A stretch of DNA of 64,000 nt from Propionimicrobium lymphophilum DSM 4903. GTDB lineage: Bacteria; Actinomycetota; Actinomycetes; Propionibacteriales; Propionibacteriaceae. Both the position numbers and the translations under genes were made by a program. Below, piece by piece: positions 1-64,000 of the stretch. The stretch covers positions 248,001 to 312,000 of the forward strand of contig NZ_AUIB01000001.1 in assembly GCF_000423485.1 (NCBI RefSeq), in the 5' to 3' direction. Every line of letters begins with the position of its first letter. Positions within the stretch are counted from its first letter, which is position 1. The notes under the pieces are model-generated. The model saw nothing but the letters and a program-made list of their open reading frames with translations. It did no database searches and had not been told where the DNA came from.

Positions 1-1158
1 GACGTTGGCGAGAAAATCGCCGAGGCCATGGACAAGGTTGGCAAGGAAGGCGTCATCACCGTTGACGAGTCCAACACCTTCGGCCTCGACCTTGAATTCA
101 CCGAGGGCATGAACTTCGATAAGGGCTACATTTCGGGCTACTTCGTAACCGACGCTGAGCGTCAGGAAGCAGTTCTGGACGACCCGTACGTCCTGCTGGT
201 TGACGGCAAGGTTTCTTCTCTGAAGGATCTGCTGCCGATCCTCGAGAAGGTTCAGCAGTCCGGCCGTTCGCTGCTGGTTATCGCTGAGGACGTCGACGGT
301 GAGGCGCTGGCTGGCCTGGTGGTTAACAAGCTGCGTGGCACCCTGAAGTCTGTCGCCGTTAAGGCTCCTGGCTTCGGCGACCGCCGCAAGGCAATCCTGG
401 CTGACATCGCCGTTCTGACCGGTGGCCAGGTCATCAGTGAGACCGTTGGCCTCAGCCTCGAGACCGCCGACCTGAGCCTGCTCGGCACCGCCAAGTCGGT
501 GACCGTCACCAAGGACGCCACCACCATCGTTGATGGCGCTGGCGACAAGGAGCAGATCGAGGGCCGCGTAAAGCAGATCCAGGCCGAGATCGAGAACACC
601 GATTCCGATTACGACCGCGAGAAGCTGCAGGAGCGTCTGTCCAAGCTGGCCGGTGGCGTTGCCGTCATCAAGGTTGGCGCTGCTACTGAGGTCGAGATGA
701 AGGAGCGCAAGCACCGCATCGAGGACGCCGTCCGCAACGCTAAGGCTGCTGTTGAAGAGGGCGTTCTGCCTGGCGGCGGTGTTGCTCTGGTTCAGGCGAC
801 CAAGGACATCAAGCTCGACGGTCTGACTGACGACGAGCAGATTGGTGCACAGATTGTTCTGTCTGCAGCAGCTGCTCCGCTGAAGCAGATCGCGGTTAAC
901 GCTGGCTATGAGGGTGGCGTCATCGCTGAGAAGGTACGCAACCTTCCTGCTGGCGAGGGCCTGAACGCCGCTACTGGCGAGTACGTCAACATGACCAAGG
1001 CCGGCATCCTGGATCCGACGAAGGTCACCCGCTCGGCTCTGCAGAACGCCGCCTCGATTGCTGGTCTGTTCCTGACTACCGAGGCCGTTATTGCCGACAA
1101 GCCTGAGAAGGTAACCATGGATCCTGCTGCTGCAGGCGACATGGGCGGCATGTACTAA
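1..1158 (+). CDS. groL: Chaperonin GroEL (60 kDa), 3' part only
   Basis: The frame is open from base 1, so the gene begins upstream of the window; about 386 C-terminal residues are visible of a family that is usually about 540 long. GroEL forms a tetradecameric cytosolic folding chamber that uses ATP and GroES. The visible part covers the apical domain ([17 protein letters not shown] region, [13 protein letters not shown]) and the C-terminal equatorial domain with the family signature [12 protein letters not shown] near the middle of the fragment. The protein ends in DMGGMY. That short Gly-Met tail is typical of the housekeeping copy in actinobacteria rather than the His-rich GroEL1 type. No groES is visible. 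Transcription probably ends at the palindrome 22 bp after the stop. Confidence 0.97.
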
Positions 1159-1180
1159 ACCTGCTGCTAAAAGCTATTGG

Positions 1181-1212
1181 AAGAGCCGCGGGGCAGCTGC
1201 CCCGCGGCTCTT
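1181..1212 (+). terminator. Perfect 32-bp palindrome, terminator of groL
   Basis: AAGAGCCGCGGGGCAG is followed directly by its exact reverse complement. This gives a GC-rich stem with only the central bases available as a loop. It starts 22 bp after the groL stop and is followed by TATGTTT, a weak U tract. Position and stability support an intrinsic terminator. The perfect symmetry would let it work in both directions. Confidence 0.85.
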
Positions 1213-1245
1213 ATGTTTCCTGGCGTGAATTTTAGGCGACTATAT

Positions 1246-1285
1246 CGGGAACCAAAAGGCTCGTAGTTGAGCTTTTTGGTTCCCG
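1246..1285 (+). repeat. Second inverted repeat in the groL-MFS gap
   Basis: CGGGAACCAAAAGGCT pairs with AGCTTTTTGGTTCCCG: 15 of 16 positions match and the other is a G-T pair, with an 8-base loop. No T run follows, so it may be a back-up terminator or a remnant. The rest of 1286-1440 shows no gene. Confidence 0.6.
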
Positions 1286-1440
1286 TTGATCATGAATCTG
1301 TTACTACAAAAATTTATCGTTTCGCATCCAGCGAATTGGATTCGAGATCGAGTTATTGAGCTGAATCTTTGACTTCGAAATGCTGGGGTAATACCCAAAA
1401 AGCTTCTTTTAAAGGCTTCTCGAAATGGGCAATTAGGTTT

Positions 1441-1491
1441 TTGATCTTGAAACTGAGTGCCTGAGATACTATCTTTATCTACGCGCGTAGA
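1441..1491 (+). promoter_or_regulatory. Promoter and palindromic operator of the MFS-LacI operon
   Basis: TTGATC at 1441-1446 and GATACT at 1465-1470 (18-bp spacer) look like -35 and -10 elements. Eight bases downstream, over the expected transcription start, lies the 14-bp perfect palindrome TCTACGCGCGTAGA (1478-1491). An even-spaced palindrome with CG at its centre is the usual form of LacI-family operators, and a LacI-type regulator is encoded in the same operon. The natural reading is autoregulation and control of the transporter. The assignment is inferred from position and symmetry only. Confidence 0.55.
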
Positions 1492-1528
1492 CAATGCGTG
1501 TGGAAATATTCTCGATGAGGAGATAACT

Positions 1529-2917
1529 ATGAGCTCATTGACTCAGTCTGAGCAGAAAAAAGCTGGTCTGCACTTTCAAAGACAGGTTGCGGTTTTATCT
1601 GGAGCCGGAATGTTCCTTGACGGTTTTGACGTATCGGTTATTGCGGTAGCGCTTCCTGGTCTCAAGAAGCAATGGGAAATTTCTGGCGCTGTAGAGGGCA
1701 TCGTCGCGGCATCTGCAATCGTCGGTATGTTTCTTGGCATGCTCTTTGGCGGAAAACTAGCTGATGCGTTTGGGCGCCGAAAGATGTACATGATTGACCT
1801 GTCAGGCTTTGTTATTTTTGCTTTGCTGGCGGCTTTAACTCAGAACGCTTGGCAACTCGTCGCATCCCGTTTCCTGCTTGGGCTTTTTATCGGTGCTGAT
1901 TATCCTATTTCCTCTTCGATCACTGCTGAATTTACTGCTCCCAAGCGGCGTGGTCGGTTCATCATTCTGATGTCGCTGTTTTGGCAAGTGGGTGCTTTCT
2001 TCGCCTACGTAACTGGAATCGTTATGCATCCGATCGGTCCATCTGCGTGGAGGTGGATGCTCGGTCTTGGTGCCTTCTTGGCGGCTGTAACTCTCGTACT
2101 TCGTCACAAGGTTCCGGAATCTCCGAGGTGGCTACGCCAGCACGGAAAGATTGAAGAAGCCAACAAGGTTATGGAAGCTATTACAGCGATCCAGGGTGAT
2201 TACTTTGGTAAGCACGAAACCAAACACGTTGAGAACGAGTCGGAGGCCAAGAAATCTCGCTTGTATGGCACCTGGTGGGAGCTGTTTAGCCCGAACATGA
2301 TTCGCTCTACGATTTTCTGCTGCACTTTCTGGTTCGCGTTCGCGGTATCCTTCTACGGAATTCAGATGTACACGCCTTCGATTTTGGAGCCGTTCACTAA
2401 GGGCAATACGATCTTGGCTTACGTTGGTTCCTCAATTATCGCCCTTCTGGGCGTTGCTGGTGCAGCTATCGGCATGTACACGGTTGAGAAGATCGGACGT
2501 CGCCCCCAGATCATATGGTGTTTCGTTGGCATGATCGTAGTTCTAAGTGCTTTAGCGCTGATGCCTAACCCATCTATAGGTGTTCTGATTTTCTTGCTGT
2601 CTGCTGCTATCTTGCTAGCGAATTTGGGGCCCGGTGTTCTAGATATGGTCTATCCAAATGAGCTGTTTCCGACTCGTCTACGTGCTTCGGGCACGGGATT
2701 CGCTGGTTCTATTAGCCGAATCGGAGCCATCCTCGGCGTGAGTATTTTCCCGATGATGGTTGAGAATTGGGGCATGGCTAGCTCTACCTGGCTATTTGCC
2801 GGTGTAGCCGTTATTGGATTGGTGGTTTCTCTGTTCCTCGCGCCGGAGACAAAAGGTAAGTCGTTAGAGGAACTTGAGGTTTTGGCAAATAATGGTTGGA
2901 AGAAGCCTGCTAAATAA
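1529..2917 (+). CDS. Major facilitator superfamily transporter, sugar-porter-like
   Basis: A 462-residue, 12-helix inner-membrane symporter of the MFS. Family signatures are visible: DGFDVSVIAVALPGL in helix 1, GGKLADAFGRRKMY after helix 2 (the G-x3-D-x2-GRR loop), PESPRWL after helix 6, GRRPQI in the 8-9 loop and PETKGKSLEELE at the C-terminus. PESPRW and PETKG are shared by sugar porters and by related organic-anion/phosphate carriers, so the substrate stays open. The ATG at 1529 is preferred because GAGGAG lies 8 bases upstream; the frame is open further upstream but without a ribosome site. It is followed 20 bp later by the lacI-type gene. The block is AT-richer than the groL and glyA genes on either side. 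Confidence 0.85.
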   Translation: MSSLTQSEQKKAGLHFQRQVAVLSGAGMFLDGFDVSVIAVALPGLKKQWEISGAVEGIVAASAIVGMFLGMLFGGKLADAFGRRKMYMIDLSGFVIFALLAALTQNAWQLVASRFLLGLFIGADYPISSSITAEFTAPKRRGRFIILMSLFWQVGAFFAYVTGIVMHPIGPSAWRWMLGLGAFLAAVTLVLRHKVPESPRWLRQHGKIEEANKVMEAITAIQGDYFGKHETKHVENESEAKKSRLYGTWWELFSPNMIRSTIFCCTFWFAFAVSFYGIQMYTPSILEPFTKGNTILAYVGSSIIALLGVAGAAIGMYTVEKIGRRPQIIWCFVGMIVVLSALALMPNPSIGVLIFLLSAAILLANLGPGVLDMVYPNELFPTRLRASGTGFAGSISRIGAILGVSIFPMMVENWGMASSTWLFAGVAVIGLVVSLFLAPETKGKSLEELEVLANNGWKKPAK

Positions 2918-2937
2918 CCACTAATTTTGGAGTAGAG

Positions 2938-4017
2938 ATGAAGGGCAAAAGGCCGACCCGTGAAGATGTAGCTCGAGAAGCTGGTACATCTGTTGCGGTA
3001 GTCACTTACTCGCTTAACAACGGGCCTAGACCAGTCGCCCCAAAAACTAAAGAAAGAGTTTTAGCTGCTGTTAAGAAGTTGGGATATCAGCCGAATCGTG
3101 CGGCGAGAGTCTTAGCCTCTGGAAAGAGCAATGTTTATGGGTTGGTTCTTCCGAATATTACTAACCCGTTCATTGCTGAAATAGCTCATGCTTTTCAGGC
3201 GAGGGTAATGGCCAGGGGCAAGACGATAATGCTTGGCGATTCGGCTGATGATCCGACGCGGGAGCGGGAGCTACTCAAGCTGATGATTTCTCATCAGGTT
3301 GATGGCGTCGTTTACATGGGCACAGTTGAAAACTTGGCTCTGGATCTGTTCGAAGACAGTGACATACCTGTTGTGGTCTTAACCTATGCAGACTCGGATT
3401 TCAGGTGCCCATCGGTCCGTATAGATGAGACTCAGGCTGTGTATGCACTTACTAGGCATCTAGTGCTCCATGGGTATAAAAAAATAGCCATGCTGACTGG
3501 CCCGAAAGGAATGAAAAATTCATTCGTGAGGGCAAAAGGCTGGTGCCAAGCGATGAATAGCGACTTGGAATCAGAAAACATATCTTGGCGTGCGTATTCA
3601 AGGGCAGCAGGTTATTCGTGGCTGAAGACGGCTTACGAGGCGGGAACAATACCGGATGCGGTCGTTACAGGAAACGAGCGTCAGGCGATAGGCGTCCTAG
3701 CTGCTTGTGCCGATATTAACCTTAAAGTCCCACAAGACTTGGCGTTGGTTGCGCTAAATGGCTCATCATCTTCAGGCTTTACCACGCCATCGCTGACGTC
3801 GATTCGTCAACCATGGGGAGAAATGGCGGATTGTGCTTTTAGCATATTGAGTAGCCCAGAGCTATCCAAGCTCACCAGAGCTACCATGAGTGGTTTTGAT
3901 CTTGTCATTGGCTCATCTTGCGGTTGTGATCATACACAGACTAATGACCGTCGTTTGATTGCTTCCTGGTCTACGCCTTCATCAGAAACGTTGGATTCAG
4001 CAGCTGGGCTTTCGTAG
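2938..4017 (+). CDS. LacI/GalR-family transcriptional regulator
   Basis: A 359-residue cytosolic DNA-binding repressor. Residues 6-52 form the helix-turn-helix and hinge (TREDVAREAGTSVAVVTYSL, then GYQPNRAARVLASGKS); the YSLNNGPRP segment replaces the usual SRVLNG. The rest is a periplasmic-binding-protein-like sensor domain (VYGLVLPNITNPFIAEI, VDGVVYMG, ending LTSIRQPWGEMA). GGAGTAGAG precedes the ATG. It lies 20 bp behind the transporter and almost certainly controls it through the palindrome at 1478-1491. The effector is unknown; a sugar or sugar phosphate is usual for the family. Confidence 0.9.
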   Translation: MKGKRPTREDVAREAGTSVAVVTYSLNNGPRPVAPKTKERVLAAVKKLGYQPNRAARVLASGKSNVYGLVLPNITNPFIAEIAHAFQARVMARGKTIMLGDSADDPTRERELLKLMISHQVDGVVYMGTVENLALDLFEDSDIPVVVLTYADSDFRCPSVRIDETQAVYALTRHLVLHGYKKIAMLTGPKGMKNSFVRAKGWCQAMNSDLESENISWRAYSRAAGYSWLKTAYEAGTIPDAVVTGNERQAIGVLAACADINLKVPQDLALVALNGSSSSGFTTPSLTSIRQPWGEMADCAFSILSSPELSKLTRATMSGFDLVIGSSCGCDHTQTNDRRLIASWSTPSSETLDSAAGLS

Positions 4018-4044
4018 CAAAACTCGGATATCAAGAAGTGAAAA

Positions 4045-4686
4045 ATGCTTAATTTTTTTAAATATGCTCAAGAAAACTGGGACAATCCGGCAGGGCAATT
4101 GCATACCTATCTCTTGCCCGGGACAAACTTTGCCGAGTTGGCTCAGCCGTATTTAGGAATCCTTCAGGAAAGCAGCGTTTGTGCTGCGCAACCTAACGAT
4201 TCGTTTCACGCGACTATCCAACGGCTTCCGTTCTTCGCAGACGACAAAGAAATTTGCGATCGAATTCCTGCTTTTGGGAAAGAATTGCGTAAGCACTTTG
4301 CTAAGTGGCCGATTCCAGAAATCAACTTTAACTACCCCGAAGTAACTAAAGATTCTGTCCTCTGTTTTGCAACTAAAGATAGTGGATGGACTGAGTTCGT
4401 TGATGGGGTCCGTAAGTGTTCTGTGAATATTTTCGGTGAAGAGGCTTCCCATTTTGAAGGAGTCCCTAGGGCCCACTTGACTCTCGGCTACGGAGTGAAA
4501 GATGGCTCCTCCGAAGATTTGGCTAAAGCCATTGAGGCTCAGAACGTTGAGGAAAAAAGGCACAGGTCCGGAGCAGTCTCCTTCTACGCCGCGAGTCTTG
4601 ATCATGTAGCGCTCGTAACAGTCCATCAACGTCCGGAAGAGGGCGCGTATGTGTTTAGCTCAATAGCAGAGTTTTATTTGAAATGA
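4045..4686 (+). CDS. 2H phosphoesterase-like protein
   Basis: A 213-residue soluble protein. The only recognisable features are two H-x-T motifs about 100 residues apart, FHATIQRL near residue 54 and AHLTLGYG near residue 148. This is the arrangement of the 2H phosphoesterase superfamily (LigT, cyclic phosphodiesterases), in which the two histidines and two threonines form the active site. Length and spacing fit the family; overall similarity could not be checked. It begins 27 bp after the lacI-type stop with AAGAAG as ribosome site, and its stop overlaps the mgtC start (ATGA), so the two are translationally coupled. A function in cyclic-phosphate or 2'-5' linkage hydrolysis is inference. Confidence 0.6.
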   Translation: MLNFFKYAQENWDNPAGQLHTYLLPGTNFAELAQPYLGILQESSVCAAQPNDSFHATIQRLPFFADDKEICDRIPAFGKELRKHFAKWPIPEINFNYPEVTKDSVLCFATKDSGWTEFVDGVRKCSVNIFGEEASHFEGVPRAHLTLGYGVKDGSSEDLAKAIEAQNVEEKRHRSGAVSFYAASLDHVALVTVHQRPEEGAYVFSSIAEFYLK

Positions 4687-5387
4687 TCATTTTCGAAAAT
4701 CAATATTTGAATCAGGTCGTATTGCTGCTAATAGCGCTATTTCTCTCTGCTCTTATCGGATTGGAGAGGCAGATACAAGGTAAAAGCGCAGGGCTACGAA
4801 CGCAGGCAATCGTTGGGATGACCGCAGCTCTGATGATGATCATCTCAAAGTACGGCTTCATGGATGTTCTTGCTGAAGGCGTTGTTCGTTTGGATCCTTC
4901 TAGGGTGGCTGCCCAGATTGTTTCTGGCATTGGCTTTTTGGGTGCAGGCATCATCATGACCCGTCACGGAGCCATACATGGGCTGACTACTGCAGCGACA
5001 ATTTGGGAAACTGCAGCAATCGGTATGGCATGTGGTGCAGGCATGTGGTGGCTAGGACTTGCCGGAACCTGTTTTCATTTCGTAGTCGTATGGGTAGTTG
5101 CTCCAATAGTGAACATGTGTATCCGGTCCAGAGTGAGTCCCGAAGCTACCTTAAGAGTTGCTTATCCGCAGGGTAAAGGCGCTCTGAGGGTCGTCTTATC
5201 TAAAGTAACCAAGGCAGGTTGGAGTGTAAACGCTATTCAATCGTCAATTTCTGAGAAAGACAACGATGTTATAGCTCACATCAGCGTTAAAGCTCACAAA
5301 CGTAAACAACCTTCTGAACTCGTAGCAGCTCTATCCGAGACTCCTAATGTTCATGCCGTGCGGCTAATTGAAGATTTTTTGGATTGA
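4683..5387 (+). CDS. mgtC: MgtC/SapB-family membrane protein
   Basis: A 234-residue protein with an N-terminal MgtC domain of about four or five transmembrane helices. Conserved motifs include SALIGLERQ (usually G-x-E-R), SAGLRTQAIVG, GIGFLGAGII and GLTTAATIWETAAIG. Residues from about 155 form a soluble ACT-like tail (RVVLSKVTKAGWSVNAIQ). Family members help cells survive low Mg2+ or inhibit the F-type ATPase; transport itself is disputed. It overlaps the preceding 2H-type gene by 4 bp, so both are made from the same message. Whether the LacI-type regulator controls it is unknown. Confidence 0.88.
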   Translation: MIIFENQYLNQVVLLLIALFLSALIGLERQIQGKSAGLRTQAIVGMTAALMMIISKYGFMDVLAEGVVRLDPSRVAAQIVSGIGFLGAGIIMTRHGAIHGLTTAATIWETAAIGMACGAGMWWLGLAGTCFHFVVVWVVAPIVNMCIRSRVSPEATLRVAYPQGKGALRVVLSKVTKAGWSVNAIQSSISEKDNDVIAHISVKAHKRKQPSELVAALSETPNVHAVRLIEDFLD

Positions 5388-5468
5388 TTCGAATACTAAG
5401 TCACAAAAAATTTGGCATTCCGTAAATGAATCATTTTGGTAAATTGTTTATACCTAAAAAGGAAAATC

Positions 5469-7112
5469 GTGAACATTCGCGAAAAAGCTGAAAAATGGAT
5501 TCGGCACGATCCTGACGCAGAAACACGAAAGGCTCTTGCAAATGTCTTAGAAGATGAAGAAGAGTTGGAAAAGGCATTCTCCGGCCCTCTTGAATTTGGT
5601 ACTGCGGGTTTGCGCGGTGAAATTGGTTTTGGCGAATCGCGCATGAACCAGGCTGTTGTGATGCGAGCCACAAGCGGGTTGATGAGTTGGCTTAATTCTC
5701 AAGTAGATCGTCCAAGGGTGGTGATTGGCTGCGATGCAAGGCACGGGTCAGTTAAGTTCGCTAAGGCCGTCGCAAAAGTGGTTTCAGGAGCTGGTGGCCA
5801 GGCGCTGTTGTTGCCATTCTCACAGCCGACGCCGCTCACCGCGTTCAGCGTTAAAGAATTAAACGCCGATGCCGGCATCATGGTAACGGCATCCCACAAC
5901 CCTAAAAAGGACAACGGCTACAAGGTTTATCTAGGCGGACGTGTGGCCACGGGGGAAGCTTCGGGCGTTCAGATTGTGCCGCCCGCTGATAAGGAAATTT
6001 TCGAATGTATCAATGCGGCGCCACCCGCTGACGAGATTCCGCTTTCCGATGAGGTCAGCGATGTCGATACTCGAGATGCTTATCAGAAGGCTGTAAGTGC
6101 TCTGGGGCGCGCAAAAAAGTTGAAGATAGTTCTGACTCCAATGCATGGAGTTGGTGGGGAAATCGCCCTTTCTGTATTTAAAGCTGCAGGGTTTAATGAC
6201 GTCGTTAAGGTCGATAGCCAGTGGGAGCCGGATCCCGAGTTCCCTACGGTTGCTTTCCCCAACCCCGAAGAAGACGGTGCTTTGGATCTTGCAGTGGAGA
6301 AAGCCAATGAGGTCAATGCCGATCTGATCATTGCAATTGATCCCGACGCCGATCGCTGTGCTGTAGCTGTTCCTGCCCGGCAGACCCCTAGCGCTGGTAT
6401 GCCGTTGGCTAACGGTTGGGTGAAACTTTCCGGAGACGAGACGGGTGCTTTGATCGGGAAGTACGTCGCGGAACGCGTCGAAACGGGCACGCTGGCGTCG
6501 TCTATCGTCTCTAGCAGGTTGCTGGGTAAGATCGCTGAAGCGCATGGCCTCAGGCACGTCACCACGTTGACTGGTTTCAAGTGGATCGCACGCGTACCTG
6601 ACTTAGTCTACGGATATGAGGAAGCAATCGGGCATTGTGTAGACCCTGATCACGTTAGAGACAAGGATGGGGTTTCTGCCGCGGTAGTTATAGCCACCAT
6701 CGTTTCAAGTTTAATAGACAGTGGCCTAGACGTTTTAGAGTTTTTTGATGCTTTGGCAGAACGGTACGGGATTCACAAAACCTTCCCACTCACTTTTAGA
6801 GTCAGCGATCAATCACTTATTACTAAAGCAATGCAACGTCTCCATCAGTTGGGGCCTAGCGAATTAGCAGATAATCCGATTACCGAATATGTAGACCTTA
6901 ATGGTGGATACGGAGAGACTCCTGGAACCGACGGTGTTCTAATACGCACCGAAAACGATTCCCGAGTTGTTATAAGGCCGAGCGGAACTGAACCGAAGCT
7001 CAAATGCTATTTAGAAGTTGTTTTAGATCCTGCAGATGGAGCTGACTGGGATAAAGCCAACGTAAGACTGAAGAAGCTCTCTGACGCGACTAAAAAACTT
7101 TGCGGCATGTGA
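5469..7112 (+). CDS. Phosphoglucomutase/phosphomannomutase family protein
   Basis: A 547-residue alpha-D-phosphohexomutase. All four family sites are present: phosphoserine loop TASHNP (Ser142), metal loop DPDADRC, sugar loop YGYEEAIGH and phosphate loop RPSGTEPKLK. Members interconvert hexose or pentose 1- and 6(5)-phosphates; the longer actinobacterial form seen here may act on glucose, mannose or pentose phosphates. GTG at 5469 is chosen because AAAAAGGAAA lies just upstream and the product then starts MNIREKAEKWI, as in relatives; a start at 5436 would lack this site. It faces glyA across a bidirectional terminator. Confidence 0.9.
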   Translation: MNIREKAEKWIRHDPDAETRKALANVLEDEEELEKAFSGPLEFGTAGLRGEIGFGESRMNQAVVMRATSGLMSWLNSQVDRPRVVIGCDARHGSVKFAKAVAKVVSGAGGQALLLPFSQPTPLTAFSVKELNADAGIMVTASHNPKKDNGYKVYLGGRVATGEASGVQIVPPADKEIFECINAAPPADEIPLSDEVSDVDTRDAYQKAVSALGRAKKLKIVLTPMHGVGGEIALSVFKAAGFNDVVKVDSQWEPDPEFPTVAFPNPEEDGALDLAVEKANEVNADLIIAIDPDADRCAVAVPARQTPSAGMPLANGWVKLSGDETGALIGKYVAERVETGTLASSIVSSRLLGKIAEAHGLRHVTTLTGFKWIARVPDLVYGYEEAIGHCVDPDHVRDKDGVSAAVVIATIVSSLIDSGLDVLEFFDALAERYGIHKTFPLTFRVSDQSLITKAMQRLHQLGPSELADNPITEYVDLNGGYGETPGTDGVLIRTENDSRVVIRPSGTEPKLKCYLEVVLDPADGADWDKANVRLKKLSDATKKLCGM

Positions 7113-7135
7113 TACAAAGAATTGTTGACACAGTA

Positions 7136-7169
7136 AGGGCGGCGTTCAAACGAATTTGAACGCCGCCCT
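7136..7169. terminator. Bidirectional terminator between phosphomutase gene and glyA
   Basis: AGGGCGGCGTTCAAA, a CGAA loop and the exact complement form a 15-bp stem between two converging genes. CCTTTTC follows on the plus strand. Confidence 0.9.
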
Positions 7170-7179
7170 CCTTTTCGGT

Positions 7180-8619
7180 TTAAAGCTCCAGGCCGGGGTA
7201 AAGCGGGTTGGCCGCCATCAGCTCGGCTGCGCCGTCACGGACGCGCTCCGCAACGCCGTCGGCCATCTTGTACTTGGCCCTGCTCGGGTTTCCGTTGCTG
7301 GTGGTGGTCGGCTCGGTTGCTTTGAGTGCCTCGACGATCAGCTCGGCGACTCGATCCATGTCGTTCTCGTCACAACCGCGAGAGGTCAGCGCAGGGGTGC
7401 CGATGCGGATGCCGGAGGTGTACCAGGCGCCGTTCGGGTCGCGCGGAATCGAGTTGCGGTTGGTGACGATCCCAGATTCAAGCAGCGCGGACTCTGCCTG
7501 GCGGCCGGTGATGCCGAAGCTCTTAGAAACGTTGAGCAGGCAGATGTGGTTGTCGGTGCCGCCAGTGACCAGCTTGACCCCGCGGCTCATCAAGCCCTCT
7601 GCCAGCGCCTTCGCGTTCGCGCAAACCTGCGCGGCGTAGGTGCGGAAGGACTCCTGCCTTGCCTCAGCCAGCGCGATGGCCTTGGCGGCCATCACGTGAG
7701 CCAGCGGGCCGCCCAGAACCATCGGGCAGCCGCGATCGACATCCTCGGCGTATTCTTCTTTGGCCAGCACTAGGCCACCACGCGGGCCTCGCAGCGACTT
7801 GTGAGTGGTGGTGGTGACGACGTCGGCGTATGGAACAGGGTTTTCCTCGCCGGTGAACGCCTTGCCAGCAACCAGGCCAGCGAAATGCGCCATATCTACC
7901 ATCAGGACTGCGCCAACCTCGTCGGCGATCTCGCGCATCTTCGCGAAGCTAACGCGACGCGGATAGGCCGAGTAGCCTGCGACAATGATCAGCGGCTTGA
8001 ATTCGCGGGCCTGCTTCGCCAGGGCGTCGTAATCCAGCAGACCAGTTTTCGGGTCGGTGCCGTAGCTGCGCTGGTCGAACATCTTTCCGGAGATGTTGTT
8101 TCGGAAGCCGTGGGTGAGGTGGCCGCCGGCGTCCAGGCTCATGCCCATGAGACGCTGGTTGCCGAGCTCGGCGCGGAGCTTGGCCCAGTCTTCGTTTGAG
8201 AGGTCGTTGATGTTGCGCACGCCGACCTTCTCCAGCGCCGGGGTCTCGATCTTGTGTGAAAGAATCGACCAGTAGGCCACCAAGTTCGCGTCGATGCCGG
8301 AGTGCGGCTGCGCGTATGCGTAGTCTGCGCCGAACAGTTCGCGTGCGTGCTCAGCGGCAACAGCCTCGACGGTGTCGACGTTGCGGCAGCCTGCGTAGAA
8401 GCGGTGACCGACGGTGCCTTCGGCGTACTTATCGGACATCCACGTTCCCATGGTCAACAGGGTGGTTAGGGAAGCGTAGTTCTCAGAGGCGATTAGTTTG
8501 AGCGATTCGCGCTGGTCTCCGAGCTCTTGTGCGATTGCCGCACCCACGCGGGGCTCCGTCTTGTTAATGAGAGACAAGATTGCCTGATAAGCAGTGCTCG
8601 CGGTGGCGACGTCTGACAT
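7180..8619 (-). CDS. glyA: Serine hydroxymethyltransferase (long actinobacterial form)
   Basis: A 479-residue PLP enzyme of the cytosol that interconverts serine plus tetrahydrofolate and glycine plus 5,10-methylene-tetrahydrofolate. Visible are [13 protein letters not shown], the [14 protein letters not shown] substrate region, [14 protein letters not shown] and the PLP lysine in [14 protein letters not shown]. At 479 residues it is longer than the usual 415-435, with extra segments around residues 125-165 and 440-479, as in other Actinomycetales. AGGAGC precedes the ATG. The 92-bp gap upstream separates it from rlmB. Confidence 0.96.
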
Positions 8620-8711
8620 TTTGCTCCTAAAAGTAGTTAAAAAGCGGTTTAGTTAGGCGCTACGCTGAATTATTGCCCATCGCAGCGCGCTGGTCGATTC
8701 TTGTTTCCGTG

Positions 8712-9620
8712 CTAACCGCGAACGCGAGAAACTTCGTATAGTGCAATTGCTGCGGCGACGGATGCGTTCAGGCTCTCGACGGAATTGCTGATTGGGATGG
8801 AGGCCAGCACGTCGCACTTTTCTTGGGTGAGACGAGAGATTCCGGCGCCTTCTGAGCCGACAACGATAACGAGCGGACCGTCTAGTCCGGGGGTCGCCGC
8901 GATATCCGCGTCGCCGCCACCGGCAAGGCCGACGACGGTGTATCCGGCCTTCTTGTATTGGTCGATTGCCCGGTTGATGTTGGTGGTTTTAGCCACGGGG
9001 ATGCGCGCTGCGGCACCCGCAGATGACTTCCACGCAACTGCCGTCATGGAAGCCGAGCGGCGTTCCGGAATTACGACGCCGTGGGCGTTGAAAGCCGCTG
9101 CGGAACGGACGATCGCGCCGAGGTTGTGCGGGTCGGTGATGCCGTCGAGCATCACAACCAGCGCCTGCTTATCGTCGTCGTATAGCGCATCTGCCATCAG
9201 ATCTTGGGCATCGGCGTATTCGTAACTCGGCAACTGCATGGCGACGCCCTGGTGCACGGAGCCGCCGGTAAGGCGGTCGAGCTCGCCACGGGTGGTCTGC
9301 AGCAGGGTGATGGAGTTTTCGGCTGCATACTTGAAGATGTCAGCGAGCCTGTTATCGCGGTCGCTACCTTCGGCGACGTATGCCGCCTTAACCGGCAGAC
9401 CCGCCTTCATGGCCTCCAGCACCGGGTTGCGACCTACGACCCAATCGGCGCCGGCGCCGCGTCCCGTGCTGGACGGTTTGCGGTTCTGCTGCGGCTTGCC
9501 TTGGCCGTTCTTCCTGCCCTTGTATGCCTTGTGGTAGACGCGGTCTTCGGCTTTGGGCGTGTTGCCGCGTCCGCGTAGCGCGCGCTTATGCTTTCCGCCG
9601 GAACCTACTTTGCGTGCCAT
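8712..9620 (-). CDS. rlmB: TrmH-family 23S rRNA (guanosine-2'-O)-methyltransferase
   Basis: A 302-residue SPOUT-class methyltransferase. After a basic, disordered stretch of about 58 residues comes the substrate-binding domain (VVGRNPVLEAMKAG) and the catalytic knot domain with DPHNLGAIVRSA (motif 1), VVGSEGAGISRL (motif 2) and SIPISNSVESLNASVAAAI (motif 3). RlmB methylates G2251 of 23S rRNA in E. coli. The basic N-terminal extension is common in actinobacteria. It starts 2 bp after the cysS stop, the usual cysS-rlmB pair, so the two are expressed together. Confidence 0.93.
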   Translation of the reverse strand: MARKVGSGGKHKRALRGRGNTPKAEDRVYHKAYKGRKNGQGKPQQNRKPSSTGRGAGADWVVGRNPVLEAMKAGLPVKAAYVAEGSDRDNRLADIFKYAAENSITLLQTTRGELDRLTGGSVHQGVAMQLPSYEYADAQDLMADALYDDDKQALVVMLDGITDPHNLGAIVRSAAAFNAHGVVIPERRSASMTAVAWKSSAGAAARIPVAKTTNINRAIDQYKKAGYTVVGLAGGGDADIAATPGLDGPLVIVVGSEGAGISRLTQEKCDVLASIPISNSVESLNASVAAAIALYEVSRVRG

Positions 9621-9622
9621 GC

Positions 9623-11026
9623 TTAACCTCCGATCTGCCAGCGGGCGCCGGCGGGGGTGTCTTCAACCTTGATGCCGAGCTGCGTCAGGGTGTCGCGAAT
9701 CGCGTCGGCGTTTGCCCAGTCCTTACGTTCACGGGCCGCTGTGCGCTGGTCTAAAACCAGCTTCACCAGGCCGTCGATGATCTCGGTGTGGTCTGGGCCG
9801 GATGCGCTGTTCTCCCATTCTGGGGCTAGCGGGTCGAGGCCGAGAATGTGCAGCATCGCGCGGAGCGCCTTCAGCTGCTCGCTTGCATCATGCCCCGAGT
9901 CGAGGGCCTTGTTCCCTGCCTTTACTGTCTCGTAGATGACGGCGACCGCGGCTGGCGTGCTGAGATCGTCGTCCATAGCCTTGACGAATTCTTCTGGCAG
10001 GTCCTCGAACCTGAACTGTGGAGCCCCGGAGATGCCCGCGCGCACCAGGAACCCGTCGATACGGGACAGGCGTGCCGTGGCCTCTTCCAAAGACGTGTCG
10101 GAGAACTCGATGACCGAGCGGTAGTGGGTCTGAGCCAGGTAGAGACGAACCGCGCGGGCGGGGTACTGCTTGGTGACCTCGGTGACGCGAGCGTAGTTGC
10201 CTAGTGACTTGCTCATCTTCTCGCCGGCTGCGGTGACGAATGCGTTGTGCATCCAGTACTTGGCGAAGCCGAAGCCCGCCGCGCGCGACTGCGCGAGCTC
10301 GTTTTCGTGGTGGGGGAATTTGAGGTCCATGCCGCCGCCGTGAATGTCGAACTCGGCGCCCAGGTATTTCAGGCTCATCGCGGAGCACTCGAGGTGCCAG
10401 CCGGGACGACCGCGACCCCACGGGCTCGGCCAGGAAGCGGTTTCTGGTTCGTCCTCCTTGTGGCCTTTCCAAAGCGCGAAGTCACGGGCGTCTCTCTTGC
10501 CCTTGTTGTCGGCGCCTTCGTCGTTGACCATCTCAGAAATCTTCTGGTGGGACAGTTCGCCGTATTGCGGCCAGCTGCGCACGTCGAAGTAAACGTTTGC
10601 CGAGCCATCGTCGGCAACATAGGCGTGTCCACGCTCGAGCAGGCGCTGAATTAGCTCGATCTGCTCGGGGATGTGGCCGGTTGCGCGCGGCTCGTAGTCC
10701 GGCGGACGGCAGCCGAGTGCGGTGTATGCGCGGTGTAGCTCTAGCTCCATCGCGTAGCTGAGCTCGTACCATTCGATGCCCTGTTCGGCGGACTTGGCGA
10801 TGATCTTGTCGTCGATGTCGGTGACGTTGGCCACCACTTTCACCTTCAGCCCACAGCCTTCGAGCCACCGCCGAAGCACGTCAAAGACGATCTCCTTGCG
10901 AATGTGGCCCAGGTGGGGCGGTGCTTGTACGGTCAGCCCACAGTGGTAAATCGAAACCTGGCCGGGGATGATTGGCTCGAATTCGACAACCTTGCCAAGC
11001 TGCTCGTCGTAAAGGTGAAATGTCAT
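9623..11026 (-). CDS. cysS: Cysteinyl-tRNA synthetase
   Basis: A 467-residue class I aminoacyl-tRNA synthetase. It shows the HIGH-type motif [10 protein letters not shown], zinc-binding cysteines in YHCGLTVQ and [26 protein letters not shown], and KMSKSLGNY. The C-terminal third ([14 protein letters not shown], then [14 protein letters not shown]) is the tRNA-binding region of CysS. MshC, the mycothiol ligase, is a paralogue with the same catalytic motifs; length, C-terminus and linkage to rlmB favour CysS. The leader seems very short, with no clear Shine-Dalgarno site. Confidence 0.93.
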
Positions 11027-11040
11027 GGGGTAAGTCTAGC

Positions 11041-11068
11041 GTTATAACGCGATGGAGCGAGAAGTGAA
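11041..11068 (-). promoter_or_regulatory. Promoter of cysS-rlmB
   Basis: Read on the minus strand, TTCACT (11068-11063) and TATAAC (11046-11041) are spaced by 16 bp and end 15 bases before the cysS ATG. The -10 lies in the 12-bp perfect palindrome GCGTTATAACGC (11039-11050), which may also be a protein site. Confidence 0.55.
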
Positions 11069-11160
11069 GAAAGCGAATCGAAAAAATTCGAAGACATTAG
11101 TGATAATGGCTGTAAATTATTCTTTTGTTAGATATTTAGCTTTTAAGTTTAAGGAGATCT

Positions 11161-11685
11161 GTGATGGAGGTCGGAAGTCTTACAGAACTACTGGCGGGAA
11201 TAATAAGTGCTGGAATTAGCTTATTTGCTTTGTTTTTATCTATTAGAGCCAATCGTAAAGCAGATGAAAATGAGAAGGAGTTGGAGAGGAAACGCCTTGC
11301 GGCAACGGTGTATGCATACTGGGTCCAGAAAGTGGTGGACGAGGAAAATAGTAAGAAAAATGCTTGGGGATTGTTTATCGTGAATACTGGCGGCGAAAGG
11401 GGGCTTGTTGCAAATGTAGAAATCAAAGCGGAGTCTTTTTGGGTTTCACATAATAAACCATGTATCAAAGATCCGATTAAATTAAATCTGCTGCCGCCAG
11501 GGCACTACTTTGTTCTTAGTCATAATGATGAAACATGGGGCAGGCCCTGTTCTGTCTCGGACTGGTCAGAGTATGAACCCGTCATGAGTACTGAGAGATG
11601 GAAAGTGCGCAGCATTGCTTGGGGCGATATTGACGGCACGAAGAGGTGCTGGAAGCCGGAAGATGGGGTTACGGACGCGGAATAA
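11161..11685 (+). CDS. Hypothetical single-pass membrane protein
   Basis: A 174-residue protein I do not recognise. Residues about 6-28 form one hydrophobic helix (LAGIISAGISLFALFLSIRA) followed by a charged, helical stretch (KADENEKELERKRL); the remainder looks like a small soluble beta-rich domain (WGLFIVNTGGERGLVANVEI, LLPPGHYFVLS). It should be N-terminally anchored with the domain in the cytosol or outside. AAGGAG sits 5 bases before GTG 11161; ATG 11164 is an alternative. The gene is much AT-richer than its neighbours, stands alone between cysS and the aldehyde dehydrogenase, and has no partner, so recent transfer is likely. Confidence 0.6.
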   Translation: MMEVGSLTELLAGIISAGISLFALFLSIRANRKADENEKELERKRLAATVYAYWVQKVVDEENSKKNAWGLFIVNTGGERGLVANVEIKAESFWVSHNKPCIKDPIKLNLLPPGHYFVLSHNDETWGRPCSVSDWSEYEPVMSTERWKVRSIAWGDIDGTKRCWKPEDGVTDAE

Positions 11686-11760
11686 AGTGTGGTGACTGTT
11701 GGCTGGTTATTCCGTATTTTATGTGTATTTCTTCTCTAAAAAGAATCGGGGTCCGTAACA

Positions 11761-11770
11761 TGTAATTACA
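11761..11770. promoter_or_regulatory. TGTAATTACA palindrome upstream of the aldehyde dehydrogenase
   Basis: A 10-bp perfect palindrome 41 bp before the start at 11812. The same core lies inside a 16-bp palindrome upstream of the decayed dehydrogenase gene at 13429. Two copies in front of two adjacent units suggest one shared regulator, which is not encoded nearby. Confidence 0.5.
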
Positions 11771-11811
11771 AATGCGCGGTGCGGCGCAGTTTTATTTATT
11801 GGGAGGGACAC

Positions 11812-13287
11812 ATGGCAAACGCTAATTACCTACTTTCGGATTCCGAGCTGGAGTTTCTTCCGGACCTTTCTAAGGCGCTCTACATCGATGGGGTTTGGCG
11901 TGCCTCAGAATCTGGCGAGACCTTTAAGGTCGAAAATCCGGCTACCGGCAAGGTGCTTGCTGAAGTCTCCTCGGCAAGCGCTAAAGACGCAAAAACCGCC
12001 CTCGATGCCGCAGTTAAGGCCCAGGATTCCTGGGGAGCCACCACCCCCAACGAGCGCTGGCAGATCCTCTCCGATGCATACGTGATCATGCTTGAGAACA
12101 AGGAAATTATTGCGCGCGTCATGACCCTCGAAATGGGCAAGCCGCTGTCCGACGCCAGGGGAGAGGTGGACTACTGCGCTAACTTTCTGCGCTGGTTCGC
12201 CGCCGAAGCGCTGCGCGGCCATGGACGTCAGTTCACCCTGCCCAACGGCAAGGAGGGCGTGGTCAGCTACGAGCCGGTTGGCCCCTGCTACCTGATCAGC
12301 CCCTGGAACTTCCCGGTTGCCATGTTCGGCCGCAAGGTGGGGCCAGCACTCGCGGCCGGCTGCACAAGCATCCTCAAGCCTTCGGAAAACACGCCCCTAA
12401 CCGCCCTGCTGTTCGTGCGGGTTCTTGAGAAGGCTGGGTTGCCCGCAGGCGTGGTCAATATTCTGCCGATGCACGGCTCGAAAGCCATCAGCGATCAGCT
12501 CCTGTCTGATCCGCGCCTGGCAAAAATCTCCTTCACAGGTTCGACGGGCGTCGGCTCTAGCTTGCTGGCAGACAGCGCGCCCAACATCTTGCACACCTCC
12601 ATGGAGCTTGGCGGAAACGCGCCACTGGTTGTGCTCGAGGGCGCAAACATGGACACAGCCATCGAAACCGCTATGGCTGCTAAATACCGCGGTGGCGGTC
12701 AGGTTTGCATCGCGGCCAACCGGTTTATCGTCGACGAAAGCCTCGCCGACGAATTCGCCGAGCGCATGGTTGAAGAAACCGAGGCTCTTAAGGTGGGCAA
12801 CGGCATGGATGAGGGCGTCAAGATTGGCCCGATGATCGATCAGAAGGCCGTGGCGAGGATGACCGAGCTGGTGGACGACGCGGTTAAGCGCGGCGCGAAG
12901 GTACTGACCGGTGGTAAGCCGCTCGACAAGGAGGGCCGTTTCATGGCTCCGACCGTCCTAGACCATGTGCCCACCGACGCCGAGATCTTCAAGAACGAGA
13001 TCTTCGGGCCGATCGTCGCTATCTACCGCGTGAATGGCGAGGAGGAGGCGCTCAAGCTGGCAAATGACACCGAGTTTGGGCTTGCGGGTTACGTCGTAAC
13101 CGACGATTACGCGGCCGCCATGCGCGCCCGACGTGCCATTCGCGCCGGAATGATTGGCGTGAACACGGGCGCGGTCTCCGACCCGGTTTCGCCATTCGGT
13201 GGCATGAAGCAATCCGGCCTTGGCGCGGAGGGCGGTAGCGAAGGCATTTTTGAATACCTGGACATGAAGGTAAGCGTCTTTGGCTAA
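11812..13287 (+). CDS. NAD(P)-dependent aldehyde dehydrogenase, succinate-semialdehyde type
   Basis: A 491-residue member of the aldehyde dehydrogenase superfamily, closest by eye to GabD (succinate semialdehyde to succinate). The cofactor region shows SPWNFPVAMFGRKVGPALAA and FTGSTGVGSSL; the catalytic residues are Glu265 in SMELGGNAP and Cys299 in GGGQVCIAA; the C-terminal part has EIFGPIVAIYR and PFGGMKQSGLGAEGG. ATG 11812 follows GGGAGG by 5 bases; an upstream in-frame start lacks this site. No gabT is nearby and the next gene is an inositol-dehydrogenase remnant, so the substrate could be another aldehyde. Probable control is through TGTAATTACA. Confidence 0.85.
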   Translation: MANANYLLSDSELEFLPDLSKALYIDGVWRASESGETFKVENPATGKVLAEVSSASAKDAKTALDAAVKAQDSWGATTPNERWQILSDAYVIMLENKEIIARVMTLEMGKPLSDARGEVDYCANFLRWFAAEALRGHGRQFTLPNGKEGVVSYEPVGPCYLISPWNFPVAMFGRKVGPALAAGCTSILKPSENTPLTALLFVRVLEKAGLPAGVVNILPMHGSKAISDQLLSDPRLAKISFTGSTGVGSSLLADSAPNILHTSMELGGNAPLVVLEGANMDTAIETAMAAKYRGGGQVCIAANRFIVDESLADEFAERMVEETEALKVGNGMDEGVKIGPMIDQKAVARMTELVDDAVKRGAKVLTGGKPLDKEGRFMAPTVLDHVPTDAEIFKNEIFGPIVAIYRVNGEEEALKLANDTEFGLAGYVVTDDYAAAMRARRAIRAGMIGVNTGAVSDPVSPFGGMKQSGLGAEGGSEGIFEYLDMKVSVFG

Positions 13288-13368
13288 ACCAAATGTGCAA
13301 ATAAAAAACTAAATGTTTCTGCTGGCACGCGCCAAGCACCTAGAAGATGAAAATTCGTTCAGTAGACG

Positions 13369-13408
13369 TTACAAAAGAGTCTTTATGCTGCATAATGTAA
13401 TTACATTA
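13369..13408 (+). promoter_or_regulatory. Promoter with overlapping 16-bp operator before the decayed dehydrogenase gene
   Basis: TTACAA (13369-13374) and CATAAT (13391-13396) with a 16-bp spacer form a good promoter. The perfect palindrome TAATGTAATTACATTA (13393-13408) overlaps the -10, a classic repressor position. Its core repeats at 11761-11770. Confidence 0.65.
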
Positions 13409-13428
13409 ACACTCGGGAAGGTCTAACA

Positions 13429-13694
13429 ATGAAGTTTGCAATTCTAGGTGCTGGGCGCATTGCTCAGGTACATGCTCGTACTTTCGCATCCATGCCGGAA
13501 CATTCCATCGAGATTGTGGCAGACCCGTTCGGTGACGCAGCAGAGAAGCTGGCCACCCAGTACGGTGCCCGCGCGACCCGCGTCCCGCCACGGAACAATA
13601 TGTAAAAACCTCCGGCGACATCTTCAAGGACATGACGATCCTCGACTTCTTCCTCGAGCGCTACGCAGATGCGGGTCCCGCTACTTTTGCCTAA
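13429..13694 (+). pseudogene. Decayed Gfo/Idh/MocA oxidoreductase (inositol 2-dehydrogenase-like)
   Basis: The first 50 codons are a normal Rossmann start (MKFAILGAGRIAQVHARTFA, then IVADPFGDAAEKLATQYGA) behind GGGAAGG and a good promoter. The frame then loses similarity and ends at TAA 13603-13605. In another frame, from about 13590 to 13694, the DNA encodes EQYVKTSGDIFKDMTILDF, matching the SGGxFxDMTIHDFD motif from the middle of IolG-type enzymes, followed by FLERYADAG, which resembles a more C-terminal stretch. About 330 residues are expected, so a large internal part is missing and a frameshift is present. The end overlaps aroD by 4 bp. Confidence 0.8.
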
Positions 13695-14413
13695 AGGTCG
13701 AATTGATCGAGGCCCGCTTGGGTATCTTCCAGACTTAGCTGACCGGGGGCTGAGGAGTCGCGGATCGTTGCGAAGGTAGCCACGGAACCGAAGGCTTGGC
13801 CGCAGATCCGGCTTACCGCACCGTCCTTTCCCATGGCTATCGTCAGCACGCAAAAATCTTTCGCGCAGCGGGCGGTAACCTCTAGCAGCCTGGCGACGTC
13901 CACTGGGCTATTAGCGGTGACGGCGATCTTCGCTATCTGGGCGCCGGCCTCTTTCATCTTGCGTAGCTTGGCCTCCATCTCTTTGTTGGACGGAGTGGCG
14001 GAAAAATCGTGGAACGACGCCACGACCGGCTTGGACCCGGCAATCTTCATTGCCTCTTCGAAGACGGGGGAGGCTAGTTCGATGTCAATCGCGTCAACGC
14101 AGTCATGGCCGGCTGCGGTTTGGATCAGCGAGAGGTAACGCTCAGCGGTAACCTCTGCGCCTCCCTCGGCAGCGGTCCTGAACGTGAACAGCAGCGGCTT
14201 GCCGGCTAGCGCGTTTCGGATCTCGTCCAAAAGCGCGGGCAGGTCGGTTTCGGATAGCACGTCGACGCGCAGCTCGGCCATGTCTGCTGACGAAGCCCCT
14301 ATCGTCCCGGCCGCGTCCACTGCCTCTTCTGGCGATGCGCAGGCGATGGGGACGATAATCTTCGGTCGCTGGCCGGGGGCGAGACTCAGGTTTCCAATTC
14401 GCGTCGAAGTCAC
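13691..14413 (-). CDS. aroD: 3-Dehydroquinate dehydratase, type I
   Basis: A 240-residue TIM-barrel enzyme of the shikimate pathway (3-dehydroquinate to 3-dehydroshikimate). The class I catalytic set is visible: Glu in AELRVD, the His of SFHDFSATPS and the Schiff-base Lys in IAKIAVTANS; FTFRTAAEGG is the conserved arginine loop. Most actinobacteria use the unrelated type II enzyme, so the type I form is notable. Its stop overlaps the end of the pseudogene on the opposite strand. It follows the P-loop kinase gene by 16 bp on the minus strand, which suggests one transcript. Confidence 0.9.
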   Translation of the reverse strand: MTSTRIGNLSLAPGQRPKIIVPIACASPEEAVDAAGTIGASSADMAELRVDVLSETDLPALLDEIRNALAGKPLLFTFRTAAEGGAEVTAERYLSLIQTAAGHDCVDAIDIELASPVFEEAMKIAGSKPVVASFHDFSATPSNKEMEAKLRKMKEAGAQIAKIAVTANSPVDVARLLEVTARCAKDFCVLTIAMGKDGAVSRICGQAFGSVATFATIRDSSAPGQLSLEDTQAGLDQFDL

Positions 14414-14429
14414 AAGCGAAAGCCTAGCC

Positions 14430-14990
14430 TTAACTAAACGTGACTTTGACGTCGGCCAATTGCGACGGAGGATTTTTCTCGCGTAGCTTACGTTCGTTGG
14501 CAGCCCAGCGATCCCACCAAGGTGCGAATGTGTCGCCGTCGCGCGCTAGCGCCAGCCGCTTGCGGTCCTCTTCGGGACGCTCGAGCCAGATGCTCAAATC
14601 TGCCAGTTCAACGCTTCGCCGAGTGATCGCCCCGCAACCCTCCACGAGCAGTGGGACGCCTGGGCGCAGCGAAACCCATTCGCCGGGCTTGCTCTCATAC
14701 CAATCCCAGGTGCGATACCCCGGATTTGGGCTGGTCAAAATTCCGTCGACGAGGTGACTTGCGGCCTCGAAGACCCCGTCCCAGCCCTGATAGAAGCTGT
14801 CCAAGGCTAGAAGTTCGATGCCCGGGAACCGCTCCTTTAGCCTCGGCATGAGCAGCCCCGAAAGCCTTGATTTCCCAGCTCCGGAACCGCCGTCGAGCAG
14901 GAAAACAGGGCGTGGCGAATCCACCGAGCACATCATGGTCACAAGCGTCTCGAAATCTGTTGGCAGCACTAATTCGGGTGGCATTTTCAC
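14430..14990 (-). CDS. P-loop nucleoside/uridine-kinase-like protein
   Basis: A 186-residue protein with a Walker A motif, DGGSGAGKSRLSGLL (near residue 35), then LLALDSFYQGWDG, where the Asp-Ser-Phe resembles the acceptor-binding DxFY of uridine and panto kinases, and LLVEGCGA as the second strand. The length is typical for uridine-kinase-like phosphotransferases of actinobacteria. The acceptor is unknown. The gene is oriented like aroD, 16 bp upstream of it, and divergent from cls. Confidence 0.7.
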   Translation of the reverse strand: MKMPPELVLPTDFETLVTMMCSVDSPRPVFLLDGGSGAGKSRLSGLLMPRLKERFPGIELLALDSFYQGWDGVFEAASHLVDGILTSPNPGYRTWDWYESKPGEWVSLRPGVPLLVEGCGAITRRSVELADLSIWLERPEEDRKRLALARDGDTFAPWWDRWAANERKLREKNPPSQLADVKVTFS

Positions 14991-15066
14991 CTTGCGTATC
15001 GCTCCGAAGACTGGTCAATGGTGGGGGACAATGTGAAAAGCATAACTTCTGTTAGATAATTTGAAT

Positions 15067-16767
15067 GTGTCTGTAGATCTTCAAGGCAAGCGCGCTGTCT
15101 CGCGTAACCAGAACAAGCACCCCAGGGGGCAGCGGTTCGCCGCAACCTGGCTGAGATTTGGCTTAACCGCCCTAGCTCTGCTGGCGCAGCTGGTTCTATT
15201 CGTGATGCTCATCTTCGTCGGCGCGTCCTACATGCGTTGGGTCGCCGCCCTTGGAGTCCTGGTCAGCGCATTGGTGGTCGCCTACATCCTCAACTCGCGC
15301 ATGCAGATCGAATACAAGCTGGCGTGGTCGATCGTCATTTTGCTCGTGCCGCTGGCTGGCGGTGTTTTCTACCTGCTATTCGGTGCTCGAAGCGGAGCAG
15401 GTAAACAGATGCGTCGCTACATGGAGATCCAAGAGGACATTCGACGCCACCAGGTGAACTCTCCCAAGGCGATAACCGCCGGTCCGGCTGCCGTCCACGA
15501 GTCTTGGGCGGAAGGCAATAAGAAAGACGCCGAGTTCCCCGACAGCAAGGCTGAGCTGGAACAGATCAAGTCGGAAAGTTCCATGATCCCGGTGGGCCCA
15601 GACGTCGACCCGAGAGCCCGACGTCAGCTGGCATATTTCGAAGCCGCAGGCCCGTTCATCGGCTACGCGGGCACGAAGACCACCTATTACCCGGTGGGCG
15701 ACGACGCCTTCGTCCAGATGCTCGAAGACCTTGAGAAAGCAAAGCGATGGATCGGACTGGAATTCTTCATCGTCGCCGAGGGCTCGATGCTCAACGAGCT
15801 GCTCGAGGTGCTGGAGCGCAAAATCGCCGAGGGCGTCAAGATCTTCTTCATGTACGACGACTTCGGCTCCATGCTGAAGGTAGCCTCCGGCTTTGAGAAA
15901 CGGCTTCGCAAGATGGGCATCAAGGCGCAGCCGATCAATAAGTTCGGCCCTGGCCTGACCCTTCGCTATAACAACCGCGATCACCGCAAATTGCTCGTCA
16001 TCGACGGCGAAATCGGCTACACGGGCGGCATCAACATCGCCGACGAATACGTCAACCGCATCGAGCGCTTCGGCCACTGGCGAGACACCGTCCTGCGCAT
16101 GGAGGGGCCGGGCGTGTGGGGCCTAGCTACCCTCTACTTCTCGTTCTGGGACCTGAACACAGGCGAGGTAACCGAACTCGACGCCTACAAACCCGATCGG
16201 CAGTGGGACGGGGACGAGCCCGGCGCCACATTGGTTTTCGACGACACACCGTTCGATAACACATCGACAGGCTGGGCTGGATACCGCCAGCTCATCATGC
16301 GCGCCCAGAACTACGTCGATTTGACGACTCCTTATCTGGTGCCGTCGCAAGAGCAGACCGATGTGCTGGTCGCTGCAGCAAAATCTGGCGTAAGGATCCG
16401 CATCTTCGTGCCGGGGATACCCGACAAGAAGGTCGTCTACGAGGTGACCAGATCCAACTATGCGCCGCTGCTGGAAGCAGGCATCAAAATCTTCGAATAC
16501 TCCCCAGGGTTCCTGCACGCCAAGCAGATGGTTGCAGACGACGAATTCGCCATCATCGGAACCATCAACTTTGATTTCCGTAGCTTTTACCTGCACCAGG
16601 AGAACGCGGTGTGGATGTTCAAAACCACCGCAATCGCGGACATGGCGGCCGATTTTGATGAGCTTGAGCGCCTCAGCAAACCCGTCACTTTGGAGGAAGC
16701 GCGGTCGGTCAGCGTGCCACGCAGGGTGATGCGCGCGATCCTTCGAACCTTCTCGCCGATGATGTAG
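15067..16767 (+). CDS. cls: Cardiolipin synthase (phospholipase D type)
   Basis: About 566 residues. Two N-terminal transmembrane helices (residues about 30-85) are followed by two phospholipase D domains, each with an H-x-K-x4-D motif: HRKLLVID (His306) and LHAKQMVADD (His484), with GGINIADEY and GTINFDFRS after them. The enzyme joins two phosphatidylglycerols, or CDP-diacylglycerol and phosphatidylglycerol, at the inner membrane face. GTG 15067 is preferred because GATAAT (15055-15060) lies 6 bases upstream, as in leaderless transcripts; TTG 15061 is the alternative, and neither has a clear ribosome site. Confidence 0.9.
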   Translation: MSVDLQGKRAVSRNQNKHPRGQRFAATWLRFGLTALALLAQLVLFVMLIFVGASYMRWVAALGVLVSALVVAYILNSRMQIEYKLAWSIVILLVPLAGGVFYLLFGARSGAGKQMRRYMEIQEDIRRHQVNSPKAITAGPAAVHESWAEGNKKDAEFPDSKAELEQIKSESSMIPVGPDVDPRARRQLAYFEAAGPFIGYAGTKTTYYPVGDDAFVQMLEDLEKAKRWIGLEFFIVAEGSMLNELLEVLERKIAEGVKIFFMYDDFGSMLKVASGFEKRLRKMGIKAQPINKFGPGLTLRYNNRDHRKLLVIDGEIGYTGGINIADEYVNRIERFGHWRDTVLRMEGPGVWGLATLYFSFWDLNTGEVTELDAYKPDRQWDGDEPGATLVFDDTPFDNTSTGWAGYRQLIMRAQNYVDLTTPYLVPSQEQTDVLVAAAKSGVRIRIFVPGIPDKKVVYEVTRSNYAPLLEAGIKIFEYSPGFLHAKQMVADDEFAIIGTINFDFRSFYLHQENAVWMFKTTAIADMAADFDELERLSKPVTLEEARSVSVPRRVMRAILRTFSPMM

Positions 16768-16792
16768 GCATTGCACGCGTGGGTGCAGCACT

Positions 16793-16821
16793 TTGGTGAG
16801 CATGTGCGGCTGGCTTAGGGT
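16793..16821 (+). promoter_or_regulatory. Leaderless-type promoter of the beta-phosphoglucomutase-GH65 operon
   Basis: TTGGTG (16793-16798), a 17-bp spacer and TAGGGT (16816-16821) end 6 bases before the ATG at 16828. Transcription should begin at or next to the A of ATG, giving a leaderless message. Confidence 0.6.
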
Positions 16822-16827
16822 AGAGCC

Positions 16828-17514
16828 ATGGAATGGAGTCAATTTCGGGTCATACTTTTTGATCTTGATGGCGTGCTAACCCCCACAACTCAGATTCACC
16901 GCAAGGCGTGGTCGAAGATGTTCAACGACTACCTGCGCGAAATCGGCGACGACCGCACCTACACCGACGACGACTACTACAAGTTTGTCGACGGCAAACC
17001 CCGATACGCGGGCGTGAGAAACTACCTCGAGAGCCTGGGGCTGAACCTCAGCGAGGAAGAAGTGGTTCGTCTCGGTGACCTGAAGAATGACGATTTTTCA
17101 GCAGTGCTTGAACGCGACGGAATTGAGGCATACCCGGGATCGAAGAGGCTGATTGACCAGCTTCACGATGCGGGCGTGAAGATGTGCGTAGTCAGCTCTT
17201 CGAGAAACGCGCTGGCGGTGCTCGATGTCGCAGGCATTCGCGATTACTTCGAGCACGTTGTCGATGGCAACGTCGCTCGCGAACAGGGGCTGGCCGGAAA
17301 GCCGGCACCCGACACATACTCTTACGCAGCACATCTTTGCGGCGAGCAGAACTCGGCTGCGGTCGTGGTCGAGGATGCCATCTCAGGCGTCCAGGCCGGA
17401 GCGGCAGGAAACTTCGGTCTTGTTATCGGCGTTGATAGGGGAGCAGGCGTCGAGGCTCTGGAGGCGTCAGGAGCGCAACTGGTGGTATCCGATCTTGAGG
17501 AGCTTACGAAATGA
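16828..17514 (+). CDS. pgmB: Beta-phosphoglucomutase-like HAD hydrolase
   Basis: A 228-residue HAD-superfamily enzyme. The catalytic pair is in LFDLDGVLTPT, with the second Asp two residues after the nucleophile; VVSSSRNA is motif II, GKPAPDTY holds the motif III lysine and VVEDAISGVQAGAAG is motif IV. Beta-PGM converts beta-glucose 1-phosphate to glucose 6-phosphate. Its ATGA overlap with the GH65 gene confirms this role: the phosphorylase releases beta-glucose 1-phosphate from a disaccharide and this enzyme passes it to glycolysis. Confidence 0.9.
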   Translation: MEWSQFRVILFDLDGVLTPTTQIHRKAWSKMFNDYLREIGDDRTYTDDDYYKFVDGKPRYAGVRNYLESLGLNLSEEEVVRLGDLKNDDFSAVLERDGIEAYPGSKRLIDQLHDAGVKMCVVSSSRNALAVLDVAGIRDYFEHVVDGNVAREQGLAGKPAPDTYSYAAHLCGEQNSAAVVVEDAISGVQAGAAGNFGLVIGVDRGAGVEALEASGAQLVVSDLEELTK

Positions 17515-20009
17515 TCGTTCCCGAACCTCGCGAAGATCCGATGGATGCCGAGCGTTTTCCGATCGATCCTTGGCGGCTGGTGGAAAAATATCCCAGCAAC
17601 GATGACCTGGGAATAACCGAGACGCTTTTTGCAACCGCGAACGGCTATCTCGGCATCCGCGCCACCCCGGAAGAGACCCGTCCTAGCTATAAAAACGGCA
17701 CGTTCATCAACGGGTTCCACGAGACCTGGGAGATCAAACACGCCGAGAACGCATTCGGATTCGCAAAGACCGGACAGACGCTGGTCAACGCGCCAAGTTC
17801 GCACATCATAAAGCTCTACGTCGACGACGAACCGCTGATCATCTCTATGGCCGACCTAGTAGATTATGAACGTTCCCTAGATTTTCACGATGGCGTGCTG
17901 AGGCGCAATCTGATCTGGCGCACCCCCTCGGGTAAGCGCGTCCAGGTGCGCAGCCGACGAATGGTCAGCCTCGCCGACAGGCACCTGGCCCTAATGACCT
18001 TCGAGGTGACCATGCTGGAGGGCGACGCGCCGATCGTCATCAGCTCGCAGATCGTCAACCAGGAAGACTTCGACAGCCTCGCCCAGCAGCCCATAACCGC
18101 TGAAAGCCAGCAGGTGGGCATCAAGGATCCGCGCAAGAACCATGGCTTCGGCCACCGGGTGCTACTTGGCGAACTCGACTGGTGCAGCCCTCGACGCATG
18201 ATCCTTGGCTACAAAGTGGCAAACTCCGGCATGACGCTCGGGGTGGGCGCTGATCACCAGATAATCACCAACAACGAGTTCGAAGAGATCGACGACACCA
18301 CCGCTGACATGGGGCGCAAGATCTACCGCATCGGTGCCAAACAGGGCGAGCCGATACTGATCTCCAAAGCCATCGCCTACCACACCTCCAGGTCCGTTCC
18401 CGTTCGGGAACTAAGCGACCGGGTTCGTCGTACGCTCGACCGCGTGCGTAATAGCGGATTCGAGCAGATGGTTGCCTCCCACAAAGAGGTGCTCGACGGG
18501 TTTTGGCGCCGAAGCGACGTCCAGGTTGGTGGCGACGAGCGCATCCAGCAGGCGGTTCGCTGGTGCCTATTCGAGCTGGCGCAGGCAGGTGGCCGCTCCG
18601 ACGGTTTGGGTATCCCGGCGAAGGGCGTCACCGGCGACGGCTACGAGGGCCACTACTTCTGGGACTCCGAGGTTTACGTCATCCCGTTCCTTTCCTACAC
18701 CAGCCCGATTTGGGCTAGGAACGCGCTTCGTTTCAGGTACACGTCGCTGCAGCAGGCCCGCGAGAGGGCGCGCGAGATGTCCGTTGGTGGTGCGCTGTTC
18801 CCGTGGCGAACCATCAACGGCGAGGAAGCGTCCGCCTACTACGCTGCAGGCACCGCGCAATACCACATAGACGCAGCCATCGCCTACTCGATTGGGCGCT
18901 ACTGGGACGTCACGGGCGACACGGAGTTCATCTACGGCGAGGGTGCAGAGTTGCTGATCGAAACGGCCAGAATGTGGGCCGACCTCGGGTTCTGGCGCGG
19001 CGACACCTTCGAGATCCACGGCGTCACCGGCCCCGACGAATACACCACGGTCGTGAATAACAACATGTACACGAACGTGATGGCCAAAAATAACCTGGAA
19101 CTGGCTTGCAAGGTCGTCGAGACGATGCACGAAGAAGCCCCCGAGGAACTCTCCAGGCTGCGGAAAAACCTTAATCTTCGCGCAGATGAAATCGAGGAAT
19201 GGGCACACTGCGCGGAAGGCATGAAAATTCCCTACGACGAGCAGCTGGGCATCCATCTGCAAGACGACGTCTTCATCCACAAGGAACTCTGGGACATCGA
19301 AAACACCCCGAAGGAGCGCTTCCCGCTGCTACTGCACTACCACCCGCTGGTGATTTATCGCTTCCAGGTGCTAAAGCAAGCAGACGTCGTGCTCGCGAAT
19401 TTCCTGCTCGGCAACCGCTACACCCGCGAGCAGAAGCGCGCAGACTTCGAGTACTACGACCCGATCACCACGGGTGATTCTTCGCTTTCCGTCGTCGTGC
19501 AGTCGATTGTTGCGGCCGAGGTCGGCCATCAAGATATGGCATACGAATACTTCCTGGCGGGACTCTACGTCGACCTGGCAGATCTGCATCACAACGCATC
19601 CGACGGCGTCCACATCGCATCTGCTGGCGGTGTCTGGCACTCGCTCGCCTGCGGCTTCGCTGGTATGCGCCAGTGGGGTCCGGTTATGGAATTCGATCCG
19701 CGTTTGCCGAGGCATTGGGATCATCTGCAGCTGCGGCTCACGCAGGAAGACACGCTATTCGAGGTTCGAGTTGAGCGGAAGAAGATTCGCTTCGAGATCC
19801 TCGAAGGCACCGAGAAACCGGTTCGCGTGCGCGACAAGGAATACTTGGTGATGCCCGGCGTGCCCCTCGAGGTTGAGCTTAAAGGACAGGGCGTGAGACT
19901 GCCGAATCTGGCGACGACCCACCCGATCATCGGTGGGACGCGTCCCGATGGCAGCCGCATCACCGCCGAGGTGCCTGACGCTACGGAGTCGATTCCAAGG
20001 GTCGAGTGA
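17511..20009 (+). CDS. Glycoside hydrolase family 65 disaccharide phosphorylase
   Basis: An 832-residue cytosolic enzyme with the GH65 order: N-terminal beta-sandwich (ETLFATANGYLGIRA at about 40), (alpha/alpha)6 barrel with the general acid Glu510 in GVTGPDEYTTVVNNNMYTN, and the phosphate-site region TTGDSSLSVVVQSIVAAEVG near residue 660. It splits an alpha-glucoside with inverting phosphorolysis to beta-glucose 1-phosphate and a sugar. Maltose, trehalose, kojibiose and nigerose phosphorylases share these motifs, so the sugar cannot be fixed by eye. It overlaps pgmB by 4 bp. No transporter gene accompanies the pair. Confidence 0.92.
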   Translation: MIVPEPREDPMDAERFPIDPWRLVEKYPSNDDLGITETLFATANGYLGIRATPEETRPSYKNGTFINGFHETWEIKHAENAFGFAKTGQTLVNAPSSHIIKLYVDDEPLIISMADLVDYERSLDFHDGVLRRNLIWRTPSGKRVQVRSRRMVSLADRHLALMTFEVTMLEGDAPIVISSQIVNQEDFDSLAQQPITAESQQVGIKDPRKNHGFGHRVLLGELDWCSPRRMILGYKVANSGMTLGVGADHQIITNNEFEEIDDTTADMGRKIYRIGAKQGEPILISKAIAYHTSRSVPVRELSDRVRRTLDRVRNSGFEQMVASHKEVLDGFWRRSDVQVGGDERIQQAVRWCLFELAQAGGRSDGLGIPAKGVTGDGYEGHYFWDSEVYVIPFLSYTSPIWARNALRFRYTSLQQARERAREMSVGGALFPWRTINGEEASAYYAAGTAQYHIDAAIAYSIGRYWDVTGDTEFIYGEGAELLIETARMWADLGFWRGDTFEIHGVTGPDEYTTVVNNNMYTNVMAKNNLELACKVVETMHEEAPEELSRLRKNLNLRADEIEEWAHCAEGMKIPYDEQLGIHLQDDVFIHKELWDIENTPKERFPLLLHYHPLVIYRFQVLKQADVVLANFLLGNRYTREQKRADFEYYDPITTGDSSLSVVVQSIVAAEVGHQDMAYEYFLAGLYVDLADLHHNASDGVHIASAGGVWHSLACGFAGMRQWGPVMEFDPRLPRHWDHLQLRLTQEDTLFEVRVERKKIRFEILEGTEKPVRVRDKEYLVMPGVPLEVELKGQGVRLPNLATTHPIIGGTRPDGSRITAEVPDATESIPRVE

Positions 20010-20015
20010 CCTCAA

Positions 20016-21077
20016 CTAGCCGTGCTGACGCTCAAGGCGGGCCGCGAGGCGGGTCAGCCCGTCTCGAATGGCTCTTGCCTGGGCCTCGGAGACGCCCTTA
20101 ACCTCTCGCAACTCCTTAGGTGTGGCGGTGAAAAGCGCCTGTAGGCCGCCGAAGTGCTCCAGAAGATACCCGGCGATCTTCGTCGACATTTGGGCTGCCT
20201 GCGTCACCTGGCGGAAGCCGCGGCTGGTCATGTGCGCAGTTAGTTCTGCGGGCAACCCTAGCGTCTCGGCGACTGTGACGCCGTCTAGGAGGTCGCCGGT
20301 GGGCAGGTTGGAGAGGTCGTCGAGGTGGAAATCCTCCGCTCCCTCGGGCTTGTAGTCGAGCTCGAGCATCGAACTGAATTGGTCGATGTCGCTGGTCAGC
20401 TCATAGAGCTGAAGCTGCAGCAAGCGCCCGTCGACGCCGAGCGCCTCGACGTATGTCTCAAGTTCTTGGTTGAGCCGACGCATCATAGCAACCGGCTGAA
20501 TCGTCTTGATGAAGTCTGCGACCGTCACGCGGTCGTCCACCTCGAGCATGGAGAGGTTGGCAGATTGTTCGTCTAGCCTCTCGTGGAACCTGGTTAGGGT
20601 GTCAAGGGCTTGGTTGGCCCTCATCAAAATCTGTTCGGAGGATTCGATTGGGTAACGCAGCCCGGACATGAAGAGCGTGATAGTAGACATTGCGGCTGAA
20701 ACCGTAACTGCAGGAATCTCGGCCTGCTGGGCGATTCGGTCTGCCGTGCGGTGTCTGGTGCCGGTTTCGATGGTGGGCAAGGAGCCGTCCGGCACGAAGT
20801 GCACTGCAGCTTTGACAATGACATCGAGGTCGTCGCTAAGGACGATTCCGCCGTCCATCTTGGACAGCTCGCGAAGCGCGGTGGGGGTGAACGGTGTGTT
20901 TACCTCGAAGCCGCCAGTGCTGATTTCCTTGACGACAGCGTTGTTCCCGAGCACGATCAGGCCCCCCGTATGGCCTTGTGAAATGCGGTTTAGGCCACTA
21001 CGTAGCGGTGTGCCGGGCGCCAATAAAGCCCGGTAGTGACGATATCTTTCCTCGTCGTGCCCCAAAAGTTTCCCCAT
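20016..21077 (-). CDS. disA: Diadenylate cyclase DisA, DNA-integrity scanning protein
   Basis: About 353 residues: an N-terminal DAC domain that condenses two ATP to c-di-AMP, a helical linker, and a C-terminal helix-hairpin-helix DNA-binding domain (LREVKGVSEAQARAIRDGL). The ATP-binding GTRHRTADR motif is intact; the usual D-G-A motif reads DGG (KMDGGIVLSDD). The start at 21077 (MGKLLGHDEER) has AGGA 8 bases upstream; an ATG 24 bases earlier has no such support. It follows radA after about 50 bp on the same strand. RadA inhibits DisA in Bacillus and mycobacteria, so the pairing is functional. Confidence 0.92.
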   Translation of the reverse strand: MGKLLGHDEERYRHYRALLAPGTPLRSGLNRISQGHTGGLIVLGNNAVVKEISTGGFEVNTPFTPTALRELSKMDGGIVLSDDLDVIVKAAVHFVPDGSLPTIETGTRHRTADRIAQQAEIPAVTVSAAMSTITLFMSGLRYPIESSEQILMRANQALDTLTRFHERLDEQSANLSMLEVDDRVTVADFIKTIQPVAMMRRLNQELETYVEALGVDGRLLQLQLYELTSDIDQFSSMLELDYKPEGAEDFHLDDLSNLPTGDLLDGVTVAETLGLPAELTAHMTSRGFRQVTQAAQMSTKIAGYLLEHFGGLQALFTATPKELREVKGVSEAQARAIRDGLTRLAARLERQHG

Positions 21078-21126
21078 GTTGGTAATCCTAGCTACAGCCA
21101 TCTAACCCGTGTGCCGGCCCCTGTGT

Positions 21127-22506
21127 TTAACGCGCTCTTCGTAGGTCTAGCGTGGCGAGGGCCTGCGCGAGCGAGTCGACCTCGACGACTTTTAGCCCAC
21201 CCAGATTCGGTATGTGTTGATTCTTGTCCCTGTTATTTGCGGGCACCAGCGCAAGGTCAAAACCTAGCCTCGCGGCTTCGCCGACGCGCTTTTCCAGGCC
21301 GGGAACCCTGCGGAGATCGCCCGCCAACCCGATTTCTCCGAACGCGACCACTCTTTGCGGAAAGTTTCTGTCCAATGCTGCAGAAGCCACCGCGCACGCA
21401 ACTGAAAGATCTGCGGCCGGATCGTAGATGCGAGCCCCGCCGACCGTAGATACGTACACGTCCTGACGCGAGAGCGGGAAGTGTGCCTTTCGCTGTAGAA
21501 CCGCCAGGATCATTGCCACCCGCGAATTGTCCATGCCGTGAGTAACTCGCCTGGCGGGCGCTTCCGCTGGAATCGGCGCGACGAGCGCCTGCACCTCGAT
21601 CAGCAACGGGCGCTTGCCCTCCATCGCCACCGTCACGCAAGTGCCGGGCGACGGCTCGCCCTTCCCTGTCGTGAACATTCCGGATGGGTCCGGCACCTCG
21701 AAAATGCCATGGTCGCCCATCTCGAAACAGCCAACCTCGTCGGCTGGACCGAACCGGTTTTTCTGCGCCCTGACCATCCTGAAACCGCTGGATTTGTCGC
21801 CCGAAAAGTCGAGGACGACATCAACCAGGTGCTCCAGAGTGCGCGGGCCTGCGATGTTGCCGTCCTTAGTGACGTGCCCGACGATCAGCACAGCCATGTT
21901 GCGCTGCTTGGCCACCCGAACCAGCGCGCTGGTGATCTCGCGTACCTGCGTCAAACCACCCGGCACGCCGTTTGATTCGTCCGCAATTATGGTCTGCACC
22001 GAGTCGACAACCAAAAGCGATGGACGAACCTGCTCGATCTGGCCAAGAACAGTCGCTAGGCTCGTTTCGGCAGCCAGGTAAAGATTTTCCGAAAGCGAAT
22101 CGGTTCGACCCGCTCGCAGCCTTACCTGTGCGGCAGACTCCTCGCCGGTTATGTAGAGCGTCTTGTTTGAGTGCTTGGCCCAGCGTGAAGCGACCTCGAG
22201 CAGCAGCGTCGACTTACCCACGCCCGGCTCGCCTGCCAGCAAGACGACTGCACCCGGCACCAGCCCGCCGCCCAACACGCGATCCAATTCCCCGATGCCC
22301 GTGGGAGAATGCTCGGCGGTTTCGGCGTCCACAGCGGTGATGGGCACCGCTGGAGCAGAAGGGGCAGAGATGGAGGCAGCCTTAACCTCGAAGTCGCTTC
22401 GCTCGACTATGCTTCCCCAAGCCTTGCAGCTGGCGCACTGACCGACCCATTTGGCGGTGGTCCAGCCGCATTCGCAGCACTCGTAGGAGTCTTGTTTCTT
22501 AGCCAT
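21127..22506 (-). CDS. radA: DNA repair protein RadA (Sms)
   Basis: About 459 residues. Order of parts: Cys4 zinc finger (CCECGWTTAKWVGQCASC), RecA-like ATPase with Walker A GEPGVGKSTLL and Walker B LLVVDSVQT, the RadA-specific KNRFG motif, and a C-terminal Lon-protease-like domain (DLSVACAVASAALD, FGEIGLAGDLR). It promotes branch migration in recombination. ATG 22506 (MAKKQDSYEC) is chosen; a start 30 bases upstream would lie in the preceding terminator. disA follows. Confidence 0.94.
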   Translation of the reverse strand: MAKKQDSYECCECGWTTAKWVGQCASCKAWGSIVERSDFEVKAASISAPSAPAVPITAVDAETAEHSPTGIGELDRVLGGGLVPGAVVLLAGEPGVGKSTLLLEVASRWAKHSNKTLYITGEESAAQVRLRAGRTDSLSENLYLAAETSLATVLGQIEQVRPSLLVVDSVQTIIADESNGVPGGLTQVREITSALVRVAKQRNMAVLIVGHVTKDGNIAGPRTLEHLVDVVLDFSGDKSSGFRMVRAQKNRFGPADEVGCFEMGDHGIFEVPDPSGMFTTGKGEPSPGTCVTVAMEGKRPLLIEVQALVAPIPAEAPARRVTHGMDNSRVAMILAVLQRKAHFPLSRQDVYVSTVGGARIYDPAADLSVACAVASAALDRNFPQRVVAFGEIGLAGDLRRVPGLEKRVGEAARLGFDLALVPANNRDKNQHIPNLGGLKVVEVDSLAQALATLDLRRAR

Positions 22507-22517
22507 GGATAAAACAA

Positions 22518-22558
22518 TAGAGGCCCGGTCTGACAAAAAATGCCAGGCCGAGCCTCTA
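22518..22558 (-). terminator. Terminator of the glyoxalase-like gene
   Basis: TAGAGGC pairs with GCCTCTA, and inside it GGTCTG pairs with CAGGCC with one wobble. On the minus strand the stem is followed by TTGTTTTA. It lies 12 bases before the radA start, so radA-disA must have its own promoter nearby or rely on read-through. Confidence 0.65.
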
Positions 22559-22573
22559 ACTAAAAAGCGAAAG

Positions 22574-23212
22574 TTAGATTCGCACCGAACCCTTGCCAGG
22601 GACGTCGAACGTCACAGCCAAGATCGCGGGCGCGCCGTGCGGGGCGGTGAAATCGAAGTGAACGCCGTCGAAATTGGCATCCATCGGGGCGCCCAGCCAT
22701 TCCTCTACGCGCTGCTTCGAGCCGGCGATATCGATGCTCGCAAGAGTCACATCGCCGGGAAGCGCGGACGGCAGCACCTCTGCATCGGATTTCCAGTGCA
22801 CAAAGTAAGGCAACTGCGCGTCGGTCATCAGGCCCTTAACGCCGATCTGCTCCCACTCCAGCAGCCTGCCGTCTGGGAAACGACGAGAACCCTTCACCGA
22901 CTTGCGGTCGAGACGCTTCTCGTATGGGCTCAGATCGTCGACGGAGACGACCCAGCCCAACCAGCCGCCGCCAGTCTCTTGGCGCTGACGAACCGCCTGC
23001 CCATAAACAGCCTTATCTGCTGCCGGATGGTTCAAAACCTCAACCATCTCTAAATATCGGCCATCAGTTAGCGGCATGATGTTATTTCGTGTTCCGAAAC
23101 TCGGGTGAACGCCACCGTCTTTGAACCTGTCACCAAAAATGTGGCTTAGTTGCTCGACGGTATCGGCTAATCCCTCCGGCCCTGCAACAAAAGTTAGGTG
23201 ATCGACATGCAT
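22574..23212 (-). CDS. Glyoxalase-like (VOC) domain protein
   Basis: A 212-residue protein of the vicinal-oxygen-chelate fold, resembling the glyoxalase-like domain found as a single long copy. The N-terminal MHVDHLTFVAGPEGLADTV, a middle GGGWLGWVVSVDDLSPYEKR and a C-terminal HFDFTAPHGAPAILAVTF mark the beta-alpha-beta units. The metal ligands cannot be assigned confidently and the substrate is unknown. It is transcribed alone, away from the TIM-barrel gene. Confidence 0.7.
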   Translation of the reverse strand: MHVDHLTFVAGPEGLADTVEQLSHIFGDRFKDGGVHPSFGTRNNIMPLTDGRYLEMVEVLNHPAADKAVYGQAVRQRQETGGGWLGWVVSVDDLSPYEKRLDRKSVKGSRRFPDGRLLEWEQIGVKGLMTDAQLPYFVHWKSDAEVLPSALPGDVTLASIDIAGSKQRVEEWLGAPMDANFDGVHFDFTAPHGAPAILAVTFDVPGKGSVRI

Positions 23213-23294
23213 GACACCATTTTGACCGTTTCTTTTCTCAATAGCGAATCAGATTTGCAGTTAGCCGGCCGATCAGCGCTTGTTGAAATGCAAT

Positions 23295-23322
23295 TTTTGA
23301 ATCTTCCACAGTGGGCTAGCGT
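23295..23322 (+). promoter_or_regulatory. Leaderless-type promoter of the TIM-barrel gene
   Basis: TTTTGA (23295-23300), 16 bp, TAGCGT (23317-23322), then 6 bases to GTG 23329. No ribosome site is present, so the message probably starts at the GTG. Confidence 0.5.
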
Positions 23323-23328
23323 GTAACT

Positions 23329-24129
23329 GTGCACGAGAAAATAAAAGTTGGATTGGGCACCTCAACTGTTCACCCAGAAACCACCGCTGGCGCCTTCGAG
23401 ACAGCTGCCGAATTGGGCTATGACGGCGTTGAACTTATGGTCGGTGTGGACCGCTCGAGCACGGACATCAACTACGTGGAGAGCCTCAGGGATAAGTATC
23501 AGGTGCCGGTGCTCAGCGTGCATTCGCCGTGCCTGATCATCACCCAAAACACCTGGAGTTCCGAACCTTGGGAGAAGCTGGAGGTCTCCACCAAGGCCGC
23601 CAAGAGGCTGGGTGCCGATGTGGTCGTCGTGCATCCGCCGTTTCGTTGGCAACACGATTACGCGGCCAACTTCGTCACCGGGGTGCGGGAGGTTGCAGAG
23701 AAGTCCGGGGTGACTATCGCCGTCGAAAACATGTATCCCTGGCGAGTGCTCGGCAGAGAAATTTTGGCCTACCACCCGCACTGGGACCCGACAAATTTCA
23801 ATTATGATGCGCTCACATTCGATCTGTCTCACGCAGCCATTGGCCGTGCTGATCCGTTTCAGATGGTCGATGAGTGGGGCTCGCGGCTTCGTCACCTACA
23901 CCTAACCGACGGACACGATTCGATGATGGACGAACACCTCTTTCCAGGCGAGGGCGACATGCGCTCTTGGGAGGTGCTCGAACACATAGTGCGCAGCGGC
24001 TATGCCGGGCATGTGATTCACGAAATCAGCACCCGAAAAATGCCGTCGGTTCAGGCTAGGCGGGAAAAGCTGCGAGAATGTCTGGAAACCACAAGAATGC
24101 ACATCGAAAATGCGAGGCGAACTGCATGA
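23329..24129 (+). CDS. Xylose-isomerase-like TIM-barrel protein
   Basis: A 266-residue sugar phosphate isomerase/epimerase-type protein (AP endonuclease 2 fold). Metal-site residues are suggested by VLSVHSPC, VVVVHPPFRW, IAVENMYPW, LTFDLSHAAIG, LRHLHLTDGHD and VIHEIST, the pattern of His/Glu/Asp ligands at the strand ends. No reaction can be named. It overlaps the proline-dehydrogenase-like gene by 4 bp, an uncommon pairing. Confidence 0.75.
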   Translation: MHEKIKVGLGTSTVHPETTAGAFETAAELGYDGVELMVGVDRSSTDINYVESLRDKYQVPVLSVHSPCLIITQNTWSSEPWEKLEVSTKAAKRLGADVVVVHPPFRWQHDYAANFVTGVREVAEKSGVTIAVENMYPWRVLGREILAYHPHWDPTNFNYDALTFDLSHAAIGRADPFQMVDEWGSRLRHLHLTDGHDSMMDEHLFPGEGDMRSWEVLEHIVRSGYAGHVIHEISTRKMPSVQARREKLRECLETTRMHIENARRTA

Positions 24130-25040
24130 AGAAGCTCATCGATAAGCTAGCCGGCGACGAGCGGGTACGCGAAGCCGTCGAGAAAAGCCCAGCCACTCGA
24201 GAGCTCATCAGCAGATACATCGCTGGACGTGACCTCGACGAACTGATGCCCGTCGTGGACAATCACGTTTGGAAGGGCCTTGATGTCTCGATTAATTACC
24301 TGCCTAAGCAGTTGGGGCGGGTGCAAAATTTGCGTTACGTGGTGGACGACTATAAGCAGATTCTGCAGCGCATCTCAGACGGCGGCTTCTCGCATAAGGC
24401 GGAGCTTTCTTTGCGTCTTTCGACGTTGGGGATGGGGCAGGTATTTCCGGAGATCACGCTTGAGCTTGCCAGGGAGATCACCCGCACGGCGACAAATCTG
24501 GATATCGATGTTTGCCTGGACATGGAAGATTTCGAGCACATCCACACTGTGCTAGTCGTTCACGATCAACTCCACCAAGACTTCCCGAGGATCGGTGTGA
24601 CCGTGCAGGCGAACTTGAAGCGCAGCCTGAAGGACGTTGAACGGCTGGCAGAAAAGAACGCCCGAATAAGAATCGTGAAGGGCAGCTATGCGGCGCCGGA
24701 CGCCGACAGTTTCGATAACCGCCTGAAGGTCGACCAGTCTTACGTGCACTGCTTGCGTAAAGCGTTCGAGGGCGGGGGAGTGCCGCTGGTCGCGACCCAC
24801 GATCCGCGCCTGATCGAGATCAGCGAGGCTCTGGTCAAGAAGCACGGCTACAGCGATTACGAGTACCAGATGTTCTACGGGGTGCGGACGTTCGAGCAGC
24901 GTCGGCTCGTGGACACCGGTAGGACCTGCCGCACCCAGTTGCCATTCGGCCCCGATTGGATCGGCTACTACCTGCGCAGGGCTGAGGATCGGCCCTCGAA
25001 CCTGCTCCTGTTCATGCGTTCACTCATTGGCAAGCGCTGA
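24126..25040 (+). CDS. Proline dehydrogenase family protein
   Basis: 304 residues, the length of monofunctional PRODH. The flavin-bound TIM barrel shows DVCLDMEDFEH, IGVTVQANLKRSLKDVERL, RIVKGSYAAP, VATHDPRLIE, YEYQMFYGVR and the C-terminal YYLRRAEDRPSN, matching the RRxxE/D-RP substrate-carboxylate motif. It oxidises proline to pyrroline-5-carboxylate and passes electrons to the membrane. A pyrroline-5-carboxylate dehydrogenase is not adjacent. The start at 24126 overlaps the TIM-barrel gene stop (ATGA). Oddly, it is linked to that gene rather than to proline metabolism. Confidence 0.87.
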   Translation: MKKLIDKLAGDERVREAVEKSPATRELISRYIAGRDLDELMPVVDNHVWKGLDVSINYLPKQLGRVQNLRYVVDDYKQILQRISDGGFSHKAELSLRLSTLGMGQVFPEITLELAREITRTATNLDIDVCLDMEDFEHIHTVLVVHDQLHQDFPRIGVTVQANLKRSLKDVERLAEKNARIRIVKGSYAAPDADSFDNRLKVDQSYVHCLRKAFEGGGVPLVATHDPRLIEISEALVKKHGYSDYEYQMFYGVRTFEQRRLVDTGRTCRTQLPFGPDWIGYYLRRAEDRPSNLLLFMRSLIGKR

Positions 25041-25082
25041 CGATATCTGGACGAATATTCTCAATATCTTGATAACGGGTAG

Positions 25083-26126
<1,044 letters not shown>

Positions 26127-26248
26127 CTTTATTTAGAGTTTGCCCTGTGGCTAAACTGGTCAACTGTCTGTCGAGAACTTTCTAGGGACGCAACGCGTCG
26201 ATTAAGGTTCTGCAGTAAACATTTTCGAAAATCAAGGAAGGCGATCTA

Positions 26249-26350
26249 GTGGGATCCGTTATTAAGAAGCGTCGCAAGAGGATGTCGAAGAAGAAGCACC
26301 GCAAGCTGCTCAAGAAGACTCGTATCCAGCGTCGACGCGCAGGTAAGTAG
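26249..26350 (+). CDS. 30S ribosomal protein bS22 (33 residues)
   Basis: GTG at 26249 behind AAGGAAGGCG opens a 33-codon frame, [19 protein letters not shown] and so on, ending RRRAGK. This very basic peptide matches the tiny actinobacterial ribosomal protein bS22 (AURKAIP1/COX24-like) seen in mycobacterial ribosome structures. It binds 16S rRNA at the decoding/intersubunit face. It lies 13 bp before the hemD-type gene, which it may share a message with. Confidence 0.93.
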
Positions 26351-26363
26351 CTAAGACTTCTGC

Positions 26364-27950
26364 ATGAGCGCCGAGCCAGCTCGGGAGCGCACGAGTAACG
26401 CAGCAGCTCGAGTATTTTTCTTGGGCTCTGCCGGCGGGCTACCCGCCTACCTGCCACTATCGAGCACACGAGTGCTGGCTGAGGCGAGTCTGGTTATTAT
26501 CGAACCGCAATTGCGACACATCCTTCAACAGGAAGAGATGCAGTTGCGGAGAGACCACACCTTAATCGAGGTAAACAATTTCGATGAGGTGTTCGCAGCA
26601 GTCAGATCGGTCAGAAGCAACAGCCAATGCGACGAAATCGTTGCGTGGCTGTGTGTTGGCGATCCGCTTTCGGACGGCGAGATCTGTTCCCGTCCCGTCC
26701 ACGAGGTAATGGCGCTGTGCTCTGCCGCCGGCATGAAGGTCGGCGTCGTTGCGAGTCTGACTTATCCCCAAATCGGCTCTATGCGGTTCGGCATGCATTT
26801 GCCGAACACGTATGTCCGCGCTCGAATTGGTGCGGAAGAGGAGGTCTCCCTTCCTAAAACGGGAGATTTGCTGTTGCATGTTTTACCGGGGGCACTGGAG
26901 GCGGCGAGTAAGTCGCTTCGCAAGGCCGGCTACAAGGCGTCCGAGCCAGTGTTTCTGGTTACATGCGATCAAAACATTCTTCCGCCAGAGCAGACCACCG
27001 TCGGTAAGCTAGCGAGAATCAAGGATGAGTACGGCAGTCACCATCTTGTCGCCGTAGGCCCTTATCTGAACAACCCGCGTATTGAGTGGACACAGACCCG
27101 CCCATTGAACGGCTGGAAAGTTCTGATTCCCGTGACGAATTCGCTGGATCCGTCGTTGGTGCGCCGGCTGCAGATTTATGGCGCCACGCACACGGCGGTT
27201 CCGACCATGTCGATCGAGCCGCCGCGCAGCAAGACCGCTTTGGAACGCTGCGTCCACGGCATTGTCGAGGGCAACTATCAGTGGGTGGTTTTTACTAGCG
27301 TCCATTCTGTTCGCATCATCATCAAGCAGATGCAGGAGTACGGGTTGGACGCTCGTTGCTTCGCTGGTATCAGGGTGGCTGTTACGGATGAACAGGCCGA
27401 GAACGAATTGAAGAATTGGGGCATCAACCCCGATTTCGTTCCCGACGAGCGCACTGCTTCTGGGCTTGCGGAAGAATTTCCGTTCCACGATGATCTGCTC
27501 GACCCTATCGACTGCGTCTTGGTTCCTAAGGCGGAGGTTGCGACCGATCCTATGGTGGCTGGCCTCGAAGAGCTTGGCTGGCAGGTCGAAGAAGTTACGG
27601 TTTATCGGGCAGTTCGCGCGGCTCCACCGTCCCCCAAGGTTCGAGATTCGATCAAGGGCGGCGACTTCGATGCGGTGCTGTTTACCAGCTCGAGCGCTGT
27701 GCGCAACCTGATCGGTATCGCGGGCAAGCCGCACGCCAGCATGGTGGTCGTCGCTATCGGCGATGCCACGGCGAAGACGTGCGAGGAGATGGGGCTAGAG
27801 GTTGCTGCTATCGCGCCCGAGCCTAATCCTTCTTGCCTGGTAGAGGTGCTGACCAATTTTGTGGAGGAGCGCAGAGCAATTCAGATTGCCGACGGCAAAC
27901 TTCCGCTTCGCCCGTCGCAGCGGCGTAGGCGTCGTAAGAAACGCAGTTAA
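26364..27950 (+). CDS. hemD: SUMT-HemD fusion, uroporphyrinogen-III synthase with degenerate methylase half
   Basis: 528 residues. The C-terminal half (about 255-505) is a HemD domain: GWKVLIPVTNSLDP, WVVFTSVHSVRIII, GIRVAVTDEQ and FDAVLFTSSSAVRNL. It closes hydroxymethylbilane to uroporphyrinogen III. The N-terminal 240 residues follow the outline of uroporphyrinogen-III C-methyltransferase, as in actinobacterial CobA-HemD proteins, but the SAM loop G-x-GPGDP is replaced by LGSAGGLPAY and the other motifs are worn, so that half is probably inactive. The tail is very basic (RPSQRRRRRKKRS). No other heme gene is in the window. Confidence 0.75.
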   Translation: MSAEPARERTSNAAARVFFLGSAGGLPAYLPLSSTRVLAEASLVIIEPQLRHILQQEEMQLRRDHTLIEVNNFDEVFAAVRSVRSNSQCDEIVAWLCVGDPLSDGEICSRPVHEVMALCSAAGMKVGVVASLTYPQIGSMRFGMHLPNTYVRARIGAEEEVSLPKTGDLLLHVLPGALEAASKSLRKAGYKASEPVFLVTCDQNILPPEQTTVGKLARIKDEYGSHHLVAVGPYLNNPRIEWTQTRPLNGWKVLIPVTNSLDPSLVRRLQIYGATHTAVPTMSIEPPRSKTALERCVHGIVEGNYQWVVFTSVHSVRIIIKQMQEYGLDARCFAGIRVAVTDEQAENELKNWGINPDFVPDERTASGLAEEFPFHDDLLDPIDCVLVPKAEVATDPMVAGLEELGWQVEEVTVYRAVRAAPPSPKVRDSIKGGDFDAVLFTSSSAVRNLIGIAGKPHASMVVVAIGDATAKTCEEMGLEVAAIAPEPNPSCLVEVLTNFVEERRAIQIADGKLPLRPSQRRRRRKKRS

Positions 27951-27962
27951 GGCTATATTTAT

Positions 27963-28613
27963 ATGACTCTGACCAAGGTTCACCTGATCAGGCACGGAGA
28001 AGTGCACAACCCCGAGGGCATTCTTTATGGACGGCTGCCCGGTTTCCACCTTTCAAGTAATGGGCGGCAGATGGCGGACGCGCTTGCCGAGCATTTCTCC
28101 GACTACGAGTTGGGCGCGTTCATCTCTAGCCCCCTAGAGCGCGCGAGGGAGACTATTGCCCCCATTGTCTCCAGCCACGACGGCGAGTTGGAGATCGACG
28201 AGCGCCTGATCGAGGCTGGTAACAAGCTGGCAGGTCAGGTGTTCGGAAAGAACAACAAAGCGATTTTCGATCCGCGCAACCTGCGCTACTACTACAACCC
28301 GTTCAAGCCGAGCTGGGGAGAGCCCTATGCCGAGATTGCCGAGCGGATGCAGGCTGCTGTTCGTGACGCAGCTAAGAAGGTCGGCCCGGGTGGTCAGGCT
28401 GTGATGGTCAGCCATCAGCTGCCGATCTGGGTTTGCCGGCTGGCTTTCGAGGGCAAGAAGCTCTACCACGACCCCCGCAAGCGCACCTGCCGGGTTGGTA
28501 GCGTCACGACGTTTGCGTTCCGTGACGATGAGCTGCTGGGTATTGGATACCTGGAGCCGGCGAAGCACCTGTTAGGGGCCGATGCGAACCGGGCATTTTC
28601 TTCCGGAAAATAA
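27963..28613 (+). CDS. Histidine phosphatase superfamily protein
   Basis: A 216-residue phosphoglycerate-mutase-like phosphatase. The catalytic RHGE motif is in VHLIRHGEVHNPEG, the second Arg/Glu in SPLERARETIAPI, and the second His in MVSHQLPIWV. Substrate unknown; fructose-2,6-bisphosphatase-like or broad small-phosphate activity is typical. It follows the hemD-type gene by 12 bp and is probably co-transcribed. Confidence 0.85.
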   Translation: MTLTKVHLIRHGEVHNPEGILYGRLPGFHLSSNGRQMADALAEHFSDYELGAFISSPLERARETIAPIVSSHDGELEIDERLIEAGNKLAGQVFGKNNKAIFDPRNLRYYYNPFKPSWGEPYAEIAERMQAAVRDAAKKVGPGGQAVMVSHQLPIWVCRLAFEGKKLYHDPRKRTCRVGSVTTFAFRDDELLGIGYLEPAKHLLGADANRAFSSGK

Positions 28614-28677
28614 CGGTTTGGCGTGGCGTTGGAACACGCGCTCATTTTTTGGTGGTGGCATCTGTCATGATTGAACC

Positions 28678-30123
28678 ATGAGTGAGCACTTCGATCTTTG
28701 TGTAATTGGTTCGGGATCCGGGCTTGCGGTGATGCCGCCCGAGGTTACCGAGCGTTGGCGGACGGCTCTGATCGATCCGGGCACGGGCCCTACCCAAGCT
28801 TTCGGCGGCACATGTTTGAATGCCGGTTGCATCCCTTCGAAGATGCTCTCCATTCCTGCGTCTAGCGTCGCTCAGGTGCCGGACGCGGAACGAATGAATG
28901 TCTCCTTAACCTCGCAAGGCATCGATTTCGATGCTCTTCGCAAGCGCACTTTCAACCGCACGGATGCCATCTCTGATGGCGGTCTTGAGTGGCAGCTGAG
29001 CCGCGAAAACGTGCAGGTTTTCCGTGACTACGCGCATTTCCTCGACGAGCACACGCTCCAGGTTGGCGACGAAATCATAACTGCCGATCGGTTCGTAATC
29101 GCTGCGGGCTCTCGTCCTAGGCAGACGGATAAGCCGGGCTTCAACGAGCGTGATCTGCAGCCGTTCATCCACACCAGTGAATCCGTCATGCGCATTGAGG
29201 AGGTGCCGGAGCGCTTGGTGATTCTGGGCGGCGGTACCGAGGCCGTCGAGTTTGCCCACATCTTCTCCGCATTGGGTTCGACGGTCACGGTGATTAACCG
29301 CAGCGGTACTCTTCTTCGCAAGATGGATGAGGATATTGCCAAGGCCGTCACCGATGCGCTGAGCGAGCGCGTTGCCGTTAGGCTGAATCAGAGCTATCAG
29401 AGCGTGGACGCGGCTCCCGAGGGCGGGGTGGTAGTCACGGCCAAGGACTCTTCTGGCATCGAGTATACCTATCAGGCGGACATCGTACTTTCGGTCATCG
29501 GTCGCGTGCCCAACGCAGATGTTTTGGACGTGGAGAAAGCTGGCGTGGAGCTGGACGATTCCGGTCTGATTGTTACCGACGAGTTGCAGCGCACCAGCGC
29601 AGACCATATTTGGGCAATAGGCGATATCTGCAACACGCACATGCTCAAGCACCTCGCTAACGTGCAGGCTCGAGTCGTTCTCGCAGACATCAAGGCTAAG
29701 CTCGCTGGCGACGAGCTGAAGGTTGAGGATAGGCCCGGTCCGCGTAATCAAGACGTTGTGCCGATGGGCATCTACATCACTCCGGAGGTCGGCAGCATCG
29801 GCCTTACAGAGCAAGAGGCCAAGGAAATCGGTCCCTACGCGGTATTCACTCAGAAGTTCTCCGACACGGCTTGGGGCTGGGCAATGAATGACGGGGGTCA
29901 CTTCGCCAAGATCCTGGCCAAGCCGGATGGCACGTTGCTCGGCGCGCACATCGTCGGCCCGCAGGCGACTTCTCTGCTGCAGCCGATTATTTCCGCAATG
30001 GTGGCCGGTCTTAGCGCCAGGGAGGCAGCGGACAGGCAGTTCTGGCCGCACCCGGCGCCCGTCGAGGTCGTGGAAAATGCGCTGCTCGGCGTCGCAGAAG
30101 AAGCCGAAAAACTAAACGTCTAG
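28678..30123 (+). CDS. mtr: Mycothione reductase
   Basis: A 481-residue FAD/NAD(P) disulfide oxidoreductase. It has the FAD motif LCVIGSGSGLAV, the redox-active pair in GGTCLNAGCIPSKML, an NAD(P) site VILGGGTEAVEFA, and a C-terminal active-site base in FWPHPAPVEVVENALLG. FNRTDAISDGG after the redox pair and the C-terminal VVENALLG are features of mycothione reductase rather than lipoamide dehydrogenase. It keeps mycothiol reduced. mshD, needed for mycothiol synthesis, lies at 59.5 kb. GATTGAACC before the ATG has no ribosome site. Confidence 0.82.
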   Translation: MSEHFDLCVIGSGSGLAVMPPEVTERWRTALIDPGTGPTQAFGGTCLNAGCIPSKMLSIPASSVAQVPDAERMNVSLTSQGIDFDALRKRTFNRTDAISDGGLEWQLSRENVQVFRDYAHFLDEHTLQVGDEIITADRFVIAAGSRPRQTDKPGFNERDLQPFIHTSESVMRIEEVPERLVILGGGTEAVEFAHIFSALGSTVTVINRSGTLLRKMDEDIAKAVTDALSERVAVRLNQSYQSVDAAPEGGVVVTAKDSSGIEYTYQADIVLSVIGRVPNADVLDVEKAGVELDDSGLIVTDELQRTSADHIWAIGDICNTHMLKHLANVQARVVLADIKAKLAGDELKVEDRPGPRNQDVVPMGIYITPEVGSIGLTEQEAKEIGPYAVFTQKFSDTAWGWAMNDGGHFAKILAKPDGTLLGAHIVGPQATSLLQPIISAMVAGLSAREAADRQFWPHPAPVEVVENALLGVAEEAEKLNV

Positions 30124-30234
30124 ACAGGACTATTGCGTCCTTTAGGGCGAGTTATGAAAGTGGTGGTGTCAACCGTATTTAGCGAGCGGGCCTACGGGGC
30201 GTACACTTTTTGAGGTTTAACTTAAAGGAGACTG

Positions 30235-32094
30235 ATGCCAGTACGTGAAGATCTACGTAACATCGCTATCGTCGCACACGTCGACCATGGCAAAACTACG
30301 CTCGTTGACGCCATGCTTTGGCAGTCTGGTGTTTTCCGAGAGGGCGCGGATGTTGCCACACGGGTGATGGATTCGATGGATCTTGAGCGCGAAAAGGGCA
30401 TCACCATTCTCGCTAAGAACACCGCAATACGTCACAACGTTGGCGGCGCCGAGGCGGTCATCAACATCATCGATACCCCCGGTCACGCTGACTTCGGCGG
30501 CGAGGTTGAGCGCGGCCTAGAGATGGTTGACGGCGTTCTGCTACTAGTCGACGCATCGGAGGGCCCGCTGCCGCAGACTCGCTTCGTGCTCAGCAAGGCA
30601 CTGGAAAAGAAGCTGCCGATCATCGTTGTTATCAACAAGGTGGATCGTCCTGATGCCCGCATCGAGGCCGTTGAGGAGGAAACCTACGAGCTGTTCCTAG
30701 ACCTAATCGCTGACGACGACGAGACGGGTCTCGACTTCCCGGTCGTCTACGCCTCCGCCAAGGCCGGTAAGGCATCTTTGAACCGTCCCGCAGACGGTGA
30801 ACTGCCCGACAGCAACACGCTCGAGCCGCTGTTCAAGGTGATCATGGACACCATCCCTGCTCCGACCTACGAGGAAGGCGCGAGCCTGCAGGCCCACGTA
30901 ACAAACCTCGACTCCTCGCCGTACCTTGGCCGCCTAGCGCTTTGCCGCATCGTCGCAGGCGAAATCACCCGAGGCCAGACGGTCGCCTGGATCCGTCGTG
31001 ACGGCTCAGTCAAGAACGTTAAGCTTTCCGAGCTCCTGATGACCGATGGTCTGGAGCGCGTCTCCGTAGAGAAGGCAGGCCCTGGCGACATCATCGCAGT
31101 CGCTGGTATCGAAGAGATCACCATAGGTGAAACTCTCGCCGACCCGGAGAACCCGGTTGCTTTGCCGCTTATCCACGTCGACGAGCCTTCTATTTCAATG
31201 ACCATCGGTATCAACACCTCGCCGCTTGCCGGGCGTTCCGGTACTCAGCTGACGGCTCGTCTGGTTAAGAACAGGCTCGACGCCGAGCTCATCGGTAACG
31301 TATCCATCCGTGTTCTGCCCACCGAGCGCCCAGACACCTGGGAGGTTCAGGGCCGTGGTGAGCTGCAGCTCGCCGTCCTGGTGGAGATGATGAGGCGCGA
31401 AGGCTTCGAGCTTACCGTCGGTAAGCCGCAGGTCGTCACCCAGGAGATCGACGGAGTAACTCAGGAGCCGACCGAGCGCCTGACCATCGACATCCCCGAA
31501 GAGCACCTTGGTGCTGTCACCGAGCTGCTTGGTCAGCGCAAGGGGCAGCTCGAGAAGATGTCGAATAACGGTTCGGGCTGGGTTCGTCTGGAATACGTAG
31601 TGCCTAGCCGTGGCATGCTCGGTTTCCGCACTGAGTTCCTGACTAACACTCGAGGCACCGGCATTATGAACCACGTCTTCGAGGGCTACACGCCTTGGGT
31701 TGGCACGCTGCGCACCCGTCAGACCGGGTCGCTGGTTGCTGACAGGCAGGGCACCGTCAATAGCTATGCATTGTTCAACCTGCAAGAGCGCGGCACTCTG
31801 TTTGTTGCTCCGGGCGACGACACCTACGAGGGCATGGTTGTCGGCGAGAACTCTCGTCCCGACGACATGGATGTCAACCCCACCAAGGAAAAGCATCTGA
31901 CCAACATGCGTTCGTCCACCGGCGACGAGCTGGAGCGGTTGATTCCGCCACGCAGGATGAGCCTGGAGCAGTCGCTGGAGTACTGTGCTGCCGACGAGTG
32001 CCTAGAGGTCACCCCGGACGTTGTTCGCGTCCGCAAGGTTCTGCTGGACGCTCGCGACCGCGCGAAGGCACGCAACCGAGCTAAGAACTCTTAA
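30235..32094 (+). CDS. typA: Translational GTPase TypA/BipA
   Basis: A 619-residue ribosome-associated GTPase. G1 [11 protein letters not shown]2/switch I around [14 protein letters not shown]3 [12 protein letters not shown]4 NKVDRP and G5 ASAKAG are all present, followed by EF-G-like domains and the BipA-specific C-terminal domain ([19 protein letters not shown]). It assists ribosome assembly and stress responses. AAAGGAG precedes the ATG; TACACT at 30202-30207 could be the -10 element. Confidence 0.97.
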
Positions 32095-32112
32095 TCGAAT
32101 AAACTCTAAACG

Positions 32113-32148
32113 TGTGGGTCATGCTTTCGGGCGTGGCCCACATCTTTA
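32113..32148 (+). terminator. Terminator of typA
   Basis: TGTGGGTCATGC pairs with GCGTGGCCCACA through two wobble pairs around a TTTCGG loop, followed by TCTTTATT. It starts 18 bp after the typA stop. Confidence 0.8.
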
Positions 32149-32309
32149 TTAATTGGCCCACTCCGCACGAACGTGCATCGACTATTTTGGCCCATACGGC
32201 GGACGCAAGAATCTTTTCGTTTAACCGATTCGATGGTGTGTCCGGGTGGATATGGCACAAGATCAGGAGTACCTTATCTAGTGCTGGTTCACCACGGTGG
32301 CCACTAGAT

Positions 32310-32468
32310 GCAGTGGTTTTGGGGTGATGCAAGAGGGAATCCGGTGAGAATCCGGAGCTGTCCCGCAGCGGTAATAGGGAACGAACGGCGAACAGAAGCA
32401 CTGGCCGAAAAGGGCTGGGAAGCGCGCTAAGTAGGTTTTAGCCCTTAAGTCCGAATACCTGCCGGCAT
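32310..32468 (+). promoter_or_regulatory. Cobalamin (B12) riboswitch
   Basis: Conserved blocks of the cobalamin aptamer appear in order: AAGAGGGAATCCGGTGAGAA, GCTGTCCCGCAGCGGTAA, CACTGGCC, GGGCTGGGAAGCG, and the B12 box AAGTCCGAATACCTGCCGGC at 32446-32465. The aptamer ends about 45 bases before the nrdD start. Binding of adenosylcobalamin normally turns such genes off. A B12-independent class III reductase downstream fits known riboswitch control of B12-independent isozymes, and predicts a B12-dependent class II reductase elsewhere in the genome. Confidence 0.95.
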
Positions 32469-32489
32469 ATCGCAAAGAGGTTTTGCGAT
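32469..32489 (+). promoter_or_regulatory. Hairpin between riboswitch and nrdD, possible expression platform
   Basis: ATCGCAAA and TTTTGCGAT form an 8-9 bp stem whose loop holds AGAGG, with an ATG (32488) at its 3' edge. It could be a switchable element that hides an alternative start; the main nrdD ribosome site (GAGGAG, 32504-32509) lies just outside. Confidence 0.45.
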
Positions 32490-32514
32490 GAAATCCGAGC
32501 TTCGAGGAGAAAGC

Positions 32515-34857
32515 ATGTCGGTAGAAACGCGCGCGCACACGCACGTCATTACCCCGATTTCCATTCACAAGCGCGACGGCAGGGTCGTCGATTTCGATCT
32601 GGGCAAAGTCATCGACGCGCTAACCAAGGCATTCGCCGCAACTGATCAGAAGAACCCAAAGCAGCACGCCCACCAGGTTTCGTTCGGAGTGCTCGCAGAG
32701 TTGCAGCGTCGCGAGTTGAGCACCCCGGGTGTCGAGGATGTGCAGAACATCGTCGAGGACACCCTGATGCGCTACGGCTATCCGCACACCGCGAAGGCCT
32801 ACATTCTGTATCGCAACGAGCGCACTCGCGCCCGGGAGGCGCAAAACCGCCTGATGCAGTCGTTCGACAAGATCACCTTCGGCACCGAGATCTCGGATGC
32901 TCAGCGCGAGAATGCCAACGTCGACGCAAATTCCGCAATGGGCACCATGCTCCAGTATGGTTCCGAATCGGCCAAGCAGTTCAACATCCTTCGGGTGCTT
33001 AACCCCGATCACGCCGCGGCTCATGTCGCAGGCGATATTCACATCCACGACCTTGACTTCCTGACGCTGACCATGACCTGCTGCCAGATCAGCCTTCGCG
33101 ATCTGTTCAAGGGTGGCTTCTCCACTGGACACGGCGTCATCCGTGAGCCCAAGTCGATCACCTCTTACGCATCTTTGGCCTGTATTGCGATCCAGTCCAA
33201 CCAGAACGATCAGCATGGCGGCCAGGCGGTGCCGAACTTCGACTACGACATGGCCGATGGTGTGCGCATGACCTTCAATTCCAACTACCGCTCGAACCTC
33301 GCGAAGGCGCTCAGGCTTTTCGGTGCGGAAGAAGCCGCCGAAAAGCTCGGTGAGGTCAAGCTGCGCGCAAGGCTTTCTGCAACCGAAGACGTTTTGAATC
33401 AAGAGGCCGAAGAGCTCTCGGAGGCACTCGGAATCGACTTAAAGACCGTTGTCAAAGTGCAGAAATTCGCGCTTAAAGAGGCCGAAACCGAGACCCGTCG
33501 TGCCACCTATCAGGCCATGGAAGCCTTCCTGCACAACCTTAACACCATGAATTCCCGTGCGGGGGCGCAGACTCCGTTCTCTTCAATAAACTACGGAACG
33601 GACGTCAGCGCGGAGGGCAGGCTCGTCGTGCAGCAGCTGCTGCTGGCGACGGAGGCAGGGCTTGGCCACGGCGAAACTGCGATCTTTCCGATCCAGATTT
33701 TTCGTGTCGCAGAGGGCGTAAATCTGAACCCCGGCGACCCGAATTACGACCTCTTCCAGTTGGCCTGCAGGGTCAGCGCCAAGAGGCTGTTCCCGAACTT
33801 CTCGTTCCTGGATGCGCCCTTCAACCGGCAGTACTACAAGCCCGGCCACCCGGAAACCGAGGTCGCCTACATGGGCTGCCGCACGCGCGTCATGGGCAAC
33901 GTCGCCGACCCCACCCGCGAGATCACTCACGGACGTGGCAACTTGTCCTTCACGTCGATCAACCTGCCGAGACTGGCGATCGAGGCTAGGGGATCTATCT
34001 CCAAGTTTTTCGAGAGCCTAGATTTCAAAATCGATCTGGTCATTGATCAGCTCCTCGAGCGACTAGCCATCCAGAGCAAGCGTCGAGTGTGCAACTTCCC
34101 GTTCCTGATGGGGCAGGGCGTCTGGATCGACTCTGAGAAGCTCGATTGGAAGGATCAAGTGGCGGAAGTGCTAAAGCACGGCACCTTAGCCATCGGCTTC
34201 ATCGGCTTGGCCGAGACCCTGACAGCGCTGATCGGCGAGCATCACGGCCAGTCGGAGAAGGCCCAGGCGCTGGGGCTGGAGATCGTCCGCCAGATGCGTC
34301 GTCGCACGGACGAAGCCGCAGAGAAATACCGGCTCAATTTCTCGTTGATTGCCACTCCCGCCGAGGGGCTGTCAGGGCGCTTCGTCCGCATGGATAAGGA
34401 GCGCTACGGTGACATCGAGGGCGTCACCGACAAGGACTACTACACCAACTCGTTCCACATTCCGGTGGCATTCAACATCAGCGCCTTTGACAAGATCCGT
34501 CTCGAGGCTCCCTACCACGAGCTGACCAACGGAGGGCACATCTCCTACATCGAGCTTGACGGCGACCCAACCAAGAACCTCAGTGCATTTGAGGCCGTCG
34601 TAAGGCAGATGTATGCGTCTGGAATTGGCTACGGGGCCATCAACCACCCGGTCGACCGCGACCCGGTTTGCGAGTTCACCGGATGCATCGATGATGAGTG
34701 CCCGAACTGTGGCCGTCACGAAACTCCCGATAAGCCGTTTGACCGCATCCGCCGAATCACCGGATACCTAGTTGGCACCCTCGACCGCTTCAACGACGCC
34801 AAGCGCGCCGAAGAAGCAGACCGCGTCAAGCACGGCTCAAGAAGCCCCCTGATCTAG
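32515..34857 (+). CDS. nrdD: Anaerobic (class III) ribonucleoside-triphosphate reductase
   Basis: 780 residues. An N-terminal ATP-cone (ISIHKRDGRVVDFDLGKVI) gives allosteric control, followed by the ten-stranded barrel and the C-terminal Cys4 zinc site (CEFTGC and CPNCGRH). The glycyl radical is Gly750 in RRITGYLVGTLDRF. The enzyme makes deoxynucleotides without oxygen, using formate in many relatives. ATG 32515 is preferred because GAGGAG lies 6 bases before it; ATG 32488 is inside a hairpin. Controlled by the B12 riboswitch; followed by its activase. Confidence 0.96.
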   Translation: MSVETRAHTHVITPISIHKRDGRVVDFDLGKVIDALTKAFAATDQKNPKQHAHQVSFGVLAELQRRELSTPGVEDVQNIVEDTLMRYGYPHTAKAYILYRNERTRAREAQNRLMQSFDKITFGTEISDAQRENANVDANSAMGTMLQYGSESAKQFNILRVLNPDHAAAHVAGDIHIHDLDFLTLTMTCCQISLRDLFKGGFSTGHGVIREPKSITSYASLACIAIQSNQNDQHGGQAVPNFDYDMADGVRMTFNSNYRSNLAKALRLFGAEEAAEKLGEVKLRARLSATEDVLNQEAEELSEALGIDLKTVVKVQKFALKEAETETRRATYQAMEAFLHNLNTMNSRAGAQTPFSSINYGTDVSAEGRLVVQQLLLATEAGLGHGETAIFPIQIFRVAEGVNLNPGDPNYDLFQLACRVSAKRLFPNFSFLDAPFNRQYYKPGHPETEVAYMGCRTRVMGNVADPTREITHGRGNLSFTSINLPRLAIEARGSISKFFESLDFKIDLVIDQLLERLAIQSKRRVCNFPFLMGQGVWIDSEKLDWKDQVAEVLKHGTLAIGFIGLAETLTALIGEHHGQSEKAQALGLEIVRQMRRRTDEAAEKYRLNFSLIATPAEGLSGRFVRMDKERYGDIEGVTDKDYYTNSFHIPVAFNISAFDKIRLEAPYHELTNGGHISYIELDGDPTKNLSAFEAVVRQMYASGIGYGAINHPVDRDPVCEFTGCIDDECPNCGRHETPDKPFDRIRRITGYLVGTLDRFNDAKRAEEADRVKHGSRSPLI

Positions 34858-35390
34858 TGGTCAAGATCAGGGTCGCGGGCACCTTGAGTGATTCCATCGT
34901 GGACGGGCCCGGCCTGCGCTACGTGGTGTTCACTCAGGGTTGCCCGCTTGCTTGCAAGGGGTGCCACAACCCGGCGACTTGGGATACCAACGGTGGCAAA
35001 GAGTTAGATGTTGAGCAGATTTGCGCGGATATGTTCGCAAATCCGATGCTGACCGGTCTGACGCTCTCAGGTGGAGAACCCAGCCTGCAGGCCGGTGCTT
35101 GCGCACTGCTAGCTAAAGCCGCAAAGTCTAGGGGCATGAGCGTGTGGTCTTACTCGGGATACCGAATCGAGCGGCTGCTCGAACGTTCACGCACACAACC
35201 CGATATCCGCGCATGGCTGAATGCTCTCGACGTGTTGGTGGATGGCCCTTTCATTCTAGCTAAGAGAACGTTGAGCCTTCCTTGGCGCGGCTCCACCAAT
35301 CAGCGACTGATTGATGTGCCAGCAACACTATTGGCCGGCGTGGCAGTGGAATGCGCTAAAACGAATATCGAAAGCTATTCACAAAATTAA
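34857..35390 (+). CDS. nrdG: Anaerobic ribonucleotide reductase activating protein
   Basis: A 177-residue radical-SAM enzyme. The 4Fe-4S motif C-x3-C-x2-C is in GCPLACKGCHNPATW and the SAM-binding GGE in LTLSGGEPSLQ. It creates the glycyl radical in NrdD. The GTG start overlaps the last base of the nrdD stop (TAGTG), so translation is coupled. Confidence 0.95.
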   Translation: MVKIRVAGTLSDSIVDGPGLRYVVFTQGCPLACKGCHNPATWDTNGGKELDVEQICADMFANPMLTGLTLSGGEPSLQAGACALLAKAAKSRGMSVWSYSGYRIERLLERSRTQPDIRAWLNALDVLVDGPFILAKRTLSLPWRGSTNQRLIDVPATLLAGVAVECAKTNIESYSQN

Positions 35391-35410
35391 GCACCGAGGG
35401 TACCCTTAGT

Positions 35411-35425
35411 TGAGAATCGTTTTCT
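35411..35425. promoter_or_regulatory. Zur/Fur-like box upstream of the ECF transporter genes
   Basis: TGAGAATCGTTTTCT is an imperfect palindrome that resembles the actinobacterial Zur consensus TGAnAATnnTTnTCA at all but the last fixed position. It lies 20 bp before the S-component start. If real, the transporter would respond to metal supply. The match is by eye only. Confidence 0.4.
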
Positions 35426-35445
35426 TTTTAACTTAGGAGTGCAGA

Positions 35446-36048
35446 GTGGCGCAAGACCAAAAGGCCGGCGAGACCGTCCACACATCCGCGCGTAAGGGGC
35501 TAGCGAATTCGGTTTTGGGCACCCGAAACCTGATGATGGTGGCGGCGCTTTCCGTCGTCGGATTGATACTGCTTATTCCCCTGAACTACATCGCCCCAGC
35601 GTTCGGAGCATCCCCTAAATCTGTTTGGATCGGCTGCTCCATTATGGGCCTTTGGGTGATTCCGTATCTGCTGCCCTCGACGGTTGTGCGGCGCCCAGGT
35701 GCGACGATGGTGGCTTCGTTGATCATGGGCGTGATATCGATTTTCACCACTCCGGCCGGCCCGTCCGCCGTGATAGGTAATCTGATCGGAGGCGCATTCA
35801 TCGAGTTGCCTTTGGCCTTTACGCTCTACAAAAAGTGGAACAACTGGATGTTCATGATCTGCGCTGCCCTTTTCGGCACCCTGAATGGAACGATGTACCT
35901 GGCGCTGCTTAGTTCCATTACAAGCGCAAAAATGAACTCCTTAATTGTGGTTACGTCCATTGTTTCGGCCTTACTGGGCGGCCTGGCGACAATCGGTATC
36001 ACCAAATTGCTTAACCGTGCCGGTGTTGGCGTGGCTAACCGTGCCTGA
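35446..36048 (+). CDS. ECF transporter substrate-binding (S) component, YkoE-like
   Basis: A 200-residue membrane protein with about five or six helices. VVRRPGATMVASLIMGV and GNLIGGAFIELPLAFTLYK resemble the R-(K/R)-PGA and G-x-x-x-E-x-x-F patterns of YkoE-family S components, which bind a small nutrient for an ECF-type ABC importer. YkoE of Bacillus handles a thiamine precursor, but no thiamine riboswitch is seen here. GTG 35446 follows AGGAG. The next gene supplies the energising module and overlaps it by 8 bp. Confidence 0.7.
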   Translation: MAQDQKAGETVHTSARKGLANSVLGTRNLMMVAALSVVGLILLIPLNYIAPAFGASPKSVWIGCSIMGLWVIPYLLPSTVVRRPGATMVASLIMGVISIFTTPAGPSAVIGNLIGGAFIELPLAFTLYKKWNNWMFMICAALFGTLNGTMYLALLSSITSAKMNSLIVVTSIVSALLGGLATIGITKLLNRAGVGVANRA

Positions 36049-38317
36049 GTCGCTGGTGGGCACCGCCGAAGTTTGCGACGTTCAGCTAAGTGTCGAGGGT
36101 CTATCGGCGCATTATTTGGGGCAGGAACGTTGGGTGCTTGATGAGGTTTGCCTGAGCAATTTAGCCGGCCAAGTCAGCGCGGTGGTCGGGCCATCGGGAT
36201 GTGGCAAAACTACATTGGTGCGCACGATTTGCGGCCTGGTGCCACACTGCCTGCCGAGCGAATATCGCGGTAGCGTCAAACTGCAGGGTGTCGAGATCGC
36301 CGACGCGAGCGTCCAGTTCATTGCCGAGCGGGTGGCATATGTCGGTCAGAATCCGGATGCTGCCATCATCACTAGAAGCGTCCATGACGACATCGCCTTC
36401 GCGCTACAAAATCTTTGTTTACCCGGCTGTGAAATTGAAACGAGGGTTCGCGATGCGGCCGAAAAGGTTGGGCTGACGGATTATCTTTGGGCCGACCCCT
36501 GGACGCTTTCGGGTGGGCAACGTCAGCGGCTGGCGATCGCAGTTGTGTTGGCGATGAGTCCTAAGCTGCTGGTCTTAGATGAACCAACTTCAAACATTGA
36601 TGCGCTTGGACGTCAACAGTTTTATCAGCTAATCAGCCAGCTGGTGGCTGCCGGCACTGGCGTGGTGGTGATAGACCACGATCTAGACCCGATTCTGCCG
36701 ATCGTCGATCAGGTAATTGCCCTTGATGCCGAGGGCGCAGTCATTGCCGCTGGCCCACCCAGGCAGGTTTTTTATCAGCACACCACCCAGCTCGAACAGG
36801 CCGGCATCTGGTTACCGCGGGCAGTGCGGGCAGGCAATACTCAAGCCTTGACCTGCCAGGAAGCCGAAATTGAGCTGCCAGGGTTGGAGCGAGTTTGTGG
36901 CTCTCAGGTGCGCTACTGGCGCAAGGAAACATCGGGCTGGAGGTTGGTCGAAGAAATCGACAACTGCCCGAAGGGACAGCCGCAACTGGAACTGAAAGAC
37001 TTCGCGGTTCCCGGACGTTCGCCTGCCATCAGAGCGCGGTTGGCGGGTGGTGAATTTGTCGGGCTGCTTGGGCAAAACGGCGCAGGCAAAACTTCTCTGC
37101 TCTCAGCGCTTGCCGGCCTGCTCAGGTTCGATGGGCAAGCACAGTTGGAGGGTTCGCGTATGCGCAAAGGCAAACATGGCATCGGCTACGTGTTCCAAAA
37201 CCCCGAACATCAAATGGTGGCGGCAACCGTCGAGAAAGAGCTGGCGGTTGGCGGGGCCGATGCGCAAACCGTCGAAGATCTGCTTGCTCGCTTTCATCTG
37301 GAGGCGGTCAGTCAGCAACACCCGTTGACGCTTTCTGGTGGCCAACAGCGCAGACTTTCGGTTGCGACGATGGTGGCCGAGCAGCGGGCTATCATCGTCC
37401 TAGACGAGCCGACGTTTGGCCAAGATTGGGATAACACCTGTGAACTGATGGACTTCATTGGCCAACTTTGCGCCCAGGGGCACACTGTTTTGATGGCCAC
37501 TCACGACATCGAGTTGGCGTTGGATAACTGCAGCCACCTGATTGCCCTGCCAGCTAGGCAAAGTCAGCCGGCCGAGTCTAGGCATAATGTGCGAGAGAAT
37601 CGTCGCGGGCTGTTTAGTGCTTTGAATCCGCTGACGCTGTTCTTCGCGCTGCTGCCGCTGATGGTGACGATCTTCGTAGTCAAACAGGCCTCGCTGAATC
37701 TGACTTTGTTATGCCTGGAAACTGTGCTGATGTTTGCAGCTAGGGCGCAGCGAATGCGCACATTAATCGGCGTCTTGGCGCCTTGGGCTGCCACCGGATT
37801 TCTGTTTTGGGTTTTCTCGCGGGCAGACGTGCTGGAAAACATCTCGAAAATGCAGGACCCCGGCGACGCACTAACCGCCGGCAGCGGCATCGGAGCGTTG
37901 CTTTCGCTGATCTTCCTATCCGGCATGGCCAGCCAGCCGGAGGAACTGTTGGTGACGATGAGCACGACATTCAAAGTGCCGTATCGAATAACTTCGGCGG
38001 GCACTGCTGCGGTGGCCTTCGTCACCCGCTTTAGCAAGGATTTTGCCTTGATTAGAACCGCGAAAGCGCTTCGCGGGGTGGGGGACAAGGCAGGACCGTT
38101 GGCTCCCGCGCTCAGATGGTTCGGTTCCTTCTTGCCGCTGGCGATTCTTGCGGTTCAGCACGGCGAGCGGGTGGCGCTGTCGATGGATTCGCGCGGCTTC
38201 GGAGCCTACCGCCATCGCACCGAGCTGCTCGACGTGCCTTGGCGCCTGCTCGATTGGATCGTGGTGGCGGCCCTGTGGGGTTTGGCTTTTGCGCTGTGGT
38301 TTTTCTGGCTGGCTTAG
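36041..38317 (+). CDS. ECF transporter energising module, fused A-A'-T
   Basis: About 758 residues. Two ATPase domains come first: Walker A VVGPSGCGKTTLV with signature LSGGQRQRLAIA and Walker B LLVLDEPTS, then GLLGQNGAGKTSLL with LSGGQQRRLSVA and IIVLDEPTF. From about residue 510 follows a membrane EcfT/CbiQ-like domain with several helices and the coupling-helix motif SMDSRGFGAYRHRT near the end. ECF modules usually come as two or three polypeptides; here all are one chain. GTG 36041 is the likeliest start, inside the end of the S-component gene; GTG 36056 is possible. Confidence 0.88.
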   Translation: MPESLVGTAEVCDVQLSVEGLSAHYLGQERWVLDEVCLSNLAGQVSAVVGPSGCGKTTLVRTICGLVPHCLPSEYRGSVKLQGVEIADASVQFIAERVAYVGQNPDAAIITRSVHDDIAFALQNLCLPGCEIETRVRDAAEKVGLTDYLWADPWTLSGGQRQRLAIAVVLAMSPKLLVLDEPTSNIDALGRQQFYQLISQLVAAGTGVVVIDHDLDPILPIVDQVIALDAEGAVIAAGPPRQVFYQHTTQLEQAGIWLPRAVRAGNTQALTCQEAEIELPGLERVCGSQVRYWRKETSGWRLVEEIDNCPKGQPQLELKDFAVPGRSPAIRARLAGGEFVGLLGQNGAGKTSLLSALAGLLRFDGQAQLEGSRMRKGKHGIGYVFQNPEHQMVAATVEKELAVGGADAQTVEDLLARFHLEAVSQQHPLTLSGGQQRRLSVATMVAEQRAIIVLDEPTFGQDWDNTCELMDFIGQLCAQGHTVLMATHDIELALDNCSHLIALPARQSQPAESRHNVRENRRGLFSALNPLTLFFALLPLMVTIFVVKQASLNLTLLCLETVLMFAARAQRMRTLIGVLAPWAATGFLFWVFSRADVLENISKMQDPGDALTAGSGIGALLSLIFLSGMASQPEELLVTMSTTFKVPYRITSAGTAAVAFVTRFSKDFALIRTAKALRGVGDKAGPLAPALRWFGSFLPLAILAVQHGERVALSMDSRGFGAYRHRTELLDVPWRLLDWIVVAALWGLAFALWFFWLA

Positions 38318-38329
38318 ATAAAGAGGAAA

Positions 38330-40069
38330 ATGATGAGTGTATCTATCTGCGATATGTTGAGGCCGGCGCGGACCTCGATGATCATTTCTGCGCTGCTGAC
38401 CGCGGCAGGGGCGGTTGTGCGGCTGCTTCCCTTCGTGGCGATGCAACAGATGGCAGCAATCTGGCTGGGTGAAAAACACCCCGAAGGCTGGTCTGGCAAC
38501 CCTTGGGTGCTTGCCCTTGTCGCGCTGGTTTGCCTGCTCGCCTCCCAGCTGCTTTATATGGGTGGGCTTGGCGTAACACACGTCTCTGAGGCGAAGCTGA
38601 GGCACAAGCTTCGTCGTCGCGTGGTTGACTCGATCGGGTCGCTGCCGCTGGGCAAAGTGGAGGTCATTCCGCACGGGCGGCTGCGAAAGATCGTGTGCGA
38701 CGACACCTCCGCCATCCACACGCTCGTCGCCCATGTGCCAGGCGATGCGACGAACGCCGTCGTTTCTCTGCTGGCCGGGTTTGTCTATCTGATGGTCGTC
38801 GATTGGCGGATGTGCCTGGCGCTATTTGGCATCTGGATTGTGGTGGTCGTTGGATTGCAGGCCGCCCACATGCGCGGCTACGCGAAGATCACCGAACGAT
38901 TCGGCGTCGCCCAGACTGATCTGGCCTCGGCGACGGTCGAGATGTTGGAGGGCATCAAAGAGATCAAAAACTTCCAGGCCGTTGATGCCACTAGGACGCG
39001 CTTTAACCGGGCCCGAGAAAAGTTTTCGGACATCTCCTACGAATGGGTCAGCCAGTCCGGCAAGGCGATCAGCGCGACAGGGGCGCTGCTTCGCCCAGCC
39101 GTCATTTTCGTCACTGTGGCGATTCTTTCGGTGATATTCGTCAACAACGACTGGATGCTGCTTTCCGCCACGCTGCCGTTCTTCCTGGTGGCGCCGGGAG
39201 TTCCCGATGGGCTTTCGGTGCTGCTTGGCATGACGCAACATATTTACGACGCCAGGCTGGCCTCGCAGACCACGGCAAAGCTGCTATCTGAAGAACCCAT
39301 GTCCGCCGGTGACTTCGCCGAAGGCGAAGGCGAGGCTCCCGGCCAGGTCGAAATGATCGACGCGAAATTCTCCTACGAGCCAGGAGATCCGGTGATAGAC
39401 GGGATTTCTTTCGTAGCGCGCCCAGGAACGGTTACCGCGCTGGTCGGGCCGTCAGGCGGCGGAAAATCCACTCTGGCGAAACTGATCGCCAGATTCTACG
39501 ACCTCGACGAGGGCACGGTGAAGGTAAGCGGCATGGACGTGCGTCGGGTGAGTTTTTCTTGGCTGCTTTCCAAAGTGGCAATTGTGCTCCAAGACATTGC
39601 GCTGTCGAACGACACCGTGTTTAACAACATAGCTTTGGGCAAACCGACTGCGAGTCTCGAAGAAGTGCAAGAGGCCGCGAAGAAGGCCTGCATCCACGAG
39701 CGAATCACACAACTGCCCAACGGCTACGACACAGTGCTCGGCGAAGAAGGCGGTTTCTTGTCCGGTGGTGAACGCCAGCGCGTCACCTTGGCTAGGGCAT
39801 ATTTGCAAAACGCGCCGATTCTGATTCTTGACGAGGCCACCGCCCAGGCAGATCCGCAGTCTGAGCGGCAGATCCACCTGGCGCTGTCTGGGCTTGCCAA
39901 GGGACGAACGGTGATCATGATCGCGCACCGGCTGGCCACGGTTCGCGACGCCGACCAAATCCTCGTCGTCGATGGCGGACGAATAGTTGAGCGCGGAACC
40001 CACGAACAGCTGCTGGCCGAAGACGGCAAATACGCCGCCATGTGGAACCTCCAGATGGAAAGTGAATAA
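38330..40069 (+). CDS. ABC half transporter, exporter fold (YbtP/IrtA-like)
   Basis: 579 residues: six transmembrane helices (to about 300) and an ATPase with Walker A ALVGPSGGGKSTLAKL, signature LSGGERQRVTLARA, Walker B ILILDEATA and H-loop IAHRLATV. It starts 12 bp after the ECF gene and lies 2 bp before a homologous half transporter, so the two should form a heterodimer. Pairs of this type include IrtAB and YbtPQ, which import metal-siderophore complexes despite the exporter fold, as well as true exporters. GAGGAAA precedes ATG 38330; ATG 38333 is equally possible. Confidence 0.85.
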   Translation: MMSVSICDMLRPARTSMIISALLTAAGAVVRLLPFVAMQQMAAIWLGEKHPEGWSGNPWVLALVALVCLLASQLLYMGGLGVTHVSEAKLRHKLRRRVVDSIGSLPLGKVEVIPHGRLRKIVCDDTSAIHTLVAHVPGDATNAVVSLLAGFVYLMVVDWRMCLALFGIWIVVVVGLQAAHMRGYAKITERFGVAQTDLASATVEMLEGIKEIKNFQAVDATRTRFNRAREKFSDISYEWVSQSGKAISATGALLRPAVIFVTVAILSVIFVNNDWMLLSATLPFFLVAPGVPDGLSVLLGMTQHIYDARLASQTTAKLLSEEPMSAGDFAEGEGEAPGQVEMIDAKFSYEPGDPVIDGISFVARPGTVTALVGPSGGGKSTLAKLIARFYDLDEGTVKVSGMDVRRVSFSWLLSKVAIVLQDIALSNDTVFNNIALGKPTASLEEVQEAAKKACIHERITQLPNGYDTVLGEEGGFLSGGERQRVTLARAYLQNAPILILDEATAQADPQSERQIHLALSGLAKGRTVIMIAHRLATVRDADQILVVDGGRIVERGTHEQLLAEDGKYAAMWNLQMESE

Positions 40070-40071
40070 AC

Positions 40072-41802
40072 ATGTGGAAGTTAATGATTCGAATCGTTGA
40101 TGCGGGCAAATTACGTTCGAATATTGCCTGGTTCGTGGCTTCGGCCATCCTTCAGGGTCTCACGCTGGCCGCGATGATCCCGTTCCTGCGCTCCTTCTAT
40201 TCCCGCTCAGACCAGAGTCAAACCTGGCTGATAGTGGTGGTTGCGTTGGGCATCGTCACCTTCGTTATCGACGCCGTGGCCATGTTCTTGTCCTATCGGG
40301 TCAGCGTGTACGTGATCTGCGACTCGATGATTTCGAGCCTCGCCGAACACGTCCTGGCGCTGCCGCTCGGCTGGTTCAACGCCCAACGCGAGGCAGCCGT
40401 GGCAAACGCCAACTCGAAAGAGGTTAACACGCTTTCACACTTGGCCTCGTTGGTTATTCCGAGCCTGTGCAACGCCTTCATCACGCCTCTGGTGGTGCTG
40501 GTGGCCACGGCCTTCGTGTCTTGGCCGCTTGCTTTGATAATGGCCGCGGTGATCGTCCCGCTCTACCTGATTTGGCGCAAGATGTCGGCCGCTACCACCA
40601 GGGCTAATGAGCTGGAGGACCGAACATCGCGGTTGGTGGCTGGCCGCCTGATTGAGTTCGCCCGACTGCAACCAGTTTTGCGAGCCACCGGTCGAGTGAT
40701 GAATTGGGAGCCTGTGGTGCAGGCGCTCGATGCGGACAGCCGCGCCACGCTATCGGGCTTGAGAATCAAGGGCCGGCCCGCCCAGGGGTTCAGCCTGGTG
40801 GTTAACCTGGCATTCGCCTGCGTGCTGTGCCTGGGCGTTTCGATGGTCAGTGGTTATCACCTAGACCCGATCAGTTTTCTGGTGGTGTTGGCTATCAGCG
40901 CGCGGATGTTGCTGCCGCTCACCGAGGCCGCACTGTTGTCCACGGAGCTCAATAACGCCGAGGTGGCCGTGCGTTCGGTGTGCGAGATTTTGGACGCTCG
41001 GCCATTGCCCGAACCTGATCGGGACGAAGCTCAGGTTACGAAGGGCCAAGAGATCGTCTTCGACGGTGTGACATTCGGCTACGGCTCCGAGCGCAGAGTT
41101 TTAGGCGGCGTCGAGCTACGCGCACAGCAGGGCAAAGTCACGGCCCTCGTCGGACCGTCGGGGGCCGGTAAATCAACCGTCCTTCGGCTGGCAGCCAGGT
41201 TCTGGGACGTCGATTCGGGGTCGGTGAAGATCGGGGGAGTGGACGTCAGAAACATCCCAACAAAGGAGCTGATGGCGTCCATATCATTGGTGTTCCAAGA
41301 CGTTTATCTCTTCGACACAACCATTAGGGAAAACCTGCGCCTGGCCAAGCCCGATGCCACCGACGGCGAATTGGAAGTGGCTGCTCGGCGCGCCCAGCTA
41401 GATCGGGTTATTGATGCACTGCCCAATGGCTGGGAAACGAATGTCGGCCCTGCTGGGTTGAGCCTTTCGGGAGGCGAACGCCAGCGCGTCGCAATTGCGC
41501 GGGCATTCCTGAAAGACGCACCGATTCTGCTGCTCGACGAGATCACCTCCGCGCTCGATAGCGAAAATGAATCGGCGATCACGAAGGTGGTCAGCGAGCT
41601 TTCAGCCGGGCGAACGGTGATCGTCGTTGCACACCGGCTATCTACGATCCGAGACGCCGATCAGGTTGTGTTCTTGCAGCCCGGCGAGAATGGCGCCCAC
41701 GTGGCCCAGGTTGGTTCGCCCTCGCAGTTGGCTGTTATCCCAGGACCGTTCCGTGACTTCCTTGAGGCGGCGTCTAACGCATCTTGGAGTATCAAAAACT
41801 AG
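40072..41802 (+). CDS. ABC half transporter, exporter fold (YbtQ/IrtB-like)
   Basis: 576 residues with the same plan as its neighbour: six helices, then Walker A ALVGPSGAGKSTVLRL, signature LSGGERQRVAIARA, Walker B ILLLDEITSALD and H-loop VAHRLSTI. The Walker B Glu is present in both halves, so both nucleotide sites may work. The start is 2 bp behind the partner. The operon ends at a strong terminator. The order S component, A-A-T, half transporter, half transporter suggests one uptake pathway; the substrate is unknown and a metal complex is a guess based on family and upstream box. Confidence 0.85.
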   Translation: MWKLMIRIVDAGKLRSNIAWFVASAILQGLTLAAMIPFLRSFYSRSDQSQTWLIVVVALGIVTFVIDAVAMFLSYRVSVYVICDSMISSLAEHVLALPLGWFNAQREAAVANANSKEVNTLSHLASLVIPSLCNAFITPLVVLVATAFVSWPLALIMAAVIVPLYLIWRKMSAATTRANELEDRTSRLVAGRLIEFARLQPVLRATGRVMNWEPVVQALDADSRATLSGLRIKGRPAQGFSLVVNLAFACVLCLGVSMVSGYHLDPISFLVVLAISARMLLPLTEAALLSTELNNAEVAVRSVCEILDARPLPEPDRDEAQVTKGQEIVFDGVTFGYGSERRVLGGVELRAQQGKVTALVGPSGAGKSTVLRLAARFWDVDSGSVKIGGVDVRNIPTKELMASISLVFQDVYLFDTTIRENLRLAKPDATDGELEVAARRAQLDRVIDALPNGWETNVGPAGLSLSGGERQRVAIARAFLKDAPILLLDEITSALDSENESAITKVVSELSAGRTVIVVAHRLSTIRDADQVVFLQPGENGAHVAQVGSPSQLAVIPGPFRDFLEAASNASWSIKN

Positions 41803-41809
41803 AAAATAA

Positions 41810-41853
41810 AAAGCGGGGTGCGGCTGGATTATCTGCCGGCCGCACCCCGCTTT
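41810..41853. terminator. Bidirectional terminator between the ABC operon and the surface-protein gene
   Basis: AAAGCGGGGTGCGGCTGG pairs with CCGGCCGCACCCCGCTTT, 17 of 18 matching and one G-T pair, with an 8-base loop. A-rich and T-rich flanks on the two sides fit use in both directions. Confidence 0.92.
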
Positions 41854-41864
41854 GTTATGAAAAA

Positions 41865-44800
41865 TTAGTTGTCACGACGCCTAATGGCGACCGCAACCGC
41901 AGGGACGATCAGGCCAAGCAGCGCCAGCTCAGCGAACGGCAAACTACCTGCGGTGCCGGTATCCGGTAGGCCACGCCCAGCTCGCTTGGCCTTGGTGTTC
42001 TCCGCATGCTTCGTGCCTTGTTTTTCGGAAGCGTTTGCGTCTGCCGCACGTTTTGGCTGCTGCTGGTTAGAAGCATTCGAGTTAGCTTTTACATTGACGT
42101 CTACGTTAAGCGTCAAGCCACTGGTTTGGCCGGTAGCAACTACTTTGTGTTGACCAGCTGTAGCACCAGCCGGAACAGTGATTGGCTCAGCAATTGCGCC
42201 TTGCCCGTCTGCAGTAGTGCTACCTAACTGAACAATCACAGAGTGGAACTCCAGCCGCACCTCTTCGCCAGGTAAGAAGCCATAACCGGTTACCCTGACA
42301 TTAATGCCCGCATACTCCGAGCTTGGCGTAGTGGTGACTTTGGCAACGGCCAGCCAGGCTTCCTTGGCCTTAGCCTGAGTGGACTTGGCGCCAGCAAGTT
42401 TTGTGATTGCTGAATTGAGAGCAGTCTGTGCCTTTTGAGTAGCAACAGCCTTGGCTGCTAGAAGCTCAGCTTTTTGCTTTGCAACGGCAAACTTTTCACC
42501 TAGCTTGGCTAGGTCGCCATCAGCAGCCTGTTGTTCGGTTAGGCCGATAGCCGGATCAATAGAGTTGACCTTTTCTGCCAGTGCGCGTTTGGCTTTAGCC
42601 GTAGTTTCTGCCGTGGTTGCCTTTTCTGCGGCCTTGGTGGCTATGTCGTCAGCGGCACGCTTAGCATCGTTGGCTTTTTCTAGGTCAGTGGCAGCCTTAT
42701 CGGCGTTTTTCTTGGCCTGCTGATACTTGGTCTCTTGCTCTGCAATTACGCGCAGAGCCTCTTTGGCCTGATTATCAGCTTGAGTAGCTGTAGCAAGCTC
42801 ATCTTGGGCGGTCTGCTTAGCGATGTTTGCTTGGTCAAGTTTGGTCTGTGCATCCGCAGCCTTGGTAGTGGCGGCTCCTGCTGTTGCAGTGGCTTGTGCT
42901 AATTTTTCATCGGCTGCAGCTTTTTCTGTTTTCTTGACTTCAAGATCCGCTTTCGCTTTCTTCAGCTCTGCAACTGCTTGTGCCGCAGCAGTGCCTGAGA
43001 CAGCAGCTTCAAGGTTTTTTTGTTTTTGCTCAACGATAGCTTGCTTATTGGCAACTTCGACGGCTAGCTTAGCGACTTTAGCCCGTTCTTCGGTTTCTGC
43101 CTGCTTAGCACTATCGGCTAGTTGTTTAGCAGTTTTAGCTTCATCGTTGAGCCGAGCTGCTTGCTCAGCTGTTACTTTGGCATCATTTGTCTTGCTGGCC
43201 AGGTCTGTTATAGCACTCTGCAGAGCTTGGGCTTTGGTATTAGCTTCTTCCTGGGCAGCAGCGACGGCTGCAGCTTTTTGCGTCTTAGCGTTGAGCGCCT
43301 CGGTAAATGTCTTATTAGTGTTGGTCAGCTCAGCGTTAGCGTCATCAAGGTCTTGCTGGGCTTGTTTTGCTGTCTGCCGCGCTGTATCAAGATCCTGCTG
43401 AGCTTTAACAACCGCAGGATCAGTAGTTGAAGCGTTACCGCTCTTTACCGCGTTGTAGTACTTGTCGAAGATAGCTTCGTACTCGTCGACATCGTAAAGA
43501 GTCTCATCGCCTTCTAAATCCCAAAAGCCAGCGCCCTTTTTCTGGACGAAAATCTGATTTGTTGTCCACTGGTTGAGCCCTGGATACATGGCTAAATGAG
43601 CACCGAAGGGGCCATCTTGAGCGATAGCTAGACCTGTCGCGACAAATTTTGCTCCGCTATTTTGATCGATGATTGTCTCGTAATGGCCGGTTTGGCCACC
43701 ATTGTTTTCCTCAAGATTGCGTTTTTCACCCCAATACCAGCCGTTATTGTAGCCAGTGCTTCCACCATCGAAACGCTCTTTGCTGGTTCCCGCTATGGAC
43801 TGGTCGCCAAATGGATTTGGCATTTTTGTGTTTGCAGCCATGCTCACGTTTTCGCCAACATCAAGATGGTTAGAGTGAGGAGTGCCAGCTCCAGCTTTGA
43901 ATAATTTTACCGAAAGGTTTGTGCTCGACTGGGCTATTGCCATCAACGTGTGGCTTACTTTCAGTGGGGCTAGGCCGTGCAAAGCGCGTAGTCTATTGCC
44001 TTCTCTAATCCACTGGAAAGAGGCCTTCATATTGTCCAGATTGGTGGCGTTGGTTGCGTCAGTTGAATCGTTATAGCCGGTGAAAGTTTTGCCGTAAACG
44101 GGGTTACCTACTTCGTTCACCGGAGCGTTATTTGTGCCATACGTTGACGTCTTGTACGAATCAGTTTTACCAACCGTATTTGGGCCATAGGTGTCAGAAT
44201 CTAGAATCTTTACCGCGTCAGTTGCTCCAACACTCTCAAAGAAGCCGCGCGAGCCTTCCTTAAAAGTGTGACCTGGGCCAGCGTTCTTCTTAGCCTCGGC
44301 TAGAGCCTGTTCGGCAGCGGAAACCTTAGCTTCTGCTTGAGTCTTGGCTGTGGTGGCCTTTTCCACCTTGTCTTTTGCAGAATTAATCTGTTCTTGTGCC
44401 GCATTAACAGCAGCTTCAGCTTGTTGCTGGTTTTCTTTAGCCTTTTTCAGCTTCTGCTGGGCAGTTTCAGCGGCAATTTCAGCAGCTTCTTTGTCTTGTT
44501 GAGCTTCGCCTAACGCCTTTTCAGCGGCCTGTTTAAGGACATCTGCACGTTCGGCCGCCTGCTGTTTCTCGGCTGCACTAGCTGCTGTTTCTTTAGCTTT
44601 TACCTCAGCGACGGCGAGAGTATTGTCAGCTGCGGCCTTTTTGGCTTGTGCTGTTTGCAGCTCGTTCTTTGCTGTATCTAGGGCCGCCTCAGCTCTTTGG
44701 ACGATCTCGTCGCTCTCTCCTGAAGTGGCATCAACTTTTGCCTGAGCTTCTTTAACTGCTTGTTCTGCTTTGTCCTGGGCCTCGGCTGCGTCTTCGCTTG

Positions 44801-45467
44801 CCTTGGTTGCGTTGACCACATCGGCGTCAGCCTTGGTCTTTGCCTCGTTTGCTACGGTCAGAGCCTGCTGGGCGGCTTTAGTGTCGGCGTCAGCCTTCGT
44901 CTTGGCGGAGGCGGCTTCATCAAGCCCGGCTTTGGCCTGCGCGGCGTCCTGCTTGGCCTTATCGAAAGCTGCCTGATCCGGAGCCGGAGCATCGGCCAGA
45001 GCCTTATCGGCATCTTCCTTTGCGGTGGTGGCGGAGGTGACGTTCTCGTCGGCCTTAGCGGCATCGGCGTCCGCGGTTTCCTTAGCCTTGTCTGCCTCGG
45101 CTGCTGCGGTTTCTGCAGCGACTGCGTCAGCTTCCGTGCTCTTCTTAGCCTCGTTTACGGAGTCGACAGCGGCCTGCTTAGCTGCCTTTGCCTCTTTAGC
45201 CGCTGCCTGCTCGGCAGCGGTGGCATCGTCTGCGGCTTTCTGGGCTTTGGCCTCGGTCTCAGCGGCCTGCTGCGCCTTAGCGTCGGCGTCGACAAGCTCT
45301 CTAGCCTCGTGGCCGTCCTTGGCTGGTTTTACCTGCGAATCGTTGGTGGCAGGCGCGGTATCTTCCGCGAAGCTAGTAGCGGCCCCAGTGAAAGCGCTCG
45401 TGGCGGCGATTCCGGCTGCTAAAGCCGTGATAGAAAATTTGGAAACTGCGTTGTCAGGCTTCGCCAT
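41865..45467 (-). CDS. LPXTG-anchored surface protein with coiled coils and a central CAP domain
   Basis: 1200 residues. Numbered from the start used here: signal peptide 1-35 (ALAAGIAATSAFTGAATSFA), an Ala/Lys/Glu-rich coiled coil to about 395, a CAP/SCP domain about 405-680 (LRALHGLAPLKVS, HSNHLDVGENVSMA, GQTGHYETIID, GFWDLEGDETLYDVDEYE), a second coiled coil to about 1040, an Ig/E-set-like domain about 1045-1130 (NVRVTGYGFLPGEEVRLEF), a linker, then LPDTG, a hydrophobic helix and RRRDN. Sortase should attach it to peptidoglycan. The start at 45467 has AGGGGAAG 5 bases before it; an ATG 15 bases upstream is weaker. The CAP role is unknown. Confidence 0.9.
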   Translation of the reverse strand: MAKPDNAVSKFSITALAAGIAATSAFTGAATSFAEDTAPATNDSQVKPAKDGHEARELVDADAKAQQAAETEAKAQKAADDATAAEQAAAKEAKAAKQAAVDSVNEAKKSTEADAVAAETAAAEADKAKETADADAAKADENVTSATTAKEDADKALADAPAPDQAAFDKAKQDAAQAKAGLDEAASAKTKADADTKAAQQALTVANEAKTKADADVVNATKASEDAAEAQDKAEQAVKEAQAKVDATSGESDEIVQRAEAALDTAKNELQTAQAKKAAADNTLAVAEVKAKETAASAAEKQQAAERADVLKQAAEKALGEAQQDKEAAEIAAETAQQKLKKAKENQQQAEAAVNAAQEQINSAKDKVEKATTAKTQAEAKVSAAEQALAEAKKNAGPGHTFKEGSRGFFESVGATDAVKILDSDTYGPNTVGKTDSYKTSTYGTNNAPVNEVGNPVYGKTFTGYNDSTDATNATNLDNMKASFQWIREGNRLRALHGLAPLKVSHTLMAIAQSSTNLSVKLFKAGAGTPHSNHLDVGENVSMAANTKMPNPFGDQSIAGTSKERFDGGSTGYNNGWYWGEKRNLEENNGGQTGHYETIIDQNSGAKFVATGLAIAQDGPFGAHLAMYPGLNQWTTNQIFVQKKGAGFWDLEGDETLYDVDEYEAIFDKYYNAVKSGNASTTDPAVVKAQQDLDTARQTAKQAQQDLDDANAELTNTNKTFTEALNAKTQKAAAVAAAQEEANTKAQALQSAITDLASKTNDAKVTAEQAARLNDEAKTAKQLADSAKQAETEERAKVAKLAVEVANKQAIVEQKQKNLEAAVSGTAAAQAVAELKKAKADLEVKKTEKAAADEKLAQATATAGAATTKAADAQTKLDQANIAKQTAQDELATATQADNQAKEALRVIAEQETKYQQAKKNADKAATDLEKANDAKRAADDIATKAAEKATTAETTAKAKRALAEKVNSIDPAIGLTEQQAADGDLAKLGEKFAVAKQKAELLAAKAVATQKAQTALNSAITKLAGAKSTQAKAKEAWLAVAKVTTTPSSEYAGINVRVTGYGFLPGEEVRLEFHSVIVQLGSTTADGQGAIAEPITVPAGATAGQHKVVATGQTSGLTLNVDVNVKANSNASNQQQPKRAADANASEKQGTKHAENTKAKRAGRGLPDTGTAGSLPFAELALLGLIVPAVAVAIRRRDN

Positions 45468-45511
45468 TTTCTTCCCCTTCATTCAATTTCTTAAACAAAT
45501 ATGAGAGTATT

Positions 45512-45538
45512 CGAGGCCACTGATAAAGAACGGCCTCG
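45512..45538 (-). repeat. Hairpin in the leader of the surface-protein gene
   Basis: CGAGGCC and GGCCTCG form a 7-bp perfect stem with a 13-base loop, about 45 bp upstream of the start codon. No T run follows. It may stabilise or regulate the message. The rest of the 45483-45708 gap holds the diverging promoters, which I cannot place exactly. Confidence 0.4.
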
Positions 45539-45708
45539 TTCCTCAAAATGACAAATAGACGCGCTAAGCGTCACTAAGAATTATGTCAGAGTGCCTTTTC
45601 GAGATTGTTGCACCCCCATTGTTTAGCTGCTTTCCGGGCAATCTGAGCTCAGACCGGTTACTTTGTGGTTTTTACGCTGGTGCTTTTGCTCATAGATAAA
45701 CTTGGCGC

Positions 45709-46164
45709 ATGTTATTAGCCGAAGCGCTTGCAATGCGCGCCGATATCCAACGCAGGCTGACTTCCCTTAAGGGCAGGTTGCTGAAGGTGGCCCGCGTCCA
45801 AGAAGGGGAGAGGCCCGACGAAGATCCGGCCAAGCTGCTTTCAGAAAGCGAAGAGCTGATGCGTCAACTCGAAGAACTAATCTGCAGAATTAACGCCACT
45901 AACTCTGTGACGAAGTTCGACGAGACCCGCACGCTAACCGACGCGATAGCTGCTCGGGACGTCGCTCTGATGCGCAGGCGTCTGCTCGCCGAGACGGCTG
46001 ACGCTGCGAGCACCCGTCAAGACGTCTATTCGCGCTCCGAGGTGCGTTATGTCTCTTCCGTGGACGTGCCCAAGCTGCGCGCCCAGGCCGATGAGGCGGC
46101 GAAAGAATATCGCCTTCTGGACACGAAAATCCAGCAGCTGAACTGGCTGACCGAACTTAACTAA
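45709..46164 (+). CDS. DIP1984-family protein
   Basis: A 151-residue, highly helical cytosolic protein. MLLAEALAMRADIQRRLTSL, the middle TNSVTKFDETRTLTDAIAAR and a final KIQQLNWLTEL match the DIP1984 family, sometimes labelled septicolysin. The family has no proven function; it forms helical bundles. It diverges from the surface-protein gene and stands alone. Confidence 0.85.
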   Translation: MLLAEALAMRADIQRRLTSLKGRLLKVARVQEGERPDEDPAKLLSESEELMRQLEELICRINATNSVTKFDETRTLTDAIAARDVALMRRRLLAETADAASTRQDVYSRSEVRYVSSVDVPKLRAQADEAAKEYRLLDTKIQQLNWLTELN

Positions 46165-46207
46165 AAAGACTTGTTGGTAGTTTCGCGATTTTGGCGAGCG
46201 TCACCGC

Positions 46208-46280
46208 GGCCGACGGCTTCGGCCACATGGCAGTCCGACATAGGCCCGGACTAGGGCGTTCAAGCCGCCCGAAATCACTC
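46208..46280. ncRNA. Candidate structured RNA with alternative stems
   Basis: Three hairpins follow one another: GGCCGA/TCGGCC (46208-46224), AGTCCG/CGGACT (46232-46252) and GGGCG/CGCCC (46254-46270). A competing 9-bp stem, CATAGGCCC (46239-46247) with GGGCCTATG (46272-46280), would enclose the third and exclude the second. Mutually exclusive stems upstream of an operon are the hallmark of attenuators and riboswitches. No known class is recognised. Confidence 0.35.
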
Positions 46281-46507
46281 AGGGCCTATGCACGGCGCAC
46301 AAGAGCACTACGCGAGAGCGTGGCATGGCTTATTGATTTACTACCGGACGCTGAAAATCGCGAGGCGAGGGTGGGCTCGGGGACCTGTCTTTTTAGCTTT
46401 TAGATTGAAGAGTCAGCTATGGCGAAAACAGATTCGTGTAAAGTTGTAGAGCATAAGTGATTCAGCTCAAGGAAGGGCTGGGTCATTGCTTTGTTAACTA
46501 GCGAAAA

Positions 46508-46538
46508 CTTCTCGTATTGAGGAACCGAGTACGAAAAG
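46508..46538 (+). promoter_or_regulatory. Inverted repeat directly before araB
   Basis: CTTCTCGTA and TACGAAAAG match at 8 of 9 positions and are 13 bases apart. The 3' arm ends in the AAAAGG that serves as the araB ribosome site. It could be an operator or a hairpin that limits translation. Confidence 0.4.
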
Positions 46539-46544
46539 GCGAAG

Positions 46545-48212
46545 ATGCCAGAAACTAAGTATCTAGTCGGTATTGACTTTGGAACACTATCTGGGCGTGC
46601 TGTTGTGGTTCGCGCAGACAACGGTGAAATGCTTGGCACTGCTGTTGCCGAGTATCCGCACGGCGTCATGGACGAGACGTTGGATAGCGCTGATGGCCAG
46701 GCGCTGCCGCCTGGCTACGCGCTGCAGGATCCGGGCGATTATGAGTACGTTCTTCGCCGTGTAGTTATTGGAGCCGTCAAGGACGCCGGAATCGACCCCA
46801 CTAGTGTGGTCGGAATTGGCGTGGACTGCACGTCGGCAACCGTCTTGGTAACGGACAAATACGGCGTGCCGCTTTGCAAGAAACCCAAGTATGCGAATAA
46901 TCCGCATTCTTGGATCAAGCTGTGGAAGCACCACGGTGCGCAGGAGCAGGCGGACCGCCTGGTTGCCGCCGCTAAGGAACGTAACGAGCCTTGGCTGGCA
47001 CGTTACGGTGGGGTCCTTTCTTCCGAGCTGCTGCTGCCGAAGGTCCTGGAGACCTACGAGAAGGCCCGCGATGTTTACGACGGAGCTTCTTACTTCGTCA
47101 ACATGATGGACTGGCTGACCTGGAAGTTGACAGGAAAATTGACTTACGCGGCTGGCGACTCTGGCTACAAGCGCATGTACCAGGATGGCCATTACCCCTC
47201 GCACGAATACCTGGAATCGGTTTCTAAGGGCTTCGGCACTGTTTTCGAGGACAAGATGTCTGGCCCGATTCTGCCGTTGGGAGCCAAAGTTGGTGGTTTG
47301 CATAGCGAACCTGCAGCAATTCTGGGGCTGCCTGAAGGAATCGCAGTCGCTTCTGGCAATATTGACGCGCACGTTGTTGTTGCTGGTGCTAACGCCGTCA
47401 AGCCTGGTCAGTTGACCGCCATCATGGGCACCTCCAGTTGCTACGTAGTTAACGATAAGGAATTGCACGAGGTGCCTGGCACCTTCGGTGTTGTTGATGG
47501 TGGCGCTGTTGACGGTGCCTGGGGTTACGAGGCAGGCCAGACGGCAGTTGGCGACATTTTCGCGTGGTACACCGAGAACTGCATCCCTGTAAGGTACGAG
47601 GATCTCGCCAAGGAGAAGGGCGTTTCCGTCCACGAGCTGCTTTGCGAACTAGCCATGCAGCAGAAGATTGGCGAACACGGTCTAGTAGCGCTGGATTGGC
47701 ATAACGGCAACCGTTCAATTCTTTCCGATTCGCGCCTTTCGGGCACGATCATGGGCTTGACCCTAATTACAAAACCGGAAGAGATCTACCGAGCACTACT
47801 CGAATCGACCTGCTTCGGTGCGCGCGTGATTATCGAAAACTTTGAGCAGTACGGCGTCAAGATCGACGAGATTGTTGCCGCAGGTGGTCTGCTGAAGAAC
47901 GAGTTCTACATGCAGATGCTCGCGGACATCACCCGCAAGCCGATCACGATTTCGACGGCTCCGCAGACTGGCTCCTTGGGTGCTTGCGTCTTCGCTGCCA
48001 CTGCCGCCGGTATCTACCCATCGGTATTCGAAGCTGCTGAGGCAATGGCACAGACCGAGCAGTACAAGTACAAGCCGAACGAGCCCAGCTCCAAGGAGTA
48101 TGACGTGGTCTTCAGCTTCTACAAGGAACTGCACGATCACTTCGGGCGTGGCGAGACTGACATCATGGCAAGGATGAAGGCATTCCAGAGCGAGCAGAAG
48201 GAAAAGAAGTAG
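46545..48212 (+). CDS. araB: L-ribulokinase
   Basis: A 555-residue FGGY-family carbohydrate kinase. KYLVGIDFGTLSGRAVVV is the N-terminal phosphate motif, VGIGVDCTSATVLVTD follows, and GTSSCYVV, GYEAGQTAVGDIFAW and IVAAGGLLKNEFYMQMLAD belong to the C-terminal ATP domain. The length and the ribulokinase-type GxxxGQ segment fit AraB. It phosphorylates L-ribulose to L-ribulose 5-phosphate. araD begins 3 bp later. No araA is present in the window. Confidence 0.93.
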   Translation: MPETKYLVGIDFGTLSGRAVVVRADNGEMLGTAVAEYPHGVMDETLDSADGQALPPGYALQDPGDYEYVLRRVVIGAVKDAGIDPTSVVGIGVDCTSATVLVTDKYGVPLCKKPKYANNPHSWIKLWKHHGAQEQADRLVAAAKERNEPWLARYGGVLSSELLLPKVLETYEKARDVYDGASYFVNMMDWLTWKLTGKLTYAAGDSGYKRMYQDGHYPSHEYLESVSKGFGTVFEDKMSGPILPLGAKVGGLHSEPAAILGLPEGIAVASGNIDAHVVVAGANAVKPGQLTAIMGTSSCYVVNDKELHEVPGTFGVVDGGAVDGAWGYEAGQTAVGDIFAWYTENCIPVRYEDLAKEKGVSVHELLCELAMQQKIGEHGLVALDWHNGNRSILSDSRLSGTIMGLTLITKPEEIYRALLESTCFGARVIIENFEQYGVKIDEIVAAGGLLKNEFYMQMLADITRKPITISTAPQTGSLGACVFAATAAGIYPSVFEAAEAMAQTEQYKYKPNEPSSKEYDVVFSFYKELHDHFGRGETDIMARMKAFQSEQKEKK

Positions 48213-48215
48213 TAA

Positions 48216-48914
48216 ATGCACATTTCTGATTTTTCGTCCGATATCCGCGACCGCATTCAGTGGACTCGCGAGAAGGTGGCAAAGCTGCACGCCGAACTGC
48301 CGGCAAACCAGTTGGTTGTATGGACGGCGGGCAATGTCTCCGAGCGCGTTGAGGGCGAGGACCTGTTCGTCATCAAGCCTTCGGGTGTGCGCTACGACGA
48401 GCTAGAGCCCGGCAAGATGGTGGTCTGTGACCTTGACGGCAACAAGATCGACGACGACACCTCGAAGGGTCTGAACCCGTCGTCGGACACTGCCGCTCAC
48501 GCATACGTCTACCGTCACATGAGCGAGGTGGGCGGGGTTGTGCACACACACTCGCCGTACGCCACCGCTTTTTCTGCCGTGCGCAAGCCGATCCCATGCG
48601 TGCTTACTATGATCGCCGATGAGTTCGGCGGCGAGATTCCCGTTGGGCCGTTCGCGATCATCGGTGACGACTCGATTGGCAGGGGAATCGTCGAGACGCT
48701 CAAGTCTTCGCGGTCCCCAGCTGTGCTGATGGCAAACCACGGCCCGTTCACTGTGGGCCAGCACGCAACCGCAGCCGTGAAGGCGGCGGTGATGGTGGAA
48801 GAGGTCGCCAAGACCGTGGCGATCGCTAATTCCCTGGGCGAGGTGGTGCCGGTTGAGTCCGAGGCCATCGACAAGCTCTGGGAACGCTACCAAAACGTCT
48901 ACGGCCAGAACTAA
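48216..48914 (+). CDS. araD: L-ribulose-5-phosphate 4-epimerase
   Basis: A 232-residue class II aldolase/adducin-fold zinc enzyme. WTAGNVSER and IKPSGVRYDEL bind the phosphate, SSDTAAHAYVYRH carries the catalytic Asp, and the zinc histidines are in HTHSPYA and MANHGPFTVG. It converts L-ribulose 5-phosphate to D-xylulose 5-phosphate. It follows araB directly. Class II aldolases (FucA/UlaF-like) are close relatives, but length and linkage favour AraD. Confidence 0.92.
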   Translation: MHISDFSSDIRDRIQWTREKVAKLHAELPANQLVVWTAGNVSERVEGEDLFVIKPSGVRYDELEPGKMVVCDLDGNKIDDDTSKGLNPSSDTAAHAYVYRHMSEVGGVVHTHSPYATAFSAVRKPIPCVLTMIADEFGGEIPVGPFAIIGDDSIGRGIVETLKSSRSPAVLMANHGPFTVGQHATAAVKAAVMVEEVAKTVAIANSLGEVVPVESEAIDKLWERYQNVYGQN

Positions 48915-48941
48915 AGCTTCAATCAATAGGAAGGATTTGTT

Positions 48942-50003
48942 ATGGCAACGATGGTTGTCTTGGGCAGTGGAATTATGGCCACCGCTCTGTCGTTCCCGGT
49001 CACTGAGAACGGCCACGAGGTTCGCCTTGTCGGCACGCATCTTGACCGCGAGATCATCGATTCAATCCAGAAGACCGGGGTGCACCCGAATCTTGGCCTG
49101 AAGGTCAACGAGGGCATCAAGGCTTACCAGCTCGAGGACGCTGCCGAGGCGTTTGAGGGTGCGGACGTCGTCATGTGTGGCGTTAACTCGTTCGGTATCG
49201 AGTGGATCGCTGAGCAGTTCAAGACCCTGCTTAAGCCGGGTCAGAAGCTGCTTTGCGTGACGAAGGGCATGCGCGCAGACGAGGACGGCACTTTGCATCT
49301 GCTGCTAACCATTATCCAGAACGCGCTACCCAAGGAACTTGTAGATCAGGTTTCTTGGAACGCGGTTGTTGGCCCGTCGATTGCTGGCGAGGTTGCCGTT
49401 CACCACGACACTTGCGTCGTGTTCTGCGGCCACGATCAGGACGATCTGGATTATCTGGCTGACATGTTCCGCACGGATTACTACCACGTGTGGACTTCGT
49501 TGGACTTCGTTGGCCACGAGACTGGCGCTGCAACTAAGAACATCTACGCGTTCGCTGCCGGTTTCGCCAAGGGCATGCTTAAGGCGGCAGGCAAGGAGAA
49601 CGACAAGTACGTCATGTACAACTACTCCTCGGCCGTGTTTGCTCAGGGTGCTAAGGAGCTGATCCAGTTCATCAAGCTGATGGGCGGCGATCCGAATACG
49701 GGCATCGGCCTGGGTGGCGTTGGCGACATGTTCGTCACCTCCATGGGCGGACGTAACGTGAAGGCCGGCACTTTCGTCGGTCAGGGCGTGCCGTTCTCTG
49801 AGGTGCGTAGCGTCCACATGAAGGGCGTGACGCTTGAGGGCGTCGCAGCTATTTCAGTGGTTGGTAAGGCACTGCGTGCGCTGACCAAGCGTGGCGTGAT
49901 CAAGGAAGAGGATTTCCCGCTGTGCCGCTTCCTGTATTCGGTTGTCGAGGAGGACCACCCGCTGGAAATGCCGTGGGATGAGTTCTTTGCGGACCTGAAA
50001 TAG
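48942..50003 (+). CDS. NAD-dependent glycerol-3-phosphate dehydrogenase-like protein
   Basis: 353 residues. A GpsA-type Rossmann start (MVVLGSGIMATALSFPVTEN) with VTKGM and VVGPSIAGEVA; the active-site lysine and its surroundings appear as GAATKNIYAFAAGFAKGM, and GVGDMFVTSMGGRN matches the GxGDLxxTCxS-xxR motif. Differences from true GpsA (GSGIMATA for GxGxWGTA, and extra residues at the end) suggest another polyol phosphate substrate. It is the third gene of the araBD operon, 27 bp after araD, with AGGAAGG as ribosome site. A pentitol- or pentulose-phosphate dehydrogenase is a reasonable guess. Confidence 0.8.
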   Translation: MATMVVLGSGIMATALSFPVTENGHEVRLVGTHLDREIIDSIQKTGVHPNLGLKVNEGIKAYQLEDAAEAFEGADVVMCGVNSFGIEWIAEQFKTLLKPGQKLLCVTKGMRADEDGTLHLLLTIIQNALPKELVDQVSWNAVVGPSIAGEVAVHHDTCVVFCGHDQDDLDYLADMFRTDYYHVWTSLDFVGHETGAATKNIYAFAAGFAKGMLKAAGKENDKYVMYNYSSAVFAQGAKELIQFIKLMGGDPNTGIGLGGVGDMFVTSMGGRNVKAGTFVGQGVPFSEVRSVHMKGVTLEGVAAISVVGKALRALTKRGVIKEEDFPLCRFLYSVVEEDHPLEMPWDEFFADLK

Positions 50004-50021
50004 CAGGGTTTTAAATACTGT

Positions 50022-50055
50022 GTGGCTGCCTTCCTCGGGAGGCAGCCACTTTTTT
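50022..50055 (+). terminator. Terminator of the araB-araD operon
   Basis: GTGGCTGCCT, an 8-base loop, AGGCAGCCAC and then six T. It begins 19 bp after the last stop codon. Confidence 0.95.
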
Positions 50056-50189
50056 GCATAAATTTTTCTGGTCGAATGTCCCGCAAGTCTCTAACAGCCT
50101 TGAGGCGTAATCTGCGCCGATCCTAGAAGAGTAACGCAGTAATTCTCCCATGCGCATTGGCCGTGAGGTTTTCTGCGAATTGAAGGTAG

Positions 50190-50258
50190 TGCAATGATTT
50201 GGTTAGTTCTACTGCAAAGATTTGGTACAAGTTGCTGCAATGATTCGGTAAGAAGGTG
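50190..50258. repeat. Three direct repeats with exact 23-bp period
   Basis: TGCAATGATTTGGTTA begins at 50190, TGCAAAGATTTGGTAC at 50213 and TGCAATGATTCGGTAA at 50236; consensus TGCAAWGATTYGGTW. The 23-bp step is about two helical turns, so bound proteins would sit on one face. The array ends at the ribosome site of the broken AAA ATPase gene, a place expected for an operator. 50056-50189 shows nothing else. Confidence 0.7.
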
Positions 50259-50414
50259 TGGTTGTGATTCCGCGGATCGCTAGTGAATACCTCGCACGGT
50301 TGGGCCAATGGTTTCCTGTAGTTTCTGTTACCGGGCCGCGGCAGAGCGGAAAATCTCACTGTTTTAGCTGCTGAAAAGTTTCTAACGGATTATCCGAAAA
50401 CTTCTCAGAACTAA
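50258..50414 (+). pseudogene. Broken AAA ATPase gene (DUF4143-type), 5' end only
   Basis: AAGAAGG and GTG (50258, or 50264) start a frame reading VIPRIASEYLARLGQW, then FPVVSVTGPRQSGKS, the N-terminus and Walker A of AAA ATPases that carry a DUF4143 domain. Right after the Walker A lysine the frame shifts: it ends at TGA 50372-50374, while the next frame continues LTVLAAEKFLTDYP to TAA 50412-50414. About 350 or more further residues are missing. hsdR converges from the other side. Confidence 0.75.
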
Positions 50415-50428
50415 GGCGTTAACGAGCT

Positions 50429-53400
50429 TTATCCCAGCACGTGGAAACGGTCGAAGAAGTCCGTCAACCAGCCGATGACGCGCTTCTTGCGGCTCAGGCG
50501 GCTGTTTGGCCCGGAGTCGAAACGGGAGCCAGCAGGCAGCATCTTGTCGATGTCAGTGCCGGACGTCTGTAGCCTGCCAAGTCGGAACATCGTTTCGATG
50601 AATTGGTCGGTTTCGGGCTGCTTGAGCCTCTCCTTCTGCACCATCTTGCTGATCTCTTCGGCTTTCCGCTCGTCCAGGTACTGCTTCCATTCCTCGTTGA
50701 TATCGCCGGTGGCGGAAACCGAGTCGACGAACCTTTCGATGAGGTCGATCTTGTTTTGCAGCGTGGGGCTGGACTTGACCGTGCGGCGAATTTCTTCGCG
50801 CACTTCTTCCTTCGATTTCTCTTCGTGCTCGTCGCGGTATTTCTCGACCAGCATGAGAATGTAGTCGACGTTAACCTCGACTTGCTTCATCAACTCGATC
50901 TCGAAGGTGAGGTCGTCGTTGATTTCTTCCGGCTCGCCTTGAGTCTGATTGCGGCGGTCGCGGTATAGGTCGAGGTAAGTGGACTGGTAGTCCTGCAGAT
51001 CGCGGGCGGGTAGCGGATCGGCGTCTTCGAATTCGTCGAATGCCGTCAGGATGTTTCGCAGCCGAAGCAGTTCGCCGAATATCCGGATGAATTCGTCTTT
51101 CTCGGCCTCGCTGGTAATCATCTGGCCGGGTGTCCACTTGCCCAGGTCGTCCAGTTTGGTCAGGTATTCGTCGAAGTAATGACTAAATGGCTGCAGGATC
51201 GTGATGCTGTCGGCCTGTTTATTGCCGAATAAAGCGATTGCTTCGTTGGTTTCGTCCTCGAGGTTTCTGAACGACACGATATTGCCGTATGTCTTCACCG
51301 AGTTGAGGATGCGGTTCGTCCTCGAGAATGCCTGCAGCAGCCCGTGGTGGTGCATGAATTTGTCTACCCACAACGTGTTCAGCGTCGGCGCGTCGAAGCC
51401 GGTGAGCAGCATGTTAACGACGATAACCATGTCTAGTTCGCGCGATTTCATGCGCATGGTGACGTCGTCGTAGTAGTTGCTGAAGCCTTGCGCGGAAGTG
51501 TCGAAGCTGGTGCCGAACATGGCGTTGTAGTCGTTGATCGCCCTGTCGAGGAAAAGCCGGTCGATCTGGTTGAGTGAGTCGGTGTCGAACTCTTCTTCGG
51601 GCAGCAGGCCTTCGCTGTATTGATCGGAGTTGGGCGCATACGTGAAGATCGTGGCGATTTTCAGCCGCTTCGTCGGGTCTTTGATGTCTCGTTGCTGGTC
51701 GGCGAATTCCAGGTAGTAGGTCTTTGCGGCGTCCACCGAGGCCGTCGCGAAGATCGAGTTGAAGCCGCGCACCCGTTTGTCTTTGAGAACGTAGTTTGAG
51801 TTGCGTTTGGTTTTCTGGTCGAAGTGGTTGAGAACGTAAGAGACCACCATGGCGATCCTGCGCCTATCCAGCAGGGCTTTCTCAGTGGCGATGGACGACA
51901 CTTCTTCGTATTCCAGGTCGTCTTTTGCCTTGATGGTGTTGACGTAGTCGATGCGAAACGGCAGCACGTTTTCGTCGGCGATGGCGTCGGAGATGGTGTA
52001 GGAATGCAGCCTGTCGCCGAACACCTGCGGGGTGGTGCGAATGACTGCCGAGCCGGCGTTCTTGTTTTCGTTGAAGATAGGTGTGCCGGTGAAGCCGAAC
52101 AGGTGGTATTTGCGGAAGGCTTTGGTGATTGCCTTGTGCATGTCGCCAAATTGGCTGCGGTGACATTCGTCGAAGATGATCACGACGTGTGCATCGTAGA
52201 TGGCGTGCGACTTTGTGGTCTTTACGAAGTTTGAGAGCTTCTGAATCGTGGTGATGACGATCTTGGAGTCAGGGTTGCTGAGCTGCTCGCGCAGTTCTTT
52301 CGTGGACTTGTTTGAGCTGACCGCGCCTTTCTGGAACTTCTCGTATTCTTTCTTGGTTTGGAAGTCCAGGTCTTTGCGGTCAACGACGAACAGCACCTTG
52401 TCGATGCCCTCGAGCTGGGTGGCGAGCTGTGCGGTTTTGAAGCTGGTCAGCGTCTTGCCTGAGCCGGTGGTGTGCCAGATGTAGCCGCCGGCTTCGATGC
52501 AGCCCAGTTTCTTGTAGTTGGTGGCCAGTTGGATGCGGTTGATGATTCGTTCGGCGGCGACGATCTGGTAGGGGCGCAGCACCATTAGCGCCTGGTCGGA
52601 AGTGAACACGCAGTATTTGATGATGACGTTCAGCAGCGTCCGCTTGGAAAGGAACGTCTTGGCGAAGTCCATCAGATCGGTGATGTGGTGGTTATGCGAG
52701 TCCGTCCACCACGATGTGAACTCGTAACTTGCCGACCCGGAGCGGCCTCGATTTTTGGTTCCGCTGGTGTGCTGGGCTCTGGTGGTGTTGGAGTAGTACT
52801 TGGTATGAGTGCCGTTGGAGATAATAAATAGCTGCGCATACTGGAATAGCCCAGACCCAGCCCAGAAGCTGTCGCGCTGGTAGCGGTTGATCTGGTTGAA
52901 GGCTTCGCGCAGGGCAACTCCGCGTCGTTTCAGTTCGATGTGAGCCATCGGTAGGCCGTTTACCAATATGGTGACGTCGTAGCGGTTCTTGTAATTGCCC
53001 TCGACCTCGTACTGGTTAATCACCTGCAGCCGGTTGCGGTGAATATTTTTCTTATCGATCAGATGAATGTTCTTTTGGGTGCCGTCTTCGCGTTCGAGCA
53101 CCAGGGCGGCGGGCGTGGCCTGAATGATCGCGGTTTTATCCAGGATGCCCTGGGATGGGTTAGCTAGCTGACCTTTGAAGAAGCGTGTCCACTCGGTTTC
53201 AGTGAACTGGATGTCGTTCAGGGCCTCGAGTTGGCGGCGAAGGTTTGCTACCAGATCATCCTCGGTTTTGATGGGCAGGAACTCGTATTCCTGCTTGCGA
53301 AGTTGGGCAATCAACGCGTTCTCGAGGTCTGCCTCAGACTGGTAAGCCTTTTCTTTGCGCTCAGGAATCTCATATTCAGCCACGACTGTGGCATCCGGCC

Positions 53401-53431
53401 CAGCGGCAATAGGAAGATACGTGCTGCTCAC
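50429..53431 (-). CDS. hsdR: Type I restriction enzyme, R subunit
   Basis: 1000 residues. The N-terminal nuclease shows the PD-(D/E)xK pattern in YDVTILVNGLPMAHIELKRRG (Asp, then ExK). The translocase has Walker A IWHTTGSGKTLTS, DECH in IIFDECHRSQFG, motif III FGFTGTP and motif VI region LLQAFSRTNRI. It translocates DNA with ATP and cuts unmethylated foreign DNA, in an R2M2S complex. The start codon overlaps the hsdS stop by 4 bp. All motifs are intact, so the system can restrict. Confidence 0.95.
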   Translation of the reverse strand: MSSTYLPIAAGPDATVVAEYEIPERKEKAYQSEADLENALIAQLRKQEYEFLPIKTEDDLVANLRRQLEALNDIQFTETEWTRFFKGQLANPSQGILDKTAIIQATPAALVLEREDGTQKNIHLIDKKNIHRNRLQVINQYEVEGNYKNRYDVTILVNGLPMAHIELKRRGVALREAFNQINRYQRDSFWAGSGLFQYAQLFIISNGTHTKYYSNTTRAQHTSGTKNRGRSGSASYEFTSWWTDSHNHHITDLMDFAKTFLSKRTLLNVIIKYCVFTSDQALMVLRPYQIVAAERIINRIQLATNYKKLGCIEAGGYIWHTTGSGKTLTSFKTAQLATQLEGIDKVLFVVDRKDLDFQTKKEYEKFQKGAVSSNKSTKELREQLSNPDSKIVITTIQKLSNFVKTTKSHAIYDAHVVIIFDECHRSQFGDMHKAITKAFRKYHLFGFTGTPIFNENKNAGSAVIRTTPQVFGDRLHSYTISDAIADENVLPFRIDYVNTIKAKDDLEYEEVSSIATEKALLDRRRIAMVVSYVLNHFDQKTKRNSNYVLKDKRVRGFNSIFATASVDAAKTYYLEFADQQRDIKDPTKRLKIATIFTYAPNSDQYSEGLLPEEEFDTDSLNQIDRLFLDRAINDYNAMFGTSFDTSAQGFSNYYDDVTMRMKSRELDMVIVVNMLLTGFDAPTLNTLWVDKFMHHHGLLQAFSRTNRILNSVKTYGNIVSFRNLEDETNEAIALFGNKQADSITILQPFSHYFDEYLTKLDDLGKWTPGQMITSEAEKDEFIRIFGELLRLRNILTAFDEFEDADPLPARDLQDYQSTYLDLYRDRRNQTQGEPEEINDDLTFEIELMKQVEVNVDYILMLVEKYRDEHEEKSKEEVREEIRRTVKSSPTLQNKIDLIERFVDSVSATGDINEEWKQYLDERKAEEISKMVQKERLKQPETDQFIETMFRLGRLQTSGTDIDKMLPAGSRFDSGPNSRLSRKKRVIGWLTDFFDRFHVLG

Positions 53432-54633
53432 TTCGCCTCCTCGAAAGTTAGAAGACGATCACGGTAATACTCATACTGTTTACGACGCGCCTGGATTTCG
53501 GCGGGAAGGCCAGAGGACAGGTCGGTGGTTAGCGCATCGAACTTGTCGAGGACAGAGACGATGCGTTCCTGCTCGGAGAGTGGTGGAATAGGGATTTTTG
53601 TATTCAAAATTATCTCATTGTAAAGACGTTTTATCGTTCCGCCTTGAGGAACTATCCAAGGTTTGGCTTGGTAGATGTAATAGAGAAATTTATTTATAAC
53701 TAGTGATTCGTCATGCTCTAGCCAAACTATATTAGAATCTTGGAAATAGGCAGGCTTGCCATCATAGATAACAGTATTTCCAATAGTTCCTGAAGCAGAG
53801 ATTAAAATGGAACATTTTTTCGGAAAAGAGAAATCATTTTTTAGTTTATGATAAAGCTCTTTACTGATGTAAGCGTCAGCTTTTTTACCGAAAGTACCGA
53901 TCTTGAAGAATGGGACGTCGCCACTTTTTTCTGTTTGATTTTTCAGTACTCGTTTGCACATTCTCACAGTGCCTACTTCGCCAAGCGGCATTAGCCTAAT
54001 ACCCCCCCCTAGACGGGCTTCAAGATTTTCAAAGCTCAAAAGCGAGTCGCGGTAGTACTCGTACTGCTTGCGACGAGCTTCTAGCTCCGCTTCTAGCTGC
54101 GTAAATGAATCCAAAATTCGGACAATCTCGTCCTGGACGGGGAGTGGTGGAACTGGAATTTCGATTTTCTCAAGAGCAGTAGGAGAAACTCTTCTAACTT
54201 TTGTTCCAGTAATAAATTTTTGCTTTGCTTTGTGAAATTGTGCTGAACCAAAAAAGTAAGATACGAATTGCGCGTTCAAAGATGAAGAAAAACTGCAGCA
54301 GTCGCCACTAAAGGCTAATTTTTCTTTTCCTAACCATGCTACTGCTTTGCAAAGATCTTCATCGTTCTCGCTTGTTGTTGCTATTAATACATCGCCTGGG
54401 GATGCGTGTTTTAGCTTCAACGAATCTGTCTCGGAAACGTAACTTGTTGTGTGCTTTATTGCGTAGCTATATTGCGTGTATATCTGACCATAATGAATCG
54501 CTGGTACGCCTGCATTAACAAGCTGTTTCTTTTGAAGTCCCGTGCCACGTTCGAAAACACCCACTTCGCCCATTGGGGAATGTTCAACACCATCCGGGCA
54601 AAGCTCCCGGATCAGCTCATCAATCCGGCTCAT
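53428..54633 (-). CDS. hsdS: Type I restriction-modification specificity subunit, with central poly-G tract
   Basis: 401 residues with the usual twofold plan: target recognition domain 1, conserved helix (EARRKQYEYYRDSLLSFE, residues about 185-202), domain 2, conserved helix (QARRKQYEYYRDRLLTFEEA, at the C-terminus). The two halves read a split DNA site and bind two HsdM. Both recognition domains are AT-rich, as in exchangeable domains. A run of eight G at 54009-54002, codons for LGGGI around residues 208-212, separates the halves. Loss or gain of one G gives a stop within a few codons; with loss, TAA overlaps ATG 53991, which opens the second half (MPLGEVGTVRM). Phase variation is therefore likely. 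Confidence 0.93.
   Translation of the reverse strand: MSRIDELIRELCPDGVEHSPMGEVGVFERGTGLQKKQLVNAGVPAIHYGQIYTQYSYAIKHTTSYVSETDSLKLKHASPGDVLIATTSENDEDLCKAVAWLGKEKLAFSGDCCSFSSSLNAQFVSYFFGSAQFHKAKQKFITGTKVRRVSPTALEKIEIPVPPLPVQDEIVRILDSFTQLEAELEARRKQYEYYRDSLLSFENLEARLGGGIRLMPLGEVGTVRMCKRVLKNQTEKSGDVPFFKIGTFGKKADAYISKELYHKLKNDFSFPKKCSILISASGTIGNTVIYDGKPAYFQDSNIVWLEHDESLVINKFLYYIYQAKPWIVPQGGTIKRLYNEIILNTKIPIPPLSEQERIVSVLDKFDALTTDLSSGLPAEIQARRKQYEYYRDRLLTFEEAK
54002..54009 (-). repeat. G8 homopolymer, likely slippage site in hsdS
   Basis: Eight C on the plus strand, eight G in the hsdS message. With 9 G the frame reads GGG TAT TAG and stops; with 7 G it reads GTA TTA GGC TAA, and that TAA shares its last A with ATG 53991. 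Tracts of this length slip during replication. Confidence 0.8.
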
Positions 54634-56189
54634 TTCACGCCCTCCAGTTCTGCCACGATCGCGTCGATGGCTTTACGCAACTTAGCTTGGCGGGTAACGA
54701 TCTGCTCGATCTCTTTGTTTAGCTCGGTGATGTTGATGACCTCGCGGGTGTCTTCCGGCTCGACGTGGCTGGATACCGACATGTTGTAGTCGGCCTCGGC
54801 GATGTCCTCGATTGCCACCAGCTGGGCGAAATGAGTGAGGTTTTCGCGTTTAGCGTATGCGTCGATGATCTGGTTGCGGTGGGTTTCGGTTATCTGGTTC
54901 TTCGTGCCTGAGCGTTCGAAAAGCTGCGAGGCGTCGATGAACAGAACGTTCGAGTCCTTCTTTGACTTCTTTAACACCAGTACGCAGGTGCCGATGGTCG
55001 TGCCATAGAAAAGGTCGACGGGCAGCTGGATCACGGCGTCTACATAGTTGTTGTCTACCAGGTATTTGCGGATCTTCTTCTCGGCGCCGCCACGGTAAAG
55101 CACGCCGGGGAACTGAACGATGGCCGCCGTGCCGTCCTCGGCCAGCCACGACAGGATGTGCATGGTGAACGCCAGATCGGCCTTGCCCTTCGGCGCCAGC
55201 ACGCCGGCAGGGGAGAAGCGCTCATCGTTAATCAGGGTGGGCGAATCGGAGCCAACCCAGCGCGTAGAATAGGGTGGATTCGACACGATCGCCTCAAACG
55301 GCTCGTAGTCCCAATGTGCCGGGTCGGTGAGCGTATCACCCAGGGCGATGTTGAATTTTGAGAAGTTGATGCCGTGCAAAAACATGTTGATGCGGCAAAG
55401 GTTATAGGTGGTCAGGTTGATCTCTTGGCCAAAGAAACCCTCGTCCACGTTCTCGCGGCCCAGCACCTTCGCGAACTTGAGAAGTAGCGACCCACTGCCG
55501 CAAGCAGGGTCATACACGCGGGAGACGCGCTTTTTGCCTAACACGGTAATGCGCGCGATCAGCTCCGAGACGTCCTGCGGGGTGAAGAACTCGCCACCCG
55601 ACTTGCCTGCCGACGAGGCATACATGGTCATCAAATATTCGTAGGCGTCGCCGAACGTGTCGATGTCGGCGTCCTGGTAGTTGCCGAACTCTAAATCTCC
55701 AATAGCATCCAGCAGTTTGACTAGCTTGTCGTTGCGCTGCTCAATCGAGTTACCCAGGCGGGCGCTGTTGACATTGATGTCGTCGAATAGGCCCTTCATG
55801 TCGTTTTCGGACTCACTGCCGATAGCCGAAGCCTCAATGTTCGCAAACACCCTGGCCAAGGTCTCGTTCAGGTTGAGGTCGCGCGGGGCGCTGCGACGCA
55901 CGTTCTCGAAAAGTTCTGACGGCAGAATAAAGAAGCCAAGGGTGTTGACCGCGTCGTTGCGAACTTGTTCGGCCATGTCGTCGGAAATCTGTGCGTAGTC
56001 GAAGCCGGCGTTGCCATATTCAGCCTCACCCTCGTTAACCCAGGTGGTGATGTGCTCCGAAATGAATCGGTAAAACAACATGCCCAGCACGTAGGCCTTG
56101 AAATCCCAACCATCGACGCTGCCACGTAAATCGTTAGCGACCCGCCAGATAGTGCGGTGAAGATTAGCGCGCTGCTGCGATGCTGCCAT
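54630..56189 (-). CDS. hsdM: Type I restriction-modification DNA methyltransferase
   Basis: About 519 residues. An N-terminal helical domain (WRVANDLRGSVDGWDFKAYV) precedes the N6-adenine methyltransferase with SAM motif YDPACGSGSLLLKF and catalytic SNPPYSTRW. A C-terminal helical tail (ITELNKEIEQIVTRQAKLRK) contacts HsdS. It methylates adenine in host sites. ATG 56189 (MAASQQR) is chosen for GGAGGG just upstream; a start 27 bases earlier lacks this. First gene of hsdM-hsdS-hsdR, each overlapping the next by ATGA. Confidence 0.95.
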   Translation of the reverse strand: MAASQQRANLHRTIWRVANDLRGSVDGWDFKAYVLGMLFYRFISEHITTWVNEGEAEYGNAGFDYAQISDDMAEQVRNDAVNTLGFFILPSELFENVRRSAPRDLNLNETLARVFANIEASAIGSESENDMKGLFDDINVNSARLGNSIEQRNDKLVKLLDAIGDLEFGNYQDADIDTFGDAYEYLMTMYASSAGKSGGEFFTPQDVSELIARITVLGKKRVSRVYDPACGSGSLLLKFAKVLGRENVDEGFFGQEINLTTYNLCRINMFLHGINFSKFNIALGDTLTDPAHWDYEPFEAIVSNPPYSTRWVGSDSPTLINDERFSPAGVLAPKGKADLAFTMHILSWLAEDGTAAIVQFPGVLYRGGAEKKIRKYLVDNNYVDAVIQLPVDLFYGTTIGTCVLVLKKSKKDSNVLFIDASQLFERSGTKNQITETHRNQIIDAYAKRENLTHFAQLVAIEDIAEADYNMSVSSHVEPEDTREVINITELNKEIEQIVTRQAKLRKAIDAIVAELEGVK

Positions 56190-56574
56190 GAAACCCTCCA
56201 GGTGTAGGTACGCCAACTAAGTTTATCGGTGAATCTGATTTTCTAGCTCAGACCCAACCAGAATAAGCGTAAAGATCGTCACTGACATTTTTTGGTAGAG
56301 ATATTGGCTTAGCAATTTTATAGCTGAATGCAGTGATAAAAAATCAACTATCCGGATTTTCCGGATAGTTATTTCGCGCTTTCATTCAAGCTCGTCACCT
56401 GCACATTGAACCATCGGAATTTTTTCAATAGTTCCCAGATCAGCACGCTTAAAACCCTATGCTGCAATTTTCGCGGCACCACCATTATTGGTGCGAAAGT
56501 TTAGGTCTCAAATTTTGGCAAGGGGAATGGCTGTTTGTGAAGGTCTTGTCAGCAAGACCTTGCCTTCAGCAAGT
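56190..56574. other. AT-rich gap between hsdM and the toxin gene, no gene seen
   Basis: No coding frame is supported. AACTATCCGG and CCGGATAGTT (56346-56370) form a 10-bp stem with a 5-base loop, possibly a terminator for the toxin gene or an operator. GCACCACCATTATTGGTGC lies near 56475 and belongs to a segment with a diverged copy near 57245-57300. The hsdM promoter must lie here. Confidence 0.5.
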
Positions 56575-56841
56575 TCATTTATATATCTGGCGTCGATGCC
56601 CCATGCTAAGAGCAAGAATCACCAGGCGCTCATCAACAATCTCGCAAATCAATCGATAGCCGCCTATGCGATATCGCCACAGCCCTGAAAGATTTGCGGT
56701 AAGCGCCTTGCCGTGCTGGCGAGGATCCTGAGTTCTAACAAGATTCTTATCAATCCAGCCCTTGATCATGCGCTGGGTGTATTTATCAAGTTTTTTGAAC
56801 TCACGCTCGAAACTACGAGCGGACTCGACGTTCCAGCTCAC
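56575..56841 (-). CDS. RelE/ParE-family toxin
   Basis: An 88-residue basic protein. SARSFEREFKKLDKYTQRMI, then LSGLWRYRIGGYRLICEI and VILALSMGHRRQIYK fit the RelE fold; the Arg in LWRYRIGGYR and the C-terminal GHRRxxY are typical of the mRNA-cleaving RelE branch. It probably cuts mRNA on the ribosome when free of antitoxin. It overlaps the antitoxin gene by 4 bp. Confidence 0.9.
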   Translation of the reverse strand: MSWNVESARSFEREFKKLDKYTQRMIKGWIDKNLVRTQDPRQHGKALTANLSGLWRYRIGGYRLICEIVDERLVILALSMGHRRQIYK

Positions 56842-57059
56842 AACTCCAGCTCATCCCAAAATTCGCTGATCGGGCGGCTGACTTTCCCGTCCCGCTCATA
56901 TTCGTCTCGTGCTTGCTCGGCGATGGCAAAGTCATACTCGTCCTCAATGCGTTCAAAAAGAGCTCGCTTAAAAGCCTCACCTAGCGAGAGTCGATGCAGT
57001 TTCGCGTAACTGGTGGCAAGTGATTTTTCCTCATCAGTTAGGCGGATCGAAAAAGCCAT
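56838..57059 (-). CDS. RelB-like antitoxin
   Basis: A 73-residue protein whose first part (MAFSIRLTDEEKSLATSYAK) is a ribbon-helix-helix DNA-binding segment, while the acidic C-terminal part (AIAEQARDEYERDGKVSRPI) should wrap the toxin. ATG 57059 follows GGAGGTG; an upstream in-frame ATG is part of that site. As in other pairs it likely represses its own promoter with the toxin. Confidence 0.9.
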   Translation of the reverse strand: MAFSIRLTDEEKSLATSYAKLHRLSLGEAFKRALFERIEDEYDFAIAEQARDEYERDGKVSRPISEFWDELEL

Positions 57060-57082
57060 GGACAACACCTCCACATAAAAGT

Positions 57083-57099
57083 GTAGTACAAAGAACTAC
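57083..57099. promoter_or_regulatory. Operator of the toxin-antitoxin pair
   Basis: GTAGTAC, AAA, GAACTAC: an inverted repeat matching at 6 of 7 positions, 24 bp upstream of the antitoxin start and next to TACACT, a likely -10 on the minus strand. It fits autorepression by a ribbon-helix-helix antitoxin. Confidence 0.6.
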
Positions 57100-57421
57100 G
57101 TCTGGCTATCTGCTTTGCCTGATTAAAAACTTAAAGCTCGCTTCGATGGCTCTGAGGCTTCGGTTGCGGATACTTCCTAGATCGAAGTTTGACTTAGTAA
57201 AGCTAAGAACTGCTCTAATTTTTCGAGCAGGTCGCAATACTTTCCAGTTGGTAACCCTGCGCCACAATGCTTTACAGCGCCACCACTATCAGCGCGCAGA
57301 CCTCAACGTCCGAGTCCTCTCTGTGATGGTCTATCTGGTAGCTCGGGGCGTCCGCAACCGACACTTCGAACGAGTTGCTAGAGCCGGTGAGCTACGAGCA
57401 ACCTTCGTCGCTCAAATAGCT
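57100..57421. other. 322-bp gap without a supported gene
   Basis: Reading frames exist but none has a ribosome site, recognisable motifs or normal codon use. Bases about 57245-57300 resemble 56455-56510 (CCCTnnGCnnCAAT and GCnCCACCAnTAT in the same order), so two worn copies of a short sequence flank the toxin-antitoxin genes. Confidence 0.4.
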
Positions 57422-58366
57422 CTATAGCAGAGACTTGCCCCGCCCACCCAGCTTAGGAGCCTTGAAGTGGATGCCAATCTCCGGATCCACCAGCACCTCT
57501 TGACTAGCTGCTATGCCATCAACAGTTAGCTGTGCCTCCACCGGAGTCGAGCGCTTAATTAAACCAAGTGCGATCGGGCCTAGCTCCCAGTGCTGCTCGC
57601 TAGCGCCAACAAAACCAACCGGCTTCTCGCTGCCGTGCAGAAAAATTGGCGCGCCCAGTTCGGGCAACCGGTTTTCGCTACCATCAATTAACAGGCGAAT
57701 CATGCGTCGCGGCGGGCGGCCAACATTGTGCACCCTCGCGACGGTTTCTTGGCCGGGGTAGCAGCCCTTGTCTAGCTTGGTAGCGTAAAGTCCCAGCTCG
57801 TTGGGGATGGTCTTATCATCGGTGTCGGCGCCGATGCGCGGCAGGCCGGCATCTATGCGTAGCGCCTCAAAAGCCCAGACGCCAGCATTAGGGAAGTAGG
57901 CATCAGGAAAAGCCAGCACGATGCGGCCGCCCTTGATGCCGTAATCGATTTCGGGGCCGAGCGCTTCTTCATCGTTGCCCACGAAGAAAGCATGACGTTT
58001 GCTTACTGAAATCTCGACCTTCGTCCAGAACTTCATGCGCTGAAGAAACTCAAGCAAGGAACCCGTCTGATCAGCCCAAACGAATGCTGTTTCGCCATCA
58101 TCAACGACGTGTAGCCGGTGCAACACGTGGCCATTGCCGTCTAAAATCAGCGCACCAGCCTGTCTGCCTTCATCAAATGTGTCGGTAGAAAGCCCAGACA
58201 GCCAGCTACAACGCGCCAGCCCACTCAGCTCTAGGACGCAGCGGCCACCTAAGCCGTTACCGAGATCAACAACCCCGCGCCCGTCCAACAACTCGCGCTG
58301 TTCACGCAGTGGATCACCGAAATGCCAGGCCAGCCCTTTATCTGGGCCATGCTCAACCTCGATCAT
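57422..58366 (-). CDS. ygfZ: Folate-binding protein YgfZ
   Basis: A 314-residue protein of the GcvT-like fold. The family signature KGCYPGQE occurs in KLDKGCYPGQETVARVHN, with the conserved cysteine. YgfZ acts with tetrahydrofolate in maintenance of certain Fe-S enzymes and in tRNA modification. It starts 4 bp inside the end of the nitrobindin-like gene, so both belong to one message. Confidence 0.92.
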   Translation of the reverse strand: MIEVEHGPDKGLAWHFGDPLREQRELLDGRGVVDLGNGLGGRCVLELSGLARCSWLSGLSTDTFDEGRQAGALILDGNGHVLHRLHVVDDGETAFVWADQTGSLLEFLQRMKFWTKVEISVSKRHAFFVGNDEEALGPEIDYGIKGGRIVLAFPDAYFPNAGVWAFEALRIDAGLPRIGADTDDKTIPNELGLYATKLDKGCYPGQETVARVHNVGRPPRRMIRLLIDGSENRLPELGAPIFLHGSEKPVGFVGASEQHWELGPIALGLIKRSTPVEAQLTVDGIAASQEVLVDPEIGIHFKAPKLGGRGKSLL

Positions 58367-58857
58367 GCCCGCTGCAACCTAGCCCACATATAGGGCTGTA
58401 GCTTGTCGTCGGTAGTGGCACGGTCATACGTCCACAGCAGGTCACCCTCAACCTGGCCGTAAAGGCGCTGGCCGCCGGTAACCTCGGGCTTGGACGTGCT
58501 GGTGGATGCGACAAGATCGGTAGTCAGCTCGATCTTCGCGCCGTCAATTTTTCCGGCCCAAACCTCCGCGCGACCCTCTGGGGCAGCAAGCACAACCTCA
58601 AGATCCTTCTCGTTCGCTCGCCAAAAACCAGTCTCCATGGAAAGCGGTTTAACCGGATTACCGTCCTCATCAGTCTCGTAGGTCTGGGCAAGGTAGTGCA
58701 GATAGCCTGAACCGTTGTCGGCAAACTCAACCTGGATGCCATACTCAAACTCGCCCTGGCCGGGCCAATTGCCGTGACCATTGCCGCGCCAGGTGCCGAT
58801 CATCCACGCCAGCGGCATTAGCGCCGGGTTTAGATCGCTTGGAATCGTGAACGCCAT
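58363..58857 (-). CDS. Nitrobindin-like heme-binding beta-barrel protein
   Basis: A 164-residue FABP-like protein with the nitrobindin signature G-T-W-x-G-x-G-x-G near the N-terminus (WMIGTWRGNGHGNWPG). Nitrobindins bind heme and isomerise peroxynitrite. In the mycobacterial protein a C-terminal His is the heme ligand; the comparable end here reads LQPYMWARLQRA, and Tyr seems to take its place, so heme binding is uncertain. ATG 58857 follows TAGGAG, which overlaps the stop of the small upstream gene. It overlaps ygfZ by 4 bp. Confidence 0.8.
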   Translation of the reverse strand: MAFTIPSDLNPALMPLAWMIGTWRGNGHGNWPGQGEFEYGIQVEFADNGSGYLHYLAQTYETDEDGNPVKPLSMETGFWRANEKDLEVVLAAPEGRAEVWAGKIDGAKIELTTDLVASTSTSKPEVTGGQRLYGQVEGDLLWTYDRATTDDKLQPYMWARLQRA

Positions 58858-58865
58858 TCTTACTC

Positions 58866-58967
58866 CTACTTTTCGACCGAAGCCTTGCGAACAATTTGAA
58901 CTACCACCGCCAAGGCGCCCGCGGCCGCGCATGACGCTGCGATTAGCCCAACGATGAATGAAGCCAT
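58866..58967 (-). CDS. Small single-helix membrane protein (33 residues)
   Basis: ATG 58967 opens MASFIVGLIAASCAAAGAL with a short basic tail ending RKASVEK. Almost the whole chain is one hydrophobic helix. Its stop TAG overlaps the TAGGAG ribosome site of the nitrobindin-like gene 8 bp downstream, which suggests coupled translation. The start lacks a strong ribosome site. Role unknown; it could also be chance. Confidence 0.5.
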   Translation of the reverse strand: MASFIVGLIAASCAAAGALAVVVQIVRKASVEK

Positions 58968-59004
58968 GCAATAAACATTACCTGCCCGGGCCTAAGCTAA
59001 AAGT

Positions 59005-59451
59005 GTGAGAGTTGTTCTGCAGCGCGCCAAAAGCGCAAATGTAAGCATCGACGGCGAAATCGTCGGCAAAATCGATTCGCCAGGCCTGGTTCTGCTGGTT
59101 GGCGTCACCCACGACGACACCCCAGAACTGACCAGGCGCATGGCCGAGAAAATCTGGAAACTGCGCATCCTCGAAGGCGAAGTGTCTGCGTCTGACGTCG
59201 ACGCGCCCGTCCTCGCGGTCAGCCAGTTCACCCTCTACGCAAACACCCGAAAGGGCAGGCGCCCGTCTTGGAACCAGGCAGCCCCCGGCGAAATCAGCGA
59301 GCCTCTTTTCAACCAGTTCGTTGAGGACCTGCGCGGGCTGGGCGCGCACGTCGAGACCGGAAAGTTCGGGGCAGAAATGCAGGTCTCCCTAGTCAACGAC
59401 GGGCCCGTGACGATAATCCTCGATTCAGCGGATTGGGGAAGCGCAAAGTAG
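59005..59451 (+). CDS. dtd: D-aminoacyl-tRNA deacylase
   Basis: A 148-residue dimeric editing enzyme that frees tRNA from D-amino acids. The family motifs are [12 protein letters not shown] (the Thr supports catalysis) and [13 protein letters not shown] near the C-terminus (NxGPVT-type). TAAGCT lies 6 bases before the GTG and there is no ribosome site, so the message is probably leaderless. It diverges from the small membrane protein gene. Confidence 0.95.
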
Positions 59452-59520
59452 CGGAAACGGGCAACACCAATTATGCGTTCGGGAGTTTAGAATCCGGCGA
59501 AATGACGTAGCGTTAAGGGC

Positions 59521-62500
59521 GTGATCGTTATTGAGCATACGGGTTTTCTAGCCGGGGACTATCCCACAAAAATTTTGCAGATGGCGGGCCAGGTCAAGCA
59601 GGCCGACGGCGCCAGCCCGCTCAACGAGGCTGCCCAGTTGGCGATAACTTCCGACTGGTCTAGGGCCCGTCACCTTTTGGCACTCGATGACGAAGACCGC
59701 GCCCTAGTTGGTTACGCGCAGTTCGACCCGCGAGACGCCTCAGCGCAATTCTTCATCTCCCCAGAGCATCGCGGCAAGGGCCTGGGCACGCAGCTGCTCA
59801 ATCAACTGATCGTTCGCTACTCTCCGGCAACCTGCTGGTCTTTCAGCACGCTCGAACCCGCCCGCAAGCTCGCGGAGCGTTTCGGTTTCGAGCAGACCCG
59901 TCAGCTGCTGCTCATGGGCCGCGAGCTAAACGAGGTGCCGGACTTCCAGGCGCCCGAAGGCTTCGCCATCGACACCTACAAGAACACCGACATCAACAGG
60001 TTGGTCAAGGTAAATGCCGAGGCCTTCAAGGACCACCCGGAACAGGGCGCGATGACGGAGACGGACTTCCGCAGCCGCTTCTCCGAGGACTGGTTCAAGC
60101 CGGAAAGCCTGCTCGTTGCGCGAGACGCCAGCGGTCAGCTGGTCGGTTTCCACTGGATCAAGATCGAGCCGGAAAGCCCGGAAGAGGCCGAGGTTTACGT
60201 CATCGGCGTCGCCCCTGAGCACGAAGGCAAGGGGCTCGGCAGGGCGCTTCTGCTGTCCGGCTTACGTCACATGATTTCTCGCGGAGCTAAAACAGCTAAA
60301 TTATTTGTCGAGGCGGCCAACGACCGCGTCGTCACCCTCTATAGAAACTCGGGTTTCGACACTCTGAACGTTGACACCTCGTACTCAGCGTCCGAGAAAC
60401 CAATACTTTTAAGCGACGATGCAAGAACGGAAGGCGAAAGCGTGAGCGACGATCCGCTGAATAAAGACCTGCCCGACAACCGCTACACCGACCGCGAATT
60501 GAGCTGGCTGGAGTTCAACAACCGTGTGCTCGATTTGGCTAAGGATGCCCCGCGCACACCGCTTCTGGAACGTGTCCAGTTCTGCGGTATCTTCAGCTCC
60601 AACCTGGACGAATTTTTCATGGTTCGCGTCGCCGGCCTGAAGCGCCGAATCGACGCGGGGGTTGCCGTCAAGTCCGCAGCTGGCATCACGCCGAGAGACT
60701 TGTACGACGCCATCCTTCGTCGCACGCACGAGCTGGTCTCCGAGCAGGCTCGAGTTTTCAACGAGGAGCTTCGCCCGCAGCTTGCCGAAGAAGGCATCCA
60801 CATCATCGGCTGGGACGACCTGACCCTAGAGGAACAAGACGAGATGCAAACGGTATTTACCGAGCGGATCTTCCCGATCCTCACCCCGCTGGCCGTCGAC
60901 CAGAGCCACCCGTTCCCGTACATTTCCGGCCTTTCGCTGAACCTCGGAATCCTGCTTCGCAACCCTGAAACCGGTAGCGAACAGTTCGCCCGAATCAAAG
61001 TGCCGGCCATCATCGACCGATTCATGCAGGTGACGCCAGGACGCTTCCTGCCACTCGAGGAGCTCATCAGCCACCACCTCAGTCTGATTTTCGGCGGCAT
61101 GGAGATCATGCACTGCGTCACGTTCCGCGTCACTCGTAACGAGGACGTCGAGATGGAAGAAGACGACGCCGAGAACATCCTCACCGCGCTGGAGAAGGAG
61201 TTGCTGCGGCGCAAGGTTGGCCGTCCGCCGGTCAGGCTTGAGGTTGAAGACGACATCGACGAGAAAATGCTAGACATGCTGGTTCGAGCCCTCGACGTCT
61301 CAGAAAAAGAAGTCTTCAAGCTGCCTGCGCCCCTAGACATGACGGGCCTGGGCGATATACACGGCATCGACCGCGAAGACCTCAAATACCCCGGATTCTT
61401 GCCTAAGACGCACCCAGATCTGGCCGAAATCGAGACCAGCAACCCGGCCGATATCTTCACGCAGATCCGCAAGCACGACGTGCTGCTGCACCACCCGTAC
61501 GACTCGTTCGCGACCTCCGTCGAGAGGCTGATCGAGCAGGCCGCAAGCGACCCGAAGGTGCTTGCGATCAAGCAGACGCTGTATCGCACCAGCGGAGATT
61601 CACCCATCATTGACGCCCTGATCGAAGCTGCGAAGGCCGGCAAACAGGTGCTCGCTGTGGTGGAGATTAAAGCCCGCTTCGATGAGCAGGCCAACATCGC
61701 CTGGGCGCGCAAGCTCGAGAAGTACGGCGTCCACGTCGTCTACGGCATGGTCGGCCTCAAGACACACTGCAAGCTGATGCTCATCGTTCGTGACGAAGGC
61801 AAGCACGGCCTGCGTCGCTACGCCCACATCGGCACCGGAAACTACAACTCCAAGACGGCCCGCCAGTATGAAGACATGGGTCTTCTGACCTGCAACCCGA
61901 TCATCACCGACGACGTGGCTAGGCTGTTCAACCATCTGTCCGGCATGACGCAGGAGAACCACTACCGCAGGCTGATGGTGGCGCCCGAGGGCATCCGCAC
62001 CGGGCTCATCGAACGCATTAACGGCGAAACCGCCAACGCATTGGCGGGCAAGCCCGCCCGCATCCGAATCAAGGTCAACTCGATCGTTGACGAGGCAATC
62101 ACCGATGCGCTCTATCGAGCTTCGCAGGCGGGCGTCAAAGTGCAGATGTGGGTGCGCGGCATCTGTGCGGTTCGTCCAGGGGTGCCTGGCTTAAGCGAAA
62201 ACATTCAGATCATCTCGGTGCTTGGCCGCTACCTGGAGCACTCGCGAATCTACTGGTTCGAGAATGGCGGTACGCCGATCGTGGGCATCGGTTCCGCTGA
62301 CCTGATGCACCGCAACCTAGACCGCCGAGTCGAGGCGATCGTCGGTATCAGCAACCCGCGGCATATCGCCCAGATCGACGACATGCTTAACGTCGCCTTC
62401 GACGAGAACACCGTCCAGTGGCGCCTGCACGATCAGGACTACGAGGTGAATATCTACAAGGAAGACGGCACCCCCAAGCTGCACATCCAGGACTACCTGA

Positions 62501-62538
62501 TTCAGCAGACCACAGCCCGCACGCGTCGCAAAAAGTAG
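59521..62538 (+). CDS. Mycothiol synthase (MshD) - polyphosphate kinase (Ppk1) fusion
   Basis: One open frame of 1005 codons. Residues 1-300 are MshD: two GNAT repeats with acetyl-CoA loops PEHRGKGLGTQLL and PEHEGKGLGRALLL, and the MshD motif NAEAFKDHPEQGAMT. It acetylates Cys-GlcN-Ins to mycothiol. After a linker, residues about 313-1005 are Ppk1: DRELSWLEFNNRVL, FSSNLDEFFMVRVAGL, phosphohistidine His749 in GLKTHCKLM and His769 in RYAHIGTGNYNSKTA. It makes polyphosphate from ATP. Inside the frame, GGAAGG (60429) followed by GTG 60442 could start a separate Ppk. TAGCGT 7 bases before GTG 59521 suggests a leaderless message. Confidence 0.93.
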   Translation: MIVIEHTGFLAGDYPTKILQMAGQVKQADGASPLNEAAQLAITSDWSRARHLLALDDEDRALVGYAQFDPRDASAQFFISPEHRGKGLGTQLLNQLIVRYSPATCWSFSTLEPARKLAERFGFEQTRQLLLMGRELNEVPDFQAPEGFAIDTYKNTDINRLVKVNAEAFKDHPEQGAMTETDFRSRFSEDWFKPESLLVARDASGQLVGFHWIKIEPESPEEAEVYVIGVAPEHEGKGLGRALLLSGLRHMISRGAKTAKLFVEAANDRVVTLYRNSGFDTLNVDTSYSASEKPILLSDDARTEGESVSDDPLNKDLPDNRYTDRELSWLEFNNRVLDLAKDAPRTPLLERVQFCGIFSSNLDEFFMVRVAGLKRRIDAGVAVKSAAGITPRDLYDAILRRTHELVSEQARVFNEELRPQLAEEGIHIIGWDDLTLEEQDEMQTVFTERIFPILTPLAVDQSHPFPYISGLSLNLGILLRNPETGSEQFARIKVPAIIDRFMQVTPGRFLPLEELISHHLSLIFGGMEIMHCVTFRVTRNEDVEMEEDDAENILTALEKELLRRKVGRPPVRLEVEDDIDEKMLDMLVRALDVSEKEVFKLPAPLDMTGLGDIHGIDREDLKYPGFLPKTHPDLAEIETSNPADIFTQIRKHDVLLHHPYDSFATSVERLIEQAASDPKVLAIKQTLYRTSGDSPIIDALIEAAKAGKQVLAVVEIKARFDEQANIAWARKLEKYGVHVVYGMVGLKTHCKLMLIVRDEGKHGLRRYAHIGTGNYNSKTARQYEDMGLLTCNPIITDDVARLFNHLSGMTQENHYRRLMVAPEGIRTGLIERINGETANALAGKPARIRIKVNSIVDEAITDALYRASQAGVKVQMWVRGICAVRPGVPGLSENIQIISVLGRYLEHSRIYWFENGGTPIVGIGSADLMHRNLDRRVEAIVGISNPRHIAQIDDMLNVAFDENTVQWRLHDQDYEVNIYKEDGTPKLHIQDYLIQQTTARTRRKK

Positions 62539-62577
62539 ATTCGGGTAAACAGGAATAACAGCAGAAGGGTGAAGAAT

Positions 62578-63459
62578 ATGGCCAAGACATCTAGGGCATC
62601 CGGTGCGGTTGTTTTGCGTGGGAAGGGCGACGACTGCGAGGTGTTAGTCGTGCACCGCCCTCGCTACGACGATTGGAGCCTACCCAAAGGGCACGTCGAT
62701 GAGGCTGAGCCCGACGCTGTTACCGCCGTCCGCGAGGTGAAAGAGGAGACCGGATACGACATTCGGCTGCTCTCGCAGCTTCGCGCTATCCACTACCAGG
62801 TGAAGAAGCGCTCGAAGGTGGTCACCTGGTGGCTGGGAGAGCTGGTCAGCGACGAGCAAGACCCCAACCACGACGACGAAACCGATTTAATCGAGTGGTG
62901 GCCGATCGGCAAGGCCATCCGCAAAATGACCTACGATGACGACGTCAAAGTGCTGGTCGAGGGTGTGCGCTCGCCGAGGATGATTCCGTTCCTGATCATT
63001 CGTCACGCCAAGGCGCTTGGACGCAAGAACTGGGACGGCAAGGACAAGCTGCGTCCTCTGAACAAGCGCGGCGATAAGCAGGCCACCGCGCTTGCGCAAC
63101 TGCTTAAGGCATTCGGGATAACGACGCTAGCTAGCTCCAGCGCCGAACGCTGCATGGCCACGCTTCGTCCCTACTCACAGTCGAGCGGCATAGAGATCAA
63201 GGCATACGACGAGCTCACCGAGCCTGCCTTCGAGAAAGACCCGCGAGGCGCCGAGTGGGCGATGAGCCAGATCCGCGGCCAAGCCATCGACAGCCGTCAG
63301 CCCACCGCCATCTGCGGCCACCGACCCGTGCTGCCAACCATGATCGAGTTCCTGGAAATCGAATTCGACCACACCCTCGAGCCTGCTGAACTGCTCTACG
63401 TGAACATCGATGAGCAGGGTGAAGCAACTAACCCGAACTACCTACCGCCAGAGGTTTAA
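62578..63459 (+). CDS. NUDIX hydrolase with histidine-phosphatase domain, MutT1-like
   Basis: About 293 residues. The NUDIX box fits in GHVDEAEPDAVTAVREVKEE plus TGY (G-x5-E-x7-REV-x-EE-x-G). From about residue 135 follows a histidine phosphatase domain starting FLIIRHAKALGR, with SSSAERCMAT and AICGHRPVL. Mycobacterial MutT1 has this plan and removes 8-oxo-dGTP and Ap4A; the second domain finishes the dephosphorylation. It follows the Ppk part by 39 bp, the common ppk-mutT1 neighbourhood. ATG 62578 sits 9 bases after AGAAGGG; GTG 62569 is an alternative. Confidence 0.92.
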   Translation: MAKTSRASGAVVLRGKGDDCEVLVVHRPRYDDWSLPKGHVDEAEPDAVTAVREVKEETGYDIRLLSQLRAIHYQVKKRSKVVTWWLGELVSDEQDPNHDDETDLIEWWPIGKAIRKMTYDDDVKVLVEGVRSPRMIPFLIIRHAKALGRKNWDGKDKLRPLNKRGDKQATALAQLLKAFGITTLASSSAERCMATLRPYSQSSGIEIKAYDELTEPAFEKDPRGAEWAMSQIRGQAIDSRQPTAICGHRPVLPTMIEFLEIEFDHTLEPAELLYVNIDEQGEATNPNYLPPEV

Positions 63460-63508
63460 GCCTCCGCGAAACGCAAACGTTATCAAAAAGCCTAAAAAAT
63501 AGTGTTCT

Positions 63509-63530
63509 GTTAACCTTCCGTTAACCTTGC
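63509..63530 (+). promoter_or_regulatory. PHO box (11-bp direct repeats) upstream of pstS
   Basis: GTTAACCTTCC and GTTAACCTTGC stand head to tail without a gap. Two 11-bp direct repeats with G-T-T-x-A-C-C are the PhoP binding unit known from Streptomyces. Position 110 bp before a phosphate-binding protein gene supports phosphate-starvation control. The remainder of 63460-63639 shows no other clear element. Confidence 0.75.
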
Positions 63531-63639
63531 GTGGGGTTTTTGGTTACAAGCAGTCATTACCTTTTGAGTTGTTGGGCAAATGCCTACCACTGTAGAAATC
63601 TGCAGAATGAAGACTTGAACCGAAAGTCCTGGAGGACTC

Positions 63640-64000
63640 GTGAAGACTTTGCGTACTGGTGCGGCTGTAGTAGCCGCTTTGGCTTTCTCTCTGACCCTCT
63701 CCGCTTGTGGCGGCTCCAACGGCACCACCACCGATACTTTAAGCGCTGCCTCGAGCCTGTCGGGCAACCTGCATGGCCAGGGCGCCAGCTCGATGGGCGC
63801 AGCCCAGGAAACCTGGATTGCTGACTTCCAGACCGACAACCCTGGTGTTACCGTCAACTACGCACCTGAAGGCTCCAGCGCTGGTATCAAAGCAATGACC
63901 GAGGGTAGCGCCGACTTCGGTGGTTCCGACGCATACATGGATGACGAGGAGATGGCTCAGAAGCACCCGAACTGTGGTGAGGGTGGCGTCATCAACCTCC
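63640..64000 (+). CDS. pstS: Phosphate ABC transporter substrate-binding lipoprotein, 5' part
   Basis: GTG 63640 behind TGGAGG opens a frame that runs off the window after 120 codons. Residues 1-22 are a lipoprotein signal peptide with lipobox LSAC; a Ser/Thr-rich linker follows, then GQGASSMGAAQETWIADF and YAPEGSSAGIKAMTEG, the phosphate-binding loops of PstS. The protein is lipid-anchored outside the membrane and feeds phosphate to PstCAB, presumably encoded next. The PHO box upstream and ppk nearby make this a phosphate region. Confidence 0.93.
   Translation, partial: MKTLRTGAAVVAALAFSLTLSACGGSNGTTTDTLSAASSLSGNLHGQGASSMGAAQETWIADFQTDNPGVTVNYAPEGSSAGIKAMTEGSADFGGSDAYMDDEEMAQKHPNCGEGGVINL

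Follow-up and report, generated by a model that had tools for sequence, protein, structure and literature searches.

A putative kinase-first sugar-alcohol operon with a GpsA-like dehydrogenase in Propionimicrobium lymphophilum DSM 4903

In the EryA-EryB systems of Brucella and Sinorhizobium, which serve the breakdown of erythritol and pentitols, EryB is a flavin enzyme related to GlpD. In these systems an FGGY kinase acts first, a relative of glycerol-3-phosphate (G3P) dehydrogenase then oxidises the alditol phosphate, and isomerases of the TIM/RpiB kind follow (PMC3599248). A second described system is the araABDLM operon of Bacillus subtilis, whose AraM has G1P dehydrogenase activity according to an excerpt of PMC5059525. 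Two araB genes, together with araM and araL, also make up a second "L-arabinose locus" of Propionibacterium freudenreichii. A search of open-licence papers returned neither a published GpsA-type polyol phosphate dehydrogenase nor an araB-araD-gpsL operon.

The locus described here lies in a stretch of 64,000 nucleotides of P. lymphophilum DSM 4903 (contig NZ_AUIB01000001.1, positions 248,001 to 312,000), referred to below as the window. Its features (window coordinates) are:

46165..46544, + strand: 380-bp leader separating araB from the DIP1984-family gene before it, presumed to hold the promoter
46545..48212, + strand: araB, AraB-type FGGY kinase (ORF of 555 aa, GpsL-linked clade)
48216..48914, + strand: araD, AraD-type L-ribulose-5-phosphate 4-epimerase (ORF of 232 aa)
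48942..50003, + strand: gpsL, GpsA-like dehydrogenase (GpsL, 353 aa) from a clade of its own, judged from sequence to be probably an NAD(P)-dependent alditol-phosphate dehydrogenase
50022..50049, + strand: intrinsic terminator at the operon end (12-pair stem, 4-base loop, T tail)

Gaps of only 3 bases (araB-araD) and 27 bases (araD-gpsL) separate the genes. Six terminator-like sites were found, against 4.5 expected from shuffling, and the one at 50022..50049 is the richest in G-C pairs; no match to the sigma-70 consensus was present within the 380-bp leader. The three genes form a single, terminator-ended operon, and since the AraB/GpsL pairing recurs across many genomes the arrangement is not a matter of chance.

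Like the EryA-EryB systems, the window operon unites an FGGY kinase and a dehydrogenase. In contrast to them, it has a soluble, nucleotide-dependent dehydrogenase of the GpsA type (PF01210 and PF07479) in place of a flavin GlpD; its kinase belongs to the AraB branch, and where those systems have isomerases it has an AraD epimerase. With araABDLM the operon shares AraB and AraD, and its fuller relatives also possess AraL-like HAD-IIA and AraM-like genes; the differences are the lack of araA, the addition (in the window or its relatives) of a GpsA-type dehydrogenase, a second FGGY kinase, RpiB and a membrane protein, and the division of the set over two contigs in the genome studied.

We regard it as having slightly better than an even chance that the locus is a kinase-first operon for sugar-alcohol catabolism. 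The AraB-derived FGGY kinase would place a phosphate on a terminal carbon of an alditol, and GpsL would oxidise the product with NAD(P). The resulting ketose phosphate would be passed on by AraD as D-xylulose 5-phosphate. With all three genes employed, the simplest chemistry would run from ribitol or L-arabitol, through the 5-phosphate and L-ribulose 5-phosphate, to D-xylulose 5-phosphate; both the direction of the reactions and the kinase-first order are what we infer. It is reasonably probable that GpsL acts on the phosphate of an alditol other than glycerol, and L-ribulose 5-phosphate is put forward as its product only tentatively.

A kinase beside an epimerase without an isomerase, in the order araB, araD and GpsA-like gene and at these positions, had been described in the first-pass annotation, and the lack of araA was borne out genome-wide. 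No L-arabinose isomerase (0 PF02610 matches) was detected in the genome, which is 100% complete, while PF02610 was present in 26 of the 57 genomes of the same search. The gene was also absent from 14 of 16 searched genomes in which AraB adjoins GpsL, and was present in 4 of the 27 genomes with GpsL. Two valid queries detected no AraA in any of 107 loci; combined, they recovered araA in all of the positive-control loci (16/16).

AraB scored above both ribulokinase cut-offs (NF003154, 671.9 vs 428; TIGR01234, 615.1 vs 583.25). Of the positions contacting ribulose, Lys209 (also given as Lys208), Asp274 and Glu329 are retained, and a change, from Ala/Gly to Ser, is seen at Ser97, which corresponds to Ala96 of B. 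halodurans. Ser occupies this position in 18/18 GpsL-linked AraBs, which form one clade (support 100) apart from the others, whereas Ala or Gly, as expected of an araBAD operon, is found in all 13 araA-linked or reference AraBs, including those of E. coli and B. halodurans. Ala96 is named as a contact residue to L-ribulose in an excerpt of PMC4880283, and the D-ribulokinase RblK conserves all contact residues but this one (PMC12307932). These observations bear on a simpler explanation, namely that L-ribulose, imported or made elsewhere, is converted by AraB and AraD, with GpsL as a passenger. Both enzymes do match their own families above cut-off, and ribulokinases also accept imported ribulose (PMC12307932); nevertheless, the Ser substitution and the conservation of the AraB-GpsL neighbour pair, of which AraD is the part sometimes missing, speak against it, and we consider this explanation very improbable.

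The AraD protein scored above NF005123 (359.8 vs 251) and below the araD equivalog TIGR00760 (146 vs 389.1). Alignment revealed that it keeps both epimerase-type Asp residues, i.e. the Asp of the PSSD motif, in place of which the aligned aldolases have PSSE, and the Asp at E. coli AraD residue 120 (1jdi); 1k0w carries Asn at the second of these positions. A function as class II aldolase was ruled out by the two Asp residues, and no other gene of the class II aldolase family was found in the genome. In L050, L054, L061, L062 and L076 the AraB-GpsL pair has no AraD next to it, which counts against the kinase-first route through AraD.

GpsL scored above both Pfam G3P-dehydrogenase cut-offs (PF01210 and PF07479) and below that of every NCBIfam GpsA model matched (best 163.5 vs 257). 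The Arg which ends the second strand of the cofactor fold in 26/26 canonical GpsA proteins is replaced by Thr32 in 46/46 GpsL proteins, and the loop is extended by two residues (Leu34-Asp35). The changed cofactor loop reported at first pass is thus real, but Thr32 and Asp35 also occur in 21/21 paralogues termed GpsB (see below) and in the Archaeoglobus fulgidus GpsA (1txg), which makes the loop a clade marker and not a peculiarity of the window gene. 1txg, matched by sequence at 2.4e-43, shares the GGRN phosphate motif in addition to the Thr and Asp; it differs in lacking the GpsL insertion near Tyr223, and it is at most 39% identical to any row of the tree, falling outside the GpsL and GpsB clades. 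Seven residues are invariant in GpsL: Asn200 and, counted in 46/46 proteins, Lys108, Lys199 and Asp262, which we take to be catalytic, and Thr266, Arg271 and Asn272, presumably phosphate-binding. The examined catalytic and phosphate-contact positions are the same in GpsL, GpsB and canonical GpsA.

In the tree, GpsL forms a separate clade whose stem is long, at 2.5 changes per column, and whose members come from Actinomycetaceae, Propionibacteriaceae, Rubrobacter and Apibacter. Although the genome belongs to Propionibacteriaceae, the nearest relatives of the window GpsL and AraB are those of Mobiluncus mulieris, for which horizontal transfer may be responsible. None of the polyols sought is named in excerpts of two papers on how Mobiluncus metabolises (PMC12208373, PMC9241533).

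The conserved active site raises the alternative of a true sn-glycerol-3-phosphate dehydrogenase (DHAP reductase): GpsL would supply G3P for lipids or dispose of NADH while pentoses are broken down, and would stand behind araBD for co-regulation. Its nearest relative with a solved structure, 1txg, bears the name G3P dehydrogenase, and an excerpt of PMC5059525 gives an NADP+ preference for the A. fulgidus GpsA homologue. Canonical GpsA is, moreover, missing from the genome studied and from 21 of the 27 GpsL genomes (in three of the 27 GpsL is the sole GpsA-like gene), and therefore GpsL could be the housekeeping enzyme. On the other hand, this is opposed by the sub-cut-off GpsA scores and the separate, long-stemmed clade, by the coexistence of GpsL with canonical GpsA in 6/27 genomes, by the true glycerol kinase, an alternative source of G3P, found above cut-off in 27/28 genomes, and by the gene neighbourhoods, in which GpsL repeatedly stands beside pentulose-type kinases or polyol-type PTS genes and in which, among the contexts read, no lipid-synthesis genes were recognised. 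We therefore judge a housekeeping role unlikely, though the weightiest of the alternatives.

It had been recognised at the outset that GpsL might be the only gpsA of the genome. It is not alone, since a second GpsA-like gene, gpsB, lies in the region C1:11622-12539, behind its own FGGY kinase and adjoining GlpABC and GlpK. GpsB also scored below the GpsA cut-offs matched and grouped with neither canonical GpsA nor GpsL; in view of these scores, its tree position and its own FGGY kinase, it was not accepted as an ordinary GpsA. The second gene being non-canonical and kinase-paired, the genome has no ordinary GpsA.

The gene neighbourhood was compared in those 34 loci whose sequence extends 3 kb or more to each side of GpsL. 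A same-strand FGGY kinase is located within 6 kb of GpsL in 20 of them (within 400 bp in 13), and PTS components take its place in seven (EIIC-GAT in four, EIIA only in three). Two of the four EIIC-GAT entries, L066 (a P. cyclohexanicum contig) and L087 (G032), derive from the same genome and share an identical 12-kb stretch. Because GpsL adjoins FGGY kinase or PTS genes, it probably acts on an alditol that carries a phosphate, and a dehydrogenase of phosphorylated polyols is the reading best supported by the sequences. Of the two entries proposed in the first-pass annotation, by a pentitol or by a pentulose, entry by a polyol fits better, as a pentulose would need no dehydrogenase.

Locus content ranges from the kinase and GpsL with nothing more (Gleimia, L058 and L059) to fuller loci additionally containing a second kinase (K2), an AraM-type dehydrogenase, an AraL-like HAD phosphatase, RpiB and DeoR. 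In the Rubrobacter plasmid loci a kinase, AraM, RpiB, HAD-IIA and GpsL precede a GlpD-type dehydrogenase, and the Acidipropionibacterium locus has a TIM-like gene, SorC, GpsL and PTS genes. The K2, AraM, HAD and RpiB half of the fuller loci is kept by the genome studied on a separate contig, C4, and no galactitol-type PTS was found in this genome. G086, from the genus of P. cyclohexanicum, resembles the second locus of P. freudenreichii, having DeoR-RpiB-MEM-HAD-K2 and AraM-AraB, with AraB of the same clade and with the same Ser; it lacks GpsL and has only Kin5-GpsB-DeoR, about 60 kb away from these genes.

A further alternative is a tetritol route. Here erythritol or threitol would become an erythrulose phosphate through the kinase and GpsL, TIM-like/RpiB isomerases would yield erythrose 4-phosphate, and AraD would be optional or secondary. 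The unchanged phosphate contacts favour a DHAP-like phosphate adjoining the oxidised carbon, as in this route, whereas the phosphate of L-ribulose 5-phosphate lies three carbons away. The route also agrees with the Acidipropionibacterium gene set, with the several AraB-GpsL pairs without AraD and with the TIM/RpiB-type steps of known tetritol pathways (PMC10733421, PMC3599248); the locus RpiB scored close to, but below, the cut-off of the D-erythrulose-4-phosphate isomerase model (139.9 vs 240). Against it, the window operon contains an AraD with epimerase residues and is adjoined by no TIM-like gene, and neither A. haemolyticum nor Ancrocorticia uses erythritol. For the window operon we hold a tetritol route to be improbable; in propionibacteria where GpsL is accompanied by a galactitol-type PTS and a TIM-like isomerase, we hold erythritol or another tetritol to be as likely a substrate.

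The phenotypes of two carrier species speak against the kinase-first reading. The A. haemolyticum type strain 11018 ferments none of adonitol, L-arabitol, erythritol and glycerol (PMC3035375), and the full locus was found in strain ET43 (L073). Ancrocorticia populi, in which the locus is present (L045), gave negative results with adonitol, xylitol, D-arabitol, erythritol and glycerol (PMC6612551). By contrast, erythritol and adonitol are both fermented by each of the 21 strains of PMC4437456, which assigns no pathway and states that their use could not be reconstructed.

Returning to the kinase-first operon, a broader proposal, to which we give somewhat less than an even chance, is that Actinomycetota and, by transfer, Apibacter possess widespread, undescribed modules. 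Each would couple an FGGY kinase to a dedicated G3P-dehydrogenase-like enzyme (GpsA-type GpsL or GpsB, or AraM-type), and the pair would consume one alditol via its phosphate. GpsL would then be a nucleotide-dependent alditol-phosphate dehydrogenase, a new activity arising from the GpsA fold, and the modules would account for erythritol and ribitol fermentation by propionibacteria, providing candidate genes for the use of erythritol and adonitol. In that case the gene labelled glycerol-3-phosphate dehydrogenase, and the AraB and AraD genes labelled as arabinose genes, would be mis-assigned in the genomes carrying the locus, including those of urogenital and oral bacteria.

Two further observations concern neighbouring genes. 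The membrane protein MEM gave no Foldseek match at E 0.001; in a second comparison urea-transporter and Amt/Rh chains ranked highest, with Z 8.5 and an rmsd of 5.9 over 197 residues, values in a range common among helical proteins. An aldolase or formaldehyde reaction may be hinted at by PurU, which follows GpsL in L055, L056, L057 and L062, where GlyA and FolD were seen by eye as neighbours.

Three genes of the window constitute the operon, which ends at a strong terminator:

46545-48212, + strand: AraB, over both ribulokinase cut-offs
48216-48914, + strand: AraD, over the NF005123 cut-off and below that of the araD equivalog TIGR00760
48942-50003, + strand: GpsL, a GpsA-like dehydrogenase, both glycerol-3-phosphate dehydrogenase domains over the Pfam cut-offs
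50022-50049, + strand: strong terminator, 3' end of the operon

The genes, with intergenic gaps of 3 bases (AraB/AraD) and 27 bases (AraD/GpsL), are read as a single unit, and a 380-bp leader separates them from an upstream gene of the DIP1984 family. GpsL is below the cut-off of each NCBIfam GpsA model that it matched. The first-pass annotation was right in placing three genes here without araA, and no araA was found in the whole genome of the strain (2.04 Mb, 100% complete), in which AraD is the only class II aldolase-family gene.

In the proposed pathway, AraB would phosphorylate an alditol with ATP, GpsL would oxidise the alditol phosphate with NAD(P)+, and AraD would convert L-ribulose 5-phosphate into D-xylulose 5-phosphate. 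This route uses all three gene products and is chemically complete with ribitol or L-arabitol; the ribulokinase of E. coli also accepts both of these polyols. The EryB system likewise represents kinase-first polyol catabolism, and in the operon a GpsA-type enzyme would fill the place of EryB, which is what is new here. The earlier interpretation holds in part: polyol entry and a dehydrogenase of phosphorylated polyols stand as the best reading, though GpsL may instead have a glycerol-phosphate role.

The core of the argument is the genomic neighbourhood of GpsL. A scan of genome contigs yielded 43 GpsL loci; adding relatives and the window brought the compared set to 51 (two of them, L066 and L087, come from the same genome). 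Neighbourhoods were counted at the 34 loci whose flanks extend for 3 kb or more on each side. An FGGY kinase gene lies within 6 kb on the GpsL strand at 20 loci (within 400 bp at 13 of them), a galactitol-type EIIC is encoded at 4 and only a PTS EIIA at 3 more. A sugar ABC transporter is present at one locus (L057), and neither a kinase, a PTS component nor a sugar ABC transporter was found at 6 (L052, L053, L086, L088, L089 and L090). With a phosphorylating partner encoded at 27 of the 34 loci, the step ahead of GpsL would be phosphorylation of the substrate. The full locus of Actinomycetaceae-type genomes encodes DeoR, a second FGGY kinase (K2), the isomerase RpiB, a membrane protein, an AraL-like HAD-IIA phosphatase, an AraM-type dehydrogenase, AraB, AraD, in some cases a further kinase, and GpsL; the same gene set occurs at named Rubrobacter plasmid loci, and AraD is absent from several AraB-GpsL loci. 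Two valid AraA queries, which jointly find araA in 16/16 control loci, gave no match at any of 107 loci. At the genome level, araA is present in 4 of 27 GpsL genomes, including 2 of the 16 in which AraB stands beside GpsL.

In the AraB tree, the proteins encoded next to GpsL group as a single clade with support 100, which branches within the actinobacterial AraBs linked to araA. According to PMC4880283, B. halodurans AraB contacts L-ribulose through Ala96, Lys208, Asp274 and Glu329, and PMC12307932 gives A96 as the sole one of these four that differs in a D-ribulokinase. Only the Ala96 position is changed in the GpsL-linked AraBs, being Ser in 18/18 (Ala in 9 and Gly in 4 of the 12 araA-linked AraBs plus 3qdk). 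The substitution is a consistent change at the sugar and, as these proteins form one clade, may reflect a single evolutionary event; a Deinococcus kinase annotated as ribulokinase, with no araA nearby, has Ser there as well. AraD has Asp in its PSSD motif, for which the aligned aldolases show PSSE, and a second Asp at the position matching residue 120 of the E. coli enzyme (entry 1k0w has Asn there). AraD is therefore read as a 4-epimerase, and L-ribulose 5-phosphate would then be an intermediate of the pathway.

GpsL (support 100) and GpsB, the second GpsA-like protein of the genome (support 99), each form a clade of their own that excludes canonical GpsA, with a stem of 2.5 changes per column leading to GpsL. 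The nearest solved chain is A. fulgidus 1txg (2.4e-43), far ahead of bacterial and eukaryotic GpsA. The changed cofactor loop noticed earlier is real but not particular to GpsL, as GpsB and 1txg share it. The A. fulgidus enzyme is reported to prefer NADP+ (PMC5059525), so with this loop either NAD+ or NADP+ may be the cofactor. Changes particular to GpsL include Asn82 in place of Pro, Phe84 in place of Gln, the pair Met263-Phe264 and an insertion around Tyr223. Equivalents of Leishmania Lys125, Lys210, Asn211, Asp263, Thr267, Arg274 and Asn275 are kept in 46/46 GpsL, 21/21 GpsB and 26/26 canonical GpsA sequences. Conservation of the phosphate site suggests that the phosphate and the carbon being oxidised are neighbours in the substrate, as they are in DHAP or erythrulose 1-phosphate; in L-ribulose 5-phosphate the two are not adjacent, which is a misfit.

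With PF01210 scores of >140 bits for canonical GpsA and >30 bits for GpsA-like proteins, canonical GpsA is present in only 6 of the 27 GpsL genomes, and in 3 of the 21 without it GpsL is the sole GpsA-like gene; GpsL may therefore be the housekeeping (glycerol-phosphate) enzyme, an open alternative against which stands a true glycerol kinase, over its cut-off, in 27/28 genomes. Phenotypes do not help the polyol reading: adonitol, L-arabitol, erythritol and glycerol are not fermented by the type strain of A. haemolyticum (PMC3035375), a species that carries the locus in another strain (L073), and Ancrocorticia populi, which carries it too (L045), gave negative results with adonitol, xylitol, D-arabitol, erythritol and glycerol (PMC6612551), although such strip tests are compatible with use under other conditions.

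In PMC4437456, erythritol and adonitol are fermented by each of the 21 P. freudenreichii strains, and its authors could reconstruct neither pathway; the paper also reports a second arabinose locus containing two araB genes, araM and araL. Genome G086 (2.65 Mb, single contig, genus of P. cyclohexanicum) encodes DeoR, RpiB, the membrane protein, HAD, K2, AraM and an AraB of the GpsL-linked clade with Ser at the Ala96 position, and elsewhere kinase-GpsB-DeoR; it lacks GpsL, which is found in 3/4 genomes of that genus. If G086 is P. freudenreichii, this supports an AraB/AraM module in polyol users and says nothing on GpsL.

The genome of the strain contains six FGGY kinase genes, two RpiB genes and no galactitol-type PTS permease. 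The N-terminal domain of GpsA occurs in just two of its genes, GpsL and GpsB. GpsB has its own FGGY kinase 5' and a DeoR-type regulator 3', adjoined by GlpABC and glycerol kinase. Contig C4 carries, in one direction, genes for the membrane protein, HAD-IIA phosphatase, K2, an AraM-like dehydrogenase and RpiB. On contig C5 (L107:8729-11812), an FGGY gene resembling the GpsB kinase is convergent with a second AraM-like dehydrogenase gene, forming another kinase/dehydrogenase neighbourhood. At L105:3307-7544 (C1:27307-31544), consecutive genes for a Zn-alcohol dehydrogenase, a SorC-type regulator, a DeoC-family aldolase and an FGGY kinase are probably a further polyol or deoxy-sugar cluster.

The conserved membrane protein of fuller loci (about 350 aa; L049:3984-5051, +; in this genome L106:11885-12928, -) has no Pfam or NCBIfam match. 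Its model (pLDDT 80) best matches urea-transporter and Amt/Rh chains (Z 8.5, borderline), making it a candidate polyol channel. A PurU-like formyltetrahydrofolate deformylase gene lies 3' of GpsL at four loci (L055, L056, L057 and L062), followed further downstream at L055-L057 by two genes resembling GlyA and FolD, hinting at a one-carbon link. Rhizobium/Agrobacterium plasmids (L163, L164) encode GpsL-like dehydrogenases (about 31% identity) preceded by a bifunctional aldolase/short-chain dehydrogenase, an ABC sugar transporter and GlpD, probably another polyol-linked use of the fold.

The operon (window 46540-49995) shares 77, 73 and 86% protein identity with Mobiluncus mulieris L041, and DNA similarity, compared over window 40001-56000, ends at the operon ends. 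Given this likeness and the genome's placement in the family of Propionibacterium cyclohexanicum, acquisition by horizontal transfer is likely. Directly downstream (50429-56216, -) three genes resemble, by eye, a type I restriction-modification set, and at 41865-45482 (-) a protein of 1205 aa, rich in coiled coils and judged by eye to have a CAP-like middle part and an LPDTG-type C-terminus, is probably a surface protein.
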